64,000 nucleotides of DNA from Methanomicrobium sp. W14 (GTDB lineage Archaea; Halobacteriota; Methanomicrobia; Methanomicrobiales; Methanomicrobiaceae): assembly GCF_017875315.1 (NCBI RefSeq), contig NZ_JAGGMM010000003.1, forward strand, positions 496,001-560,000, read 5' to 3'. This document shows, one piece after another, positions 1 through 64,000 of the stretch; positions within the stretch are counted from its first letter, which is position 1; each line of letters starts with the position of its first letter. The translations under genes and the position numbers were made by a program. The notes under the pieces were generated by a model, which was not told the DNA's origin, made no database searches, and saw only the letters and a program-made list of their open reading frames with translations.

Positions 1-461
1 AGGAGAAATGACGGGATTTCCGCAAAAGCAATCATTCCTGTCATCATAAGCCTGTCGCTCTTTTTCTTCCTGTTTTTTGCTGAAATCATCCCCAGAAAGA
101 CACCAAAGACCGTACTGAGAGCCGTTGACAACAGGACAATTAATATCGTCCACGGCAAATGGATTCTTATTACGTCGATTACAGGCATTTTGTAGTATAT
201 GCTCTTACCCAGATTCCCTGATGCCAGGTTTCTGAGGTATATTGCAAACTGCTCGTAGATTGGTCTGTCCATCCCATAATAGCTGATATAATACTCCCTC
301 TGCTCCTCTGTCATCACGATTACGTCCTCTCCTGCCTCATCTGAAGAAGTCGTCGAAAAAGGGTCTCCCGGCATCATCCTGGGAAGAAAAAAATTTATGG
401 CAAGGATTACAAGGACAGTCAGAAAAAGCCTGAATATAAACGAACTCCTGCCATCCTTCAT
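1..461 (-). CDS. ABC transporter permease, DppB/OppB/NikB type (partial, 3' end off the left edge)
   Basis: The open frame runs leftward from an ATG at 461 (AAGG a few bases upstream) to the window edge, giving about 153 residues. The N-terminus has one membrane segment (about residues 9-25) followed by the PGDPF motif typical of DppB-type permeases. An external loop follows with the family pattern of a GMDRP stretch and a G-N-L-G-KS motif, then a second membrane segment. The family forms the membrane pore for peptide or nickel uptake. It starts 9 bases after the methyltransferase gene, so it belongs to the same leftward operon as the binding protein. The substrate (peptide, nickel or other) cannot be told from this fragment. 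Confidence 0.85.
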   Translation of the reverse strand, partial: MKDGRSSFIFRLFLTVLVILAINFFLPRMMPGDPFSTTSSDEAGEDVIVMTEEQREYYISYYGMDRPIYEQFAIYLRNLASGNLGKSIYYKMPVIDVIRIHLPWTILIVLLSTALSTVFGVFLGMISAKNRKKKSDRLMMTGMIAFAEIPSFL

Positions 462-470
462 AAAAAACCT

Positions 471-1325
471 TCAGAAGTCCTTTACCTTCCAGGTCATCAT
501 CCCGGTATAGACGTCAGTTTCGGAGCGGTATATACCGTCAGGCGAAGCCTTTTTGTAGCATTCTCGAATGACATTCAGGGTGTCTTCGTCACACTCGCGG
601 CTGCGGCCGACAAATTCTGCGGTCTTTCTGCCGGCTTCCTCCCACGGCGACTCCTCCTTCCATACGGAATGGCTTATCCTTACTTCCGGGTGATAACCCA
701 GAAGATAAAGGTACATAAACGGGTACATCATCCCGTTCGCGTAACCGGCCGGGTTCTCCCTTCCCGTAAGCATAAATATCTCGTTTTGGACAGGGTCTCC
801 GCCCCTTTTAAGGAAATTGCTGTAGTAGCACATGCCCTTTGAGCACGCCATCATCTTTTTAAAGCTGTCAAAATCCTTTACTCCCGGAGTCATAGAGGCA
901 AGCACAAGGTCAAATCCGTCCCGAAAGCCGAGGCTGTCAATGTCGGCAGTCCACCACGAGCATTCGGCGATGTCTATTGCAAGGGACTCTTTTTTTACTG
1001 TTTCTTTGAGCTTTTCAAGCATTCCCGAGGAAATGTCGACCGCCGTAACCTTCGCACCCGTCTTTGCGAGAGGAATTGCAAGAGTTCCAGGCCCGCACCC
1101 TATGTCTAAAACCTTCTTTCCCTCCGGGGAAAATCCGGATGATTCAAGAAAAGAAAGAATTTCATCAGTCTTCTTTCCTCTCCAGGCATCCCTCATGCCG
1201 GCGGCAAACTCACCTGACCTCTTGTCCCAGAAGCAGGCGGTCTTTTTTTCGTCGTAAAAGCCTGTATTCACTACACTCTGCGTCCAGCAGTCCGTAATGA
1301 ATTTTATGTTATCGTTCTGCTGCAA
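471..1325 (-). CDS. class I SAM-dependent methyltransferase in an ABC uptake operon
   Basis: This is a 284-residue Rossmann-fold methyltransferase. Motif I reads VLDIGCGPGTLAIPLA at about residue 70, followed by the acidic VTAVDIS strand that binds the ribose of S-adenosylmethionine. The substrate is unknown. The ATG at 1325 lies inside the end of the binding-protein gene (17-base overlap), and the permease follows after 9 bases, so the three are probably cotranslated. A methyltransferase set between the binding protein and permease of a DppA/NikA-type importer is unusual. It may modify the imported ligand or a metallophore, but this is inference only. Confidence 0.85.
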   Translation of the reverse strand: MQQNDNIKFITDCWTQSVVNTGFYDEKKTACFWDKRSGEFAAGMRDAWRGKKTDEILSFLESSGFSPEGKKVLDIGCGPGTLAIPLAKTGAKVTAVDISSGMLEKLKETVKKESLAIDIAECSWWTADIDSLGFRDGFDLVLASMTPGVKDFDSFKKMMACSKGMCYYSNFLKRGGDPVQNEIFMLTGRENPAGYANGMMYPFMYLYLLGYHPEVRISHSVWKEESPWEEAGRKTAEFVGRSRECDEDTLNVIRECYKKASPDGIYRSETDVYTGMMTWKVKDF

Positions 1326-2955
1326 TTCCTTCCCTCTTCAAATATGACAGTTTGCTATGCGTCCTTGCGTGGTGGTCGTACATGTTCATCCAGCCGTCGT
1401 ATGTCGAAATCCTCCATGCATCTGTGCTTGTGGTATAATACAGCGGTATTGCAGGGACTTCTTCGGCAAGGACTTTTTGCATTTCGTATATAATCTCCTT
1501 TCTTTCGCTTTCGTTGGTCTCGTGAAGCTCCTCTTCGCCGAGTTCGTTTATCGTGTCGTTGTGGTAGCCGTATACCGCCGCTCCGGATACCACTGCCGTA
1601 CTGCTTCCCGTCTCATCCGAATACCTTGTGCGGAGATAGTCGGCGTCCTGGCCCCATCCCCCGAAACCGCTTACCAGAAGCTCATAATCGCCGCTGTTGA
1701 GATTTGCATCACGGGACTTGCTCTCAAGAGCCCTGACATCGATATTTATTCCGACATCACCGAGCCTCTCCTTCAAAAGCTCTCCTATCCTTGCCTCACC
1801 GCTTCCGACGGTCAGAACAAACGAAAGTTTTTCCCCGTCCCTGTCAAGGACCCCGTCACCGTCGGTGTCCTTCCAGCCGGCCTCTTTTAATAGCTCCTCT
1901 GCCTTCTGCGGGTCATAAGAATACGCGGGCTGGTCAGGGTTGTACCAGATATGATCGTCCGGAAGAATTCCCAGATTGCCGGATTTTCCGGCCCCTCTCG
2001 CTATCTTTTCGACAAGTTCATCGCGGTCTATCGCATAGGCAAACGCCTGCCTGACTTTTTTGTCGTCCAGGGCCGGGCATTTCTTCATATTGAAATAAAA
2101 GTCATAGCCCCAGAAAGCAGGCTGCTCTACAAGCCTTATGTCGGAGTCCCCCGAAAACCTGTCGAGGACATCCGGAGAAACGCTTGTAAAGTCTATATCA
2201 CCCTGCTCGAAGGCAATCATGGAGTCACTTACCGGAACAAACTCTATTGTCTTTACGGCAGTCTCCGGCCCCCAGAAGTTCCCGTTTGAAACGAACCTGT
2301 ACGAACCGTGCTCCTTGTTGTATTCACCAAGAATATAAGGCCCCGTTCCAGTGACAGCGTCGGGTTCAAGGTAATTAACCGGGTCTGACACATTTTCATA
2401 TATATGCTTAGGGATTACCAGAAATCCGGTCATTTTATACAAAAATGTCGCCGCAGGCTCTTTGAGGACGAACTTTACCGCGTGCGGACCGGCAACCTCA
2501 ACTCTATCCACAATTCCGGATTCGATGCCTCCTGAAACCGGCACGTTTTCAAGCTCATAGTCATAGGTGAACTTTACGTCGTCTGCTGTAAAGGGTTCCC
2601 CGTCCTGCCAGTTCACGTTGTCGCGAAGGTAAAACATATACTCACGACCGTCTTCGCTGACGGTCCAGTTTTCGGCAAGCCAGGGGATTATTCCTTTTTC
2701 GTCCCTTTCGACAAGACTGTCAAATATAAGCCTTACCTTCGAAGACCCGGGACCCCGCGGGTATATTGTAAAAGGCTGGGGATAACCATAATCACCGCCT
2801 GAAAGGTGCACGACATCAGCAGCCAGTACACCCGAAGAATTGTTTTCCGAAACAGAACCGCCGCCTGAAGACTGCTGACCGGTGCAGCCTGACGACATTA
2901 CCAAAAACACAGCTATTAAAAGCACCCCGGCCAGGATTTTCTGATATTTTTTCAT
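1309..2955 (-). CDS. ABC transporter substrate-binding lipoprotein, family 5 (DppA/OppA/NikA type)
   Basis: The start is placed at the ATG at 2955, because GGAG lies about 8 bases upstream and a signal peptide follows directly. An in-frame extension to 2997 lacks these. The protein is about 548 residues. A hydrophobic stretch ends in SSGCTG, a lipobox-like site, then a Ser/Gly-rich linker leads to a family-5 solute-binding fold. Visible family hallmarks include FTADDVKFTYDYE and the GTGPYILGEY segment. Near residue 360 there is a calcium-loop-like DTDGDGVLDRDGE. It would deliver peptides or nickel to the permease encoded two genes downstream. First gene of the leftward operon. Confidence 0.88.
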   Translation of the reverse strand: MKKYQKILAGVLLIAVFLVMSSGCTGQQSSGGGSVSENNSSGVLAADVVHLSGGDYGYPQPFTIYPRGPGSSKVRLIFDSLVERDEKGIIPWLAENWTVSEDGREYMFYLRDNVNWQDGEPFTADDVKFTYDYELENVPVSGGIESGIVDRVEVAGPHAVKFVLKEPAATFLYKMTGFLVIPKHIYENVSDPVNYLEPDAVTGTGPYILGEYNKEHGSYRFVSNGNFWGPETAVKTIEFVPVSDSMIAFEQGDIDFTSVSPDVLDRFSGDSDIRLVEQPAFWGYDFYFNMKKCPALDDKKVRQAFAYAIDRDELVEKIARGAGKSGNLGILPDDHIWYNPDQPAYSYDPQKAEELLKEAGWKDTDGDGVLDRDGEKLSFVLTVGSGEARIGELLKERLGDVGINIDVRALESKSRDANLNSGDYELLVSGFGGWGQDADYLRTRYSDETGSSTAVVSGAAVYGYHNDTINELGEEELHETNESERKEIIYEMQKVLAEEVPAIPLYYTTSTDAWRISTYDGWMNMYDHHARTHSKLSYLKREGIAAER

Positions 2956-2997
2956 AGAACCACTCCACCGCAAATAGACCCCGAAAAACTGCTGCAA

Positions 2998-3683
2998 AAA
3001 AAGGGCAGAATCCTGATATCAGTGATAATTCAGGGCAACAAGTCTTACAGAACAACTGAAAAACACCCTAAAAACAGGAATCATTTAAGCAAAATCCAAC
3101 ATCAACCCTTTTATTTAGCAGTTATTATGATCTATTCAGATACTTACTTTTAGATTGTAATATCTGTATCTATAAATGTATTACTAAATTGATATTTTAT
3201 TAAAAATCATAATTATTTAGTCACATTAAAAAGATTTTTATGGATAATAACACAAAATTGGACATTTTTTGAATTTTCAGGAAAAACGCACCATAAATTA
3301 CTTAAGAGAGATATTTTTGATTTATAACTGAAGCAGTTACCCGGGACCGGTTTAGCAGTCATAAATTAATCTGGAAAAAAATTAAAAATAAGTGTTATAT
3401 TAAAGTGTAATAAAAAAATTTAAAAAAATATTATATAATACACAAAAACAAACATTTATGATAACTGTTGTGCCACAACTAATATGAATGCCGGATCTGG
3501 CAGGATAATTAAATTAATAGTTATGTAAGTAAATTTTTATTTACGTTACTCTGCAAATGCGGGATCAATAACTGACAAATGCATAAAAATATAATCGCAG
3601 GGACAAATATACTATTAAATTTTTGATTAAAGTAAACACATTATAATTGATATCAGCTCATTCAAAAAAAGGATTTAAGGCTT
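2998..3683. other. AT-rich divergent intergenic region
   Basis: About 690 bases separate the leftward ABC operon from the rightward pilus operon. The sequence is strongly AT-rich with many TATA-like stretches, so both promoters presumably lie here, but I cannot single out one box with confidence. No RNA gene or coding frame with recognisable content was seen on either strand. Confidence 0.5.
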
Positions 3684-4457
3684 ATGGCGCAGGGGAAAAA
3701 GGGCGTAGATACTGACCAGATGATTAAAATCATGACAATAGGCATCATTGCGACGCTTGTAATTGTCATAGTGATAGGTGTTTTTGTCGGACTGAAATAC
3801 ATTATGCCGGAAAACGGGGGAAGCCTGTTTTCTTCACAGGAGGACAACGGGGAAAATTATCCGTCTTCGTATCCCGACAACCCGTACACCCCTTCACCCG
3901 GCAACTCCCAGGGCAGTTCACCGGAAACAGAAGGTACAGGTGTAAGGGATTCGGCGGTTGTGATTAACGGCTTCATACCTGACGACCCGGTTTTCAATAA
4001 TACGGATTTTGACACCAAAACACCTCCCGAACAACCAATAGAAATTGAAAGACTTCAGACTCTTTACCAGGACTCTATTTCAATGAAATATACTGCCATG
4101 AGCATAAAGGCGACAGCCGGAAAAGGCCCTCTCGTGATATACTATGATGTTACAGATACCGTCATAGGCCCTAACGAGACTGAAATAAACCCTTACTTCT
4201 CATTTTTAAATATAAATGTAACAGACTACAACACCGGCGAACCGGTTGCAGAAGGGGGGTATGCACGCCAGTACAGCGTAGAAGATGAACAGTCGATAAA
4301 AATATATCAGGCAGGCGTATTCAGGATCAATATCTACGGAAACGGACTGGACGTCGACCTTAAAGTAAAGTCAGGCATCCCGAAGGATTCAGGTTCGCTG
4401 ACAGAAATATCCGGTGAAAACACTGTTGGAGAATACCCCGAAGACAGCGTGTGGTGA
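3684..4457 (+). CDS. membrane-anchored protein of the pilus-like operon, unrecognised
   Basis: This 257-residue protein has a short Lys-rich cytoplasmic N-terminus and one membrane helix (about residues 17-38, rich in Ile/Val). A Ser/Pro/Thr-rich linker follows (about 45-85), then a globular, probably extracellular domain with several N-x-S/T sequons. It lacks the SPVVG pilin signature, so it is not called a pilin. It is the first gene of the operon with the secretion ATPase and TadC-like protein. Its GGTGA near the stop doubles as the ribosome site for the next gene. The role is unknown; an accessory or minor component of the pilus machine is a reasonable guess. Confidence 0.75.
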   Translation: MAQGKKGVDTDQMIKIMTIGIIATLVIVIVIGVFVGLKYIMPENGGSLFSSQEDNGENYPSSYPDNPYTPSPGNSQGSSPETEGTGVRDSAVVINGFIPDDPVFNNTDFDTKTPPEQPIEIERLQTLYQDSISMKYTAMSIKATAGKGPLVIYYDVTDTVIGPNETEINPYFSFLNINVTDYNTGEPVAEGGYARQYSVEDEQSIKIYQAGVFRINIYGNGLDVDLKVKSGIPKDSGSLTEISGENTVGEYPEDSVW

Positions 4458-4464
4458 CCATTTA

Positions 4465-6363
4465 ATGCCTGACACAACTGAAAAAATTCATGAAGCCTTC
4501 AAAAGCAGAGAACCGGAAAAAACCGGTACAGGAGAATACGATTCAACAAAACTTCAGAATTCTGAAAAGACAAATATTTCGGACAATAAATCAGCTGACC
4601 TTATATCGGCCATGAAAAGCACTTCTGATAAAATAAACGGCAGATTAAAATCAGTATCCGGTGCAGGCCTCAAATTAAAGACAAATATATTCAAACAGGC
4701 TTCAGGGGAGACAAAAGAAGAAGACAAAATCAAAAAGAAATCCGATCTTAAAACCGTTTTCGGGATGAAAACAAAGAAGGAAACAGAAGCCGGAAAAACA
4801 GGCGTCAAACAGAAATTTGACCTGAAAAAATTTCTCGGGTTCAAAACTGATGAAGATGAAGAAGAGCTTTTCCATAAAATAACATGCCCTTTAAAGCCCG
4901 AAATAAAGCCGGGACAGATTCCGGACTCATATGAAATTCTTGACACATACTGGCTCAACCCCCCCGAAGCATACGCCGTGATAGTTAAAGACGAAAAAAA
5001 CAACAACCAGTACCTTGTATTCGAGCCGAAAATTACAGAAAAGGACCTTTTAATACTGGAAGAGACCGATTCGCAGCTAAGATCAATACTCCTGTATGAT
5101 TCGAAAGTGAAAAAAGAGAATATAAATCTGGATTTTGACCTCGTCGGAAGAATTGCAAAAAGTCTGGACCCTAAAATAAACGACGAGAGGGTAAACGTAA
5201 TCTATTACTACCTGAGAAGAAATTTCAACGGCTACGGAAAGCTTGACCCCCTGATGCATGACGAAAATATAGAGGATATCACGTGCAACGGACCTGACAT
5301 TCCCGTATTCATATTCCACAGAAAATACTCGAACCTGCCTGTAAACATCATTTTTGAGACACGCGAACTGAACAAGTACGTGCTTAAAATCGCTCAGAAA
5401 GCAGATAAACAGCTTTCCCTTACGGCTCCTCTTGTAGACGCAGCACTTCCCGAAGGTGCACGTGCACAGATTACCTATACTGACGTCGTCTCCTCTAAAG
5501 GGAGCTCTTTTACAATCAGAAAATTCAAGGCAGACCCGATGACTCCGGTAGACCTAATCGACTACGGGACATACGACCCCGAAATCCTTGCCTTCATCTG
5601 GCTTTGCGTTGAGAACAGGAAAAGTGCAATCGTTGTCGGCGGAACAGCGAGCGGAAAGACTTCAATGATGAATGCGTTCTCGCTTTTCATCCCGCATTTT
5701 GCAAAAATAGTCTCAATCGAGGATACAAGGGAGATTCAGATGCCTCACAAGAACTGGCTTCCGATGAAGACAAGGGAGAGCGCCTCTGAATCAGGAAAAG
5801 GAAACGTCGACATGTTCTCCCTTCTTAAAACCGCACTGAGGCAGAGACCTGAATATATAATAGTCGGCGAAGTCAGGGGAGCAGAGGCACAGACACTGTT
5901 CCAGGCGATGAATACCGGGCATACCACATATTCAACCCTTCATGCTGGAGGAGTGGAACAGGCGATAAACAGGCTTACCACGAACCCTATTAACGTGCCT
6001 GTCGCAATGTTCGGGGCTTTGGACCTCTTCATAATCCAGCAGCTCCAGTACATCGGCGGAAGAATGGTCAGGAGGTGCATAACAATAGACGAGGTCATCG
6101 CTGAAAAGGGGGACATCAGGTACAACGTCTTATACAAATGGAACCCTGTCGAGGACAGCTTCAGGAAGATCTACACTGATTCAAAAATAATAAACGACAT
6201 CTCGTACAGCCACGGCTGGACAAAGGAAGAAACGCTGAAACAGATTGAAATAAGAAAGAAAGTCCTTGAAGGTCTTCTTAAGCACGGAGTGAGAAGATCG
6301 GACGAGATAACGGCAGTGTTCGACGAATTTACAAAGAGCGGGAAATATGAGTTTGAGGAATAA
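4465..6363 (+). CDS. type II/IV secretion ATPase (GspE/PilB/TadA/FlaI superfamily)
   Basis: The motor ATPase that powers pilus assembly or secretion. The start at 4465 is preferred over an upstream frame ATG at 4414, because GGTGA sits 7 bases before it and overlaps the stop of the previous gene. The product is about 632 residues. Residues 1-150 are Lys/Glu-rich and low in complexity. The ATPase core contains Walker A GGTASGKTS at about residue 392 and a Walker B/Asp-box region IIVGEVRGAEA near 465, followed by a His-box-like GHTTYSTLHAGG. The next gene overlaps its end by 17 bases. Archaeal homologues drive archaella, adhesive pili or the Tad-like systems. Confidence 0.93.
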   Translation: MPDTTEKIHEAFKSREPEKTGTGEYDSTKLQNSEKTNISDNKSADLISAMKSTSDKINGRLKSVSGAGLKLKTNIFKQASGETKEEDKIKKKSDLKTVFGMKTKKETEAGKTGVKQKFDLKKFLGFKTDEDEEELFHKITCPLKPEIKPGQIPDSYEILDTYWLNPPEAYAVIVKDEKNNNQYLVFEPKITEKDLLILEETDSQLRSILLYDSKVKKENINLDFDLVGRIAKSLDPKINDERVNVIYYYLRRNFNGYGKLDPLMHDENIEDITCNGPDIPVFIFHRKYSNLPVNIIFETRELNKYVLKIAQKADKQLSLTAPLVDAALPEGARAQITYTDVVSSKGSSFTIRKFKADPMTPVDLIDYGTYDPEILAFIWLCVENRKSAIVVGGTASGKTSMMNAFSLFIPHFAKIVSIEDTREIQMPHKNWLPMKTRESASESGKGNVDMFSLLKTALRQRPEYIIVGEVRGAEAQTLFQAMNTGHTTYSTLHAGGVEQAINRLTTNPINVPVAMFGALDLFIIQQLQYIGGRMVRRCITIDEVIAEKGDIRYNVLYKWNPVEDSFRKIYTDSKIINDISYSHGWTKEETLKQIEIRKKVLEGLLKHGVRRSDEITAVFDEFTKSGKYEFEE

Positions 6364-8158
6364 TTCTATTTTAAATACCCTGAATACCGATGATTTCAGG
6401 CGCTCTCTAAGTGCTTCGCACCTGCCTATAACGCCGAAAGAGTACCTTTTGATAATCGTTCTGGGGACAATGTTTGCAGGAATTGTCTATGTACTGGCAA
6501 TAAACCTCATTATTCTTCTTGAACTTGATATAAACCCCATATCATTTCTTCCTCCTGAAATTTCCGCCATACTATTTTTCCTCATAGCAGTCGGGGGAAT
6601 ATTTCTTTTCGCCTACATGTACCCGCAGATGGTCGCAGCCGGGAGAAAGACAAGAATCGAGCTTGACCTGCCGTATGCAATAACCTACATGCAGGCCCTG
6701 TCAACCACGATGACTCTTTTTTCAATCTTTAAAAGCGTCAGCGAAGCCGACGACCTCTACGGTGAAGTCTCAAACGAGTGCTCAATGATTGTAAGAGATG
6801 TCGAATATTTCGGAGACGACCTTTTAACAGCGATGAGAAATACCCAGGACTGCACACCTTCAGAAAACTTCGCCGAGCTTTTAAACGATCTCGCAATGGT
6901 ATTTAAGACCGGAGGAAGCATGACCGACTTCTTTGCGTCAAAGTCAGCCCATTACCGCGAGACCGCAATGCAGGAGCTGGAAAACACACTGAAGACGATG
7001 GAGATTATGGCCGAAATCTACGTAACGGCCTTTGTCGCGGGACCTATCGCAATAATGATAATGATAGTTGCGCAAAACCTCTCGGGCCAGACCACGGTCG
7101 ACATGCTTGAGCCCCTGATGTACATCGGCCTTCCGATAGGGGCGAGCGCAATGATCTTTATCCTCTACATAATGATGCCGCCTGACAGTCTCCAGATAAG
7201 CAGAAAAGAGACCATCCAGTCCGAATATGCAGATACCAAAATCGATGAGGAAAATATAGAAAAACCTGACGAAAAGTTCCTGAAGAATCTGCAGTCCAAA
7301 AAGCAGATCATAAAGATTAAGGATGTGCTGAAAAACCCCCTGAGATACTATGTCTCGGACTACCAGTACGGCCTGATATTCGGTATGCTTGCGGCGGGTG
7401 CCACCGCGTACCTTTACATGAACGGCTACATTGCAGAGATGTTCCCGAAGTACACGTTTGAGGTTTTTATATGCATACTTATCTCTGCGTTCATGTTTCC
7501 TGTCGCATTTGCATATGAGGCCAGAAGCTGGTACCTGAAAAAATTTGAGTCGCAGCTTCCCGGGTTCTTAAGGGAAATATCCGATATGAAAGACATGGGG
7601 ATGACTCTTCAGAGTGCAATTCACATAATCGCCCAGAGCAAAATCGGCGTACTTACATCAGAAGTGAAAATCGCTTCCGAAGAAATCAAGATGGGGACGA
7701 GCGTCTCGAACGCTCTCTACAAACTTGAAGAAAGAATCGGGCTTGTATCAGTAAAAAGGGCTATATCCCTTGTTATAAAAGCAAGCGAGATAACCGACCA
7801 CTTAAGGGAAATCCTTGCAATAGCAATAGGAGACCTCGAGCATTTCCTTAAGATGAAAAACGAGCGTTTCGGTGTGTCCTTTATCTATGTCGCCATAATC
7901 TACCTGTCGTTCGGCATTTTTCTGTACTCCGCGTACGAGCTTAACGTCTCATTTGTCCAGAGTTTCATGGACTTTGACATAACCTTCAACCTCGACCAGA
8001 ATATACAGGAAATGTTTCACATATCAATTATCCTCGGGCTTTTTTCGGGAATTATGGCAGGGCAGCTGAGCTCAAACAATGCACTTGCAGGGCTTAAACA
8101 CAGCATAATCTTTCTCGCTGCATCGGCCGCCCTCTTTTCGGTGATAATACAGGTTTAA
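6347..8158 (+). CDS. TadC/FlaJ-like polytopic membrane platform protein (two T2SSF domains)
   Basis: At 603 residues this is the inner-membrane platform partner of the preceding ATPase. Two T2SSF (GspF-like) cytoplasmic helical domains can be seen, about residues 100-215 and 405-500, each followed by hydrophobic helices. There are about eight to nine membrane segments in total. The duplicated arrangement is common in archaeal FlaJ/TadB-TadC-type proteins. The ATG at 6347 lies 17 bases inside the ATPase gene, which implies translational coupling. Together the two genes form the minimal assembly engine for the pilins encoded directly after them. Confidence 0.9.
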   Translation: MSLRNNSILNTLNTDDFRRSLSASHLPITPKEYLLIIVLGTMFAGIVYVLAINLIILLELDINPISFLPPEISAILFFLIAVGGIFLFAYMYPQMVAAGRKTRIELDLPYAITYMQALSTTMTLFSIFKSVSEADDLYGEVSNECSMIVRDVEYFGDDLLTAMRNTQDCTPSENFAELLNDLAMVFKTGGSMTDFFASKSAHYRETAMQELENTLKTMEIMAEIYVTAFVAGPIAIMIMIVAQNLSGQTTVDMLEPLMYIGLPIGASAMIFILYIMMPPDSLQISRKETIQSEYADTKIDEENIEKPDEKFLKNLQSKKQIIKIKDVLKNPLRYYVSDYQYGLIFGMLAAGATAYLYMNGYIAEMFPKYTFEVFICILISAFMFPVAFAYEARSWYLKKFESQLPGFLREISDMKDMGMTLQSAIHIIAQSKIGVLTSEVKIASEEIKMGTSVSNALYKLEERIGLVSVKRAISLVIKASEITDHLREILAIAIGDLEHFLKMKNERFGVSFIYVAIIYLSFGIFLYSAYELNVSFVQSFMDFDITFNLDQNIQEMFHISIILGLFSGIMAGQLSSNNALAGLKHSIIFLAASAALFSVIIQV

Positions 8159-8171
8159 AAATCATTCCGGG

Positions 8172-8609
8172 ATGAAAAAAATGAAAAAAAAACTGGTAAA
8201 CTGCGAGGACGGCGTATCACCCATAATAGGAGAGATGCTGATGCTAAGCCTTGTCCTCATACTTGTATCGCTCTTTGCAGTATCTGTATCACAGTATATC
8301 CCTGACGACAGGGAGCCGTCGGTCAACCTGATGATAGGTGACAACACATCCGATAACGGCCAGAATATAACCTTGTGGCACAAGGGAGGGGACACTCTTG
8401 CAAAGAGGGACATGAAAGTTATATTTTCAAACGACAGCCTGCGGTACATTGTGCCCCAGGGGAATATCACAATCGACAAAAATGTAAACCAGACCAATTT
8501 TATGCCCGGTGACAACATGGAAGTCGGAACAGGGCATAATATCACCGGATTTGATGTCCAGGTAGTCGTATCAAAGTCCGTTGTCTTCTTCGGGAGGGTA
8601 AACAATTGA
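8172..8609 (+). CDS. archaeal type IV pilin-like protein
   Basis: This 145-residue protein has a basic N-terminus followed by EDGVSPIIGEMLML and a hydrophobic helix. That is the archaeal pilin N-terminal domain processed by an EppA/PibD-type prepilin peptidase. After the helix the domain is beta-rich and carries six N-x-S/T sequons, suggesting heavy N-glycosylation by AglB. It begins 13 bases after the platform protein gene. Its TGA overlaps the TTG start of the next pilin. Probably a structural or minor pilin of the adjacent assembly machine. Confidence 0.88.
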   Translation: MKKMKKKLVNCEDGVSPIIGEMLMLSLVLILVSLFAVSVSQYIPDDREPSVNLMIGDNTSDNGQNITLWHKGGDTLAKRDMKVIFSNDSLRYIVPQGNITIDKNVNQTNFMPGDNMEVGTGHNITGFDVQVVVSKSVVFFGRVNN

Positions 8610-9580
8610 AAAGGCGACAAAAAGACGAAGATGCTGTCGCTCCTGTAATAGCCGGTCTTTTGGTTCTTGCAATCATCGTCACGGCAATGTCGGTATACTT
8701 CAACACATACGTCCCGTCGCTTAAGGCCGAAGCGGAAATTGAACACCTCTCAGACGTCCAGAGTGAATTTTTGTCCTTTTCGTCAGACCTTGAAAACGCT
8801 GTCTGGAAAAAGTCGGAAGGAAGCATAAGCAGAAACTTTGAGCTCGGCGGGGGAGACGTTTTTCTCTCGTCGATAAAATCAGGAGGGATTCTTTCGGTTG
8901 AAAACAGTTCTGAACTCTTCGGGTTTAACGTTACATACGAAAGTCCCCCCGACAGTGAACCCGTAATACCTCAGACGACCCATGATTTCAACTCATCACT
9001 TGTAGACTTTTCATATACGCCGCTGAGCAATTTCTGGCAGGACCAGGGATATAAATGGCAGTATGGCTACGTGAACCTTACAACCGAGTACGGGGAAGAG
9101 ACGCCTTTGCAGTACACAGACATGAAAAAAGTCCTTGACGAAATAAACGAGTCCGGCTTTTTTTCGTCATTTTTTGACCTTGACTGCCAGTCAGAACAGA
9201 TGTTCGATGAAAGCGGGACCGTCCAGCCAGGTATAAACTGCACCGAAGTTACCCTGAATATAGTAAGCCTGAAACAGGGGAATGACTACTACACCAGTGG
9301 AAACGGTGTCGCAGCATTAAGACTTAAAACCAGTATAAACGAATCCAGAATATACAACGCAACTATGGTCAACTTTACAATATACGACTCAGGGGTCTCT
9401 GAAATAAACTACACGGTAAATAACAGCATAATAAAAAAACTCAGTTCCCTTTCAGGAAGGGGATTTAACAATGTGATAGTACCACTACCTGAGAATGAAG
9501 GCGATCCTTTGGGGATAGAATTCACGTATCCGGTTGATATTGCCATAAAAGAGACGGATATAGAAATATCCGCGTCATGA
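8606..9580 (+). CDS. large archaeal pilin-like protein, sequon-rich
   Basis: This 324-residue protein starts at a TTG that overlaps the previous stop, and a strong GGGAGGG lies about 8 bases upstream. The N-terminus KDEDAVAPVIAGLLVLAI is a variant of the pilin signature (AP instead of SP) followed by the hydrophobic helix. The long C-terminal region has about eleven N-x-S/T sequons and a beta-strand-rich appearance. It may be a tip or minor pilin, given its size relative to the 145-residue neighbour. It is the last gene of the rightward operon, and a T-rich stretch follows. Confidence 0.85.
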   Translation: MKRRQKDEDAVAPVIAGLLVLAIIVTAMSVYFNTYVPSLKAEAEIEHLSDVQSEFLSFSSDLENAVWKKSEGSISRNFELGGGDVFLSSIKSGGILSVENSSELFGFNVTYESPPDSEPVIPQTTHDFNSSLVDFSYTPLSNFWQDQGYKWQYGYVNLTTEYGEETPLQYTDMKKVLDEINESGFFSSFFDLDCQSEQMFDESGTVQPGINCTEVTLNIVSLKQGNDYYTSGNGVAALRLKTSINESRIYNATMVNFTIYDSGVSEINYTVNNSIIKKLSSLSGRGFNNVIVPLPENEGDPLGIEFTYPVDIAIKETDIEISAS

Positions 9581-9634
9581 TACTAAATATATCTTTATTT
9601 ATTTCTCTTTTTGATATTTGCTTTCCTGAAAAAA

Positions 9635-10015
9635 TCAGAAATTTCGTTTTGCATCAGAGACGATGTCTTCGACTGACTTTATCAGTTTTTCACCGGCTTT
9701 TCTGGCCTTCTTTTCAACGGATTTTCTTCCACTTTTAGTTCCGATAAGGGTATTTGCCAGGTTCACGACGCTGTCAACAGCTTTTTTTACGGATTCCGCG
9801 GCTTCTGATACGAGCCGGTCTATGTCACCATCATACCCGGCATTTGTCGTATCCTCACCGGGTGCTCCTGAATTTTCCGAATCTTCGCTTTCGTACGAGA
9901 CAGGGATATAGGCTTCTTCCGGCTTGTCGTTTTTTTCAAGGGGCTTTTCATTATCTTTCAAAGGCGTGTCGTCAATCCAGACTCCCTTTTCAAAATGTCC
10001 CTTTTTTTCTTCCAT
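9635..10015 (-). CDS. small acidic hypothetical protein
   Basis: I do not recognise this 126-residue protein. The N-terminal half is acidic and probably disordered (Glu/Asp/Pro/Ser/Asn-rich). The C-terminal half (about residues 68-126) is predicted helical with alternating Lys and hydrophobic residues, suggesting an amphipathic helix pair. There are no cysteines and no signal peptide. A TATA-like box about 28 bases upstream of the ATG and the absence of a ribosome site suggest a leaderless transcript. It converges on the pilin operon. Confidence 0.65.
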   Translation of the reverse strand: MEEKKGHFEKGVWIDDTPLKDNEKPLEKNDKPEEAYIPVSYESEDSENSGAPGEDTTNAGYDGDIDRLVSEAAESVKKAVDSVVNLANTLIGTKSGRKSVEKKARKAGEKLIKSVEDIVSDAKRNF

Positions 10016-10039
10016 ATCAGAACTTTTTCGGCGCTTTTG

Positions 10040-10048
10040 TATAAATAG
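10040..10048 (-). promoter_or_regulatory. TATA box for the small acidic protein gene
   Basis: On the minus strand the sequence reads CTATTTATAC, centred about 28 bases before the ATG at 10015. This spacing would put the transcription start at or next to the start codon. No Shine-Dalgarno match lies between them, which fits a leaderless mRNA. Confidence 0.5.
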
Positions 10049-10217
10049 ATATTAGTCGGCAAAAGGCATACCTTTGATACGCTGCCATCAGAAGGTATGA
10101 AACTGCAATTTTGCGGAAAAAAAGCACAGGATAAAAATCTCATATCCAAAATACCCGGAAAAGGTTAAGATTTAAAAAAAGGCAGGAAGAAATGTTTTTT
10201 GTCCGGTAACCGTTATT

Positions 10218-11003
10218 TTAACGGATGAAGACCGGAGCACAGACATCCCTTTTTGCGTCATCAACATAACTTACGGAGACATCAACGCCATAAGCTTTCT
10301 TCAGGTTGTCCTTTGTTATAACATCGCATGCATTACCGATTGCTATGAACTTTCTGTCATGCATGACGGCGACCTTACTTGATATCATAAAGGCATGGTC
10401 CGGAAAATGAGTACTCATAATTATTGCTATCCCTTCATCCGAAAGTCTGCTTATGGCCTTTAAAACACGGAACTGGTTTCCGAAATCAAGGTGGGAAGTA
10501 GGTTCGTCAAGAATCAGAATCTTTGCCTCCTGGGCGAGGGCACGTGCAAGCATAATCATCTGTCTTTCACCGCCGCTTATCTCGTTGATGTTTTTGTCCA
10601 TAAGGTAGCCCACACCTAGCTTTTCGATGGCTTTTTTTGCTATTTCAACGTCCTTTTCAGCAGGCGAGGAGAGAAAAGAGAGATGAGGAGACCGGCCCAT
10701 AAGGACAAAATCAAGGGTGGAGAACGGGAAAACAGTTTCATGGCCCTGAGGGACGTATCCTATAACCTTTGCAAGGTCCGGCAGTGAGTAGTCGTTTATA
10801 TCTCTCTCCATTATGCTGATTGAACCGGAACGTACACTGTAAAAATTAATAAGGCATTTTATCAGCGTTGACTTTCCTATGCCGTTTCTACCGAGAATCG
10901 AGATTATGTCCCCTTTCTCAAGTGAAAAAGAGACGTTATCGAATATGTTCTCTTTGCCGTCATATGAAAAGGAAACGTTTTTTACATCAAGTATCACAGC
11001 CAT
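10218..11003 (-). CDS. ABC transporter ATP-binding protein, FecE/BtuD (iron-chelate/cobalamin) family
   Basis: This 261-residue ATPase has all the ABC motifs: Walker A GRNGIGKST (about residue 38), signature SGGERQ (about 143), Walker B ILILDEPTSHLD and the switch His in STHFPDHA. The length and the PQGHETVFPF Q-loop region match the FecE/BtuD subfamily that energises siderophore, heme or cobalamin uptake. Its start overlaps the end of the permease gene by 10 bases. No periplasmic binding protein is encoded nearby, so that partner must lie elsewhere. Confidence 0.92.
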   Translation of the reverse strand: MAVILDVKNVSFSYDGKENIFDNVSFSLEKGDIISILGRNGIGKSTLIKCLINFYSVRSGSISIMERDINDYSLPDLAKVIGYVPQGHETVFPFSTLDFVLMGRSPHLSFLSSPAEKDVEIAKKAIEKLGVGYLMDKNINEISGGERQMIMLARALAQEAKILILDEPTSHLDFGNQFRVLKAISRLSDEGIAIIMSTHFPDHAFMISSKVAVMHDRKFIAIGNACDVITKDNLKKAYGVDVSVSYVDDAKRDVCAPVFIR

Positions 11004-12106
11004 CCCACCTTTTTCCTTGTCAGGAGATACGCAAAGAAAGGAGCTCCTATAAGAGCCGTGAGAATTCCTATAGGAATCTCGGTTTCAATCAGAGTCCTTG
11101 AGATGTCATCTACTATCAGGAGGTATGATGCACCGAGAAGAATTGATGCGGGAATAAGCTTTTTGAAGTCAGGACCTACGAGCATGCGGGCAATGTGCGG
11201 GATTACAAGGCCTACCCAGCCGATTATGCCTGAGATACAGACGCATGACGCGGTGATTACGGTTGCACACAGGATGATTACTCTCCCCAGGTTTTTCGTG
11301 TCTACACCGAGTGCACGTGCCTCCTCCTCGCTTACGGAAAGTATGTTTATTCTCCACCTGATAAGGTAAAGCACAAATCCCGCTATTAATATCGGGGGTG
11401 CGACAGAAAGAACGTCTGACATTGAAACAGACGAAAGGCTTCCCATAAGCCAGAATACTATCGCAGGGAGGGTATCATACGGGTCCGCTACATATTTGAG
11501 GGCCGACAGGAGAGCTGAAAACAGGGCGCTTATGATTATTCCCGATAATACCAGGACAAGAGTTCCCGAACCCTTGTACGCCTTTGCGATAAGACATGTC
11601 AGTGAAACCGCTGCAATCGCAAATACAAAGGCCGATACCTGGGTCATAAAAGACCCTGCATAGAGAAGTATTGCAAGGGCGGCACCAAAACCCGCACCTG
11701 ATGCAACACCAAGAATGTCAGGCGATACAAGCGGGTTTCTGAAAAGGCCCTGGTATGACGCTCCGGCAATAGAAAGGCCCGCACCGATGAGCATTGCGGC
11801 AATCACCCTGGGAAGCCTTATCTGCATAATTACAGTTTCATTTATCGAATTGTATGTATTCTGAAGATTCAGGAAAGGAAAAAAGGTATCGGCAGTCTTC
11901 CCCGCAAGAACAGTCATTACATCCGAAGGGTCCATCATATATCTTCCCCAGAAAAGAGATATGAAGAATAAAAGGAACGGAACTACGTATATAGTGGCCT
12001 TTTTTAAAATATCCTTAACCCTTTCATCCAAAAAAAACGTGGATGAAATTCTTTTCCCGGTTATTTCAGCAGGGCATATCTCCTTTTTATTTTCATTTTT
12101 GTTCAT
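10994..12106 (-). CDS. ABC transporter permease, FecCD/BtuC family
   Basis: The ATG at 12106 is preferred because GAGAGG lies 9 bases upstream. A TTG at 12130 would add eight residues. The product of about 370 residues has some nine to ten membrane helices and the FecCD hallmarks, including RLPRVIAAMLIGAGLSIAG near residue 105 and ARALGVDTKNLG, the coupling-helix region. It forms the membrane channel with the ATPase encoded downstream for an iron-chelate or corrinoid substrate. Transcription is leftward from the long intergenic region at 12131-12617. Confidence 0.92.
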   Translation of the reverse strand: MNKNENKKEICPAEITGKRISSTFFLDERVKDILKKATIYVVPFLLFFISLFWGRYMMDPSDVMTVLAGKTADTFFPFLNLQNTYNSINETVIMQIRLPRVIAAMLIGAGLSIAGASYQGLFRNPLVSPDILGVASGAGFGAALAILLYAGSFMTQVSAFVFAIAAVSLTCLIAKAYKGSGTLVLVLSGIIISALFSALLSALKYVADPYDTLPAIVFWLMGSLSSVSMSDVLSVAPPILIAGFVLYLIRWRINILSVSEEEARALGVDTKNLGRVIILCATVITASCVCISGIIGWVGLVIPHIARMLVGPDFKKLIPASILLGASYLLIVDDISRTLIETEIPIGILTALIGAPFFAYLLTRKKVGWL

Positions 12107-12130
12107 CCGTAAACAGCCTCTCAATGACAA

Positions 12131-12617
12131 TATCTGCTCATATTTTCTAATCGGAAAATTTTGTTTTTGTTGACTTCGCCTGACAAAAAAATTCAGGCTT
12201 TTTGGAAAACCTTTTATTTCCGCACAAATCCCGGCAGAACTGACCGTCCGGTGGGGTTTATGTAAAATAAAAGCAGAAATATGCCGGTTTTATCTTTCAA
12301 ATCTTCCGGATTATTAATTTTCACTGCATTGTATATTTAATTATTGAAAAAAGTAAAATTAATCATGTTAACTTAACTGCGTCCTGAAAAACCGCTGCTC
12401 ACCTGTAAATACCAGTCAACAGAATTCACCGATCATCACTTTCACGATGAACCGGATACATGTGGTATATCCCTTCGCAAAGGAATGAAATACAGCTGTT
12501 AAAAGTCGTATTCTTCCGGCGGTTATAAACAGGCATTGATATGTTGCTTTTGTACTTTGAATGCAGATGAATGCAAACTGCCAAAAAAAAGATTTTTGTT
12601 TTTTTTATTAGGAATAA
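12131..12617. other. intergenic region, no gene seen
   Basis: Nearly 500 bases between the FecCD permease start and the end of the small membrane protein gene. It should hold the promoter of the transporter pair. An AAATAAAAGG stretch on the minus strand near 12208 is a candidate box but is weak. No RNA fold or coding frame was recognised. Confidence 0.4.
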
Positions 12618-12983
12618 TTACAGTACTGCAAGCACTGAAACCATGTTGTGGGCGAATACAAATGCATACCACAGGATTATTGCGGCAAGCGCTATTGTCC
12701 CGGAATTTTTAAGCCTCGAATTTGAGTAAACCACTGCAAAGGCAATAATTGCAAAAACGGCCGACTTCACGGCTATATGAAAAATTTCCGTTCCTGCAAC
12801 AGCCTTCATGAATATATTCAGTTCATAGCCGCCGTTCGAAAGGATGAACTGTGTAGTTGCGACATCAAGGCTGAAGAGGACAGCCAAGACTATAAGACCG
12901 CCTGCAACTGTAATGCTGAATCCTCCGGGATTATACAGGGGAGGACTTCTGATAGGCCATTCCATCTTTATCACGCCGTTCAT
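12618..12983 (-). CDS. small polytopic membrane protein, DUF5658-like
   Basis: About 121 residues from the ATG at 12983. A GTG at 13001 and an ATG at 12965 are alternatives, since no start has a clear ribosome site. Four hydrophobic segments are visible. The motif LDVATTQFILSNGGYELN followed by FMK resembles the D-x-x-T-T...G-x-E-x-N-P/F-x-M pattern of DUF5658 membrane proteins. The function is unknown. Monocistronic, transcribed leftward away from the pilin pair. Confidence 0.65.
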   Translation of the reverse strand: MNGVIKMEWPIRSPPLYNPGGFSITVAGGLIVLAVLFSLDVATTQFILSNGGYELNIFMKAVAGTEIFHIAVKSAVFAIIAFAVVYSNSRLKNSGTIALAAIILWYAFVFAHNMVSVLAVL

Positions 12984-13001
12984 GCAATATTTTTCCTGCA
13001 C

Positions 13002-13383
13002 GGTGATTGACTACATAGCATATCAGATATAATCTTTTGCATTGCAGAAAAAATTTGCATAAAATAATCCAGGCTAATAATTACACAGTGTGAAAAAAAT
13101 TAATCAGGTGCATATTACTGGCGTTACTAATCAAAAAGCGTAATCACTGCAAACAATTGAAGTTCAAATATATTTTAACCAACGCCCGAAATCAAATAGT
13201 ATTATTTAAATAACGTATATTAATATCCGCACATTGATTTTGCAGAAATGTTATATACAGGAAATAAATTTAACAGGAAGAAGAGTAATTAACCTAAATT
13301 GATTAATTTAAGCCTAATATTAAGTATTATTCTAATTACATACTTAAACTGATGCGGTAATGCATCATTTTTGGTGAAACATA
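13002..13383. other. intergenic region upstream of the tandem pilins
   Basis: About 380 AT-rich bases. It contains the probable pilin promoter (TATA at 13251-13257) and a long leader of roughly 100 bases before the first pilin ATG, with GGTGA at 13373-13377 as the ribosome site. The leader is long for this genome and could carry regulation, but I saw no clear fold. Confidence 0.45.
13251..13257 (+). promoter_or_regulatory. candidate TATA box of the tandem pilin operon
   Basis: The sequence TTATATA sits in an AT-rich stretch. A start about 25 bases downstream would give a leader of some 100 bases before the ATG at 13384. The assignment rests on motif and position only. Confidence 0.4.
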
Positions 13384-14187
13384 ATGAATTCTGAAGACGC
13401 AGTCTCACCCGTTGTGGGAGTCATGCTGATGCTTGTCGTGACTATAATCATAGCAGCGGTTGTGAGCGGTTTTGCGGGCGGACTTATCGGTTCACAGGAT
13501 AAGTCGCCGACGCTTTCCATGGATGTTACAATTGCAAACACGGGAAGCTATATAGGAAGCGGGTTTACTGCAACCGTTCTTGGTGTAAGTGAACCCATAA
13601 GTACTTCAGACCTGAAAGTTGTCACATCATGGTCAACGACTATGAAGGACAACACTGATCCTGGTCTTACACAGGCTCAAAAAAATATGGCCAATGGTGC
13701 TATCTTCACAGGTGGAAGTACCAGCCTTCCAAACAGTGCAAATGTAATATGCTGGGCAGGAATGAAGACAAATGCAATTACTAACTGGTCAACAGCACCT
13801 TTCGGTATTGGTGTAGGCATAAAAAACACTAACAGTGGTGACCCCATGGGAAACGCATCCAAAAGTTCCATAAACTCAACTAAAACCGGATGGTTTGGGC
13901 AGTACACATTAAAGGAAGGCGTAAGCATGTACGCTTATCCGTATGGAAGCAATTCCGGGATGGCAGTAGGGGGAGTTTCCGGAATGGCTGCCGACAGCGG
14001 CTACAACGGTGTAACACAGTACGCTTACACATTAGGACAGTATAACACAGGTCAGGCCGACCCGGTGCAGGCAGTTCTTGGATCCGGCTGGGAGCAGTTA
14101 AGAGCCGGAGATACTGTAAATGTCAAAATAATATACACACCGACGGGTGCAGCAATTTACAACAGCAACATAGCAGTGGAGGACTAA
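13384..14187 (+). CDS. archaeal type IV pilin (pilin 1 of tandem pair)
   Basis: This 267-residue protein starts six bases after GGTGA. The N-terminus EDAVSPVVGVMLMLVVTI and the following helix are a textbook archaeal pilin N-terminal domain, cut by an EppA/PibD-type peptidase close to the AVSP stretch. The C-terminal domain is Gly/Ser/Thr/Asn-rich with three N-x-S/T sequons and many aromatic residues. It lies two bases from the second pilin, with which it shares a near-identical N-terminus but not the C-terminal domain. Possibly the major surface filament subunit, as suggested by its own promoter and long leader. Confidence 0.9.
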   Translation: MNSEDAVSPVVGVMLMLVVTIIIAAVVSGFAGGLIGSQDKSPTLSMDVTIANTGSYIGSGFTATVLGVSEPISTSDLKVVTSWSTTMKDNTDPGLTQAQKNMANGAIFTGGSTSLPNSANVICWAGMKTNAITNWSTAPFGIGVGIKNTNSGDPMGNASKSSINSTKTGWFGQYTLKEGVSMYAYPYGSNSGMAVGGVSGMAADSGYNGVTQYAYTLGQYNTGQADPVQAVLGSGWEQLRAGDTVNVKIIYTPTGAAIYNSNIAVED

Positions 14188-14189
14188 AA

Positions 14190-14828
14190 ATGATGAAAAA
14201 TAATGATTCGGCTGTGTCACCTGTTGTAGGTGTTATGTTAATGCTTGTTGTAACGATAATCATCGCAGCGGTTGTAAGCGGGTTTGCAGGAGGATTTGCA
14301 CAGGGGCAGACAAAGGCGCCCCAGGCTACGATACAGGGAGAGTTCAGCACAACATCAGGCCTTAAAATCATCCACGCAGGTGGAGAGGCAATACCAACGA
14401 CCGACATGGTAATAACCTTGAAAAACGGTCCAACGTTCGGTTCAAACCTTGAGGCAATGTCAACAAATGCATTAAACCTTGCAACAGTTACTGATTCAAA
14501 CAGTGTACCTGTACAGTACTTTAACCCGGAGACAGGTGCTGTTGACGGTTACAACATTACATCGTTTAATCCCGGAGATACATTCTACGTAAATATCGCA
14601 AATTGTGACCCTGAAAAACTTCAGCCAACCGTAGCACCTTACGATGGAAAGAAAGGCTACAAAGTTAAATTCGACGGGACACATTACACATATGATGGAT
14701 TTAAAACGTCATTCTGGAATTTATGCTTTGTAAATCAGGAAAACATAGGAAAGTCATTTTATCTTGATGTCAATGACAAAAGCAGTGGGACCCTCATATC
14801 ACGTGCTGTTGTTACGATCAAAGGATAA
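14190..14828 (+). CDS. archaeal type IV pilin (pilin 2 of tandem pair)
   Basis: This 212-residue pilin has GGAGG seven bases before the ATG. Its N-terminus DSAVSPVVGVMLMLVVTI and the helix through VSGFAGGFAQGQ match pilin 1 almost residue for residue, while the C-terminal domains differ. One sequon (NIT) lies in the exported domain. A run of Ts at about 14853-14860 may terminate the pair. The pair may encode alternative or co-assembling subunits. Which assembly engine they use is unknown; the one at 4.4-8.2 kb is the only one in the window. Confidence 0.9.
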   Translation: MMKNNDSAVSPVVGVMLMLVVTIIIAAVVSGFAGGFAQGQTKAPQATIQGEFSTTSGLKIIHAGGEAIPTTDMVITLKNGPTFGSNLEAMSTNALNLATVTDSNSVPVQYFNPETGAVDGYNITSFNPGDTFYVNIANCDPEKLQPTVAPYDGKKGYKVKFDGTHYTYDGFKTSFWNLCFVNQENIGKSFYLDVNDKSSGTLISRAVVTIKG

Positions 14829-14913
14829 GCATAAATTCAACCTTTCAACACCCTTTTTTTACAGGACAAAATTCGATGGAAAAAAGCAAATTTTAAAAAA
14901 ATAATGATTTTTA

Positions 14914-15286
14914 TTAAACTTTATAGTAATAAGACCCGTTGGCACAGTTTTTGCAGAGAACCTCTCCGTCGGGTGTTACAACTTCCTTTGAGTCGCGGAC
15001 TATCTCATTGCACCTGCTGCATTTGACCATGCCGACCGTAAACCCCGGAAGGTCCGCATTTCGGAATGTCAACCTTCACCTTTTCGATACTGAAAAGCTC
15101 TGACTCAGGCGCGTCGATAAATACCTTCGGGTCGTCCTTCATTCCTTTCTGGCCTGCACCCTTCTCCCTTTTTGGTGACGTTACAGATACCCTTACGGCG
15201 TCCTCGGTGTCCATGTTTACATACGTTGCCGCAAAAGATACGGGAATTCTGAAAATACGAATACGATAAGTAATTTTTTCATCTAT
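14914..15286 (-). pseudogene. FmdE-like (formylmethanofuran dehydrogenase subunit E family) remnant, frameshifted and N-terminally truncated
   Basis: Read leftward, one frame gives AVRVSVTSPK..., IDAPESELFSIEKVKVDIP. After a one-base slip in the AAA run at 15059-15061 the frame continues as ADLPGFTVGMVKCSRCNE and ends in a second zinc pair (GEVLCKNCANG) at a TAA at 14914. This is the C-terminal half of an FmdE-family protein with its treble-clef/zinc-ribbon end. The N-terminal catalytic-like domain with the GHxCPG motif is missing, because upstream lies the promoter of the next gene. Deleting one A restores the reading frame. A sequencing error could explain the slip but not the missing N-terminus. 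Confidence 0.7.
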
Positions 15287-15304
15287 TCAGTATATTTATT
15301 AAAG

Positions 15305-15676
15305 ATGAACTTTGGCAGCTTAGGTCCGAAAGAAGCAAAAATTCCCATATGGCTAGCATTTCTCAGTGCAGTGCTCTTTATAATATCAGGAATCGACTAT
15401 TCGCTTACAGGAGTTTCTACAGGATATGTACTCGTCATAATAGGTCTGATTGTAGGAATCTCAGCCGCAAGAATGAAAAAAGGCAGTGCAAAAAATGCAG
15501 GAGACTCCTCACTGACAATACTTTTCTTCGGAATACTTAACATAATATCGTTTGTATTCATACTTTCCGGTGGATCAGGCGGTGGAATTGCGTTTTATTC
15601 AGGGCTGATTGCAGGTCTTGCCGCAGTTTTCGGCGGGTACCTGGGATACGCCGCTTCAAAGAGCAAAAACGCTTAA
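15305..15676 (+). CDS. small membrane protein, unrecognised
   Basis: This 123-residue protein has four hydrophobic segments in two hairpins (about residues 14-30, 36-53, 66-84 and 92-112) separated by a short basic loop. There are no cysteines or recognised motifs. The start at 15305 follows a TATA-like TATATTTATT by only about ten bases, so the start or promoter is uncertain. It stands alone between the FmdE-like remnant and the Yip1 genes. The function is unknown. Confidence 0.6.
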   Translation: MNFGSLGPKEAKIPIWLAFLSAVLFIISGIDYSLTGVSTGYVLVIIGLIVGISAARMKKGSAKNAGDSSLTILFFGILNIISFVFILSGGSGGGIAFYSGLIAGLAAVFGGYLGYAASKSKNA

Positions 15677-15909
15677 ATCAGTATGAGTGTTTTTAACAGA
15701 GTCTCCCCCCGGGTAAAATTTATCATAAAGAAAAATAATGCCGGCCCGAAAAAAAGGAGTAATCTTTTTTTAGACTGGAACCAGTGATATGCATTAACCG
15801 GATTTTTATGCAATACCTGAAAATTTATAGCTGAAAAAAGGATTTTTTTAATGTATATTCCATGCGCATTCCGTATATGCATGATAAATATGTGAATCTT
15901 ATCGATACG

Positions 15910-15917
15910 TTTAAATT
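15910..15917 (+). promoter_or_regulatory. TATA box of the first Yip1-family gene
   Basis: TTTAAATT is centred about 25 bases before the ATG at 15939 with no ribosome site between. This is consistent with a leaderless transcript. Confidence 0.45.
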
Positions 15918-15938
15918 CGAAAAAAATGCTGTCTATGT

Positions 15939-16490
15939 ATGGCATTTGATTTTCCCGAAAAGGTGAAGGGTTATCTGTTAAACCCTGTCGAATCGTTCAA
16001 AAATTCGCGTGACGAAAGTTTCGGTGACGCTTTCAAGTATTTCCTGATTACTTTTGTAATCTATGTCGTTCTAAGCGCCATACTTCTCATGGCCGGGGTT
16101 TCAGGTCTGAATATGATCCCCGGATTCGGAGCTGCTTCAGCGGTATTCCTGATTGTACTGATACTTGTATTAGGCACCATAGGATTTTTTATAACCGGAA
16201 TTATAACACACATATTCGTCCTTATTGCCGGGGGCAGAAAAGACCTTACACAGACCTATAAGGCAGTCGCATATTCACTTACACCGTCAATGCTTATCGG
16301 GTGGATACCAGTCATAAATTTTATAGCAGGAATCTGGTCTTTAATTCTCGAAGTTCTGGCAATACGTGAACTTCATGAAATCTCGACCGCAAGGGCAATA
16401 ATTGCAGTATTTCTGCCTATAATCATAATGACAATTCTTGTATTCCTCCTTGTGGGATTCCTTACGATTGCTGCCGTAAGCGCAATGTAA
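15939..16490 (+). CDS. Yip1-domain membrane protein 1
   Basis: The 183-residue product has a conserved N-terminal amphipathic region (EKVKGYLLNPVESF followed by a DESFGDAFKY segment), then five membrane helices. This layout and the GWIPVINFIAGIW segment are typical of Yip1-family (PF04893) proteins. These are common in methanogens, and their job there is not established. It is a paralogue of the next gene. It appears to have its own leaderless promoter and is followed by a hairpin terminator. Confidence 0.82.
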   Translation: MAFDFPEKVKGYLLNPVESFKNSRDESFGDAFKYFLITFVIYVVLSAILLMAGVSGLNMIPGFGAASAVFLIVLILVLGTIGFFITGIITHIFVLIAGGRKDLTQTYKAVAYSLTPSMLIGWIPVINFIAGIWSLILEVLAIRELHEISTARAIIAVFLPIIIMTILVFLLVGFLTIAAVSAM

Positions 16491-16533
16491 GAAATATTTA
16501 AAATTTAAAGCAAAATAAAAAAAACATGTTTCG

Positions 16534-16566
16534 GCCGGAGGGATTCTCTCACCCGGCTTTTCTTTT
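16534..16566 (+). terminator. hairpin plus T-tract between the Yip1 genes
   Basis: GCCGG at 16534-16538 pairs with CCGGC at 16553-16557 around a 14-base loop and is followed directly by a T-rich run (TTTTCTTTT). It lies between two genes that each have their own TATA box, which supports a termination role. Confidence 0.5.
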
Positions 16567-16626
16567 CCTCAGGCCTTCAAAATAAGGCTGAAAATTTACT
16601 GTTTCCCGAAAAAGTCAGGGACAATT

Positions 16627-16640
16627 ATATATATTATATA
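16627..16640 (+). promoter_or_regulatory. TATA box of the second Yip1-family gene
   Basis: An uninterrupted run of alternating A and T (ATATATATTATATA-like) is centred about 26 bases before the ATG at 16658, with no Shine-Dalgarno sequence. A leaderless transcript is likely. Confidence 0.5.
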
Positions 16641-16657
16641 ATGTGTTATAATCCTGC

Positions 16658-17287
16658 ATGAGTACCTTAGAAAAGGTAAAGGGTTTTATAGTGAAGCCTA
16701 CCGAGACTTTTTTGGCCTACAAAGACGAAAGCCTTGGGAAAGCCTACCAGTATTATGTGATTCTTCTCATAATATTTTCAGTACTTTACGGTATCGTATC
16801 AATTGCAACAGGTTTAAACTCGTTCAGCGAAGCAGTATCCATTGCAGGCAACTCAATGGGGCCGCAGTTTGGTGAGGCATTGTCAGCATTCAGCGGTTTT
16901 GCAACCACAATGAACATATTCATCATCTACCTGATGTTTGTCCTGAGCCTGTTCACTATCTTTCTGTCCGGGTTTATGATTCACTGCTTTGTTCTGCTCT
17001 TTGGAGGAGAAAAAGGCTACAGAATGACCTTTAAATCGGTATTCTATGCAAGCACACCGGCACTTCTTCTCGGGTGGATCCCGTTTGTCAACATAATCGC
17101 CTCAATATGGTACCTGATACTCCAGATAATAGGAATTAAGGCATATCACGAAATTTCAACAGGAAAAGCTGTTGCTGTCGTGCTTGTCCCGATAATACTT
17201 ATTATCATAGGAATAGTCCTTTTCGGGGCTGTAATTGCGACATTTCTCTCTGGTATGATGTCCGCTGCCGGAATGCACCCGTGGTAA
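16658..17287 (+). CDS. Yip1-domain membrane protein 2
   Basis: This 209-residue paralogue of the preceding gene has the same N-terminal pattern (EKVKGFIVKPTETF then KDESLGKAYQYY), five hydrophobic helices and a matching GWIPFVNIIASIW stretch. It is about 26 residues longer, mainly in the first extracytoplasmic loop. Yip1 proteins act in membrane trafficking in eukaryotes; the archaeal role is unknown. The conserved GWIP(V/F)xN motif in both copies marks the functionally constrained part. Confidence 0.82.
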   Translation: MSTLEKVKGFIVKPTETFLAYKDESLGKAYQYYVILLIIFSVLYGIVSIATGLNSFSEAVSIAGNSMGPQFGEALSAFSGFATTMNIFIIYLMFVLSLFTIFLSGFMIHCFVLLFGGEKGYRMTFKSVFYASTPALLLGWIPFVNIIASIWYLILQIIGIKAYHEISTGKAVAVVLVPIILIIIGIVLFGAVIATFLSGMMSAAGMHPW

Positions 17288-17365
17288 GTCCAAAAAACAA
17301 CCTAATTTTTCCGGCATCATTTCCACTTTTTTTAATAATTAAACAAAGGTTTAAAAAACAATAAA

Positions 17366-17374
17366 GTATATATT
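17366..17374 (+). promoter_or_regulatory. TATA box upstream of the secreted protein gene
   Basis: GTATATATT is centred about 65 bases before the ATG at 17435. The predicted leader of about 40 bases includes AAGGTG six bases before the start. Confidence 0.4.
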
Positions 17375-17434
17375 GCAGGACCGGGATAAACGGGAGAATC
17401 TCTTGTAGCTTCTTCCCTCCTGAAGGTGTGGAGA

Positions 17435-18316
17435 ATGAAAAAATCAGGCTTTTTGTTATTTATTGCAGCAGCCGTGTTATGCATAACAATGTGTACCCCG
17501 GCATCTGCTGTTCTTCTGGAGGAAAAATACCAGGGACAGGTATCGCTGGTTGACCAGTCAACAGACACTATCACCATGAAAGTGGCGTTTGTGTATGAGG
17601 GTGGAGAATGGATCACCTATGCCAAATCAAGTCTTAAAAATAATCTGGTTTCGGGCACTATGTCAAACCCCGATGCTTTCAAAGACCTCAAGCAGGGCGA
17701 CAACATCGAGGCGACGTTAATGGGCGGCTCTGAATGGATATCCATAGGCGAAATCGGCGATATCGGGTCCACGGAAACTCCGCTTACCGCAGCCTACGGT
17801 GACCCGTCAGTTCTTACATCAAAATTCTACTCGGGCTACACGTTATCAGCAGAAATGACTCCTGACTGCTCGGACTGCAGCGGAACCGTATGCAAAGCAT
17901 CATCCGCCGATGTCTCGGTTAAAATGGACGGAGTGACAATAGAAACACAGGAGATGCTCCCCGGAGAGACACACGAATTCGGATGGAGCAACGAGGACTT
18001 ACAGCATGTACTGCAGGTTAAACTGATTTCAGGAGAGGCGTCCTCTGACTCATGCCCGGCATACGCAGGCATGGTAGGACCCCAGGCAGTATCTGACTTT
18101 ACAATATACGATACGCAGAAAAGCACAATTCTTGAAGCAGAAACCGAGGCCCAGGAACAGAAAACAGCATTAACGACAGTTCCGCCGACAACTGCGGCAA
18201 CAACAGAACCTGTACAGACAACAGCTGCAACACCGACACAGTCAGGATTCGGCCCAGTGCTTATAATCGTAGCAGGAACAGCAGGGTGTGCTCTCTTCGC
18301 CATTAAAAGAAGATAG
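17435..18316 (+). CDS. secreted protein with Thr-rich stalk and archaeosortase-like C-terminal sorting region
   Basis: The start is set at the ATG at 17435 (AAGGTG six bases upstream). A GTG three codons earlier lacks this spacing. The 293-residue product has a Sec signal (hydrophobic residues 5-22 ending ASA), then a beta-rich domain with a cysteine cluster (CSDCSGTVC) and another Cys near residue 210. It ends with a Thr/Ala-rich stalk, SGFG, a hydrophobic segment and a KRR tail. That tripartite end resembles PGF-CTERM sorting signals, although the Pro of PGF is Ser here. The function of the ectodomain is not recognised. It is probably anchored at the cell surface. Confidence 0.75.
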   Translation: MKKSGFLLFIAAAVLCITMCTPASAVLLEEKYQGQVSLVDQSTDTITMKVAFVYEGGEWITYAKSSLKNNLVSGTMSNPDAFKDLKQGDNIEATLMGGSEWISIGEIGDIGSTETPLTAAYGDPSVLTSKFYSGYTLSAEMTPDCSDCSGTVCKASSADVSVKMDGVTIETQEMLPGETHEFGWSNEDLQHVLQVKLISGEASSDSCPAYAGMVGPQAVSDFTIYDTQKSTILEAETEAQEQKTALTTVPPTTAATTEPVQTTAATPTQSGFGPVLIIVAGTAGCALFAIKRR

Positions 18317-18345
18317 ACCCTGAGATCCGTTACGGGGTTTTTTGA
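18317..18345 (+). terminator. possible terminator after the secreted protein gene
   Basis: CCC at 18318-18320 and GGGG at 18334-18337 could pair weakly and are followed by a run of six Ts. The hairpin is poor, so the T-run is the main argument. Confidence 0.3.
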
Positions 18346-18490
18346 GAGAACCTTAAATTAAAGAAAAACAAATCTTTTTTTCGTCCCGGTGAACCGCAAA
18401 GAATTCTGTTCCGTAAACGATTCACACAGGCAGGCGGTTTAACATTCCGGGAAAACATTTTTTGCTGACCGGCCAATATTTAAGTAATAT

Positions 18491-20869
18491 ATGTCAGAAA
18501 TTTTAAAAAAGAATATTAATATTTTTCTTATTCTCATAGTTTTTGCATTCATTGCATTTATCCTGAGAGTCCTACCTGCATTTTTTCTCCCTGACACAGG
18601 CCTCGTCCACCTGATAAGAGGGGATGCAGAGTACAACTTAAGGCAGATAGAGGTGATGGCAGACAATTTCCTGCAGTATGACTGGTTTGACCCGATGACT
18701 GCATACCCATACGGCAAAAACATCGGATGGGGACCGCTTTTCCCGATGATTGCAGGCGCTTTCGTGATATTAACAGGTGCATCGGGCCAGGCTGGCATCA
18801 TAAACGCCGCATCCTATGTAACACCTCTTATCGCAGCGGCGATGGTATTTGTCGTATACTTCACGGCAAAAGCAATAACCGGAAAAAGGCTCACTGGAAT
18901 TATTGCAGCGGCTATAACTCCTTTCATATCACTTTTCTTTTTGAACTACACATCATATGGATATGTCGACCACCATGCAGCAGAACTCCTTTTTTCTTCC
19001 CTTTTCTGCCTGTTCTACATACTCGCGTCAGGAATATCCCTGAACGGAAAAATTACGGATTTAAAGGATAAAGATCTCCAAAAACTCTTATTATACAGTG
19101 TTGCAGCAGGAATATTTTACTCGGCATGCTACTTCACGTCGCCAACAACCGTTCTTTTCCTTGTCATAATCTCGGTATACACCCTGATTTCATGCATACT
19201 CTGCCATTATTCGGGCGAAATTCCTGTAAAAGAGGGCATAATAAATACTATATCGCTTCTGATACCGGCAGTACTGATAGCATTATTCGGTGTAAAATAT
19301 CCGGGCTTTACGCTATCGTCGTATACAATTGTCCATGCCCTTATACCAATTCTGATAATCGCTGCAACCTGGATTCTTGTTTTGATATCCGCAGCCCTGA
19401 ACAAAAGCGGTCTTAAGGAAAAAAAGATTTTTTATCCCGTGATAATTGTGGGGGCAGCTGCCGTTTCAGCAGTCATAGCCATAATAGCAGTGCCGGAGGT
19501 TTTCACGACGCTTTTTTCAGGTGCAAACCTTATATTCGGGTTTAAAAACGTGGCGATAGCGGAAATGAAGCCGTGGAGTCTTGAATACGCTCTTCAGAGC
19601 TACAATTTTGCATTCATCCTGGCGGCAGGCGGATTTCTGGCATCACTATACACAATTTATTCGGAAAAAGACCGAAAAAATCTCTTTCTCATAATCTGGA
19701 CCATCACCGTTCTTTACGTTACAATAAGGCACCTGAGATTCGAAATATTCGTTGCAATTCCGTTTGCAGTTCTCTCGGCAATCTGCATATCATACGTCTA
19801 TAAAAACTATTACAGCAGCTTTAAAGGCTACATAGATAATAAGGACGAAAAAAACGCCGCAGCAAAATCAAAAAAGAAACCTGCAAAAAAACAGGGTAGA
19901 AAAGAGAACAGAAACGCATCAGGTGCAGCGGTTTTCCTAATTACTGCAGTAATTGTTGCCCTTTTCTTTGGAACATCACTTATTAACGACATCAACTTTG
20001 CCCAGGACTACTCCAGTGTAAGCTTTGAGAAGGACAAATGGACAGAAGCAATGAACTGGATGAATGAAAACACTCCTGAAACCGGAGTCGACTACTACAA
20101 GGAGTATTCGGCTGACAATTTCACATATCCAAAAGAATCCTACGGTGTTATGACATGGTGGGACTTCGGGCATATAATTACTCTCATAGGAAAAAGGATA
20201 CCGAACTCCAACCCGTTCCAGGACAATGTGGCAGGGGACACCGGTTGTGCCGACTTTTTCATATCGGGCTCGGAAGATACGGGTTCAGAGATACTTGATA
20301 ACGCAGGTTCAAGGTTTGTCGTGACAAACAGCGAACTTACGACTCCTGTAAAAGGAATTGCCACCATCCTTCCGTGGACTTCAGGGAACAGGGTACTTTC
20401 GGACTACATAATGTATGCTGTAGATGAATCGGGAAATTACCAGAGCTATGTCTACACACCGGAGTATTACAACACAATGGCTGTAAGGCTTGAAAACCTT
20501 GACGGGTCATATACAAAAGCCTCTTCAGAGAAAAGCGATGTAAGTTACAGTCCCTTCAGCCCGCCCGTGGGTGTAAACGCACTGAAACACTTCCGTCTTG
20601 TCTACGAATCGCCCGACAGTGACGACAACGTCAAGATATTCGAGTACGTTAAAGGATACGAGGTTGCAGGTGAAGGAACGGTTGAATTAAACATCACGAC
20701 CAATACAGGACGTGAATTCGTATACAGGCAGAAAAGCGAGAACGGCACATTCATCCTTCCGTATTCGACAACAGGCAACCCGTACGACGTAAAAGCAGAC
20801 GGACAGTATCATATCACCGGAACCGGTGAATATTTTGATGTAAGCGAGGATGAAATAGGAAAGAACTGA
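18491..20869 (+). CDS. aglB: oligosaccharyltransferase AglB (STT3 family)
   Basis: The 792-residue enzyme transfers a lipid-linked glycan to Asn in N-x-S/T sequons on the outer face of the membrane. About eleven to thirteen membrane helices make up residues 1-500. The first external loop has an acidic metal-binding site (RGDAEYNLRQ, about residue 40), and the family DHH motif appears as YVDHHAAE (about residue 158). The catalytic WWDFG stands at residues 556-560 of the extracytoplasmic domain. Residues about 450-475 form an unusual Lys-rich cytoplasmic loop (AKSKKKPAKKQGRK). It stands alone, but the nearby pilins are rich in sequons and glycan genes start 3 kb downstream. Confidence 0.96.
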   Translation: MSEILKKNINIFLILIVFAFIAFILRVLPAFFLPDTGLVHLIRGDAEYNLRQIEVMADNFLQYDWFDPMTAYPYGKNIGWGPLFPMIAGAFVILTGASGQAGIINAASYVTPLIAAAMVFVVYFTAKAITGKRLTGIIAAAITPFISLFFLNYTSYGYVDHHAAELLFSSLFCLFYILASGISLNGKITDLKDKDLQKLLLYSVAAGIFYSACYFTSPTTVLFLVIISVYTLISCILCHYSGEIPVKEGIINTISLLIPAVLIALFGVKYPGFTLSSYTIVHALIPILIIAATWILVLISAALNKSGLKEKKIFYPVIIVGAAAVSAVIAIIAVPEVFTTLFSGANLIFGFKNVAIAEMKPWSLEYALQSYNFAFILAAGGFLASLYTIYSEKDRKNLFLIIWTITVLYVTIRHLRFEIFVAIPFAVLSAICISYVYKNYYSSFKGYIDNKDEKNAAAKSKKKPAKKQGRKENRNASGAAVFLITAVIVALFFGTSLINDINFAQDYSSVSFEKDKWTEAMNWMNENTPETGVDYYKEYSADNFTYPKESYGVMTWWDFGHIITLIGKRIPNSNPFQDNVAGDTGCADFFISGSEDTGSEILDNAGSRFVVTNSELTTPVKGIATILPWTSGNRVLSDYIMYAVDESGNYQSYVYTPEYYNTMAVRLENLDGSYTKASSEKSDVSYSPFSPPVGVNALKHFRLVYESPDSDDNVKIFEYVKGYEVAGEGTVELNITTNTGREFVYRQKSENGTFILPYSTTGNPYDVKADGQYHITGTGEYFDVSEDEIGKN

Positions 20870-20893
20870 TTAATATCTTATTTAGAGAAAAAC

Positions 20894-21223
20894 TCATACT
20901 TTTATGCCCGCTCTTGCCAGGGCATCTTTTATTGAAGACAAGCTCTCTTTTTATCTCCTTAAATTCTTCATCAGGATATCTTCCGGTATCTTTTCCAAGG
21001 CCGACAATCTCATCCTTTTGTCTCCTTTTCCAGGTCCAATCAGACTGTCCTGCTTATCAAGAGCACTTTTTTGCAGATCAATTATTGCCACCGGTATTAT
21101 CAAGCGTTTTCTTTGAGATGCCAAGATTTTTTATATCAAGTTATATCCCTGCCGAATGTCTCTTTCAGGACAAATTACCTGAAACCAACTTTTTGGACAT
21201 AACTATCAACAATGTTTCATGCA
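20894..21223 (-). pseudogene. acylphosphatase-family remnant, copy 1 (internally deleted)
   Basis: The minus strand encodes a broken version of the gene at 22880-23490. The 3' part (20894 to about 21140) matches that copy closely, including SSIKDALARAGIKV before a TGA, then most of the acylphosphatase domain is gone. A short piece matching its N-terminus (around 21171-21223) follows. An extra T in the CTTTTGTC run at about 21016 breaks the frame too. The intact family is a small acylphosphatase domain followed by a coiled coil. This copy cannot make it. Confidence 0.7.
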
Positions 21224-21310
21224 TAATCATAGTTTATAGTATACGATATTCTAAAAAATCATAGGATATAACCGACAATTTAAATATACTTAACAGCATA
21301 TAAACCATAA

Positions 21311-22660
21311 ATGGATCAGGGCATGCAAATAGTCATTGAAAGCCAGAACCCATGGTGGTTTTCAAAGAATTTTGACAAAGGAATAGACCGCCTGTCGTTT
21401 TTTCCGGAAATAATTCAATATTTAAATGCAAAAGAAATTCTTCTGTTAACCGGAGCAAGAAGAACAGGCAAGTCCACACTTGCATATCAGTTAATTGATT
21501 ATCTCATAAAAACAGGAACCCCAAAACAGAATATTTTGTATATCAACCTTGATGAACCCCTTTTTATGTCAATGAGAGATGATCCATCCCTTCTTGGGAG
21601 CATTGTTGAAGAATACACGAGCAAAAGAGAAAATAAGGAAATTTTATACCTGTTCATAGACGAAATTCAGAACTATAAATACTGGGCATATGCCATAAAA
21701 ACGTTTTATGACACCAAAAAATATATCAAATGCATACTGACTGGCTCCACATCTTCAGTCCTTAAAAATAGTGCAGCTTCAAGACTTTCGGGGAGATATC
21801 TCGCTTGCACAGTTTATCCGCTTTCTTTTCAGGAATTTTTAATTTTTAAAGGCATTATTAATCCGGAAGTGATTAAAAAAAGACAGTTATTTGATGAGTA
21901 CCTCAAATTTGGTGGATATCCGCGTATAGTTGTTGAAGCTGATAACAGCCTTAAGATGCAGATTCTGAAAAATTACTATGAGACAATATATCTAAAAGAT
22001 ATAATACTCCCAAATAACCTCAGGAATAATTCTGACCTCGTAAACCTTCTCTATTATCTGATATCAAATTCAGGAAATCTGTATTCTTTCAACAAAATTG
22101 CAGAAATACAGCATATTTCTCCAGATACGGTAAAAGAGTATACAGAATATGCTCAAAACTGCTATCTTCTTTATACCCTTATGAAATATACCTGGTCGGT
22201 GAAAAAACAGATTGCCAATCCAAAAAAGATATATGCACTCGATACAGGGATTATAAATGCCATATCATTTACTTTCTCTGAAAATAAGGGAAGACTTCTT
22301 GAGAATTATGTATTCTGCTTATTAAACAGAATTTTTGATGAAATATATTATCATAAAAGGAATTATGAATGTGATTTTGTTGTAAAATCAAAGTACCCGG
22401 TTACTATGGAGCAGAATAATATTCTTAAAAGCAACGTTTCCCAAATTTCTATGGCTGTACAGGTTTCACTGTCACTTAAAGAATTAGACACAAAAAACAG
22501 GGAAATTCGCGGCCTTAAAGAGGCAATGGAGGACTATAACCTTAATGAAGGCTACATTGTAACTGAAAATGAAAAAGACATGGTTACTTTGGATGACAAA
22601 ACAATCCATATCATTCCGGCTTATTCTCTTGAGAACGAATTAAGAGAATTTACAAAATGA
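21311..22660 (+). CDS. ATPase with AAA_14 and DUF4143 domains
   Basis: The 449-residue protein has Walker A GARRTGKSTL (about residue 46) and a Walker B-like LYLFIDEIQN (about 117), followed by a sensor-like LTGSTSSVL. The C-terminal half is a DUF4143-type domain with an ENYVFCLL motif and a YHKR...CDFVVK nuclease-like stretch. Such ATPases are widespread and often expanded in archaea and bacteria, and their function is undefined. The gene is flanked on both sides by broken copies of an acylphosphatase gene and is AT-richer than the core genes, which suggests later insertion. Confidence 0.9.
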   Translation: MDQGMQIVIESQNPWWFSKNFDKGIDRLSFFPEIIQYLNAKEILLLTGARRTGKSTLAYQLIDYLIKTGTPKQNILYINLDEPLFMSMRDDPSLLGSIVEEYTSKRENKEILYLFIDEIQNYKYWAYAIKTFYDTKKYIKCILTGSTSSVLKNSAASRLSGRYLACTVYPLSFQEFLIFKGIINPEVIKKRQLFDEYLKFGGYPRIVVEADNSLKMQILKNYYETIYLKDIILPNNLRNNSDLVNLLYYLISNSGNLYSFNKIAEIQHISPDTVKEYTEYAQNCYLLYTLMKYTWSVKKQIANPKKIYALDTGIINAISFTFSENKGRLLENYVFCLLNRIFDEIYYHKRNYECDFVVKSKYPVTMEQNNILKSNVSQISMAVQVSLSLKELDTKNREIRGLKEAMEDYNLNEGYIVTENEKDMVTLDDKTIHIIPAYSLENELREFTK

Positions 22661-22879
22661 TATTTTGCTCCAGTTTATTTTCATTCACCGGAAAAAACAA
22701 TATTGCATCAAAAATACGATTAACAAGGCTCTGCAGGGACAGTTTTTATCAATGGTGTTATACTTTTGTATGAAACTTTACGTTTTGAATCAACCGGGAA
22801 TAATAGTTTAAATAGTGTTATTTTTCTCTTACTGCAGTTATATCCGGCTTTCGGAAGATTACGGATAAATGGAAAAAAT

Positions 22880-23490
22880 TCATACTTTTATACCCGCTCT
22901 TGCCAGGGCATCTTTTATTGAAGACAAGTTCTCTTTTTATCTCCTTAAATTCTTCATCAGGATATCTTCCGGTATCTTTTCTAAGGCCGACAATCTCATC
23001 CTTTGTCTCCTTTTCCAGGTCAAGCATCTTATCCTGATTATCAAGCGTACTCTTTTGCAGGTTGACGATTGTTCCTGTATTTTTCAGTGTTTTTGGAGAT
23101 GTCGAGAGCTTCTTTTGATACTGATAGATTTTCTTTGGAAATATCAAGATTCTCATGCAGAATTGTTCCGGCGTAATCAATTCTTTCAAAAATTTCGTCC
23201 TGCATATCACCCCTTAAAATTTCAAATTTCCTGAACTCTCCGGATGCTTTTTCCCGTGAAACATTGCATTCAGTAACTGATACCGGGTATCTGGGAATAT
23301 TGATTCGTGAAATAAGGGAAGAAAGTTCGTCTTCACTTCCTTCCGCAATTATCTCGACTTTTCCGTTGCCAAGGCTTTTTACATATCCTGTGATGCCTCT
23401 GCCAAAAGTTTCTTTTAATACAAATTCCCTGAAACCAACCTCCTGAACATAGCCATCAACAATGATATGAATCCGTTTCATTATTTTCAT
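22880..23490 (-). pseudogene. acylphosphatase with coiled-coil extension, copy 2 (two frameshifts)
   Basis: Starting at the ATG at 23490 or 23481, the acylphosphatase domain reads MKRIHIIVDGYVQEVGFR, including the substrate-binding VGFR. A helical extension begins with ENLDISKENLSVSKEALDIS. The frame then shifts near 23095; the continuation STLDNQDKMLDLEKETKDEI lies in another frame. A second shift near 22927 is needed to reach the family-like end SSIKDALARAGIKV at the TGA at 22880. Acylphosphatases hydrolyse acyl phosphates such as carbamoyl or acetyl phosphate. The intact N-terminal domain (to 23041, where this frame stops) could still be made and active. Confidence 0.65.
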
Positions 23491-23760
23491 ATTATGAAAA
23501 TAAGATGATAAATTATTTTTTGCACCAGATGATATCATAATTTTTTAAAGCATGCACGTTAACAGATGACATAGAACTATTTTATTGCCAGAAAAAATAA
23601 GAATCGTGGATTATAACTGACAATTAACAGATAATCTTAAAAGATAATAATCTGCAAATGAAAATCATCCTGAGGAAACATAAAGATAAGTGTCCACCAA
23701 AACTATCTCAATTAAAATCTATAAAACTGATTTAACTGATAAACACTTGAACTTACCATT

Positions 23761-24921
23761 TTATTCATACTTCATCAGCATCATACTGTTTAAGACCGCT
23801 GAAAATATAATCTGCATCCCGGAGATGAACAGCGTCAGTGCGGCAATGGCATTTGTTACCTGAAAAAGGCTTCCAAAATCGGATTTTATCCAGCTTAATA
23901 TGATGTAAAGACCGATTACAGCCCCTGCTGCCATAAGGACTATTCCTGTAACAATCTCCTTTTCAAGGTTCTGGTAGCTTAGAAACCTTTCAATAACCCC
24001 TGTCTTTATATTGTATCCTGAAACTACGGAGTACGTTTTTATGTTTATTCCGGTAAGAACTGTCTGGAGACCTCCTATCAAAAGTATCGAACCAAGAATA
24101 AATGAATGAATGTTTGAATTTTCAACGTTGCCCTCAAGATAATAAAGGACCATCAGGACAAAACCCATTGCAAGGAAGAGAAAGCCGGGAACTGCCAGAA
24201 AAGGCAGAGGCTGGTACAACAGCATGAACCTGAAATGTCTCCAGCCGTCTGCAAAACTATGAAGCTTTGAGGGGGCCTTTCTCCTGTAATATTCTATCTC
24301 AACCTCGGATATCGAAAGGTTATTTCTTGCAGCCTCTATTATCATCTCTGATGCAAATTCCATCCCGGGTGTCTTAAGGTTCAGTTTTTCGAGGTCTTCT
24401 TTTTTAATCGCCCTCATACCGCAGTGGGCATCGGATATTTTTGTCCCGAAGGCAAGGTTTAGCATCCAGGTAAGAACAGGGTTTCCGATATATCGGTGAA
24501 GGGGGGGCATAGCGTCCTTTTCCATCAGCCTTCCGGTTCTGTTTCCCATGACAAGCGAGGAACCCGATTCAATTTTTTTTACAAATTCAGGAATTTTCTT
24601 CAGCTCATACGTCCCGTCGGCATCGGCGATGACTATTATATCTCCCCTGCATATCTTAAAAGCATCAAGATAAGCGTTACCGTAGCCCTTCTTCTCAGGT
24701 CTTATAACAACCGCACCAAGTGACTTTGATATTTCATCGGTCCTGTCGGTTGACGATGACGATACGATTATCTCGCCGGAAAGACCGTTTTTTTCAAGGC
24801 ATTTGTTTATTTCTTCGATGCAGCCGGCTATAGTCAGCTCCTCGTCAAGAGCCGGGAGGACAATTGACAGGTAAGGCCTGTTCTCATTTTCGTTTAGTGA
24901 CGGTAAAGTATCTTCTGTCAT
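23761..24921 (-). CDS. GT2 glycosyltransferase with C-terminal membrane helices (dolichyl/polyprenyl-phosphate type)
   Basis: The 386-residue protein begins with a GT-A fold: LSIVLPALDEELTIAG, then SSSSTDRT and the metal-binding IADADGTYE (about residue 100), followed by SDAHCGMRAI. Residues about 245-380 hold four membrane helices. This build is that of polyprenyl-phosphate sugar transferases (DPM1/AglJ-like), which load a sugar onto a lipid carrier at the cytoplasmic face. Single gene, leftward. The start ATG has no strong ribosome site, and AT-rich boxes lie just upstream. The sugar cannot be assigned. Confidence 0.88.
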   Translation of the reverse strand: MTEDTLPSLNENENRPYLSIVLPALDEELTIAGCIEEINKCLEKNGLSGEIIVSSSSTDRTDEISKSLGAVVIRPEKKGYGNAYLDAFKICRGDIIVIADADGTYELKKIPEFVKKIESGSSLVMGNRTGRLMEKDAMPPLHRYIGNPVLTWMLNLAFGTKISDAHCGMRAIKKEDLEKLNLKTPGMEFASEMIIEAARNNLSISEVEIEYYRRKAPSKLHSFADGWRHFRFMLLYQPLPFLAVPGFLFLAMGFVLMVLYYLEGNVENSNIHSFILGSILLIGGLQTVLTGINIKTYSVVSGYNIKTGVIERFLSYQNLEKEIVTGIVLMAAGAVIGLYIILSWIKSDFGSLFQVTNAIAALTLFISGMQIIFSAVLNSMMLMKYE

Positions 24922-25291
24922 ACCAGGTCGATATTTAGATTTAAAATTCTGTATAATACATCAGGAATATTTGATGACAATTTTAAGATTTACTTAGTCT
25001 GAATATCACAATCTATCTGATAAATCTACTCCCGATACAAAGACTCATATATATTACCCTTAGAAATTGCTTAAATCTTTTTAATTCAGGACAACCGTTA
25101 ATGTACAAAAGTCCTTTTATTTTCAACTTTAATCACTGAATAAACTCTGTATAATTTTTGACATTGATAAATGAATGTCTCTCAATGATGCATCTTTATT
25201 CAATATGAACAAACGATATGAAAGCAGCTATTAAAACCGGATTATCATATGATTATAAAAAAGATTATTGAGATAAATATGTAATATTAAA
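24922..25291. other. divergent intergenic region
   Basis: About 370 AT-rich bases between the leftward GT2 gene and the rightward methyltransferase gene. Several TATA-like stretches are present (for example TTTTAAAT and TATTATAC on the minus strand at 24939-24958). No gene was seen. Confidence 0.4.
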
Positions 25292-26002
25292 ATGAAAATG
25301 CCAACATTCAATCGTCTTTTGCTCTCTATATTCTTACAGGCGGATTCAGAGAACCGGCAGAAAATTTTCGGTATGACAGAGGAGAACCCTAACGCAAAAC
25401 TACTTGACTGCGGTTGTTCAAATGGCTTATTTTCAAAGGAAATTGCGGACCATATAAAGACCGTAAATATATACGGAGTTGATTTTCAAAGCAGGGCAAC
25501 GAAATGCCATAAATATTCACCTGTTGATGTTTGCAATTGCAACCTTAACCAGAAAATGCCATTCAAAGATGAATCATTTGATGTCGTTCATGCAAATCAG
25601 GTCATTGAGCACCTTACCGAAACGGATGTTTTTCTTGAAGAAATTTACAGAGTCCTAAAGCCCGGTGGTTATGCTGTTCTGTCTACACCGAATATTGGTA
25701 GTTTCCATAACATTGTTTCTCTTATCTTTGGATACCAGCCATTTTCAGCACATATAAGCAACAAAGTAATTGTAGGAAATCCCATGGACCCAAAACATGA
25801 TATGATACACGCAAGTCCGGGAGAAATACATATGCGTATATTTTCCTACAAAGGTCTTACAGAACTTATGGAATATAATGGTTTTACCATTGAAAAGATC
25901 TGCGGGGCCGGGTACTACCCGTTTCCCGGAATTTTGGGAAAATTTCTTTCAAAAATTGATCCAAGGCATGCAGTATACCTTATAATTAAAATCAGAAAAT
26001 AA
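25292..26002 (+). CDS. SAM-dependent methyltransferase (Methyltransf_11 type)
   Basis: The 236-residue enzyme has motif I as LLDCGCSNGLFSKEIA, an acidic YGVDF strand, and the characteristic QVIEHLTE motif followed by VLKPGGYAVLSTPN. The substrate is unknown. Its position at the entry to the sugar-nucleotide operon suggests a glycan or glycolipid substrate. It lies 400 bases before the heptose operon with a transposase remnant between them, so it is probably not part of that transcript. Confidence 0.88.
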   Translation: MKMPTFNRLLLSIFLQADSENRQKIFGMTEENPNAKLLDCGCSNGLFSKEIADHIKTVNIYGVDFQSRATKCHKYSPVDVCNCNLNQKMPFKDESFDVVHANQVIEHLTETDVFLEEIYRVLKPGGYAVLSTPNIGSFHNIVSLIFGYQPFSAHISNKVIVGNPMDPKHDMIHASPGEIHMRIFSYKGLTELMEYNGFTIEKICGAGYYPFPGILGKFLSKIDPRHAVYLIIKIRK

Positions 26003-26094
26003 ATGAATAAAACAGGCATATAAATTTTTATATTTATATGCCTGTTTATAAATATAATGCCAAATCTGAGCATAATTATTGGGAACTCATTTTT

Positions 26095-26335
26095 GGGCTT
26101 TGCAGAAATTCCTTTGTAAAATAACTACCAAAAGATCGATCATACAGGAGTTCCAAACTTACTTAACCACAAATGAACACGGAACTACTAAACAAATGTC
26201 GCAGAACAGGGAATCAATCCTGTGAAAATCTCCCTGGAGATAATAAAGGAATCAAATATATATCTGATTTTTGCTAAAATACTAACGAAAACTGTCAGAA
26301 AATTGTTGCAGAAAAGAAAAAAGTGATTAAGGTTT
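26095..26335 (+). pseudogene. IS5/IS4-superfamily transposase remnant (copy A)
   Basis: Two blocks match the remnant at 40035-40470. The first, 26095-26160, includes the shared AAAGATCGATC and TACAGGAG and encodes KITTKRSIIQEF. The second, 26273-26327, encodes IFAKILTKTVRKLLQKRKK. The latter sits just before the SIDATGF block in the better-preserved copy. Stops and deletions show it is dead. It lies directly upstream of the heptose operon in the same orientation as copy B. Confidence 0.6.
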
Positions 26336-26413
26336 TCTACAGAACCCGAAAATTCCAAAAATATTTTAACAGAATTTTCTGCATAATTTTATGTTGATTT
26401 GTCGTCAATAATA

Positions 26414-27385
26414 ATGTCAGAAATGCCGGAAATCAAATATTTTGTTACAGGCGGAGCAGGATTCATCGGCAGCAATCTCGTCGACAGAATACTCTCGCAG
26501 GGAAATGAAGTTGTCGTATATGACAATTTCTCAACAGGTATCAGAGAATACCTTGAAAAAGCAAATAAAAACAGCAGATTCAAACTTATTAAAGGTGATC
26601 TTCTTGATACCAAATCCTTAAATGAGGCTATAAAAGGATGTGACTTCGTTTTTCACCTTGCAGCGAATGCAGACGTACGTTTTGGAACAGAACACCCGTC
26701 AAAAGACCTCGAACAGAACACAATTGCTACATTCAACGTTCTGGAAGCAATGCGAAAAAATTCGATTAATAAAATTGCATTTTCTTCAACCGGGTCAATA
26801 TACGGAGAATCCAAAATCATTCCAACTCCTGAAAATGCCCCTTTTCCTGTTCAGACATCCCTTTACGGTGCATCAAAACTTGCAGGAGAAGGCCTGATAC
26901 AGGCTTATGCTGAAGGGTTTGGATTTAACGCCTGGATCTTCAGGTTTGTATCAATTCTGGGAGAAAGATACCCGCACGGTCATGTATTCGACTTTTACAA
27001 ACAGCTTCGTGATCATCCCGGCCATCTTGAAGTTCTTGGAAACGGGCACCAGAAAAAGTCTTACCTGTACGTTCAGGACTGTATTGACGCAATATTCACT
27101 GCTCTCGAAAAATCTCATAAATCCGTAAACATTTTCAACCTGGGAACTGACGAATACGTTGAAGTTAACGATTCAATAAACTGGATCTGCAGCCACCTGG
27201 GCCTTGATCCAAAGATCAGTTATTCCGGCGGTGAACGTGGCTGGATTGGAGATAACCCGTTCATTTTTCTTGACTGCTCCAGAATAAGGTCTCTTGGATG
27301 GAAACCAAAGAATAATATTCAGCAGGGAATCATAAAGACTCTTGATTTTCTCGTTGAAAACCCATGGGTACTGGAGAGAAGATGA
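26414..27385 (+). CDS. NAD-dependent sugar-nucleotide epimerase/dehydratase (extended SDR)
   Basis: The ATG at 26414 is chosen over an upstream TTG at 26399; an ATG at 26423 is also possible. About 323 residues. The Rossmann motif GGAGFIGSNL lies near the N-terminus, and the catalytic Tyr/Lys pair is seen in SLYGASKLAGEGL. The family is closest to UDP-glucose 4-epimerase or dTDP-glucose dehydratase-like enzymes. It is the first gene of a tight rightward operon. Its TGA overlaps the ATG of the next gene by four bases. Its exact reaction is unknown; it may epimerise the NDP-heptose or a partner sugar. Confidence 0.9.
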   Translation: MSEMPEIKYFVTGGAGFIGSNLVDRILSQGNEVVVYDNFSTGIREYLEKANKNSRFKLIKGDLLDTKSLNEAIKGCDFVFHLAANADVRFGTEHPSKDLEQNTIATFNVLEAMRKNSINKIAFSSTGSIYGESKIIPTPENAPFPVQTSLYGASKLAGEGLIQAYAEGFGFNAWIFRFVSILGERYPHGHVFDFYKQLRDHPGHLEVLGNGHQKKSYLYVQDCIDAIFTALEKSHKSVNIFNLGTDEYVEVNDSINWICSHLGLDPKISYSGGERGWIGDNPFIFLDCSRIRSLGWKPKNNIQQGIIKTLDFLVENPWVLERR

Positions 27386-28245
27386 GCTTTGATTCAAATC
27401 TGGTTTTAATTACAGGTGCATCAAGAGGGCTGGGAAGTCTTGTTGCAGAAAAATTTCTGGCAGACGGATATAATATAATTACTGTTGCAAGAAACGAGGA
27501 AAAACTTATAAAAAACGCCGAAGAACTAAGAGAAAAATACGGATTAGACTCTCAGATATATTATTACGGATTTGATCTTGGAAATACAAATGAAATACCT
27601 TTTCTGGCAGACAAAATAAAAAATGATGCCGGAAGCCCGGGAATCATAATAAACAATGCTGCAGTTCAGGGACCTATAGGACCTGTTTACACCAACAGCT
27701 GGAACGAATGGACAAACTGTCTCAATACATGCCTTCTTGCTCCTGTTCAAATCTGCAGGGAATTCATACCTGAAATGATCAAGAACAATTTTGGAAGGAT
27801 AATAAATATTTCAGGAGGCGGGGCAACAGGTCCCCGTCCGAATTTTTCCAGTTACGCTACAGCAAAATGCGGACTTGTACGTTTCACGGAAACCGTAGCC
27901 CGTGAAGTGGAAAAATATGATATAACCATGAACTGTATAGCACCCGGTGCAATGTTAAGCAATCTCACCAAGGATATAATAAACGCAGGAGAAAATTGTG
28001 CAGGAAAATGCGAAATTGAATCTGCAAAAAATCTGGGGGTAAACAATCCGGAAACCGAAAAAAAAGCCGCAGAACTTATACATTTCCTTGTAAAAAATGA
28101 ATGCAGCGGTTTAAACGGTAAGCTTATCAGCGCTGTATGGGACAGGTGGGAAAAACTTCCCGATTACATAGAATATCTAAAAAACAGTGATATATATACA
28201 CTCAGAAGAATAATTCCAGAAGATCGTAATTTAAAAATAGAGTGA
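27382..28245 (+). CDS. short-chain dehydrogenase/reductase (SDR)
   Basis: The ATG at 27382 overlaps the previous stop, and GGAGAG lies just upstream. An ATG at 27364 is in frame but lies inside the previous gene. The 287-residue enzyme has the cofactor motif TGASRGLG, the NNAA segment, a Ser in INISGGG and the catalytic YATAK. The last 40 residues (after DRWEKLPDYI) are an extension beyond the usual SDR core. It is a reductase or dehydrogenase on a sugar substrate by context; the substrate is not known. Confidence 0.88.
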   Translation: MSFDSNLVLITGASRGLGSLVAEKFLADGYNIITVARNEEKLIKNAEELREKYGLDSQIYYYGFDLGNTNEIPFLADKIKNDAGSPGIIINNAAVQGPIGPVYTNSWNEWTNCLNTCLLAPVQICREFIPEMIKNNFGRIINISGGGATGPRPNFSSYATAKCGLVRFTETVAREVEKYDITMNCIAPGAMLSNLTKDIINAGENCAGKCEIESAKNLGVNNPETEKKAAELIHFLVKNECSGLNGKLISAVWDRWEKLPDYIEYLKNSDIYTLRRIIPEDRNLKIE

Positions 28246-28250
28246 TTTAA

Positions 28251-29228
28251 ATGGATGTTGGTATTATAGGATGCGGCCTTATCGGACACAAAAGAGCAGC
28301 TTCACTGCCTCAGGGTTACCTTCATGCAGTCGCTGATATAGACATAAACCGTGCCAAACAGCTTGCGTGTCAGTACCAGGGAGTCAAACCGTATTCCGAG
28401 TGGAAAAAAATGCTTAAAGAAAGCGGAATCGATACTGTAATCATTTCAACTACAAACAACTGGCTTGCGCCTATAACCCTTGAAGCGGTCAGGTCAGGGA
28501 TCAATGTCCTTGTAGAGAAGCCGGCAGCCCGCAACTACAAGGAATTCGACGAAATAATCCAAGAATCCGAAAATAAACCTGCTAAGATTATGGTCGGCTA
28601 CAATCTCAGATGTCATCCCTCCTTCATCAAAGCCAAAAAAATAATCGAATCGGGGGATTTGGGTGAAATCATGTATATCCGGGGCCGTTACGGTCACGGG
28701 GGAAGAAAAGGCTATGAGAATGAATGGCGTGCCAACCCTGAAATTTCCGGAGGGGGAGAGCTTTTGGATCAGGGGGTTCACCTTATAGACCTTTCAAGGT
28801 GGTTTCTCGGTGATTTCACCAGAGTGGACGGGTATATTCATACATACTTCTGGAATATGCCGGTAGAAGACAACGGATTTATATACCTTGAAACTGAATC
28901 CGGGAAAACTGCATGGCTTCATGTAAGCTGCACAGAATGGAAAAACTTATTTTCATATGAAATATTTTGCGAAACCGGAAAACTCCAGATAGACGGAATA
29001 GGCGGGAGTTACGGAACCGAACGCCTTACATTATACAGAATGCTCCCTCAGATGGGGCCTCCAGAAACAACTATCTGGGAATACCCTTTCCCGGACAATT
29101 CATGGAGAACACAGTTTGAACAATTTGAAGAAGCTGTGAAATCGGGTGTATCTTTACACCCGGACCTTTATGATGCCAGAGAGAATCTAAAAATTGTATC
29201 AAGAATCTACGGTGAATATGAAATATGA
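28251..29228 (+). CDS. Gfo/Idh/MocA-family oxidoreductase
   Basis: The 325-residue enzyme begins with the NAD(P)-binding GIIGCGLIGHKRA. It contains the family EKPAARN motif (about residue 88) and the GGGELLDQGVHLIDLSRWF stretch that carries the catalytic His-Asp region of the C-terminal domain. These enzymes oxidise or reduce ring positions of sugars or NDP-sugars. It starts 5 bases after the SDR gene and overlaps the kinase gene by four bases, so all are cotranscribed. With the SDR and epimerase it could tailor a heptose. Confidence 0.9.
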   Translation: MDVGIIGCGLIGHKRAASLPQGYLHAVADIDINRAKQLACQYQGVKPYSEWKKMLKESGIDTVIISTTNNWLAPITLEAVRSGINVLVEKPAARNYKEFDEIIQESENKPAKIMVGYNLRCHPSFIKAKKIIESGDLGEIMYIRGRYGHGGRKGYENEWRANPEISGGGELLDQGVHLIDLSRWFLGDFTRVDGYIHTYFWNMPVEDNGFIYLETESGKTAWLHVSCTEWKNLFSYEIFCETGKLQIDGIGGSYGTERLTLYRMLPQMGPPETTIWEYPFPDNSWRTQFEQFEEAVKSGVSLHPDLYDARENLKIVSRIYGEYEI

Positions 29229-30208
29229 TTATCACAAGAAGCCCTCTTAGAATATCCCTTGGCGGAGGCGGTACAGATTTGCCATCATACTACAGGCAAA
29301 ATGAAGGATTTCTGATATCCGCTGCCATCGACAAATATGTATATATTACCCTTCATGAGACATTCCAGAAAGAAATTATAGTTAAATATTCTAAAACAGA
29401 GCATGTAAACGATATTGAAAGTATCCAGCACCCTATAATAAGAGAATCACTTAAACTCCTTAATATTAAATCAGAAAACTTCGAACTTGCAAGTCTTGCC
29501 GATATCCCGGCAGGAACGGGCCTCGGGTCGTCAAGCAGTTTTACATGTGCACTCCTAAAGGCCCTTCACACTTACAACAAGACATTTGTTTCACCTGCGG
29601 ACCTTGCAGAGGAAGCCTGCCATATTGAGATGGACCTGCTCAAAGAACCAATCGGAAAGCAGGACCAGTACATATCAGCATACGGCGGAATAAACTGCTT
29701 CACGTTCTGCAAAGACGACCGCGTAAAAGCTGAAAAACTGAATATTTCCGAGGACACCCTGTATAACCTGGAAGACCACCTGCTTCTTTTTTTCACAGGA
29801 TATTCACGCTCTGCGTCAAATGTACTAAAGGAACAGGACGACAAGAGCAAAAACAACGACTCTTCAATGATTGACAACCTTCATTCCGTGAAGGAACTTG
29901 GGTACAAAAGTAAAAAGGCGTTTGAACTTGGAGACCTGGATGAATTCGCCAATATCATGAACATACACTGGGAAAACAAGAAAAAACGTTCAAACTCCAT
30001 GAGTAACGACAGAATCAACAAATGGTATGACATTGCTATGCAAAACGGAGCTTTGGGAGGTAAGTTAATTGGGGCAGGAGGAGGAGGTTTTCTTATGTTC
30101 TACTCCGAGGACAACAAAAAACTCCGCAATGCAATGAGGCATGAGGGCCTTCAGGAGGTCAGGTTCAGGTTTGATTTCGACGGAAGCAAAGTGGTGACTA
30201 CATCCTGA
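29225..30208 (+). CDS. hddA: GHMP kinase, D-glycero-D-manno-heptose 7-phosphate kinase (HddA-like)
   Basis: The 327-residue protein begins IITRSPLRISLGGGGTDLP, and the GHMP ATP loop DIPAGTGLGSSSSF is at about residue 95. A final GGKLIGAGGGGF motif 3 follows. This arrangement fits the HddA branch, which phosphorylates heptose 7-phosphate at C1. ATGA overlaps link it to the Gfo/Idh gene before and the nucleotidyltransferase after. With the next three genes it makes up the pathway from sedoheptulose 7-phosphate to an activated heptose. A fucokinase-like role would be the alternative. Confidence 0.85.
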   Translation: MIITRSPLRISLGGGGTDLPSYYRQNEGFLISAAIDKYVYITLHETFQKEIIVKYSKTEHVNDIESIQHPIIRESLKLLNIKSENFELASLADIPAGTGLGSSSSFTCALLKALHTYNKTFVSPADLAEEACHIEMDLLKEPIGKQDQYISAYGGINCFTFCKDDRVKAEKLNISEDTLYNLEDHLLLFFTGYSRSASNVLKEQDDKSKNNDSSMIDNLHSVKELGYKSKKAFELGDLDEFANIMNIHWENKKKRSNSMSNDRINKWYDIAMQNGALGGKLIGAGGGGFLMFYSEDNKKLRNAMRHEGLQEVRFRFDFDGSKVVTTS

Positions 30209-30918
30209 TGCTGCCGGTTGTGATTCTGGCCGGAGGTCTTGCGACCCGCCTCTATCCTTTAACAAAATCAAAGCCAAAAGCTCTTTTGGAAATTGCAGGG
30301 CGCCCCTTTATAGACCAGCAGATCCTTCTCCTGAAAGAAAAGGGTGTTAAGGAGATTATTCTTTGTCTCGGAAATTTCGGCGGAATGATAGAAGAGCACC
30401 TTGGAAACGGGAGCAGATTTAATGTCAGTATAAAATATTCATACGACGGAGACAAACTCCTGGGGACAGGTGGTGCAGTAAAAAAGGCATCATCAATCCT
30501 TCCTGAAGATTTCATAATAACATACGGAGACTCATACCTTGACATAGAAATCAAAACTGTAGTCAGCACATTTTATGAAAAAGGTCTTCCTCTTCTTATG
30601 ACAGTCTACAAAAACAGAAACATGTTTGATAAAAGTAATGTTACGTTAAAAGACGGGAATATTATAAAATACGATAAAACAGGAAGTGACCCTTCAATGG
30701 AGTATATCGACTACGGCATGATTGTCACAAAAAAAGATATATTCGACAGATATCCTCCGGACAAAGCATTTGATCTCTCTCTCGTCCTCTCGGAATATGC
30801 TGATTTGGGGCTTGTGAGCTCATATGAGGCCGAGACCAGATTCTACGAGACAGGATCACTTCAGGGAATAAAAGAAACCGAAGAATATATCTTGAATAGA
30901 AAACCACGTCAGATGTAA
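30208..30918 (+). CDS. hddC: sugar-1-phosphate nucleotidyltransferase (HddC-like)
   Basis: The 236-residue enzyme carries the nucleotidyltransferase signature LAGGLATRLYPLT-KSKPKALL at the N-terminus and the metal/sugar loop YGDSYLDI at about residue 110. In heptose loci the equivalent gene transfers GMP to D-glycero-alpha-D-manno-heptose 1-phosphate. The base specificity (GTP, ATP or other) cannot be read from the sequence alone. It shares one base with the kinase gene stop and is followed closely by the isomerase gene. Confidence 0.83.
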   Translation: MLPVVILAGGLATRLYPLTKSKPKALLEIAGRPFIDQQILLLKEKGVKEIILCLGNFGGMIEEHLGNGSRFNVSIKYSYDGDKLLGTGGAVKKASSILPEDFIITYGDSYLDIEIKTVVSTFYEKGLPLLMTVYKNRNMFDKSNVTLKDGNIIKYDKTGSDPSMEYIDYGMIVTKKDIFDRYPPDKAFDLSLVLSEYADLGLVSSYEAETRFYETGSLQGIKETEEYILNRKPRQM

Positions 30919-30932
30919 CGGAGCTTAAATTT

Positions 30933-31538
30933 ATGACAGAAGACAATTACATCTCTGATTTTCTTGATGACGCTGTTACAATTATAAATAAAATAGACCA
31001 GACGCAAATCCAAAAGATGACAGATATTCTTCTGGATACAAGAAAAAACAACGGCAGACTGTTTATTCTTGGAGTAGGCGGAGGTGCGGGCCACGCATCG
31101 CATGCGGTCAATGATTTCAGAAAAATTGCAGGAATTGAATCCTACGCCCCAACAGACAACGTTTCTGAACTTACGGCAAGGGTAAACGATGACGGATGGG
31201 AGACAGTTTTTGAGAGCTGGCTTAAGGGAAGCAGGCTTAATTCCAAGGACTGCATCTTTGTTTTTTCAGTCGGTGGCGGGAACAAAGAGAAAAACGTCAG
31301 TGTAAATCTTGTTAACGCTCTCAGGTATGCAAAAGAAAATAACGCGAAAATAATTGGTGTCGTCGGACGTGACGGAGGATATACGGCAGAGGTTGCAGAC
31401 GCCTGCGTTATTATCCCTACGGTAAACGGAAAGACAGTCACACCACAGACTGAAGCTTTTCAGGCTGTTGTATGGCACCTTATCGTTTCAAGCCCGAAAA
31501 TGCAGAAATATGAGATGAAATGGGAAAGTACGAAATAA
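30933..31538 (+). CDS. gmhA: SIS-domain sedoheptulose 7-phosphate isomerase (GmhA-like)
   Basis: The 201-residue protein has one SIS (sugar isomerase) domain, with phosphate-binding GVGGGAGHASHAVNDF near residue 49 and a second loop FSVGGGNKEKNVSVN near residue 111. Classical GmhA has GNGGSAADAQH, so this belongs to a divergent branch. In the pathway it would convert sedoheptulose 7-phosphate to D-glycero-D-manno-heptose 7-phosphate. It lies between the nucleotidyltransferase and phosphatase genes in a run of tightly spaced cistrons. Confidence 0.82.
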   Translation: MTEDNYISDFLDDAVTIINKIDQTQIQKMTDILLDTRKNNGRLFILGVGGGAGHASHAVNDFRKIAGIESYAPTDNVSELTARVNDDGWETVFESWLKGSRLNSKDCIFVFSVGGGNKEKNVSVNLVNALRYAKENNAKIIGVVGRDGGYTAEVADACVIIPTVNGKTVTPQTEAFQAVVWHLIVSSPKMQKYEMKWESTK

Positions 31539-31545
31539 CCTTCAT

Positions 31546-32139
31546 ATGAAAAAAGCGGTTTTTTTAGACAGGGACGGTGTTATAAACAGGCTTGTTTTTA
31601 ACCCAGGTACCGGTGAATTTGAACCCCCGCATGACCCTGCAGACCTTTCTTTGTTTCCGGGAGTAATCCGGTCGCTTCACTCGCTTGCTGATGCCGGCTT
31701 TGACCTGTTTATCGTATCAAACCAGCCCGACTATGCAAAAGGAAAAACAACTCTGGAACAGATTAAAGCTGTACATAAAAAGCTGGAGGAAATTTTCACA
31801 GAGAACAATATACATTTCCGTGAATTTTATTACTGCTACCATCACCCTGACGGAGTCGTTCCAGAATATTCATACATCTGCGAATGCAGAAAACCGAAAC
31901 CCTATTTCCTGCTGAAAGCTGCAGAAGATTATGGAACAGATTTGTCCCAATCATGGATGATTGGTGACAGAGATTCCGACATAGAATGCGGCAAAAACGC
32001 AGGAACCAGGACAATTCTTATAAAAGAGCCGCATTCATCTGATAAAAGAGGAAAATCCAACCCGGACTTTTATGCAGAGAACATTGAAGAGGCCAAAAAT
32101 ATAATCCTTAAATTTGAAAGACCATCCAAAAGGGTTTAG
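31546..32139 (+). CDS. gmhB: HAD-IIIA phosphatase, heptose 1,7-bisphosphate 7-phosphatase (GmhB-like)
   Basis: The 197-residue enzyme begins KAVFLDRDGVINR, the HAD nucleophile motif. It has VSNQ as motif II and MIGDRDSDI as motif IV. The zinc loop typical of GmhB is present as CYHHPDG...CECRKPKP. It removes the C7 phosphate after the kinase step, leaving heptose 1-phosphate for HddC. Last gene of the compact operon, 7 bases after the isomerase gene. Confidence 0.88.
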   Translation: MKKAVFLDRDGVINRLVFNPGTGEFEPPHDPADLSLFPGVIRSLHSLADAGFDLFIVSNQPDYAKGKTTLEQIKAVHKKLEEIFTENNIHFREFYYCYHHPDGVVPEYSYICECRKPKPYFLLKAAEDYGTDLSQSWMIGDRDSDIECGKNAGTRTILIKEPHSSDKRGKSNPDFYAENIEEAKNIILKFERPSKRV

Positions 32140-32199
32140 ATAAATGCAAGCTATAATTTAATGATATCGTAAAAAAGTGCCTTTATAGTTTCGGGAAAA

Positions 32200-32209
32200 T
32201 TTTATAAAT
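32200..32209 (+). promoter_or_regulatory. TATA box upstream of the transaldolase gene
   Basis: TTTTATAAAT is centred about 25 bases before the TTG start at 32230. A GGAGAG at 32218-32223 would serve as ribosome site if transcription starts from a second TATA-like stretch near 32181-32190. The transaldolase may therefore be expressed apart from the heptose operon. Confidence 0.4.
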
Positions 32210-32229
32210 AGTATAATGGAGAGTTTAAA

Positions 32230-32949
32230 TTGAGAGGATTAACACATTTTAATATCAAACTATACGCTGATGGTGCAGATCTTAACGGAATGGTCGAAGA
32301 ATACAAAAAAGGGGTTGTAAGCGGATTTACTACAAACCCTACCCTCATGAAAAAAGCCGGTGTTTCAAGCTATGAGGAATTTGCCAAAACAGTGTTAAAG
32401 GAGATACCTGATCTCCCTATATCTTTTGAAGTCTTTTCAGACGACCCTAAAGGAATGGAGCGCGAGGCAAGGATTATCTCAGGCTGGGGAGACAACGTTT
32501 ACATCAAAATACCGGTAACGAACACAAAAGGAGAGAGTACATCCCCTGTCATCAAAAAACTTTCCTCAGAGGGACTGAAGCTTAATGTTACGGCGGTGTT
32601 CACCCTTGAACAGGTGAAAACGATTGCAGAGGCACTTTCTTCTGATACACCCGGCATTATATCAGTATTTGCCGGCAGGATTGCCGACAGCGGAAGAGAC
32701 CCCGCACCCATAATGAAAGAGGCTGCAGAAATCCTTAAATCAAAACCTAAGACTGAACTTTTATGGGCAAGTACTAGAGAAATTCTGAATCTGGTTCAGG
32801 CTGAGGCCTGCGGCTGCGATATAATCACAATAACAAACGACATCCTGAAAAAGGTCCCTCAAATAAACAAGGATTTAAACCAGTTTTCTCTTGAGACCGT
32901 AAAGATGTTTTATAACGATGCAAAAAGTGCAGGATACAACATATTGTGA
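32230..32949 (+). CDS. tal: transaldolase (TalC/MipB small-subunit type)
   Basis: The start is TTG with GGAGAG about seven bases upstream. The 239-residue (beta/alpha)8 protein has the family elements GFTTNPTLMKKAG (about residue 35), the Schiff-base lysine in NVYIKIPVT (about residue 93), NVTAVFT and SVFAGRIADSGRDP. Transaldolase moves a three-carbon unit and can form sedoheptulose 7-phosphate, the substrate of the GmhA-like enzyme encoded upstream. Fructose-6-phosphate aldolase activity is the known alternative in this family. Its place directly behind the heptose operon argues for the former. Confidence 0.88.
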   Translation: MRGLTHFNIKLYADGADLNGMVEEYKKGVVSGFTTNPTLMKKAGVSSYEEFAKTVLKEIPDLPISFEVFSDDPKGMEREARIISGWGDNVYIKIPVTNTKGESTSPVIKKLSSEGLKLNVTAVFTLEQVKTIAEALSSDTPGIISVFAGRIADSGRDPAPIMKEAAEILKSKPKTELLWASTREILNLVQAEACGCDIITITNDILKKVPQINKDLNQFSLETVKMFYNDAKSAGYNIL

Positions 32950-32991
32950 TTAAACCCCAAATTAAAAAATCATATTTGCGGATGAACTAAA

Positions 32992-34758
32992 ATGGGATTA
33001 GAAAATTCATATTTTATTTCTTGTATTGTACCAGCTAGAAATGAAGAGGAAAATCTAAATAATGTAGTGAACGTTTTAACTCCAGTATTAGCCAATTCAA
33101 AGTTGATCAAAAATTATGAAATCATAATTGTAAATGATAATAGTACAGATTCTACTCCTAAACTAATAGAGTCACTTGCAAAAAAAGACTCGCATATTCA
33201 TCCTGTCCATCGAAAAAAATCACCGGGTTTTGGAAATGCTGTTAAAGCAGGCATGGCTGAAGCAAAAGGTAATATAATAATACCATTTATGGGAGATCTC
33301 TCTGAAGATCCAAATGATATAATTAATCTTATTAAAAAAATTGATGAAGGGTATGATATTGCATACGGATCACGTTTCATCAAAGGTGCGACCCTCAAAG
33401 AATATCCTTTTGCAAAGTTAATTTCTAACAGAGCATTCAACAATTTAGTGAGATATTCTTTTGGAATTTCCAATCATGATGTAACTAATGCATTTAAAGC
33501 CTACCGAAAAGAAGTATTAGATGCAATTGGAATTGAAAATTTGGAGTCTAGTGGCTTTGATCTTACAGTGGAAATTCCTGTTAAAGCTTACATTCTTGGA
33601 TTTAGAAGTGTCGAAGTACCTGTATATTGGGCAAATCGAAAAGCGGGGGAAGCTAAATTAAAATTGCCTCAGAATGGGATTATTTTTGGCAAACGTTTTT
33701 TAAAACTTTTTTTTCAGGAAAGTGTTTCTTCACTAAAAGATCTTTTTCATTTTTTCATTAAAGGCTCATGGTTAGGCATCCTTCTTGCCTTGTTCTTTGG
33801 AGCACTAATTATTGCATTTCTCCTTAATTTAACTGGTGTTAAAACGATTATATCACTTCTAACTAATGCAAATTTGGGATTTATCTTATTAAGTTGTTTA
33901 GCAATTCTTTTTTCATTTTTTATAAGAACTTGGCGATGGGATATTATCTTAAAAAGTGCAGGATACACTCACTCAAGAGATATATTATTTAGATGCATTA
34001 TGTTTGGCTGGTTTCTGAATTATTTAATCCCTGCACGTTTAGGTGAAATCGCTCGTGCCGCTGCCCTCAAAATAAACTCTGATACACCCCTTGGTATGAC
34101 GCTTTCTACTATTGTCATTGAAAGGATTCTAGACGTAATTACACTTATCTTATTTTTAGAGATTAGCTCCGCATTTTTCTATAGGGAATCACTCATATAT
34201 GTTGAAATTGCATCATTTAGCATTTTATTTATAATGTTTTTTATTTTATTTGTAATTTATAGATATGATAAGGTAATCATAAAAATCTTTGAACCTAGAA
34301 TTCCATCGATAAATCAGTCAATTTTACTCATAAAGGAAGGACTATCTAATATTTCAAAAAATCCAAGAGCGATATTTACCTGTTTTTGCCTATCAATACC
34401 TGTATGGTTTTTTGAAGTTCTAAGCATTTTTTTTGCTGCGAAAAGCATTGGATATAGCTTACCTTTTATTTATGCAACATTTAGTGGAGTAGTAGCATTC
34501 ATAGCTCAGACAATTCCCCTTACTCCTGCTGGCCTTGGGATTCACGAAGCTTCAATTACAGGAGTACTAATGCTTTTTTCTGTTCCAAGCGCTTTGGGAA
34601 TGTCTATTGCACTTATAGATCATGTTGCAAGAGGACTTGTAATCTTTATTTTTGGTATAATAGCAACAATACATATTGCATTTGCATCAAGAGGATACTT
34701 CAAAAAAAATATGAATTCAGAAGACAAGAGTATAAATAATCCATCAGAAAAAATATAA
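32992..34758 (+). CDS. GT2 glycosyltransferase fused to an LPG-synthase/AglD-like membrane domain
   Basis: The 588-residue protein has two parts. Residues 1-240 are a GT2 domain (CIVPARNEEENL, VNDNSTDST, a metal site around MGDLSEDPND). Residues about 260-570 are a polytopic UPF0104/lysylphosphatidylglycerol-synthase-like membrane domain with eight to nine helices, including RTWRWDIIL and IPARLGEIARA. The same fusion is seen in archaeal AglD, which makes a dolichol-phosphate sugar for the S-layer glycan. Here the coding sequence becomes markedly AT-rich compared with the heptose operon, suggesting a separate origin. Confidence 0.88.
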   Translation: MGLENSYFISCIVPARNEEENLNNVVNVLTPVLANSKLIKNYEIIIVNDNSTDSTPKLIESLAKKDSHIHPVHRKKSPGFGNAVKAGMAEAKGNIIIPFMGDLSEDPNDIINLIKKIDEGYDIAYGSRFIKGATLKEYPFAKLISNRAFNNLVRYSFGISNHDVTNAFKAYRKEVLDAIGIENLESSGFDLTVEIPVKAYILGFRSVEVPVYWANRKAGEAKLKLPQNGIIFGKRFLKLFFQESVSSLKDLFHFFIKGSWLGILLALFFGALIIAFLLNLTGVKTIISLLTNANLGFILLSCLAILFSFFIRTWRWDIILKSAGYTHSRDILFRCIMFGWFLNYLIPARLGEIARAAALKINSDTPLGMTLSTIVIERILDVITLILFLEISSAFFYRESLIYVEIASFSILFIMFFILFVIYRYDKVIIKIFEPRIPSINQSILLIKEGLSNISKNPRAIFTCFCLSIPVWFFEVLSIFFAAKSIGYSLPFIYATFSGVVAFIAQTIPLTPAGLGIHEASITGVLMLFSVPSALGMSIALIDHVARGLVIFIFGIIATIHIAFASRGYFKKNMNSEDKSINNPSEKI

Positions 34759-35092
34759 CAGATATTTTTTTAAAATTCTGTTAAAACAATAAATACTGCT
34801 TTATATATTAATTAATAGTCAATCCTTTTATTAATTATTGATAAAAAACGCATAAAATAAGATTTATTTGTGTTTCCTTTGTCCATTGCAAGGACTGATT
34901 CTTTGTAATTCATTTACCTCTGTTTACTAAGAGAATTTAGATTATTACAACCATTCACAGAATTCTAGTTTTGCATAAGATTCACGTAAATAATACTAAG
35001 TGATACAAAAAGATTATAAATAGAACGAAATTGAAACTATAAAAATTTTGTCTCTTCTAAAATTAATATTAGGGTTTTTTAAGGTTAAACTA
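34759..35092. other. AT-rich convergent intergenic region
   Basis: About 330 bases between converging genes. T-rich on both strands, with no coding frame, RNA gene or mobile element recognised. Confidence 0.4.
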
Positions 35093-35815
35093 TTAATGGA
35101 TAATTATCTCGATTTCATCTCTATCACAAACTGTGTTAATATTACCATAATTATCACAGATATTAAATATACTTACTTCATTCCCATCATCAATAGCACA
35201 TTGTATCAAATCGGGTAATTCTTTTTCTCCACGCTCTGGATGTATTGGAGTTCTTTTAATGTATGATAAAATTTCATTTCTAAAGACACAATTTCCAGTT
35301 CCTTGAATATGATTCAAGGGTTTTTTTGGTTTTTCAATTAATCGGAATATTCTGCCATTTTCATCAGACAAAACAGTGTATGTACGAGATATTTTTTCTA
35401 AATCTTTTTGAACAAATACTCCGCACATAGCAAATGGACAATCTTTCACGTATGTTTGAACCATCTCTTTATGTCTGCTATTGATAAAAATTTCATCACC
35501 AAGAAGCAGTAAAAAATCATCACTTCCAATGGCATCTTTTGCGCATTCTATTGCATTAACTAATCCTAATTGTTCCCATTGAATAACATACTGTATCTTT
35601 TTGCCATTATAACTAATTCCAAAATGATTAATTATATCTTCTGCACGATGACCAACAACAATTATTACTTCACTAATTTCTGGAATTTCAGTTACACGCA
35701 TTAAACTGTGCTCAATAACCGGTTTTTTTCCAACTTGGATCATACATTTATTTATTTGCGAGGTTAAGTCCCCCAAGCGTTTTCCTCTTCCGCCAGCAAG
35801 AATAAGTGCTTTCAT
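35093..35815 (-). CDS. sugar-phosphate nucleotidyltransferase
   Basis: The ATG at 35815 is preferred (GAGAG eight bases upstream); a TTG at 35839 lies inside the preceding gene. About 240 residues. The signature KALILAGGRGKRLGDLTSQ leads into a GT-A-like Rossmann fold with a metal-binding LLLLGDEIF (about residue 98). It resembles glucose-1-phosphate thymidylyl- or cytidylyltransferases but lacks the classic E-KPKP-L after the signature, so the nucleotide is undetermined. It is cotranscribed with the epimerase gene upstream and may supply its NDP-sugar. Confidence 0.85.
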   Translation of the reverse strand: MKALILAGGRGKRLGDLTSQINKCMIQVGKKPVIEHSLMRVTEIPEISEVIIVVGHRAEDIINHFGISYNGKKIQYVIQWEQLGLVNAIECAKDAIGSDDFLLLLGDEIFINSRHKEMVQTYVKDCPFAMCGVFVQKDLEKISRTYTVLSDENGRIFRLIEKPKKPLNHIQGTGNCVFRNEILSYIKRTPIHPERGEKELPDLIQCAIDDGNEVSIFNICDNYGNINTVCDRDEIEIIIH

Positions 35816-35825
35816 AATAATTCTC

Positions 35826-36857
35826 TCAATTAGCGGCAAACAAATTCTTTTCTTTTAATATCCATTCAACGATTTTTGTAAGACCTTCATAATTACTAAC
35901 CTTTGGCGCCCAGTCAAGACATTTTTTGGCTTTAGAGATATCTGAGGCGAAATACCACAGATCTCCCAATCTTGCATCATATTTTTCAATTAAAGATTTC
36001 TTACCAGTAAGATCATTTATGATCTGAAGACATTCCCCAAGTGAGATCATATTTGACTCACCACCTCCTATATTATACAAACCAGGAGATTGGTGTTGAT
36101 AAAAAGCATCAAATGCTAATGCCGCATCTTTTGCATACAGTATATCTCGAACTTGCTTATCAGTTCCAAAAATTTTAATAGGAAGACCAATAGCAGTTCT
36201 TATTGCAAAATTTGCAACCCACCCATGATCTTCACCTCCAAACTGACGTGGTCCATACATTCCACTTAATCTAAATATTGCAGCTTTTAAGCCATATGTA
36301 TCAATATAAGTCTGAGAATAAATTTCATCCGCTCTCTTAGAGGCATGAAGTGGAGTCAGACATCCCTGCAATATTGGATAATTCTCATCAATTACAGTAG
36401 GAACACGTGTAAATCTTTTATCCCCTTCAACCAGAGAATTATTTATTCCATTCCCATATACATGGATACTAGAACAACACGCTACTGGAATGTCATATTT
36501 CCTTGCAGCCTCAAGGACATTAAACGTTCCAAGAACATTTGTATCAAAATCCAACCGGGGATTTTCTATAGATACGGTCATAGCAGGCTGCGCTGCAGTA
36601 TGAATTATATAATCACATTCTTTTACAGCTTCTTCCAGCTGTTGAGACTTACTAATATCCCCCTTAATCACTGAAACGCCAATTGTTTTGAGATATTGCA
36701 GATTATAATTTCTAGCATCATTTACTTTATACCCAGTCCGCAGAAGTTCCTTCTTAGTAAGGTTATCAAAAGAAACAACCTCTTCATGCTGTTCTTTATA
36801 CATTTCACAGATATGAGAACCTAAAAAACCGCATCCACCGGTTACAAGTATTTTCAT
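35826..36857 (-). CDS. NAD-dependent epimerase, CDP-paratose/tyvelose 2-epimerase-like
   Basis: The 343-residue extended SDR begins KILVTGGCGFLGSHI. The closest match I recognise is the RfbE-like group, with GMYGPRQFGGEDHGWVANF. At the usual YxxxK catalytic site it reads TPLHASKRADEIY, so a Leu stands where Tyr is expected while the Lys remains. Either another residue does the chemistry or the subfamily uses another mechanism. It overlaps nothing downstream but sits 10 bases from the nucleotidyltransferase start. Leftward two-gene operon. Confidence 0.83.
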   Translation of the reverse strand: MKILVTGGCGFLGSHICEMYKEQHEEVVSFDNLTKKELLRTGYKVNDARNYNLQYLKTIGVSVIKGDISKSQQLEEAVKECDYIIHTAAQPAMTVSIENPRLDFDTNVLGTFNVLEAARKYDIPVACCSSIHVYGNGINNSLVEGDKRFTRVPTVIDENYPILQGCLTPLHASKRADEIYSQTYIDTYGLKAAIFRLSGMYGPRQFGGEDHGWVANFAIRTAIGLPIKIFGTDKQVRDILYAKDAALAFDAFYQHQSPGLYNIGGGESNMISLGECLQIINDLTGKKSLIEKYDARLGDLWYFASDISKAKKCLDWAPKVSNYEGLTKIVEWILKEKNLFAAN

Positions 36858-37110
36858 TCAAATTTCACTAAAAGTGTTATAATCTTAATTAAAGATAGAG
36901 ATTTCGAAGTGGAAGATCTGAAAATTACCATAAAAACTACCATTTCCAAAAAGTCATACTACTGAAGATCATTTTTGTATTTAAATTTGGATTCAACTTA
37001 AATATTGAATCGGCCTCACATTAAATAAATCATTTAATAAAAGAAAAAACTTTTATTTCATAAAGCGAGAATTTAATGATCTAAGAAATAATCACGTACG
37101 AGGTAAAAAA

Positions 37111-38724
37111 TTGCTATTTAATTTAAGAAAATCAGCTCAAGAGATTATTAAAAATATTTCTTTTAACCATTTGATAATATATATTATTACTGTTTCTTCT
37201 ATTTTGCCAATAATACTGTTATTTCATTTTTTCCCATTTCACCCATATACTGATGTATATGGATTAATTTCTTTAGATATGGCTGGCAATATTCCAATAT
37301 ATGAACGTTCTAATCTGTTCACATATCAGTTGGATTATTATTTTGTTACACTTATGTCACATATTCTAGATTTAAGCTCAATCGAAGGGCTTAGCTCACT
37401 TTTAGAAATTATAAGTGTAATTACATTTGCCATATTTATATTTATTGCATGTCTCTTTTTTAAGTTCAATAAAGAATCCATAATTTTTCCAATTTCTTTC
37501 AGTGGATTTGGATTTCTACTAATGAACTCATTAATTTTTGTTTGGGGAACATGGCCCAGAATATTATCCGGGTATTTTGCATTATTAGCACTATTACTAG
37601 TTACTTTTACGTATACAAAAATCAAAGAAAACAAGATTAATGTATCAAAACTTATTTTTACTGGTTTAGCGTCATATATATTCTTATTTCTTTCAATATT
37701 CTCCCATATTACAGGTTTTTTTATATTATCATTGGGCGTTATATTTTTTATTTTTTATATTGTTTGTGAGTATGCTATGATTCACAGACTTAAACAAACT
37801 TTACCAAATTTTAATGAAAAAATCATAAAAGAAAATATAAAGAAAGGAATACTTTTTGTATTAGCCCCTTTCTTCCTAATAGTAGTGGCATTAATTGTTA
37901 CAATTCGAAACCAATTATTTAATGTTGGATACTCTGGATTTAGCTCTTTTGATGATTTATTTTCCACATCGTTTAATGAGATATTTAATAATTTTAACAT
38001 ATTTTTAACTGGAGGATTTTATGGTGACAGTTGCTTAATTCCCAATGGGGCATCTACAATATTTAATACAGATACAAGAATAATATTTTCAATTCTCCCA
38101 ATAGTAGTTTTGATCATTATTACAGCGCAGTACATTTACAAGAAGAATGCTTTAGGTGATTTTATAAACAAGCCATTTTATTCATTATTTTACTTTTTGT
38201 ATGCCGGCATAATAATTGAGATATTTGTTTTAAATAATGGTAACTTTATTGGATTATCTATGATTCAAGCCACTTTATTTACGTTAATTACACCAATATC
38301 TTACTGTTATATAGTCATTTTAGGACTAACTATAAAAAAGGGCATAATGAAAAAATTGATATACTTATGTCCAATTATTTCGATAGTGATCGCAATTTCT
38401 TTTGTTCCTGCATACAGTGAGTCCTCTCATATACCTGAAGCAATCACTAATACAACAAATACTTTGTATATTGATACACAATTTAGTGAAAAACCAATAA
38501 TAATAACATATATTCCACCAATGTGTTCATTGGGGGCATATAATCTTTCAATACCTTTTTATACTAGGATTATTCCATCATTACTTATACTTAATAATTC
38601 ATTTAAAAATAATCAAACGTATATTGCCCATGAATGGTCCGTTAAAAAATATCATGCACTACATTTAAAGAATGGATCTTTATTAAAAAATATTAAAATA
38701 ATACAAATTGATTTCTGCAAATAA
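37111..38724 (+). CDS. polytopic membrane protein, possible GT-C-like enzyme, unrecognised
   Basis: Starts at TTG with GAGGT about seven bases upstream. The 537-residue protein has about eleven to twelve hydrophobic segments. A first external loop has PFHPYTDVYGLISLDMAG, with an acidic residue where GT-C enzymes keep theirs, and the C-terminal region (about residues 450-537) is soluble. The family is not recognised. It lies in the most AT-rich part of the window, between the epimerase pair and a broken insertion sequence. A glycosyltransferase or polymerase of the glycan is possible from context only. Confidence 0.7.
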   Translation: MLFNLRKSAQEIIKNISFNHLIIYIITVSSILPIILLFHFFPFHPYTDVYGLISLDMAGNIPIYERSNLFTYQLDYYFVTLMSHILDLSSIEGLSSLLEIISVITFAIFIFIACLFFKFNKESIIFPISFSGFGFLLMNSLIFVWGTWPRILSGYFALLALLLVTFTYTKIKENKINVSKLIFTGLASYIFLFLSIFSHITGFFILSLGVIFFIFYIVCEYAMIHRLKQTLPNFNEKIIKENIKKGILFVLAPFFLIVVALIVTIRNQLFNVGYSGFSSFDDLFSTSFNEIFNNFNIFLTGGFYGDSCLIPNGASTIFNTDTRIIFSILPIVVLIIITAQYIYKKNALGDFINKPFYSLFYFLYAGIIIEIFVLNNGNFIGLSMIQATLFTLITPISYCYIVILGLTIKKGIMKKLIYLCPIISIVIAISFVPAYSESSHIPEAITNTTNTLYIDTQFSEKPIIITYIPPMCSLGAYNLSIPFYTRIIPSLLILNNSFKNNQTYIAHEWSVKKYHALHLKNGSLLKNIKIIQIDFCK

Positions 38725-38755
38725 TTTAACAATTTTAGCTCAAATGATATTTAGA

Positions 38756-39753
38756 GGATTTCTATAAACCCCTCAAAAAAGAATTATTTAATTCTTAAAG
38801 ATCGACCTCTGGTTAATGAGCACATTCACTAATTCTGCAATTAAGAATGAAAATGAATATATTGCTGAATTGGGAGACCGCTTAAGTGAAGTAGAGAAGA
38901 TGATTGACTGGGAACAATTCAATCCTATCATCAAAGAGCTCTATTTAAACAATACAGAGAAGGGAGGTTGTCCTAATCTTGATGAAGTTCCGATGATTAA
39001 GATGCTTTGTCATTCAGCAATGGCTCGGACTCTCAGATCCGGAACTTGAAAGACTGGCTAATGACAGGATTTCATTCAGACAATTCATCGATTATACGGA
39101 AAAGATCCCTGACAGATCTACCGTCTGGCTCTTTCGTGAAAGATTATCTGAATCAGGAAAAGATTCTCTAATCTGGGATGAATTACAACGACAATTGGAT
39201 TTGAAAGGTCTGACAATACGAAAAGGAATGATCCAGGATGCAACATTTATTCACTCAAATCCCGGACATAAAAAAGTGAATACACCAAGAGGAAAGGAAG
39301 CAAAAACCAAGAGAAGCAAGGATGGTACATGGACAAAGAAAGGAGAAAAATCTCATTTTGGATATAAATTACACGCAATTCTTGGCAGAGATTATGATCT
39401 GATTCGAAGAATTTATACGACTACTGCATCCGTTCACGACAGCCAAATTGATCTATCCAGAGAAGGGGAAATTACCGGGACAGGGATACCAAGGAGCGGA
39501 ATGCAAGGGATTTAACGCAACTATGAAAAGAGGAGCAAGAGGACATCCGATTGATATCAGGGATAAAATCCGTAATAAAAGAATCAGCAGAAAAAGGTCT
39601 AAAGGGGAAAGACTGTTTGCTGTGATTAAAACAGTCTTTCGATCCGAATCTGTGAGGGTAACAGAACTGAAAAGAGTATGGGTGAAAAATACGTTCTCAG
39701 CATTTTGCTTTAACCGGTATCAGTTGAAGACAGTTAGCAAAAGAGCACTCTAG
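38756..39753 (+). pseudogene. IS5-family transposase, broken in three frames (insertion sequence remnant)
   Basis: A DDE transposase gene can be reassembled from three pieces. The pieces are STFTNSAIKNENEYIAELG (frame at 38816), QQWLGLSDPELERLANDR onward through QDATFIHSNPGHKK (after a shift near 39015), and KGKLPGQGYQG to the C-terminal KNTFSAFCFNRYQL (after a shift near 39460). The nearest end sequence TTTCTATAAACCCCTC at 38756-38771 recurs at the third IS remnant at 59.06 kb and probably marks the left end. The element is inactive and sits in the AT-rich segment. The right end was not identified. Confidence 0.75.
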
Positions 39754-40034
39754 AGCGATAGCTGTGTAAAATTGAAAGACATACTCAAAGAATAAGAGAA
39801 AAACTCAGAAGAAGGAAATCTTTGTATTTATTGAATCATTAAAATTGAGATAATAGTAATTCTCTGAATTTTGTTAGTTTTTTATTTATCACTTCTGAAA
39901 TACTAATCATTAGGTTTCAAAATTTTTAAAGTCAAATTTCTTAAGATGAATCCTAAAGAAACGGAGAATTCACACAGAAAAATCTAAAACAATTCTCTTA
40001 AAATCGATAAATACTGATCAAAAAAGAAGATTAC
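39754..40034. other. non-coding stretch between two IS remnants
   Basis: AT-rich sequence following the IS5-family transposase, which probably includes its right end. No coding frame or inverted repeat pair could be fixed. Confidence 0.35.
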
Positions 40035-40470
40035 GGCTTTGCAGAAATCCTCTTGTAAAATAGCGACCGAAAGATCGATCGTACAGGAGATCCCTCATTT
40101 CACTACTCTCCATAAATTTTTTCCGAGATTTCCACCCGTATTTTTGCTAAAATCTTAACAAAACAATCAGAAAATCGTTGCAGAAAAGGAAAGAAAATCC
40201 CAATTACATCAATTGATGCAACCGGGTTTAACTGCGATTATGCGAGTCACTATTATTCAAAGCGAATTGGAAAAAGACTTAAAAGTTTTGTAAAAACATC
40301 AATTGCAGTTGATTCAAAGAGTTTGCTGGTCTTGGGATGGAAATTTTCAAAATCTCCGGTGAATGGTAGAAAAAATGCAAAATAATTGATTAATCAGACT
40401 CAAAGAGTAACAAAATGCCAATGTTTTACGATGGATAATGGCTTTCTGCCTGTATTTTTACTAAAATTTT
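40035..40470 (+). pseudogene. IS5/IS4-superfamily transposase remnant (copy B)
   Basis: Read rightward, pieces of a DDE transposase can be followed: KIATERSIVQEIPHFTTLHKFF (40050-40115 region), then FAKILTKQSENRCRKGKK. The DDE core comes next (SIDATGFNCDYASHYYS, KTSIAVDSKSLLVLGWKFS), and after a one-base slip near 40378 LINQTQRVTKCQCFTMDNGF. The N-terminus and the rest of the core are lost. It shares two conserved blocks with copy A at 26.1 kb and is a different family from the element at 38.8 kb. Confidence 0.7.
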
Positions 40471-40660
40471 AACAAAACAATCAAATTAAAGGAATCAAGA
40501 TCAAGACAATTCTTCATTATGCTACTTCAAAAAAAGGAAGTAGGTCTTCTACAGGGCGTATAAGGAATTTCCCTTCATTCGTGATTAAATAAAGCCAAAA
40601 TACCTTCACCATCAATTTTCATATTTTTATGCTGTTTCCACAAATAGAGAGGAGTATATT

Positions 40661-41092
40661 TTATTTTTTAAATACATAGATACTGTTGACTGAATATCCC
40701 CAGATAGTACTTAATAATATTTGGAGAACTTTTGCAATAAACACATTGATTACCAAAAGGTCTATGAAAATAAACAATAGCAGCGTATTTAATATATAAG
40801 TACCTATAACTGCCAGAATATACCTTTTAAAAGCAGAAAACCTTTTATTTGCCTTATACCTGAAAGTCCAGTTTTTTTGAAGATAATATGTCGCAAGTGT
40901 CCCACATGTAAAAGAAACCAAATTTGAAAAGAGATAATTTGCTGAAAAGAAGTATATTAAAAAAGAATATACTCCAAAATCAATAAGAGCCCCTGTGCCT
41001 CCGGAAATACAGTATTTGGTCAATTTTTTTATAATGAATAAAAGATCAAAATCTGATAAAATATCAGACATTTTAATCCTGAGATTATTCAT
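40661..41092 (-). CDS. GtrA-family small membrane protein
   Basis: About 143 residues from the ATG at 41092; a TTG at 41119 would extend it into the neighbouring gene. Four membrane helices are spaced as in GtrA (PF04138), with the conserved SGGTGALIDFGVY and YYLQKNWTFRY stretches and the terminal SVNSIYVFKK. GtrA-type proteins are thought to flip or position polyprenyl-phosphate sugars. It overlaps the GtrB-like glycosyltransferase by eight bases, forming a GtrA/GtrB-style lipid-sugar module. Confidence 0.88.
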   Translation of the reverse strand: MNNLRIKMSDILSDFDLLFIIKKLTKYCISGGTGALIDFGVYSFLIYFFSANYLFSNLVSFTCGTLATYYLQKNWTFRYKANKRFSAFKRYILAVIGTYILNTLLLFIFIDLLVINVFIAKVLQILLSTIWGYSVNSIYVFKK

Positions 41093-42038
41093 TACCAAGA
41101 TTCTCCGTTTTTTCGACAATATATAATGGACGTTGTTTTACTTCCTCATAAATACGCCCGACGTATTCACCCATAATCCCTAGCGATAAAAGCTGCACTC
41201 CGGAAAGGAAAGTTATTAAGACAATAGTCCAGGTAAGGCCAGGCGTCAGGTCGGCATTTAACACTAACTTTTCAAGAAGTATCCAGAAACCCAGTATAAA
41301 TGCAAAAAATGCTATAATTCCTCCAAGGAGCGTTGCAAGCTGCAATGGTTTTATCGAAAAACCGACTATTCCGTTGAATGCTATCTTCAGCGATCCTATA
41401 TACCTGTTGTAATTGGAGACGCCCGACGCCCTTTCATCGCGGTCATACTCAATAGCAGTCTGCTTAAATCCAACAAATGCAACCATTCCACGCAGGAAAC
41501 CATGCGATTCATGAAGTTTCTTAAGTTCATCAACAACAACTCTGTCCATCAAACGGAAATCTCCGGTATCAGAAGGAATAGCCACATCCGATATCCTGTT
41601 TATTATGCGATATCCGTATTTAGTGATAATTCTTTTAGGGAGGGTCTCTCCTTTTCTTGAACTTCTTTTAGCATAGACAACTTTGTAGCCTTCCTTCCAT
41701 TTTTCCACCATTTTCTCAATAAGTTCAGGTGGGTCCTGAAGGTCTACATCAATTACGACACAGGCATCCCCCTTACAGAAATGAATTCCGGCAAGAGTTG
41801 CAGCAGGCTGACCAAACCTCCGGCTGAACCTGATAAGACGGATGTTTTCATTCCTCTTTATCTCATCCATTATCACCTGTTCCGTATTGTCTGGAGAAGG
41901 ATCAAGACAAAAAATAATCTCATAGGAATGATTAAATTTTTCCATTACTTTCTCTGTTCTTTGAAGAAATGGTTTAATATTGGTTTCTTCTCGATAAACT
42001 GGGACGACTATTGAGATCAATTCCGAAATTTGAGACAT
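41085..42038 (-). CDS. GT2 polyprenyl-phosphate glycosyltransferase (GtrB/DPM1-like)
   Basis: The 317-residue enzyme has the GT-A core (SIVVPVYREETNI, CLDPSPDNTEQ, the catalytic VIDVDLQDPPELIEKM at about residue 95), SDTGDFRLMDR, and two C-terminal membrane helices (about 235-260 and 270-295). This is the standard build of GtrB/ArnC-type enzymes that load one sugar onto a polyprenyl phosphate. Its gene overlaps gtrA-like downstream, so the two make a lipid-linked sugar donor. Leftward operon of two. Confidence 0.9.
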   Translation of the reverse strand: MSQISELISIVVPVYREETNIKPFLQRTEKVMEKFNHSYEIIFCLDPSPDNTEQVIMDEIKRNENIRLIRFSRRFGQPAATLAGIHFCKGDACVVIDVDLQDPPELIEKMVEKWKEGYKVVYAKRSSRKGETLPKRIITKYGYRIINRISDVAIPSDTGDFRLMDRVVVDELKKLHESHGFLRGMVAFVGFKQTAIEYDRDERASGVSNYNRYIGSLKIAFNGIVGFSIKPLQLATLLGGIIAFFAFILGFWILLEKLVLNADLTPGLTWTIVLITFLSGVQLLSLGIMGEYVGRIYEEVKQRPLYIVEKTENLGNE

Positions 42039-42179
42039 TCTCTCTAATTATGTTATTCTTAAAATACATTTAAATATTGTTTTAGTATAAACAAATATCC
42101 TAGAAATATTCAGAACATAATTCTAACATTTAAGCGCATTACGTAGATAGATCTAAAAACAAATATTTGAGGTTATAAT

Positions 42180-44387
42180 GTGATTGTTGAAATTATTTCA
42201 TCTATAATAATGTTATTTTTGACATTATTGATAATATTTTTAAGTGGTTTGGCGATATCTTGGATATTAATACCAGAAAAATATAAAAATTCGTACTTCT
42301 GGATTCTGATACCATTTTTGGGAATCTCTTGCTCTATATTAATTTTGCAAACCTTTATTTATTTGAATATCCCGTTATCAATATCTGTATTTCCATTTTT
42401 CATTTTGATTTTAATTGGAACTTATATTTATTATAAACAAAATAATCCCAAAACACCCAAAATTCCTAAAAAACTATTTATTCTTGCCCTTATTGTGATT
42501 CTATCAAATGGTATCGGATATTTTGCCTTGGGTCCATCAAATTATCTGGGATATGGATGGATTGATCAATACAATTACGTTGCTACGTCTCAATTTCTAA
42601 TAGATAGTCCGTTCAGTACATCTCTTGATCAGGTTGGTGAGATTCCTTATTTAGCAGAGGCAATTATAAAGAAAGATGATCGTATAGGTCAAAGTGTTTT
42701 AGAGGGTTATGTTGCAGTTTTATCCTTTCAGAATGCAAAGACAGCATATGGAGCAATTTCCCTATTAAGCCCATTATTAGTTTTTTTTGTTATATGGATT
42801 TATTCCAGACGGCTGATAAAAGATGAATGGGCACAATATGGTGCAGCAATATCAGCAGCGTGTATTCCGGGATTTGCATTAATTCACTTGCAGGATTTTT
42901 TTTCACAAGCGCTTGCAGTCCCATTTCTTTTAATTTTTCCACTAATTATATATTTCTCATTAAAAGAAAAAGATTGGCATTTTATTGCAATTGGCATTAT
43001 AATATTTGCAGGGAGTCACTCAATATACTCTGAATTTACACCATTACTTATAATTCTGGCATTTTTCGGCATGATATGGTATATTCTTCAAACAAAAGAG
43101 ATCCTCTCATCACTTTTGGTTTTTTTTTCAATAGTTCTCGGGGGATTGGTAATTAACGTGGGTTATATATTTAGGAGTTTCTCTGCTCTTACCAGAGGAA
43201 ATATACCAAATATATTACAGTCAATATTCCCATTTTCTGAAACTGTAGAAGGATTAGGATATTTATGGTTTGGTTATTCGGGACCACTATTGACATATTC
43301 TACATTAATTTTTATAGTGAATTTCTCCGCATTACTCCTTTCAATCGTTGCATATACAGGAATTATTAATTTAATGCGAAAACAAAAGGATGTAATAACT
43401 ATTCTTTTGTTCACAATATCATTATTCCCATTGGTACTTCTTTCTCAAGCAGAACCTTATCCATATCAATTTTACAAAATGCTGATGGCAGTATCTCCAT
43501 TATTGATGTTTGGTGTTTGGGTGTTATTATCTGGATTTTGGGAAAAGGAAGAAGATGATACAAACACCCAAATAAAAGATTTTCTTCACCCATATATATA
43601 TAAAATCCCAAAAATCGCTTTGATTTGTTTACTAATATCATCAGTAGTAATTTCTGGATGCCTTGCATCATCCAGCATAACTGGTGGGTATAGAAGTGCA
43701 GTAGAAACAGACAATACAAAAGAAATGATTGAACTCTACAATTATTTAGAAAATACTCAAGATCAAGATATTATTTTATCTATATCTCATCCATATCCTT
43801 TGGCTTGGGCAGCTTATCACGGAAGAAATGATCGAATTTTTTTTATAAATAGTGTAATGGGAGATGTTCCTCTTGAAAAAGTGTATTCTAAAAAGTTTCC
43901 ATTTAATAACATTTCACTATTTCCAGAAAATGCAACAAAAATAACATTCGGAGGAGAATACCCTCAAATGTCTCCAAAAAAAACAAAAGAAAACTTAATT
44001 GCTTTCATCGAAAATCCTCAAGGAATGGAGGGAACAGAAGGATCTGAATTTAATTGGCTTGGAAAAGAAATGGAAATATATCTATACTGGCAAGGTAGTA
44101 AAGAACAAAATATTAATTTGTCATATTTATCCATTCCAGGCATTGGTTACCCTGAAACCAACAAAAGAATTGTAAATATTTCAGTTGTTGAAGGAAAATC
44201 CCAAACAGAAAAAACAATTGAAACAGATGGAACAGAAACAGTATCAATTCCACTGATTATTCAACCAGGATTAAATGTTATAAAATTTAAAACGAGATAT
44301 CCTGAAAATGCCAGTGTAATAATTCCAGAAGACCCAAGGGATTTTTTAGTGCATATCTCACAAATGAAAATTACTGGAGAAAACTAA
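42180..44387 (+). CDS. large polytopic membrane protein with C-terminal soluble domain, possible GT-C enzyme
   Basis: Starts at GTG with GAGGT six bases upstream; the overlapping ATG is followed at once by TGA. The 735-residue protein has about 11-13 membrane helices, then a soluble domain from about residue 530 that ends in a beta-rich portion. A first loop contains GYGWIDQYNYVATSQFL, similar in placement to the acidic/aromatic loop of GT-C glycosyltransferases. The family is not recognised. It lies between the GtrA/B module and the rhamnan-type locus, within the AT-rich segment. Confidence 0.75.
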   Translation: MIVEIISSIIMLFLTLLIIFLSGLAISWILIPEKYKNSYFWILIPFLGISCSILILQTFIYLNIPLSISVFPFFILILIGTYIYYKQNNPKTPKIPKKLFILALIVILSNGIGYFALGPSNYLGYGWIDQYNYVATSQFLIDSPFSTSLDQVGEIPYLAEAIIKKDDRIGQSVLEGYVAVLSFQNAKTAYGAISLLSPLLVFFVIWIYSRRLIKDEWAQYGAAISAACIPGFALIHLQDFFSQALAVPFLLIFPLIIYFSLKEKDWHFIAIGIIIFAGSHSIYSEFTPLLIILAFFGMIWYILQTKEILSSLLVFFSIVLGGLVINVGYIFRSFSALTRGNIPNILQSIFPFSETVEGLGYLWFGYSGPLLTYSTLIFIVNFSALLLSIVAYTGIINLMRKQKDVITILLFTISLFPLVLLSQAEPYPYQFYKMLMAVSPLLMFGVWVLLSGFWEKEEDDTNTQIKDFLHPYIYKIPKIALICLLISSVVISGCLASSSITGGYRSAVETDNTKEMIELYNYLENTQDQDIILSISHPYPLAWAAYHGRNDRIFFINSVMGDVPLEKVYSKKFPFNNISLFPENATKITFGGEYPQMSPKKTKENLIAFIENPQGMEGTEGSEFNWLGKEMEIYLYWQGSKEQNINLSYLSIPGIGYPETNKRIVNISVVEGKSQTEKTIETDGTETVSIPLIIQPGLNVIKFKTRYPENASVIIPEDPRDFLVHISQMKITGEN

Positions 44388-44560
44388 AAACTACCAATAC
44401 CTAATTTAAACAACTCAAATGCCCCTATGAACCCTTTTTCATATCTCATCCTTGTGCAGTAAAATCAGCTCCTCACTCTAAAATGACATTTTCAACACCT
44501 TGAATGCTATATTTATTATTAATCAGGGATCTGAATTATAATTCCATATAAAAAAATAGA

Positions 44561-45697
44561 TTAATCATTTTTATACACAGATTCATAGATTTGAAGAGTT
44601 TTTCTTGCAGTTTTCTCCCACGAAAATTTTTTTGCATTCCTAAAACCATTTTGCCTGAGGTCTTCCTTCAGGCTTTCATCGTCAACTGTTTTAATCAAGA
44701 GTTCTCTCAACTGATTTTCATCATGAGGATCAAAATAAAGGGCTGCATTGCCGCCAACCTCAGTCATTGAAGAAGTGTTTGATGTTATAACAGGTGCCCC
44801 GCAGGCCATAGCCTCAAGTATAGGAAGACCAAACCCTTCATATAAAGAAGGATAGACAAAAACATCAGCTGCAGAGTATAAACCCGGAAGGTCGTCTTCA
44901 TCAACGTATCCTATACGGCGAATATCTGAAGATTTATTTAATTCTATAATATCATCTATTTCTGAATTCAGCCACCCCTTTCCGCCTGCAATAACAAGCA
45001 AATGCCTTTTTTTTGTCGATTCAGGAAGACTGACATATGCCTTTACTAAAGTGATAAGATTTTTTCTTGGTTCATATGAACCTACGAAAAGAATAAAGCC
45101 TTTACTCAGTTTATATTTGTCAATTATTTTTTTCTGTTCATCCTGGCAGGAAGGTGAAAATATATCTTTTGCTGCAAGATAAGTAACTTTAATTTTATCA
45201 GGGTCTGCATCAAAGTACTTCACAAGTTCATTTTTACCGTGATTTGAAATAGTAATAATACAGTCGGCATTATTTACTGCATCAATAGTACCTTTAAGGC
45301 AGTGCTGCCTGTTTTCTTCGGTATGGCATTCAGGCAGTGCCTGAAAACTTACATCATAAATAGTCACTATAAGTTTTCCGTAATGATCTCTTGGAGTGCA
45401 AAATGTCGTCGAATGGAGGATATCAACATTACCGATTATATTTTTTCTTAAAAATTCAAAGTGCCACAAATAATCAATTATTTTTTTAGGCATTCTCTTA
45501 AGACGGATATGGAAATTTTTTTGCTTTGGAGCTTCAGCCGTTTTAAAATCCTGATGATAAATATAGTAAAAAAACGGATATAAAATATATTTATTTTTTT
45601 TATCGATTTTTGCAAGAGCATCCACAAGATTTGACGTGTAATACCCGACACCTGCCTTTTCCCCTACAGTAAGACTTATATCAATGCCAATCTTCAT
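44561..45697 (-). CDS. GT4 glycosyltransferase (WbpX/WbpY/MtfB-like)
   Basis: The start at 45697 is chosen because AGGA lies nine bases upstream; a TTG-like frame start at 45724 lies within the previous gene. About 378 residues in two Rossmann domains. The donor-binding E-x7-E appears as [18 protein letters not shown], and [11 protein letters not shown] and [24 protein letters not shown] are typical of this mannosyl/rhamnosyl-transferase group. It uses an activated sugar such as GDP-mannose or GDP-rhamnose on the cytoplasmic side. Last gene of the leftward polysaccharide locus. Confidence 0.88.
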
Positions 45698-45713
45698 TTT
45701 TATTTTCCTGGAT

Positions 45714-46622
45714 TTAATTAACAAAATAATGGAAAAAAGAATCGATATACCATTTTTTCCATCTCTGAAATTCTGAAAACGGAATTTTGTGATTGTACTG
45801 CAAAAATTTGAACGCTGACATTGTCGTCATACCAATCATAAAAAAAATATTTTTCAGCTTTGTATCACGTGAAACAAAATTATCCATGTAAATATGCGCA
45901 TATGCATAAACCCACGTTGAAGGGACATTACCCTTTCCAAAATGGTTTTTCATAACTTCAAGAACTTCTGCATGCGCTTCAAGCCTCTTGGACATCGTCT
46001 TGGTTTCCTGGTAAAACCTGGAATTTGCCAGATATTCAGGCAGGTAATCAAAACCTCCATACTCTTCCGCCACTCTTATCCAGTAATCATAATCCATGCA
46101 GAACTGAAGTTTGTCATCAAACAAACCTACAGTCTCAATGACTTCACGTTTCCAGAATGTCGTAGGCTGGCAGATATAACAGGTTTCAGCGAGACGATTA
46201 AAATCAAAAGGCTCGGTGGGATATCTTTCGATGACCTCGCCTTCAGCGGTTATATGATAACCTTCCCCGTATAACAGCTTTGCGTCAGGATTTTCCCTGA
46301 AATAATTCACAGCACGGCTGACAGCACCGGGAAGATAGGTATCGTCCGAATTGAGATAAGCAAGAATTTCACCCTTTGCCATGCGTAGACCCTTATTTAT
46401 GGCATCTGTCTGACCATTGTCCTTTTCCGAAAACCAGACAATACGCCCGTTGTATTTTTTCAGGACCTCAAGAGTCTCATCGGTAGAACCACCGTCCATA
46501 ACAATATATTCAATATTTGGATAATCCTGATTTAAAACGCTGAGAATGGTCTCTTCAATAAATTTTCCCTGGTTATATGAAGGGGTAACTACAGTGACCA
46601 GCGGCATTTCCTGGGATTTCAT
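45714..46622 (-). CDS. GT2 glycosyltransferase
   Basis: The 302-residue enzyme begins with VTVVTPSYNQGKFIEETI and has MDGGSTDETL and the metal-binding AYLNSDDTYLPGA (about residue 93), followed by CQPTTFWKREV. No membrane domain is obvious. The donor sugar is unknown. The ATG at 46622 follows the previous stop (TGA at 46623) without gap, so it is coupled to the GT4 gene before it. A candidate for adding the sugar that primes or decorates the exported polymer. Confidence 0.88.
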   Translation of the reverse strand: MKSQEMPLVTVVTPSYNQGKFIEETILSVLNQDYPNIEYIVMDGGSTDETLEVLKKYNGRIVWFSEKDNGQTDAINKGLRMAKGEILAYLNSDDTYLPGAVSRAVNYFRENPDAKLLYGEGYHITAEGEVIERYPTEPFDFNRLAETCYICQPTTFWKREVIETVGLFDDKLQFCMDYDYWIRVAEEYGGFDYLPEYLANSRFYQETKTMSKRLEAHAEVLEVMKNHFGKGNVPSTWVYAYAHIYMDNFVSRDTKLKNIFFMIGMTTMSAFKFLQYNHKIPFSEFQRWKKWYIDSFFHYFVN

Positions 46623-48206
46623 TCAGATTACTTCCATGTTAACAAAATCAGTTGGGTTTTCATTATTTTCAGACATTTTAAGTGATTCCAAAACCAGGGA
46701 AAGTTTGCGTTCATCTTCCCCGATACCTAGTTTTTTGGGAGAATATGATTTTTTTGAAATAATTTCAACGCTGCATTCTCCACTTTTTTCACAAATATCA
46801 GGTATTTCAAACCCAAAAGTATACTTTCCTATCTCCGGGATACCTATATTATATGTTTTTTTTCCATTAAGAATTACTTTTATTTTCATCGGATAATTTA
46901 CCGGAAGTTCCCCCCGAAGATTTATCCACAAATGACGGTAATTTTTTGCACCGCAATAAATAAACTTTACTTTGGAAAACCAACCGTCAGAATAAAGTCC
47001 ATAAAATCTATGAGAATCATTCTTACAGCATTTATCTGAACGCGAGTCGTGACTACAAACAGATCTGAAAAGATCCAAGTGCATCTCAGCAACTTTTTCA
47101 TAAGAATACAGCTTTGCCCTCTCTTTCCCTTTTAAAATCAGTTCATCACGCAGAGAACTATCTGATATAACTTTATGCATAGCCACGCATATATCCTGGG
47201 GGTCTTTTGGATCAAACAAATAAGCAGCATCACCTGCAATTTCCGGAATACTTGTAGTGTTTGAGGCAATTACCGGGCATTCCGATGCCATCGCTTCAAT
47301 TACCGGAATTCCAAATCCCTCAAAAAGAGAGGGAAATACAAGAGCCTTTGCGCATGCATACAATCCCGGCATATCCTCCTTATCAACATAGTCAAGAACA
47401 TGAACGCAATCCGTGAGTCTGTGTTCAGATATAAAATTCTGGATACTCCTGTTAACTCCAAAACCACTGCCTGTAAATATTAAATTTAAAGAGTCTGAAT
47501 ACCTTTTCCTATATTCTTTAAACGCTTCCAAAAGCATTAGATGGTTCTTGTGCTCCCAGGCATTTGCCGGGTACAAAAGGAAATTTTCAGGGAGATTATA
47601 CTTTTTTGAAACTAAACCTGCATTTTCAGAGGATTTCCCAAAATTATCTCCTGCTGCAAGATAAATAACTACAATCTTTTCCGGATCTATACCAAGTTTT
47701 TCTATAAAACTTTCTTTTGAAAATTCAGATATTGTAACAATTTTGGAAGCCTGCTCGCAAGAAGGCAGTATATATCCTTTTCTTAGGGCCAGCTCCTCCT
47801 TGGAAAAGTATTCAGGAAAATATTCATGCTGAAGGTCTGGAATCGTAACAATTCCGGGAATACTAAGTGGACGAGGATCAAGGCTTAAAAATGGGCAAAA
47901 CCACAGATCAAAATCATATTTTCTAATAATTTCGACTAAAGGGTCTTCAGACCTCTGATCGGCAGAACCAAAGATTTTTAATTTTGAACAAACACTACTC
48001 AAAATTCTGTAACTGCCGTGAACCGGAATATTATGACAATTCTTTGCAGTATATTTTAAAGAATTTTCATTATAAGGTGCCGTAATAAGGTAATACTGAT
48101 TAAAATTATCAATTAAAAACAGATGTTCAAGAAGATTCCGAAGATAAACCTCCATTCCTCCATTTTTTCCGGGTCTTAAAGGCAATAAATTGATTCCGAT
48201 TTTCAT
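46623..48206 (-). CDS. GT4 glycosyltransferase with an extra C-terminal beta domain
   Basis: The 527-residue protein begins GINLLPLRPGKNGGMEVYLRN. The donor motif is EGFGIPVIEAMASECPVIA (about residue 285), and the GT4 fold ends near residue 386. The next 140 residues form a separate domain with GLYSDGWFSKVKFIYC and many short beta-strand-like repeats, reminiscent of carbohydrate-binding sandwiches; I do not recognise its family. The stop of the methyltransferase gene and its ATG are adjacent. It probably adds mannose/rhamnose residues and may hold the growing chain through its extra domain. Confidence 0.87.
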   Translation of the reverse strand: MKIGINLLPLRPGKNGGMEVYLRNLLEHLFLIDNFNQYYLITAPYNENSLKYTAKNCHNIPVHGSYRILSSVCSKLKIFGSADQRSEDPLVEIIRKYDFDLWFCPFLSLDPRPLSIPGIVTIPDLQHEYFPEYFSKEELALRKGYILPSCEQASKIVTISEFSKESFIEKLGIDPEKIVVIYLAAGDNFGKSSENAGLVSKKYNLPENFLLYPANAWEHKNHLMLLEAFKEYRKRYSDSLNLIFTGSGFGVNRSIQNFISEHRLTDCVHVLDYVDKEDMPGLYACAKALVFPSLFEGFGIPVIEAMASECPVIASNTTSIPEIAGDAAYLFDPKDPQDICVAMHKVISDSSLRDELILKGKERAKLYSYEKVAEMHLDLFRSVCSHDSRSDKCCKNDSHRFYGLYSDGWFSKVKFIYCGAKNYRHLWINLRGELPVNYPMKIKVILNGKKTYNIGIPEIGKYTFGFEIPDICEKSGECSVEIISKKSYSPKKLGIGEDERKLSLVLESLKMSENNENPTDFVNMEVI

Positions 48207-49451
48207 TTAATCTCTCGCTAAATGCTTTTCTGCAATAACTGCATAATCTCCGTATTTCCATTGCCCACCATTGTCTTCAGTACATGGTTTGCCTGAACTG
48301 GTTTCAGCAGAAATATATTTAACTAAAATTTCTTTAAATCCAGATGATTGACACATGAAATAAACAAATTCCGGAAATAACGGTTTTTGGTGAGACGGAT
48401 CTAAAAAGAAAAATCTGAATGCCGAAAGGTTATAAGGATTGACTGTTTCAACAACAAAAATTCCCCCGTCTTTCAATTTATTATAAGCCAGCCTAAAAAA
48501 CTCGTGCAACTTTTCAAAAGGAAGATGCTCTACAACCTGCGCAGAAAAAATCCCATCCAAAGAATCGTCAGGTATTGAATTAAGATAATCAAATATATCA
48601 CTATGAATTACATTAAGACCCTTATTGCGGCATACTTGAATCATATCCTCATTATTATCAACACCGGTCACAAAAATGCCTTCAGCACTCAGTAATTCTA
48701 AAAATTCTCCCCTACCTGATCCGAGGTCCAGGACTTTATTTTTACCTTTAAAATAATCTACATACCAGCTTTGCCTTTGTTTTATAAGCTCCTCAGAACC
48801 CCTGAATAAGTTCTCAAAATCCAAATAATTAAATCTATCTGCTTTGGGGGAGAACCTGTTAAATAATTCAGATGATAATTGAGGTTTCAAATAGCAATCA
48901 ACTTCATTAATTTTCCTGAGAGAATTACTAATCTCAGTATCAATTTTCCTAAATTGATCACACGTATTTTTCAGGTCGGACTTTTGGGCAATACCAATAT
49001 TCTGAATATAGTTATTTAAATACTCATGACTTTTTATTAAACTATTAATCTGGGTATCAATTGTCTTAAACTGGTTATAAATATTATTCAGATCAGATTG
49101 TTGAACATTAACAACATTTTGAAGTTGATTATTCAAATCTTCATGACTTTTTATTAAACTATTAATCTGGGTATCAATTGTCTTAAACTGATCATTAATA
49201 TTGTCCTGAACCATCTCAATTATTCGAATGAGATGCTCATTAAAAATCGTCTGTCTTTTTACAAATAGATTTAATTTACTGCGATGATGAAATAAATCAG
49301 ATAAACAAGACCAATACGACTTTTTTCTGCAACCTGGTTTTAATATATAGTCGGGTGACTGGACATCACAATTATCTTTGAGATACTCAATATTATTCCG
49401 AATACCTGAATCCCAAATATCATTTAATTCAGGGTTTTTTTGATCACCCAT
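48207..49451 (-). CDS. class I SAM methyltransferase with N-terminal coiled coil (candidate chain terminator/ruler)
   Basis: The 414-residue protein has a long N-terminal helical region (about residues 65-185) in which FKTIDTQINSLIKSHE is repeated at residues 89 and 128, a 39-residue period, and partly again at 167. The methyltransferase domain follows, with VLDLGSGRGEFLELL at residue 240, the ITVGVD-like strand and AQVVEHLPF, ending in a FLDPSHQKPLFPEF segment. The combined coiled coil and methyltransferase resembles WbdD-type chain terminators, which cap a polysaccharide and set its length, but there is no kinase domain. Its genes are part of an ABC-exporter locus. Confidence 0.85.
   Translation of the reverse strand: MGDQKNPELNDIWDSGIRNNIEYLKDNCDVQSPDYILKPGCRKKSYWSCLSDLFHHRSKLNLFVKRQTIFNEHLIRIIEMVQDNINDQFKTIDTQINSLIKSHEDLNNQLQNVVNVQQSDLNNIYNQFKTIDTQINSLIKSHEYLNNYIQNIGIAQKSDLKNTCDQFRKIDTEISNSLRKINEVDCYLKPQLSSELFNRFSPKADRFNYLDFENLFRGSEELIKQRQSWYVDYFKGKNKVLDLGSGRGEFLELLSAEGIFVTGVDNNEDMIQVCRNKGLNVIHSDIFDYLNSIPDDSLDGIFSAQVVEHLPFEKLHEFFRLAYNKLKDGGIFVVETVNPYNLSAFRFFFLDPSHQKPLFPEFVYFMCQSSGFKEILVKYISAETSSGKPCTEDNGGQWKYGDYAVIAEKHLARD
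49024..49190 (-). repeat. intragenic direct repeat with a 117-base period
   Basis: Fifty identical bases occur at 49024-49073 and 49141-49190 inside the coiled-coil part of the methyltransferase gene, exactly 117 bases apart. This adds 39 residues without changing the frame. A third, more diverged unit lies further along the protein. Confidence 0.85.
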
Positions 49452-49462
49452 ATTAATTACCT

Positions 49463-50221
49463 TTAGTATTCTGTTTTAAGATTCTTATTTAATATTCCTT
49501 TTTCCAAAACATTAAATCTAAACCAAGATAGGATATTCCTATTTTGGTTCTTAGATTTGACTAAAAGAGCACATAATAGTCCTGCCGCTGCAACTGCCCC
49601 ATTATCGTTATATAATGTATTTTCAAGATCTTTCCTATTACAACTCTGCCATCCGTCATTATAGATATAAAAATCTTCCTTCTCTACTGTCCATGGAAAA
49701 GAGGTTTTTAATTTATCCCACCTACATTTATCGTAATGAATAAACCATCCATAATCCTGAAATTTACCATATGGCACAGTAATAACAACTTTCCCGCCGG
49801 GCTTAGTGATTCGGTATATTTCCCGAAGTGCACGTATATCTCCACGTTTTTCCTCCTCACCGGCAAAACCTGTATATATCGTATTATCTTTTCCAATATG
49901 CTCTATTGTAGAAATACAAAAAATTAAATCAAAAAAATTATCTGCAAATTTTGTTTTTCTGATGTCTCCAACATGAGGAATAATTCCGTCAACTTTTTTA
50001 TCAGTAATATCCAGTCCATGAAGTTCAGGAATTTTTAAATTTAGTAATTCGATTAAGTACCTTTCCTCAGCATGCGCAAATCCAATGTCTAATACCTTTT
50101 GTTCGTTGTGGTACTGGCTCATTGTCCAAGGAATCTCAATGCACCTTTCGGAATCACCAGCACCATAATGAGCAAAAGGCAACTGATCTGCACCAGTAGA
50201 TTTCTCTTTGCAAAATTTCAT
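49463..50221 (-). CDS. SAM-dependent methyltransferase, second of the pair
   Basis: The 252-residue enzyme has a Rossmann core with VLDIGFAHAEERYLIELL as motif I and the strand ELHGLDI. The segment FDLIFCISTIEHIG and the GGKVVITVPYG loop follow. The N-terminus AHYGAGDSERCIEIPW is unlike usual methyltransferases. A TATA box at 50245-50253, with no ribosome site, indicates its own promoter and a leaderless start. It may O-methylate a sugar of the polymer or a precursor. It precedes the coiled-coil methyltransferase gene by 11 bases. Confidence 0.82.
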   Translation of the reverse strand: MKFCKEKSTGADQLPFAHYGAGDSERCIEIPWTMSQYHNEQKVLDIGFAHAEERYLIELLNLKIPELHGLDITDKKVDGIIPHVGDIRKTKFADNFFDLIFCISTIEHIGKDNTIYTGFAGEEEKRGDIRALREIYRITKPGGKVVITVPYGKFQDYGWFIHYDKCRWDKLKTSFPWTVEKEDFYIYNDGWQSCNRKDLENTLYNDNGAVAAAGLLCALLVKSKNQNRNILSWFRFNVLEKGILNKNLKTEY

Positions 50222-50600
50222 ACTATCTCAATATCTGTTTTTTGTTTTATACAATCTCTCTACAAATATTAATAATTCTAACTCATTCAAAATAGCAAAA
50301 TTCAACTTCTGGATCCATATTGCAGATGCGAGAGTATAATGGCACCATTATCAGGTAAAAAAATTCAAATGTTGTATATCATACATACTGAATAGACATC
50401 TGATTATAAATATGACTGAACTTCAGATTTGAGTTAATCCTTGATTCATATCAACAACTCTCCAATAAACCGGTATATATATCATATATTAAAATTTAAT
50501 ATTCTTTATTAATAAAGGGCCATATAATATTTAAAGTATCTTTAGAGGAAATACTTATGGATTCACATGTCTACATCCTCTTGAGTTTCCATTGAGAAAG
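50222..50600. other. intergenic region splitting the polysaccharide locus
   Basis: About 380 bases, AT-rich. It contains the promoter of the leftward methyltransferase-GT block at its left end. No gene, repeat or RNA fold was seen in the remainder, so the locus is probably transcribed in two or more units. Confidence 0.4.
50245..50253 (-). promoter_or_regulatory. TATA box of the methyltransferase/glycosyltransferase block
   Basis: On the minus strand TGTATAAAA is centred about 28 bases before the ATG at 50221, a spacing that predicts a leaderless transcript. Confidence 0.5.
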
Positions 50601-51638
50601 TTATCCGCCGATATAATCAATTGGATCTTCTATCCAATCGGGTTGCAATTCATCCACAGGCATGTATGTTGAACATTTTTTACACGAATCAGGAATATTC
50701 TTATCAGAATCCCAGAATTCTTTACACTTTTTTGAATTAAATAATGATTCCAGAGAACGATCAATTACCGATCCAAGCAACAAATCCTTAGCTGAACTAT
50801 CTGAACAAACACACAAAGAAACATCACCATTAACACAGATTTTTATTGAGATAAGTGGTCTGAAACATGGATTGGTTATTTTGGGCATTTTCTTCCATTC
50901 TGCATCATCAGATAATATGGGTAATTCCTGATCAAGTAATGATCCCCATGTTGTATATACTGTCATATATTGAAAAGGAATTTTTTTTGAAAAATTTTTA
51001 TTAATCCAAGAATCTATTTCATCTGAAGTTCTGTTTTTTAACAATCTGAATCCAAAGACAATATTCTCAGTAGGAGATAAATCTACAATTCTGCGAATTG
51101 AAGAAATACACCTTTCATAAGTATTACATTGCGTAATTTTTGAATATTCATCTGAATCTAATCCATATATCGAGACATAAACCCTTTTTAATTTTTTTAA
51201 TATATAATACAAATCCTCATCTTCCCATTTCTCTGAACCAATTCCATTTGTGGTTACAGATAAACCAGTTATCTGAGGCATTTTTTCTATAATTTTTATC
51301 CTTTCTAATAACAAATTATCCAAAAATACTTCCCCAGGGGAAGGAGTCAAGGATATCATCCCCCCGCCAATATTTGCATAATCTAAGGTAACTTTCTGAA
51401 ATATGGACAAAGGCATAACAGTTTTTTTTGATGTTTGATATTGATATGCGCAGAATATGCAATTATGATTGCAATAATTTATTGTTTCGATATGTATCAT
51501 CAGGGGTCTTGACATCACTTCATTACGTAAGGCATTTCGATAGAACTTATATAATAAAGAATTATTCTTTTTTTTATAATAACATTTTATTTTGCATTGA
51601 TCGTTTAGATTACCGGAAATTGATTTAAATACATCCAT
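50601..51638 (-). CDS. radical SAM protein with SPASM-like C-terminal cluster domain
   Basis: The ATG at 51638 directly follows the wzt stop; a GTG at 51647 is an overlapping alternative. The about 345-residue enzyme has CNHNCIFCAY, the CxxxCxxC motif that binds the radical SAM iron-sulfur cluster (about residue 57). A C-terminal region of clustered cysteines (CFRP, CVNGDVSLC, SCKKCSTY) fits a SPASM or twitch domain with auxiliary clusters. It could catalyse epimerisation, dehydrogenation or methylation of a sugar or lipid. Such a protein between wzt and methyltransferase genes is not something I know from bacterial loci. Confidence 0.85.
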   Translation of the reverse strand: MDVFKSISGNLNDQCKIKCYYKKKNNSLLYKFYRNALRNEVMSRPLMIHIETINYCNHNCIFCAYQYQTSKKTVMPLSIFQKVTLDYANIGGGMISLTPSPGEVFLDNLLLERIKIIEKMPQITGLSVTTNGIGSEKWEDEDLYYILKKLKRVYVSIYGLDSDEYSKITQCNTYERCISSIRRIVDLSPTENIVFGFRLLKNRTSDEIDSWINKNFSKKIPFQYMTVYTTWGSLLDQELPILSDDAEWKKMPKITNPCFRPLISIKICVNGDVSLCVCSDSSAKDLLLGSVIDRSLESLFNSKKCKEFWDSDKNIPDSCKKCSTYMPVDELQPDWIEDPIDYIGG

Positions 51639-51639
51639 A

Positions 51640-52881
51640 TTAATCACTTATTACACTAAAAGCTGGTTTTATATTGAATACACCACCATATAAAATAGAA
51701 TTATTATTAACAATTACTTTTAATATTACCATGTCATGGGCCATAAATAAATAGTCTTCATATAACCCTTTTCCTATTGGTTTATCTGCAATTCCAAGTG
51801 AAAAAGAATAATCTCCAGGACATAACGGGACATTCATTTTAAATTGGACATGCAGAATAGTATTTGGATCATAGCATGAAGACCTCCATCCCAACCACCA
51901 CGAACTGGTATCAAAAATTACTTGCCCAAATTTATTTCTAATTGTAAAACCGATGTGAGGTTCTTTCAGAACTCTACTTGATTTAAACTTTACATCCAAA
52001 ATGAGATCTTCTTCACTAACAATTGAATCAATTACTTCTCCACCTTTAGAAAGCAATTTCATGCTTAGAATTTCAATAGATGAGTCCTTAAGATCAGAAT
52101 GGTTTTGCCATCCACTTTTAGCAGTACTTTCTATTTTCAATTCTTCTTTATTTCCTTTATGAGATTTCTTTAAAAGAACATTCTGATAATAATCAACTAC
52201 TTCCTTGGTAAAACCTCCAATTACAAAATTTCCATGATCCAGCATAATCGCCGAATCGCATAAAATCTTCACTGCATTCATGTCATGCGAAACAAAAATA
52301 ATTGAACCACCCCTATCCTTGAACGCCTGGATGGCTCTCATGCACTTCTGCTGAAAATATGCGTCACCGACTGACAAAGCCTCATCAACCAGAAAACAGG
52401 CGGGTTCCGCATGAATTGCTATTGAAAAGCCAAGACGCATAAGCATTCCGGAGGAATACGTCTTAATAGGGTCGTTTATGGCATCGCCGAGTTCGGTAAA
52501 TTCTATTATATCACTCTTCTTTTCGTCAAGTTCGGTTTTGCCCATTCCAAGCATTGTTCCGTTCATGTATATGTTTTCAACACCTGAAAGTTCCGGGTTA
52601 AAACCTGTTCCAAGCTCCAGAAGCCCCGTAACCTTTCCGGTAACAGTAACTTTTCCCTCATCCGGAATTACGACTCCCTGAAGAATCTTCAAAAGCGTGG
52701 ATTTACCTGCACCGTTTTCACCCACAATTCCAAGCGTTTCACCGTCCGCAACAGAGAAGGATATGTGGGACAAAGCCTGAAGCTCCTTGTGGTACTTCTT
52801 TCGAAGTACAATTTCTTTGAGCCTGTCAGCAGGAGAACGGTAGATTTTGTATTCCTTGCTTACATTTTCAACGGTTATCAT
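51640..52881 (-). CDS. wzt: polysaccharide ABC exporter ATPase with C-terminal carbohydrate-recognition domain (Wzt)
   Basis: The 413-residue protein has the ABC motifs GENGAGKSTLLKIL (Walker A, about residue 60), YSSGMLMRLGF (signature) and FLVDEALSVGD (Walker B). Residues about 260-413 form a beta-rich domain with the Wzt_C look: STAKSGWQNHSDLKDSSIEI, FTIRNKFGQVIFDTSSWW, PGDYSFSLGIA. In bacterial O9a-type systems this domain recognises the capped chain end. A GAGGTG ribosome site overlaps the wzm stop region. It provides energy for the Wzm permease encoded just upstream. Confidence 0.93.
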   Translation of the reverse strand: MITVENVSKEYKIYRSPADRLKEIVLRKKYHKELQALSHISFSVADGETLGIVGENGAGKSTLLKILQGVVIPDEGKVTVTGKVTGLLELGTGFNPELSGVENIYMNGTMLGMGKTELDEKKSDIIEFTELGDAINDPIKTYSSGMLMRLGFSIAIHAEPACFLVDEALSVGDAYFQQKCMRAIQAFKDRGGSIIFVSHDMNAVKILCDSAIMLDHGNFVIGGFTKEVVDYYQNVLLKKSHKGNKEELKIESTAKSGWQNHSDLKDSSIEILSMKLLSKGGEVIDSIVSEEDLILDVKFKSSRVLKEPHIGFTIRNKFGQVIFDTSSWWLGWRSSCYDPNTILHVQFKMNVPLCPGDYSFSLGIADKPIGKGLYEDYLFMAHDMVILKVIVNNNSILYGGVFNIKPAFSVISD

Positions 52882-52893
52882 TTAAAACCCACC

Positions 52894-53661
52894 TCACATG
52901 AAATCCCTTATATCCTTCTCAAGCTTTTTGAAAATCCAGAACGAAACAAAAAGCATGAAAATACTCAGAAGCAGAACGTACGCAAGAAACGTGAAACCCG
53001 GGACTTCATTGTACACGAATATCGACTGGTAGCCGTTTACAATAGCGGTCATCGGGTTCCACACTATAACAGACTTTGCAAAATCAGGAAGGATGTCAAA
53101 GACATAGACGATTGGTGTAAACCAGAACCAGAACAGTAAAACCACCTGAATAGCCTCGCGGAGGTCTTTCAGGAAAACCATGAAATTTGCCAGAAAGAAC
53201 CCGAGGGAATAAGCAAAAAGTACCTGAATTAAATATATCAGCGGTACAAATATTAAAAGCCACGAAAACTGATATCCCGCATATATGAGGAATATGAAAT
53301 AAAACAGCATGGTCCCTGCAAATATTACAGTCTCTGATACGACAATATACAACGGGAAATATTTCAGGTCTGTGTTAAGCTTCGTCAAAATATGACGGTT
53401 GTCAGGAAAAACAGTCGCAATTCTTGCGAACATGCTTGAAAAAGCGGTCCAGGGAAGAATACCTGCACAGATATATATGCCGTAGCTGAAGACATCAGAC
53501 GAACCGGGAAGTTTTGCACCCATAATCCCGGAGAAAATAAACGTATAAACTATAATATTTGCAAGAGGAAAAATAAAATTCCAGGCAAATCCCAAAAGAG
53601 AGCCTGAATATCTCTCCGTAAGGTCCCTTTTTGCAAAATCCATTACCAGACTATAATTCAA
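52894..53661 (-). CDS. wzm: polysaccharide ABC exporter permease (Wzm)
   Basis: Starts at TTG at 53661 (GGGGA nine bases upstream); ATG at 53643 is possible. The 255-residue ABC-2 family permease has six membrane helices and the family start AKRDLTERYSGSLLGFAWNF, which leads into the first helix. With Wzt it exports a preformed polymer from the cytoplasm across the membrane. The stop is 12 bases before the wzt start. Gap of 118 bases to the upstream GT4 gene. Confidence 0.92.
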   Translation of the reverse strand: MNYSLVMDFAKRDLTERYSGSLLGFAWNFIFPLANIIVYTFIFSGIMGAKLPGSSDVFSYGIYICAGILPWTAFSSMFARIATVFPDNRHILTKLNTDLKYFPLYIVVSETVIFAGTMLFYFIFLIYAGYQFSWLLIFVPLIYLIQVLFAYSLGFFLANFMVFLKDLREAIQVVLLFWFWFTPIVYVFDILPDFAKSVIVWNPMTAIVNGYQSIFVYNEVPGFTFLAYVLLLSIFMLFVSFWIFKKLEKDIRDFM

Positions 53662-53779
53662 TCAGAAGCATCCCCTTACCAGCGCAAAACCATAATAATA
53701 TTCATTAAACTTCATTCCGGAAATTTTACCATAATGCAATTAACCGATCTTATTAAATTTCTCACACGGAAAATAATAA

Positions 53780-54859
53780 TTATCGGTTGAAAACCTCTGA
53801 AGCAACATTTTTTATTCCTTCTTCAAACTTATCCAGGGAAAATATCCCGGCCCTTTCAACACATTTATCATGGTATTTTCCAGGTGAATATGATATTTTT
53901 TTTACAGCATTAACAACTGATTCTGCATCAGCTCCAACCAGGTAACCCGTCTCCCCGTCAACAACGGTTTCCTTAAACCCGCCTTCATTAACCGCAACAA
54001 CCGCCTTGCCTGATGCCATCGCCTCAACAGGAGTCATCCCGAAGTCCTCATCAACGGCCGTTGCAACAAACCCTCTGCACCGCGAGTACAAATCCAGTAT
54101 CTTATCTTCAGGTACTTCTCCGATAATCTTCACGTTTGAAGGCAGATTTTTTGATATTTTTCCTGCGTATCCTGCCGCCTGGTCACCTTTTGCATAGCCT
54201 CCGGCAATTACAAGATTTTCATCAGGCAATCTTCTGAAAGCTTCAATCTGAAGTTCAATTCTTTTTTCAGGGTACAGCCTGTTCACGGAAAGCCAGAAGT
54301 CTCCATATTCCCTGCACTGAAATCTGGACGTATCTACAGGAGGATATATGACAACAGAATCACGGTTGTAGTATTTTCTTATCCTTTCCCTGACATTCTC
54401 CGAATTTGCCGCAATCCTTTCAATATACTTCAAAGACCGCCTGTCAAAAAAGCGGCCGAAAAAAACCCACAGCTTAAAGGCCTGTCTTCTCAGAAAAGGC
54501 TGTTTTTTACAGTATTCAGAGTACAAATCATAAAAAGCCCTCACAGGAGTATGGCAGTACCATAAATTAGGACGATGCCTTTTTGAGGCAAAATGCGCCC
54601 AGTTGCCGCTGAATATAAAAAAATCATAATCCTTTGAAAAATCGCAGAGAGAAAATTTCAGTGCCGCAGACATCTGCTTTAAAAGGGGAAAATGGATGGT
54701 CCTTCCAAGACTTATACATGAAATGTTATTCCCCATTAGTTCAACGGCGTCCGTATCGGTTGTTATAATGTCGGCATCAAGAACCTTTGCCATTTCTATA
54801 ACAACCTTCTCCCCGCCTCCGACAGCACCGAAATAGTCATGAAAAATGGCAGTTTTCAA
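53780..54859 (-). CDS. GT4 glycosyltransferase (WbpZ/WbaZ-like)
   Basis: Starts at TTG with AGGTG about eight bases upstream. The 359-residue enzyme has FHDYFGAVGGGEKVVIE at the N-terminus, WYCHTPVRAFYDLY in the acceptor region, and EDFGMTPVEAMASGKAVVAV as the donor-binding E-x7-E (about residue 275). This matches the WbpZ/WbaZ-type rhamnosyl/mannosyl transferases often found next to gmd and wzm/wzt. It would add a D-rhamnose or mannose unit to the lipid-linked polymer. Twenty bases separate it from gmd. Confidence 0.9.
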   Translation of the reverse strand: MKTAIFHDYFGAVGGGEKVVIEMAKVLDADIITTDTDAVELMGNNISCISLGRTIHFPLLKQMSAALKFSLCDFSKDYDFFIFSGNWAHFASKRHRPNLWYCHTPVRAFYDLYSEYCKKQPFLRRQAFKLWVFFGRFFDRRSLKYIERIAANSENVRERIRKYYNRDSVVIYPPVDTSRFQCREYGDFWLSVNRLYPEKRIELQIEAFRRLPDENLVIAGGYAKGDQAAGYAGKISKNLPSNVKIIGEVPEDKILDLYSRCRGFVATAVDEDFGMTPVEAMASGKAVVAVNEGGFKETVVDGETGYLVGADAESVVNAVKKISYSPGKYHDKCVERAGIFSLDKFEEGIKNVASEVFNR

Positions 54860-54878
54860 AAGAGAACACCTGAAAAAA

Positions 54879-55931
54879 TTAGTCCTTCTTCCACCACTTC
54901 TCTGAAAACTTCTTTTGGATTATTTCATCACCCTCTCCGGGCGCCTCGAGCCCCGCACTCCTCATGTCAGAGTCAACCATTATCTTCACAAGGTCCTTAA
55001 AGTTCACCTTCGGCTTCCACCCCAGAACCTTCTCCGACTTTGAAGGGTCTGCCCTTAAAGCATCAACCTCGGTTGGCCTGAAATATTTCGGGTCGATTCT
55101 TACATGGACGTCTCTGTCAAGGTCTGCATATGAAAAGGCTTCGTCAAGGAATTCGTTTATGGAATGAGTCTCGCCTGTCCCGATTACAAAATCATCAGGT
55201 CTGTCAGCCTGAAGAATCATCCACATAGCCTCGACATATTCAGGCGAAAATCCCCAGTCGCGTTTTGCCTCGAGATTTCCAAGGTAAAGGTACTTCTCTT
55301 TCTTTGCAAGTATCGAAGCGATTCCGCGGGTAATCTTTCTTGTGACAAAAGTCTCACCGCGGCGCGGGGACTCGTGGTTGAAGAGAATACCGTTCGATGC
55401 AAACATGTTGTAGCCCTCGCGGTAGTTTTTGACCATCCAGTAGGAATAGACTTTGGCGCATGCATAAGGGCTTCTCGGGACAAAAGCCGTGTTTTCATCC
55501 TGCGGGGGCTTAGCACCGCCGAACATCTCGCTTGAAGACGCCTGGTAAAACCTTACCTTACACCTGCTCCTCCTTATAGCTTCAAGAATCCTTGTCGTCC
55601 CAAGTCCTGTAACGTTTCCCGTATATTCAGGTATGTCAAAACTTACCCTGACATGGCTCTGGGCCCCGAGATGGTAGATCTCATCGGGCTTTACATTGTA
55701 TATGATACCACTTATCTGCTCACAGTCAGACAAATCGCCATAATGAAGGTAGAGTTTTGCATCAGACTCATGCGGGTCGACATATATATGATCAATTCTT
55801 GATGTGTTAAATGTCGATGACCGCCTTATCAGGCCGTGCACCTCATAACCCTTGTGCAGGAGAAGTTCTGCCAGGTAAGATCCGTCCTGGCCCGTGATTC
55901 CGGTAATAAATGCTTTTTTCTGTTCTGCCAT
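54879..55931 (-). CDS. gmd: GDP-mannose 4,6-dehydratase
   Basis: Start ATG at 55931 with GGAG upstream. The 350-residue enzyme has the NADP-binding [30 protein letters not shown], and the catalytic [12 protein letters not shown] (Tyr and Lys), followed by [16 protein letters not shown]. It converts GDP-D-mannose to GDP-4-dehydro-6-deoxy-D-mannose, the precursor of D-rhamnose and L-fucose. With rmd encoded upstream the product is most likely GDP-D-rhamnose. No mannose-1-phosphate guanylyltransferase gene lies in this locus. Confidence 0.96.
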
Positions 55932-56031
55932 TTTTTCAGGTCTCCTTTAAATTTTTATATCATACTGCTGGATGAAATCATTTTTATTACATATTTTATT
56001 CAGGCTGATAATTCATTAAATATTCATCACT

Positions 56032-56997
56032 TTACGCAGATATTCTTTTATCCCAGTATTCATACACCGACCTTAAGCTGTCTTCAAATGAAACCTTAGG
56101 CTTCCACCCGGTTTCATCATGGATCTTTCTAAAATCACCTACAATCCTTGGATTGTCTATGGGGCGGATCTGCGAGCTTTCCTGGCGGACGTCAACATCT
56201 GTTCCGTACATCTCTGAAAGAATATTTATGATGTCCAGAATGGACCTCCCGACACCGCTGCATATATTGTAGACCCCTCCTCTTTTTCCTTTTTCAAGAA
56301 GAAGACAGTATGCCGAAACAACATCATGGACATCTACAAAGTCGCGTATTATAGAGCCGTTTCCGATATGAAGAATTGGCTCCTGTAGACCTTTTTTTAT
56401 CATCGCAAACTGTTTTGCAATCGAGCTTACGACAAATTTGTCCCTCTGGCCCGGGCCGCAGTGGTTAAAAGAGCGTGTACAGCAGATATCCAGGCCATAC
56501 CCCCGTGCATAGATTCCTGCAAGAAGCTCCTGCGAGACCCTTGCTACGGCATACGGGTTTTCCGGGCTTTGTTTTCTTGTTTCCGAAAGGGGAAGATCAT
56601 TTTCCGAAACAATTCCATACTGCTCGGATGAGCCTACAGAAAGGACTCTTGCACCGTTGTCAATACGTCTTACCGTGTCGATTACATTCAGGAAAATATT
56701 GGTATTGTTCATGAAAGAGTCTACAGGAGTCTTCCAGCTCTCCGCAACGGAACTCTGTGCTGCAAGATGGAGAATATAGTCCGGCTCCGTGTCCTCAATA
56801 ATAGACTTAACACGCGGCAGATCATTAAGGTCGGCCTCATAGTGTTTAAGGCAGTCAGGCTCAAAGCCGACAAAGTCCCATGAAGGCATATGACGGCTTA
56901 TCCCGATTATTTCAAGATTTTTCCCTGCGGATTTAAGATAATCCACAAAATGTCCGCCGACAAAGCCGCTTATTCCTGTAATAAGTATTCTTTTCAT
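56032..56997 (-). CDS. rmd: GDP-4-dehydro-6-deoxy-D-mannose reductase (Rmd-like)
   Basis: Start ATG at 56997 with GGGGA nine bases upstream. The 321-residue SDR begins RILITGISGFVGGHFVD. The catalytic site reads NPYAVARVSQELLAG, so Arg replaces the usual Lys of YxxxK. It continues TRSFNHCGPGQRDKFVVSS, a strong match to Rmd-type proteins. It reduces the Gmd product to GDP-D-rhamnose. The alternative, GDP-fucose synthase, is less likely because of the Rmd-like signature. Gene order rmd-gmd-wzm-wzt mirrors the Pseudomonas A-band locus. Confidence 0.88.
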   Translation of the reverse strand: MKRILITGISGFVGGHFVDYLKSAGKNLEIIGISRHMPSWDFVGFEPDCLKHYEADLNDLPRVKSIIEDTEPDYILHLAAQSSVAESWKTPVDSFMNNTNIFLNVIDTVRRIDNGARVLSVGSSEQYGIVSENDLPLSETRKQSPENPYAVARVSQELLAGIYARGYGLDICCTRSFNHCGPGQRDKFVVSSIAKQFAMIKKGLQEPILHIGNGSIIRDFVDVHDVVSAYCLLLEKGKRGGVYNICSGVGRSILDIINILSEMYGTDVDVRQESSQIRPIDNPRIVGDFRKIHDETGWKPKVSFEDSLRSVYEYWDKRISA

Positions 56998-57155
56998 AAA
57001 TTTCCCCTTGACAGGCAGATTAAAAATCCGGAGTATTTCAGCTTTACAAAGCTTATACTGTTTTTTATTTAACTACACAAATAGCTTTTTCTAAGGCAAA
57101 CTTTTACATTATATCTTCAGATAAAATCATGCAAAACTATCCTCTTAAAATATAT

Positions 57156-58295
57156 TTATTTCTCTGAACTTTTACCTTCATAAACGCAAATCAGCCTCTC
57201 AGAAATCTTCTCCCACCCATAGTCGCACGCATAAGAGAAAGTCTCACCCTTTACCTCAGGTTCCTTCTTACTGCAAAGAGCCTTTATGACTGCATCACCA
57301 AGCGATCCGGGAGACAGTTCTGCAACGTAACCGTTTACACCTTCGCACACAAGTTCACGTGCGGCGTTCGAAGGGTGATTCACTGTAACAACGAAAAGAC
57401 CGCAGGCCATAGCCTCGCAGACGGTTATCCCGAAACCCTCCCTTACAGAAGGAAGAACAAAAACCTTTGAAGCCTTCATCGCTGAAATCACACCTCTTTC
57501 ATCAGTAAAAAATCCCGAAAAAGAAACTGTGCCAAAAAGTCCCAGTTCCTGCGAAAGTTTCTCAAGATTTAGTTTTTCCGGGCCGTCCCCGACAATAAGA
57601 GCCTTTACGCACGGAAACTTTTCACGGACAAAGACCAGTGAACGGAGAAGAAGGTCTACATTTTTTTCGGCGATAAGCCGTCCTGCAAATATCAGGTCGG
57701 ATGAATATTCATACGAAGGAGGAGTATTTTTTATTTTATCAACGTTAATCCCGTTCGGAATTACATGAACACCTTTTATGCCTGACTTTTCAAGACCCTC
57801 TGCCGTAAGATGCGATACAGCAACTCTCCCGTCACCCAAAAAGGCTGTCATACGCTCTATAAACTTTCCGAACACCCCAAAAAGTCCAAGGTACCTGTAC
57901 CAGTATTCTCCCCAGAACTCATGCCACGTTACAACAAGGCGGCACCGGTTTATTTTTGATACAAAAAACGATGAAAAAACTGAAAAATACGGAAACGCCT
58001 GGCAGTCGATTACTGATACCTTCTCCCTTAAAAGAGGAACAAAAAGAAAACAGGCAAAATAAAAAGCCTCAAATATCGAACGTCTTCCCTTTACGTACAA
58101 ATCTTTTTTTCTGCATACACCGTGGTATATTATTCCGTCCTTTTTTACGACGTTTGGGCCGTCCCAGTACTTCATCCCGAATATATGGACCTCATGGCCT
58201 TTTTCTGCCATCCAAAGCGAAAGCTCATATATCCTTTTTTCAGCCCCTCCCTTGACGTAAGGGTACACCGCATCGTAGACAAACGCAATCTTCAT
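57156..58295 (-). CDS. GT4 glycosyltransferase
   Basis: The 379-residue enzyme has the two-domain GT4 layout: IAFVYDAVYPYVKGGAEKRI at the start, VVTWHEFWGEYWYR, VHVIPNGINVDKI, and the donor-site EGFGITVCEAMACGLFVV (about residue 290). It is the first gene of the leftward locus, 158 bases upstream of rmd, and it faces the PIN-domain gene. It is probably a mannosyl- or rhamnosyltransferase. The donor cannot be proved from sequence. Confidence 0.88.
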   Translation of the reverse strand: MKIAFVYDAVYPYVKGGAEKRIYELSLWMAEKGHEVHIFGMKYWDGPNVVKKDGIIYHGVCRKKDLYVKGRRSIFEAFYFACFLFVPLLREKVSVIDCQAFPYFSVFSSFFVSKINRCRLVVTWHEFWGEYWYRYLGLFGVFGKFIERMTAFLGDGRVAVSHLTAEGLEKSGIKGVHVIPNGINVDKIKNTPPSYEYSSDLIFAGRLIAEKNVDLLLRSLVFVREKFPCVKALIVGDGPEKLNLEKLSQELGLFGTVSFSGFFTDERGVISAMKASKVFVLPSVREGFGITVCEAMACGLFVVTVNHPSNAARELVCEGVNGYVAELSPGSLGDAVIKALCSKKEPEVKGETFSYACDYGWEKISERLICVYEGKSSEK

Positions 58296-58421
58296 CGGTT
58301 TTTTCCGGGATTTATCTTGATATTACATCAGCTTTAATATTCTGAGTCATCCAAAGCCGGATACAACTATTTACATATATTATTAATAATATTCTTACTC
58401 TATAGAAAATCAGGCGGACTC

Positions 58422-58865
58422 ATGAAAATATACCTTGATGTTTGTTCCCTTTGCAGACTCTTTGATGATCAAACTTCGTATAGAATCAGAATGGAGACTG
58501 AAGCCGTAATTGTAATTCTCAGCAGGTGCATGACAGACTGGAAATTAATAGGAAGTGAAGTTATAGAATACGAAATTGAACAAATGCCAGATGAAGAAAG
58601 AATTGAGGCAATAAAAAATTTGCTGAGTTTCTCAGATGAAAAAGTATTAATCACAACTGAAATAATCTCCCGCGCCCGCGTATTTCACAAATTAGGCATT
58701 GATTCTTTTGATGCCCTGCATCTTGCATCTGCTGAAAGTACCGGTGCAGTATTCCTGACAACGGATGATTTACTTATCAAACACATTAATAAAGATGAAG
58801 GAAACATTCATATTAAAGTCAGTAATCCACTAAGTTGGCTTATGGAGGAAACACATGGAAACTAA
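58422..58865 (+). CDS. PIN-domain ribonuclease-like toxin
   Basis: The 147-residue protein has the PIN acidic residues in IYLDVCSLCRLF, in VIEYEIEQ, in DSFDALHLAS and in FLTTDDLLIK, consistent with a VapC-type metal-dependent RNase. Its 3' end overlaps the next small gene by 11 bases. The weak ribosome site and lone TATA-like stretch upstream leave the level of expression unclear. Toxin-first order with a 66-residue partner is not the usual VapBC order. Confidence 0.8.
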   Translation: MKIYLDVCSLCRLFDDQTSYRIRMETEAVIVILSRCMTDWKLIGSEVIEYEIEQMPDEERIEAIKNLLSFSDEKVLITTEIISRARVFHKLGIDSFDALHLASAESTGAVFLTTDDLLIKHINKDEGNIHIKVSNPLSWLMEETHGN

Positions 58866-59055
58866 AACTCTGAATGAAATCAGGATCCTTGGATTTGAAG
58901 TATTAGTAAAAAATCTTGGACCTGCAGATGCAGTAAGATTTATTCAGAGTTATTCGCACGGCAGCGGAGATTACACTAAAAACCGTAAACAATGGCTTGA
59001 AACAGATTTCGATAGAATTGTTGAAGGAATAACAGAGAAAAGAGAAAAAAATTAA
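58855..59055 (+). CDS. small partner protein of the PIN-domain gene, probable antitoxin
   Basis: This 66-residue protein starts at an ATG with GGAGG six bases upstream and overlaps the PIN gene by 11 bases. The core GFEVLVKNLGPADAVRFIQS and GSGDYTKNRKQWLE belongs to a conserved small family seen beside PIN-domain genes in other prokaryotes. The link is from memory and should be checked. It lacks an obvious DNA-binding ribbon-helix-helix. Its charge and size fit an antitoxin role. Confidence 0.65.
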   Translation: METKTLNEIRILGFEVLVKNLGPADAVRFIQSYSHGSGDYTKNRKQWLETDFDRIVEGITEKREKN

Positions 59056-59520
59056 TTGAGAATTTCTATAAACTCCTCCTCAAACACAGATAGTTTATTT
59101 TGTCAGATCGAACACTAACTCTTTAGTAAATTCACCAATTTTGAGATTAAAAGCGAATCTAAATATATTGCCGATCCGGAATATAGCCGAGAATGGCATT
59201 GTCTCTCTGATCCCTAACCTGAAAGGGCAGATTTTAATGACAGAACCTCAATCAGACAAATTTTAATAAAAGTGAGATCGTCTATCTGGACAAGGGAACA
59301 ACTGGAAGCTGAATGAAAAGTATATAATGTTACCATGAAACAGATAACTTGAAGTCATCATAGAAGTACCACTGAGAAACTTCGTAATAAGGGAATAAGC
59401 AGGAAGAGATACAAAATGGAAAGGCCATTTGTTGTGATTAAAACAGTTCTCAAGTTAAGGTACAGTTTAAAGTAACAGAACTGAAAAATAGTCAGGATTC
59501 TGAAAGAATAAATCAAAAAG
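59056..59520 (+). pseudogene. decayed IS5-family transposase (third remnant, same family as at 38.8 kb)
   Basis: The left part repeats the end sequence ATTTCTATAAACTCCTC and an N-terminal coding block matching NENEYIAELG. The right part (around 59371-59486) encodes LRNKGISRKRYKMERPFVV and IKTVLKLRYSLKVTELK, which match the C-terminal block of the 38.8-kb element. The middle is deleted and stops abound. Strongly decayed; inserted just after the PIN-domain pair. Confidence 0.65.
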
Positions 59521-59741
59521 AACAGACATTCTTACCCCTTATACTGCCGGTAATCTTTCAGAAAGCTGTAAAAATTGCTCAATAATTAAAGGCTGATTAG
59601 TTCCCGCAAATTATTCAGGATAGAATAGCGCATAATCTTCATAACATAAGATCATGCTATATAAAATAATATATACCGGCAATAAGTCTGGCCTCTCCTA
59701 TTATAGTCCGCTGACAAAATATATATGAAGGCAGAAAAAGC
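59521..59741. other. non-coding region upstream of the AEC transporter
   Basis: It follows the IS remnant. AT-rich and holds the transporter promoter, including TATA-like stretches around 59651-59675. No gene seen. Confidence 0.35.
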
Positions 59742-60659
59742 ATGGAGTTTTTGGTAGTAGTAAACAGCATAGTAGTCCTGTTTATACTTATGGGAGTTGG
59801 GTATGTCTCTTTCAAGACGAAAATTGTCGACAGGAGCGGTGCAAAGGGGCTCTCGTCGTTTCTTGTAAACATAACTCTCCCGTGCCTTGTAATAACATCA
59901 ATGCAGATCCCGATAAACGAGGAAATATTTGACAAAACAATGGAAATTCTGCTTATAGCAGGGATTTATTATTTGATCTCATTCGCATTCGCCTTTGTAG
60001 TTCCCAGACTCCTTGTAAAAAGCGACCTGGAAAGGGGGGTATACAGCTTTATGCTCGTTTTTTCAAACCTCGGGTTTATGGGCATACCGGTCTCGGTTGC
60101 AATGTTCGGGCAGGGTGCCGCGTTTTATGCATCACTTTTTATGCTGCCGTTCGGGCTTTTAGTCTTTTCAATTGGTATCCTCATGCTAAGACCTGATATG
60201 GGCCACTACTTCGACATAAAACTCTTCATCAACCCCGGAATTATTTCATCGCTTTTGGGACTTCTCCTCTTCTTTGCAGGCTGGACAATACCCGAGCCGT
60301 TCTACGACGTCGTGGAAACGCTCGGAAACCTGACGACACCGCTTGCAATGGTCGTCGTCGGGGCCCTTCTTGCGACAATGCCGTTTAAGGAGATGTTTTC
60401 CGACTATCACATATACGTAATGTCAGCATTCCGCCTTATTGGAATTCCCCTTGCACTCTTCGCAGTGCTTGCACCATTCGTAAGCGACCCTATGATTCTC
60501 GGAATACCTGTAATACTTGCTGCGATGCCTGTTGCGGCAAACGGTGTCCTGCTTGCAGAAGAATATAACGTAGACTCAAACGCCGCCTCAAAAGGCGTAT
60601 TCATATCAACACTCCTGTGCGTCGCAACAATTCCCCTGATAGGACTGTTCCTTCTGTAA
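59742..60659 (+). CDS. AEC-family (auxin efflux carrier-like) transporter
   Basis: The 305-residue membrane protein has about ten helices in two repeats. The family motifs FINPGIISSLLGLLLF and LTTPLAMVVVGALLA are plain, as is IPVILAAMPVAANGVLLAEE near the end. Relatives transport small organic acids or amino acids. GAAGG precedes the ATG at 59742. It converges on the RND exporter gene. The substrate is unknown. Confidence 0.9.
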   Translation: MEFLVVVNSIVVLFILMGVGYVSFKTKIVDRSGAKGLSSFLVNITLPCLVITSMQIPINEEIFDKTMEILLIAGIYYLISFAFAFVVPRLLVKSDLERGVYSFMLVFSNLGFMGIPVSVAMFGQGAAFYASLFMLPFGLLVFSIGILMLRPDMGHYFDIKLFINPGIISSLLGLLLFFAGWTIPEPFYDVVETLGNLTTPLAMVVVGALLATMPFKEMFSDYHIYVMSAFRLIGIPLALFAVLAPFVSDPMILGIPVILAAMPVAANGVLLAEEYNVDSNAASKGVFISTLLCVATIPLIGLFLL

Positions 60660-60768
60660 AAAATAAAAAAAAGAACCTGTGCAAAAAACAGGATAAACAT
60701 AAACCTGAACAAAAATACAAATTTTTTTCAAATTATTAAAAAAAATAAAAAAGAATTTTCCTTAAAAT

Positions 60769-63108
60769 TTACAGGTCTGTCACATCCGGTTCAGATCCGG
60801 ACCTTTTCACCTCATTGCAGCCGTTTTTGCGTCTTCTATTCTCCATATATGCACTGAAGCTTTCAAATATTGAAATTACGGCAGGCATAACCATAATAGC
60901 ACCGATAAGAGAAAATCCTACGGTTATAACGGTGACAAGCCCGAAATTCTGTATTATAGGTGACGTGGACAGAAGAAGGGCCGAAAACCCGAACACTGTC
61001 GTAAGTCCGGATACGGATATTGCAGTCCCTATCTTCTGGATTGCAACCTGAATCGATGAAATCATATCGTTTCCCTTCTCCTTTTCCTCCTGGTACCTCT
61101 CCATGATAAGGATAGTATACTCAGATGCAACACCGATTGTCATTGCTCCAAGTGTTGCCGTGAGAAGCGAATATGTAAGGCCGAGAGAATACATAATAAG
61201 CCCGTTCCACCCGACAATCATTATAATAGGGACAAGCGGGGATACGGCCGAAAACTTCCTGTAGACAAGCAGCAGAAAGACGAATATCAGAGCAAACCCG
61301 AGATACGTCATAGGGTTTTTAAGGTCGCTTATACTGTTGATAAGATCTGTGAACATGTATGTTGAGCCCGTATACGCTGCAGTCATACCGGGGTGCTGCC
61401 CGTACCAGTCAAGGTCTTTTTTCATGTCCTCAACAAGCTCCTGTGCAGCCGGAATGGATATATCCTCCATTGAAAATTCGATTACCGTCTCGGTATTCCC
61501 GTTTACGTACTTATCTTTGTAGCTGTCCGGGATTAATGCCCATACCCTTTTGATATCAGCCTCGTTTGCCGGGATAGCACCGTTATTGTAAAGTTTGAAA
61601 TACGTGGCTATACTTGTCGCACCAGTCAGATCATTTTGCTTTTCAAGCTCATAATCGCTGAACTCATCAATCCATTTAAGAGTTTCAGGGTCAACTATGG
61701 AATCAGCCTTAATGTATGCCGTAATAGTATCGGTTGAGCCGATGACACTTGTAAGCTTGTTCATCGAGATCATCGCCGGCATGTCCTGCGAGACCATCGA
61801 GTCCTCATCGGTATCGATGATTACAAGCCCGTCAAGCTGCATCCCGACAACTGCAAGCATGGCAAAAATAAGAATTAACGGGACAGGGTGTTTTGCAATC
61901 TTTCCTGCAATACTCCCCAGGAAAATGTCGTATCTCCCCATTAAAGGAACTTTACGGCTGCTTTTGCCTTCAATTAAAATATCATCAGGATGGTTTCTGC
62001 CATCAGGCCCCCCGTGCAACCCGTTTTTGGGTTTGTATTTTACTATAATAGAAAAAGTCGGGACAATCACCATTGCACAGACGTAGCAGCACATAATTCC
62101 CACTATGCAGATTGTCCCGAAGTCCGCAACCATAGGAGACGGGGCAAGAAGAGACAGCGCGACAAAACCAAGTGACGTTGCAGTCATGGCAAGGAGAATT
62201 GCAGGCCCCGAACTCGTAATTGTCGTGAAAACAGCATCTTTCATTGTTTTTTTTCGTATCTCCTCGTCAAACCTGGACTGAAACTGGATGGCATAATCTA
62301 TTCCTATTCCTATAAGGACCGGAAACGCCGCAACAACAACCGAACTTATCGAAATCCCGGCAAAACCCATAACACCGAATGTCAGCACAATCCCGCAGAA
62401 CACGATAAAGACCGGAAGCATTCTGTACCTGACATGACCGAACAGAAACACCATCGCAACGATCATCAGGACCATTGCAAGGCCTATTAAAGTGGTCATG
62501 TTGGACATTATGTCAGATTTCATATCAACCGCAAAAGCAGGATTTCCGGTTGCTGTCACGCTGATTCCTGCCGGAGGATTCGAAAAGGATATGACACTGT
62601 CAAGATTTGACACGACACCGTCCTTTGAGTCCTCGGAAAGACCCGTCTCAAGGGGAATACTCACAAGAGTCATCGTCTTTGACGGGAGAAGAAGTTCAAG
62701 ATAATCAGAAGAGACTGAATTTAAGGCTTTATCAATATCAGCCTTGTTCTGGGGGAGTACTCCGCCGTTTGCCGATTTTAGAAAGTCAACAAGACCTGTC
62801 ACGCTTGAAACGTATTTCTGGTCCCTGATACTGCCTTCAAGCGTATCAAGATATTTCAGCACATCAGGCGTCGTTACGTCTGCACCTTCTATCAGAAGAA
62901 TCTCCGAGTCAGACCCGAATGTATCGGTATAATGGACCAGAAGAGAGCCCACGGGTTTATCAGTATAAAGATAGGTGTCCGTGCCGGTCTTCATACTGGT
63001 CATCGAGGCCCCGTACATCGCAATAATTATTACTGCAACGACAAGGCCGGCAATTAAAAATGGTTTTCGGTTAATCGCTTCTGCTATATATTCATACGGT
63101 GATCTCAA
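60769..63108 (-). CDS. RND/MMPL-family exporter (HAE3-like)
   Basis: Starts at TTG at 63108. The 779-residue protein has a first helix at residues 16-35, a large extracytoplasmic domain, six helices with GIGIDYAIQFQSRFDEE near residue 275, a second extracytoplasmic domain and six more helices with GVASEYTILIMERYQEE near residue 690. The two halves and these motifs are those of MMPL/SSD-type RND exporters, common in archaea. They move hydrophobic compounds or lipids. It is followed upstream by a second copy. Confidence 0.92.
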   Translation of the reverse strand: MRSPYEYIAEAINRKPFLIAGLVVAVIIIAMYGASMTSMKTGTDTYLYTDKPVGSLLVHYTDTFGSDSEILLIEGADVTTPDVLKYLDTLEGSIRDQKYVSSVTGLVDFLKSANGGVLPQNKADIDKALNSVSSDYLELLLPSKTMTLVSIPLETGLSEDSKDGVVSNLDSVISFSNPPAGISVTATGNPAFAVDMKSDIMSNMTTLIGLAMVLMIVAMVFLFGHVRYRMLPVFIVFCGIVLTFGVMGFAGISISSVVVAAFPVLIGIGIDYAIQFQSRFDEEIRKKTMKDAVFTTITSSGPAILLAMTATSLGFVALSLLAPSPMVADFGTICIVGIMCCYVCAMVIVPTFSIIVKYKPKNGLHGGPDGRNHPDDILIEGKSSRKVPLMGRYDIFLGSIAGKIAKHPVPLILIFAMLAVVGMQLDGLVIIDTDEDSMVSQDMPAMISMNKLTSVIGSTDTITAYIKADSIVDPETLKWIDEFSDYELEKQNDLTGATSIATYFKLYNNGAIPANEADIKRVWALIPDSYKDKYVNGNTETVIEFSMEDISIPAAQELVEDMKKDLDWYGQHPGMTAAYTGSTYMFTDLINSISDLKNPMTYLGFALIFVFLLLVYRKFSAVSPLVPIIMIVGWNGLIMYSLGLTYSLLTATLGAMTIGVASEYTILIMERYQEEKEKGNDMISSIQVAIQKIGTAISVSGLTTVFGFSALLLSTSPIIQNFGLVTVITVGFSLIGAIMVMPAVISIFESFSAYMENRRRKNGCNEVKRSGSEPDVTDL

Positions 63109-63421
63109 GGTGACCTTTCCTCCTGCCTGGCAAATAAGATACTATTATTTATATTTTCAGATCCTCTTAAAAGTCCTGTCTTTAGAAATTCGTTTTTATC
63201 AGGAAAATAATTACCCTCATAAAATTCTATCATAAAAAGCAGGTGTAACTATTTTTAATTTTTTTAAATACATAAAAACGAACACAACTACCTAAAAATT
63301 CCCGTAATTTTTTTACAAAATTTTCAAGGAAAAAAGGCATTAATACAGGGGACAAAAACCGTAAAAACACGGACTCAATGCATGAGAACTTAAAGTTATA
63401 ACAAAAATATAAAAATAGTAT
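63109..63421. other. intergenic region between the two RND genes
   Basis: About 310 AT-rich bases. It probably carries the promoter of the downstream (leftward) copy. No gene or repeat seen. Confidence 0.35.
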
Positions 63422-64000
63422 TTAAATTTTTAAAAGCTCTGTGAACCTTGCCAGGACTCCTGCATCTCTCTTATTCTGCTTTGGACATCCTGCAGAGCGT
63501 GTGCGCTTTCTTTCTTCCATAAAGTCGCCGATAGACTCAAAGACGGAAATCGCGGCAGGCATAACAATAATTGCACCAAGAATCGAGAACCCTACAGCTA
63601 TTACAGTAACTATTCCGAAGTTCTGGATAATCGGTGACGTTGACAAGGTAAGTGCAGAGAAACCGCAGACTGTTGCAAGACCTGACACTGAAATTGCCGC
63701 ACCGATTTTCTGCACTGACATCTGGATTGCAGTTACCGTATCAAGACCCTTCTTTTTCTCCTCAAGGTACCTCTCCATCATGACAATCGTGTACTCAGAT
63801 GCGATACCAATGGTCATTGCCCCCAGACATGCCGTTAAAAGCGAGTATGTAAGACCAAGGGAATACATGATAAACCCGTTCCATCCCACAATCATTATAA
63901 TAGGGACAAGCGGCGTGATTGCGGAGAACTTCCTGTATAACAGTATCAAAAGCGCAAGTATAAGCGCAAACCCGAGATATGTCATCGGGTCCTTGGTCTC
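63422..64000 (-). CDS. second RND/MMPL-family exporter (partial, N-terminal part off the right edge)
   Basis: The frame stays open to the window end, and about 192 C-terminal residues are visible. They contain the last six helices with GIASEYTIVMMERYLEE and VMPAAISVFES, and match the preceding gene closely over the same region (YLGFAL, LVPIIMIVGWNG, SPIIQNFG). The tandem pair arose by duplication. The C-terminal tail is different. Confidence 0.9.
   Translation of the reverse strand, partial: ETKDPMTYLGFALILALLILLYRKFSAITPLVPIIMIVGWNGFIMYSLGLTYSLLTACLGAMTIGIASEYTIVMMERYLEEKKKGLDTVTAIQMSVQKIGAAISVSGLATVCGFSALTLSTSPIIQNFGIVTVIAVGFSILGAIIVMPAAISVFESIGDFMEERKRTRSAGCPKQNKRDAGVLARFTELLKI

What the first reader, a model, noticed from the sequence alone, without database searches (positions are those of the whole stretch)
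48207..49451. Coiled-coil methyltransferase as a possible molecular ruler and chain cap
Seen: a 39-residue unit (117 bp, 50 bp identical) is tandemly repeated in a long N-terminal helical region in front of a class I methyltransferase, within a Wzm/Wzt locus. Known: bacterial WbdD uses a coiled coil to set O-antigen length and a methyl/phosphate cap to end the chain, which the Wzt C-terminal domain then reads. Inference: repeat gain or loss would tune polymer length. The domain order is reversed and no kinase is present.
Basis: partly seen in the sequence, partly recalled or inferred. Interest (0 to 1): 0.78.

Follow-up and report, generated by a model that had tools for sequence, protein, structure and literature searches.

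The report
Archaeal coiled-coil glycan-capping methyltransferase, repeat-length ruler
A methane-producing archaeon carries an enzyme that probably caps and stops a growing surface sugar chain while held on a rod about 20 nanometres long, and in its relatives that rod grows or shrinks by whole repeated units, so nature has already built the length series needed to test whether such rods measure sugar chains.

Summary
ORF 48207-49451(-) encodes 414 aa with 2.2-2.7 tandem copies of a 39-residue unit (50 bp exact). AlphaFold2 predicts one unbroken helix, residues 57-188 (~20 nm), followed by a class I methyltransferase. The operon encodes GDP-D-rhamnose enzymes, Wzm, a Wzt with cap-reading domain, and glycosyltransferases; the genome is a Methanomicrobiales archaeon. 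In 60 relatives, all 10 genomes with a strong homologue also have Wzt_C (p 4e-8), 1-2 genes apart. A wider family in archaea and bacteria shares an unnamed N-terminal module, a coil of variable length and a C-terminal methyltransferase; the module predicts a Wzt_C neighbour (36/40 versus 4/33). Coil tandem duplications, with non-homologous units of 11-60 aa, occur in 14/42 family clusters versus 1/37 other coil proteins of this genome. Close relatives differ by exactly 22, 33 or 38 coil residues with almost no other indel. Two catalytic domains are swapped onto the module, and one sister genome has a canonical-polarity methyltransferase-coil protein, also tandemly repeated, at the same spot. 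Best explanation: a reversed-polarity chain terminator whose coil is a molecular ruler. Capping activity, membrane or polymerase docking and length control are inferred, not shown.

The parts
48207..49451 (-). coiled-coil class I methyltransferase, 414 aa: N-terminal module, long helix, C-terminal SAM methyltransferase
49197..49439 (-). diverged copy of the conserved N-terminal module ('modA', no Pfam model matched); matches profile positions 43-125, so the first ~42 positions are missing or degenerate
   Evidence: E 2e-23
48888..49283 (-). codons for the predicted continuous helix, residues 57-188 (132 aa, ~20 nm); hydrophobic period 3.56, permutation p < 5e-4
49074..49190 (-). 39-aa repeat copy 1 (residues 88-126)
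48957..49073 (-). 39-aa repeat copy 2 (residues 127-165)
48923..48956 (-). partial, diverged third copy (from residue 166, QFRKIDTEIS...)
48228..48827 (-). methyltransferase domain (residues 209-408); closest solved structure 3dli from Archaeoglobus fulgidus
49463..50221 (-). second class I methyltransferase (MT2); its homologue is fused in frame in front of the coiled-coil methyltransferase in relative G007
50601..51647 (-). radical SAM / SPASM protein between wzt and the methyltransferases
51640..52881 (-). Wzt: ABC ATPase plus C-terminal carbohydrate-binding domain (Wzt_C); closest solved relative Aquifex aeolicus Wzt
52894..53661 (-). Wzm, ABC-2 permease
53780..54859 (-). GT4 glycosyltransferase conserved upstream of wzm in relatives
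54879..55931 (-). GDP-mannose 4,6-dehydratase (GMD)
56032..56997 (-). SDR, probable GDP-6-deoxy-4-keto-mannose reductase (RMD); best PDB match 2pk3, E 1.8e-75, so GDP-D-rhamnose is the likely donor
46623..48206 (-). GT4 glycosyltransferase with C-terminal extension (527 aa)
45714..46622 (-). GT2 glycosyltransferase
44561..45724 (-). GT4 glycosyltransferase
57156..58295 (-). GT4 glycosyltransferase, first gene of the run on this strand

Best explanation
It is the chain terminator of an archaeal, O-antigen-like, ABC-transporter-dependent glycan pathway. Glycosyltransferases of the operon extend a lipid-linked chain, probably rich in D-rhamnose, at the cytoplasmic face of the membrane. The N-terminal module holds the protein at the membrane or polymerase, a helix of about 20 nm (a coiled-coil oligomer) projects into the cytoplasm, and the methyltransferase sits at its far, C-terminal end. 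Only a chain long enough to reach the far end is methylated; the methyl group stops growth and is read by the C-terminal domain of Wzt, which licenses export by Wzm/Wzt. Coil length therefore sets minimum or modal chain length, and evolution changes it by in-frame gain or loss of whole repeat units. Shown here (sequence and prediction): architecture, continuous predicted helix, genomic coupling to Wzt_C, tandem-unit changes between relatives, modular swapping of catalytic domains. Inferred: capping activity, docking, oligomerisation, length control.
For: Continuous helix 57-188 at pLDDT 85-97 with coil-like hydrophobic period 3.56, 0 of 2000 permutations as strong. Intact SAM motif; MTase domain matches crystal structure 3dli, Z 29.9. 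Co-occurrence: all 10 strong-homologue genomes lie among the 15 of 60 with Wzt_C (p 4e-8), gene 1-2 genes downstream of wzt. Across loci, 36 of 40 module-bearing proteins versus 4 of 33 without it lie beside a Wzt_C (p 1e-11). Coil spacing varies 45-199 aa (CV 0.30) while the MTase span hardly varies (CV 0.02). Tandem coil duplications in 14/42 clusters versus 8/458 neighbouring ORFs and 1/37 own-genome coil ORFs. Close pairs differ by 22, 33 and 38 coil residues with almost no other indel. Module+coil carries a second, unrelated MTase type in four genomes. A sister genome has a canonical-polarity MTase-coil protein with 28-aa tandem repeats at the same place after wzt. Aquifex Wzt, the closest solved relative, binds 3-O-methyl-mannose/rhamnose caps (PMC9445017). 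WbdD precedent: coil indels shift O-antigen length (PMC5082667).
Against: No activity, glycan or length data. Close relative G004 lacks the N-terminal module yet keeps coil repeats, and in the window protein the module is degenerate. Residues forming the methyl pocket of Aquifex Wzt (Thr346, Ala348, His350, Trp362) read Ser, Gly, Ala, Tyr in the window Wzt, so the cap may differ. WsaE methylates independently of chain length in vitro (PMC2943079). Several bacterial homologues without the module have no Wzt within the DNA held. Tandem repeats may expand neutrally in any tolerant coil. AlphaFold2 was run on a monomer only.
Confidence: 0.6

Rival explanations
1. Capping methyltransferase, but the coil is only an oligomerisation or tethering domain. 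Its length drifts neutrally because a coil tolerates slippage of whole units; chain length is set otherwise (enzyme stoichiometry, export rate).
For: Tandem duplications are easily generated in repetitive coil DNA; coil spacing ranges 45-199 aa with no visible optimum; WsaE needs no ruler to methylate in vitro (PMC2943079).
Against: Other coil proteins of the same genome rarely show such duplications (1/37; the coil detector is crude). Disordered linkers in the same proteins show almost no indels in the close pairs. Coil terminators of characterised pathways do control length (PMC5082667, PMC11231755).
Confidence: 0.22
2. The methyltransferase decorates the repeat unit or a precursor (internal methylation), and Wzt_C reads another feature, for instance a product of MT2 or the radical-SAM protein.
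For: A second methyltransferase and a radical-SAM protein lie between wzt and this gene; MT2 was found only in loci whose Wzt_C has Tyr in place of Trp362; MT2 is fused to the coil methyltransferase in G007.
Against: MT2 is absent from most relatives while the coil methyltransferase stays beside Wzt_C. A long coil between module and enzyme is not expected of a decorating enzyme.
Confidence: 0.12
3. Unrelated function: a methyltransferase for another surface molecule or protein that lies in the cluster by chance or by general function.
For: Class I methyltransferases are common in glycan clusters, and sequence alone does not name the substrate.
Against: Statistical coupling to Wzt_C in two independent samples and fixed gene order.
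Confidence: 0.06

Closest known systems
E. coli O9a / O8 WbdD (Klebsiella O3 / O5)
   Same: SAM methyltransferase and long coil in one polypeptide, beside Wzm/Wzt with cap-reading Wzt_C; coil ~20 nm; coil indels change chain length (PMC5082667); the O8 enzyme is methyl-only (PMC3482155).
   Different: Order is MTase-(kinase)-coil-membrane region in WbdD, module-coil-MTase here. The family profile matches WbdD only over 38 positions round the SAM motif, E 0.0035. Host is an archaeon.
Klebsiella O7 ORF6, O4 ORF7, O12 WbbB terminators (PMC11231755)
   Same: Coil molecular ruler with a terminating enzyme at one end, in a Wzm/Wzt pathway; the O7 methyltransferase, like this one, resembles CgnL (7pd7).
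   Different: Terminator domain N-terminal in all of them; O12 and O7 carry polymerase modules in the same protein; caps are Kdo or methyl-phosphate.
E. coli O101/O162 methyltransferase (PMC13168486)
   Same: Methyl-only terminator with a coil, proposed ruler.
   Different: Methyltransferase N-terminal, coil C-terminal.
Geobacillus WsaE, S-layer glycan pathway (PMC2943079)
   Same: 2-O-methyl cap on a rhamnan exported by Wzm/Wzt in an organism without LPS.
   Different: N-terminal MTase fused to two glycosyltransferase domains; no chain-length dependence in vitro.
Aquifex aeolicus Wzm/Wzt (PMC9445017)
   Same: Closest solved relative of the window Wzt; reads a 3-O-methyl cap on a D-rhamnose/D-mannose polymer.
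   Different: Methyl-pocket residues are changed in the window Wzt.
PDB 3dli, Archaeoglobus fulgidus methyltransferase (2008)
   Same: Excised MTase domain (numbered 253-473) of a full-length family member with module and coil, L131.
   Different: Deposited only as a SAM-dependent methyltransferase; module and coil are not in the crystal.

Membership tests
coiled-coil chain terminators of ABC-transporter glycan pathways (polymerase-terminator-ruler systems) | capping-type catalytic domain in the same polypeptide as a long coil | tested here: met
   MTase with intact SAM motif and continuous helix 57-188; capping activity itself not testable
coiled-coil chain terminators of ABC-transporter glycan pathways (polymerase-terminator-ruler systems) | locus encodes Wzm and a Wzt with C-terminal carbohydrate-binding domain | tested here: met
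coiled-coil chain terminators of ABC-transporter glycan pathways (polymerase-terminator-ruler systems) | terminating enzyme at the coil end distal to polymerase/membrane | not testable with these tools
   order module-coil-MTase fits, but what the module binds is unknown; no transmembrane helix
coiled-coil chain terminators of ABC-transporter glycan pathways (polymerase-terminator-ruler systems) | coil length sets chain length | not testable with these tools
   natural length variants exist; no glycan data
coiled-coil chain terminators of ABC-transporter glycan pathways (polymerase-terminator-ruler systems) | coil is a parallel oligomer | not tested
   only monomer prediction available; sequence period 3.56 fits a coil
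WbdD family | order MTase - (kinase) - coil - C-terminal membrane/polymerase region | tested here: not met
   order reversed; no Pfam kinase
WbdD family | sequence homology to WbdD | tested here: inconclusive
   profile hit to 4ax8/4azs over 38 SAM-motif positions only, E 0.0035
WsaE | MTase fused to two rhamnosyltransferase domains | tested here: not met
   414 aa; Pfam shows only the MTase
Wzt with cap-reading CBD (for the neighbour gene) | PF14524 domain, full-length alignment to Aquifex Wzt | tested here: met
Wzt with cap-reading CBD (for the neighbour gene) | methyl-pocket residues of Aquifex Wzt (Thr346, Ala348, His350, Trp362) | tested here: not met
   Ser, Gly, Ala, Tyr in the window; Thr-Val-Ala-x-His and Trp are kept in several relatives such as L020 and L090

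The most novel reading that the evidence does not exclude
A widespread family of molecular-ruler chain terminators of reversed polarity (module-coil-enzyme), found in archaea as well as bacteria, in which evolution sets surface-glycan length digitally by adding and removing whole coil repeats while both ends stay fixed, and in which different capping enzymes are exchanged on the same anchor-and-ruler module. It would be the first molecular ruler for a surface glycan recognised in Archaea, as far as the held papers show.
Probability: 0.45. Interest if true: 0.82.

Novelty: new variant of a known kind. Interest (0 to 1): 0.66.

Why it matters
Ruler control of glycan length has been shown in a few enterobacterial O-antigens, mainly with engineered coils. 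This family offers natural allelic series: pairs of relatives whose terminators are nearly the same except for exactly 2 or 3 coil units. If glycan size follows coil size in them, the ruler model is confirmed by evolution itself, in cells without LPS. It also gives a testable role to a methyltransferase structure solved in 2008 (3dli), points to O-antigen-like capped glycans in methanogens, and provides an anchor-and-ruler module that naturally accepts different capping enzymes.

Tried and rejected
Tandem Repeats Finder at default threshold: no array, since copies are few and diverged; replaced by an ungapped offset score with codon shuffles. The search for related loci with the single protein: nothing; it worked with alignment A1. 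The first AlphaFold2 model from 11 sequences had a break near residues 152-156; the 50-sequence model closed it, so the break is treated as a shallow-alignment artefact. Rejected: WbdD orthologue (order reversed, homology confined to the SAM motif); pseudogene (frame open, motif intact). Unit lengths as sums of 7, 11 and 15 (13 of 14) against a background of 0.55-0.66: suggestive, not used as evidence. The control set of 458 ORFs contains two runs of N counted as repeats, which makes the comparison conservative. A strong amphipathic membrane helix in the N-terminal module was sought and not clearly found: the best moments lie at the start of the coil, so membrane binding remains a guess. Prediction 'every Wzt_C locus has a coil terminator': met in G033 (module plus other MTase) and G013 (canonical polarity), not met in G041 and G042. 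The 2019 bioinformatic survey of chain terminators (doi 10.1093/glycob/cwz066) is not held, so it could not be checked whether reversed-polarity members were already listed there. Two final searches for archaeal or Methanosarcina Wzt glycans found no relevant paper.

Full report
WHAT IS THERE. The gene is 48207-49451 on the minus strand, 414 aa. A 117-bp unit occurs as two full copies and a diverged partial third, offset exactly 117, with 50 identical bp between the best-matching stretches. Codon shuffling of the coil 2000 times never gave a tandem score above 15; the gene scores 64. The C-terminal half is a class I methyltransferase with an intact SAM-binding motif. The nearest solved structure is 3dli from Archaeoglobus fulgidus (E 2e-46; Z 29.9 on the model). 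The printed 3dli sequence reappears in locus L131 within a 485-aa protein that also has the N-terminal module and a coil, so that structure is one domain of a family member.

HOST AND OPERON. The genome is 2.54 Mb in 6 contigs. Its family includes G012, whose contig of 447,392 bp equals in length that of a named Methanomicrobiaceae archaeon (L105), so a methanogen of the order Methanomicrobiales is inferred. The run of minus-strand genes reads: GT4, RMD-like reductase, GDP-mannose 4,6-dehydratase, GT4, Wzm, Wzt, radical SAM, methyltransferase MT2, coiled-coil methyltransferase, GT4, GT2, GT4. The reductase is closest to GDP-6-deoxy-D-lyxo-4-hexulose reductase 2pk3 (E 1.8e-75) and the dehydratase is a clear GMD, so GDP-D-rhamnose is the likely donor (inference). 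Wzt aligns along its length with Aquifex aeolicus Wzt, whose carbohydrate-binding domain reads a 3-O-methyl cap on a D-rhamnose/D-mannose chain (PMC9445017).

STRUCTURE. AlphaFold2 with a 50-sequence alignment predicts one uninterrupted helix at residues 57-188, pLDDT about 85-97, then a low-confidence linker (188-204), then the methyltransferase. The 132 residues correspond to about 19.7 nm; the WbdD coil holds its enzymes about 20 nm from the membrane (PMC5082667). Hydrophobic residues in the helix repeat every 3.56 residues (0 of 2000 permutations as strong). The prediction is of a monomer; oligomerisation was not tested.

GENOMIC COUPLING. Among 60 related genomes, 10 have a strong homologue and 15 have a Wzt_C domain; all 10 are among the 15 (hypergeometric 4e-8), and the gene lies one or two genes after wzt. 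A wider harvest shows the architecture in archaea and in bacteria including Nitrospirae, Deltaproteobacteria, Paenibacillus and Clostridia (weaker module scores). The conserved N-terminal module (about 125 aa, consensus ...INVEEIMxKIRENIRRRK...NNSYFISSHRPxxGKxLVKGRxLVHGEVRRYVDP...KQxEFN) matched no Pfam model. Proteins with it sit beside a Wzt_C in 36 of 40 cases; proteins of the same methyltransferase family without it in 4 of 33 (p 1e-11). In the sampled phylum no genome showed more than one copy.

THE COIL CHANGES BY WHOLE UNITS. Across 48 relatives the module-to-methyltransferase spacing runs from 45 to 199 aa (CV 0.30) while the methyltransferase span hardly varies (CV 0.02). In 14 of 42 clusters (75% identity in the N-terminal part) the gene contains an in-frame tandem DNA duplication. 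Most units are non-homologous and of different lengths (11, 14, 15, 19, 20, 26, 39, 45, 60 aa, and 21 aa in G004), so they arose independently; in L118 the repeat lies in the linker rather than the coil. Controls: 8 of 458 neighbouring ORFs, 5 of 614 ORFs in 800 kb of the own genome, and 1 of 37 of those with a predicted long coil (p 2e-11, 2e-14, 4e-4). The coil detector is crude and the close pairs are few. In close pairs the ends stay the same and the coil steps: L061 versus L115 differ by exactly 22 residues (two 11-mers) and L128 versus L114 by exactly 33 (three 11-mers), with no other internal indel; L082 versus L116 differ by 38 (two 19-mers) plus one 2-residue indel; L119 versus L109, with methyltransferases 93% identical, differ by 87.

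MODULARITY. In G033, G248, G094 and G085 the same module and coil carry a different methyltransferase, in G248 with four 26-aa coil repeats. In G007 the second methyltransferase of the window operon is fused in frame in front of the module; other relatives have a different enzyme fused there. In G013, a sister genome without the reversed protein, the gene after wzt encodes a 702-aa protein of canonical order: N-terminal methyltransferase, an unassigned middle part, and a C-terminal coil of three 28-aa repeats, 98% identical in DNA. The same place is thus filled by terminators of either polarity, both with tandemly repeated coils.

MECHANISM. The best reading is a chain terminator with a ruler: polymerisation at the membrane, capping by methylation at the far end of a ~20-nm rod, recognition of the cap by Wzt_C, export. 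Capping, docking and length control are inferred from WbdD and the Klebsiella systems (PMC3482155, PMC5082667, PMC11231755). In all four characterised terminators whose order I could read (WbdD; Klebsiella O4, O7, O12) and in the E. coli O101 protein (PMC13168486) the terminator domain is N-terminal; here it is C-terminal. The absence of a kinase is not unusual, as E. coli O8 is methyl-only (PMC3482155).

WEAK POINTS. The window copy of the module is degenerate and close relative G004 lacks it. The methyl pocket of the window Wzt differs from Aquifex at four positions, though an aromatic residue remains at Trp362, while relatives such as L020 and L090 keep Thr-Val-Ala-x-His and Trp. MT2 was found only in loci of the altered type, so the cap in this organism may need MT2 or carry a different methyl. 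Neutral drift of a tolerated coil is the main rival (0.22). Two of 15 genomes with Wzt_C have no coil terminator in the DNA read (G041, G042). The 2019 survey of chain terminators could not be read, so priority for the reversed order is not claimed.

VERDICT. Observation confirmed; interpretation supported at the level that sequence and prediction allow, and strengthened by natural length variants. New variant of a known kind. Interest 0.66.

Noticed in passing
L208:6192-8297 (-), genome G013: Canonical-order terminator candidate in a sister archaeon: N-terminal methyltransferase, unassigned middle domain (possibly a kinase, as in Klebsiella O7 ORF6; not tested), C-terminal coil with three 28-aa repeats 98% identical in DNA, beside a Wzt with Wzt_C.
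   Followed up: partly
L135, L160, L163, L164: The module+coil is joined to a different class I methyltransferase (motif ...WSKFYNxEIT...LLEVGVGTATMSIYFS...FSQGTMEHF...) in four archaeal genomes: a second capping-enzyme type on the same module.
   Followed up: partly
window 49463-50221 and 50601-51647: MT2 and a radical-SAM/SPASM protein sit between wzt and the coil methyltransferase; MT2 was found only in loci whose Wzt_C has Tyr in place of the cap-stacking Trp, suggesting a different cap chemistry.
   Followed up: partly
L080:2-2116: Contig labelled Candidatus Nanosynbacter encodes an archaeal-type family member with a beta-rich insert in the N-terminal module and a 45-aa coil duplication (97% DNA identity); the label is probably a binning error.
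   Followed up: no
window 42180-44387 (+): 735-aa protein with many hydrophobic stretches and no Pfam hit, next to the operon on the opposite strand; a protein of similar size lies at the matching place in G004 (L018 16508-18739). Candidate transferase or ligase for the exported glycan.
   Followed up: no
window 20890-21090 and 22880-23080: Imperfect direct repeat of about 180 bp flanking a reading frame that looks like an archaeal AAA ATPase (about 21310-22660).
   Followed up: no
window 58422-58865 (+): PIN-domain protein at the upstream edge of the operon.
   Followed up: no
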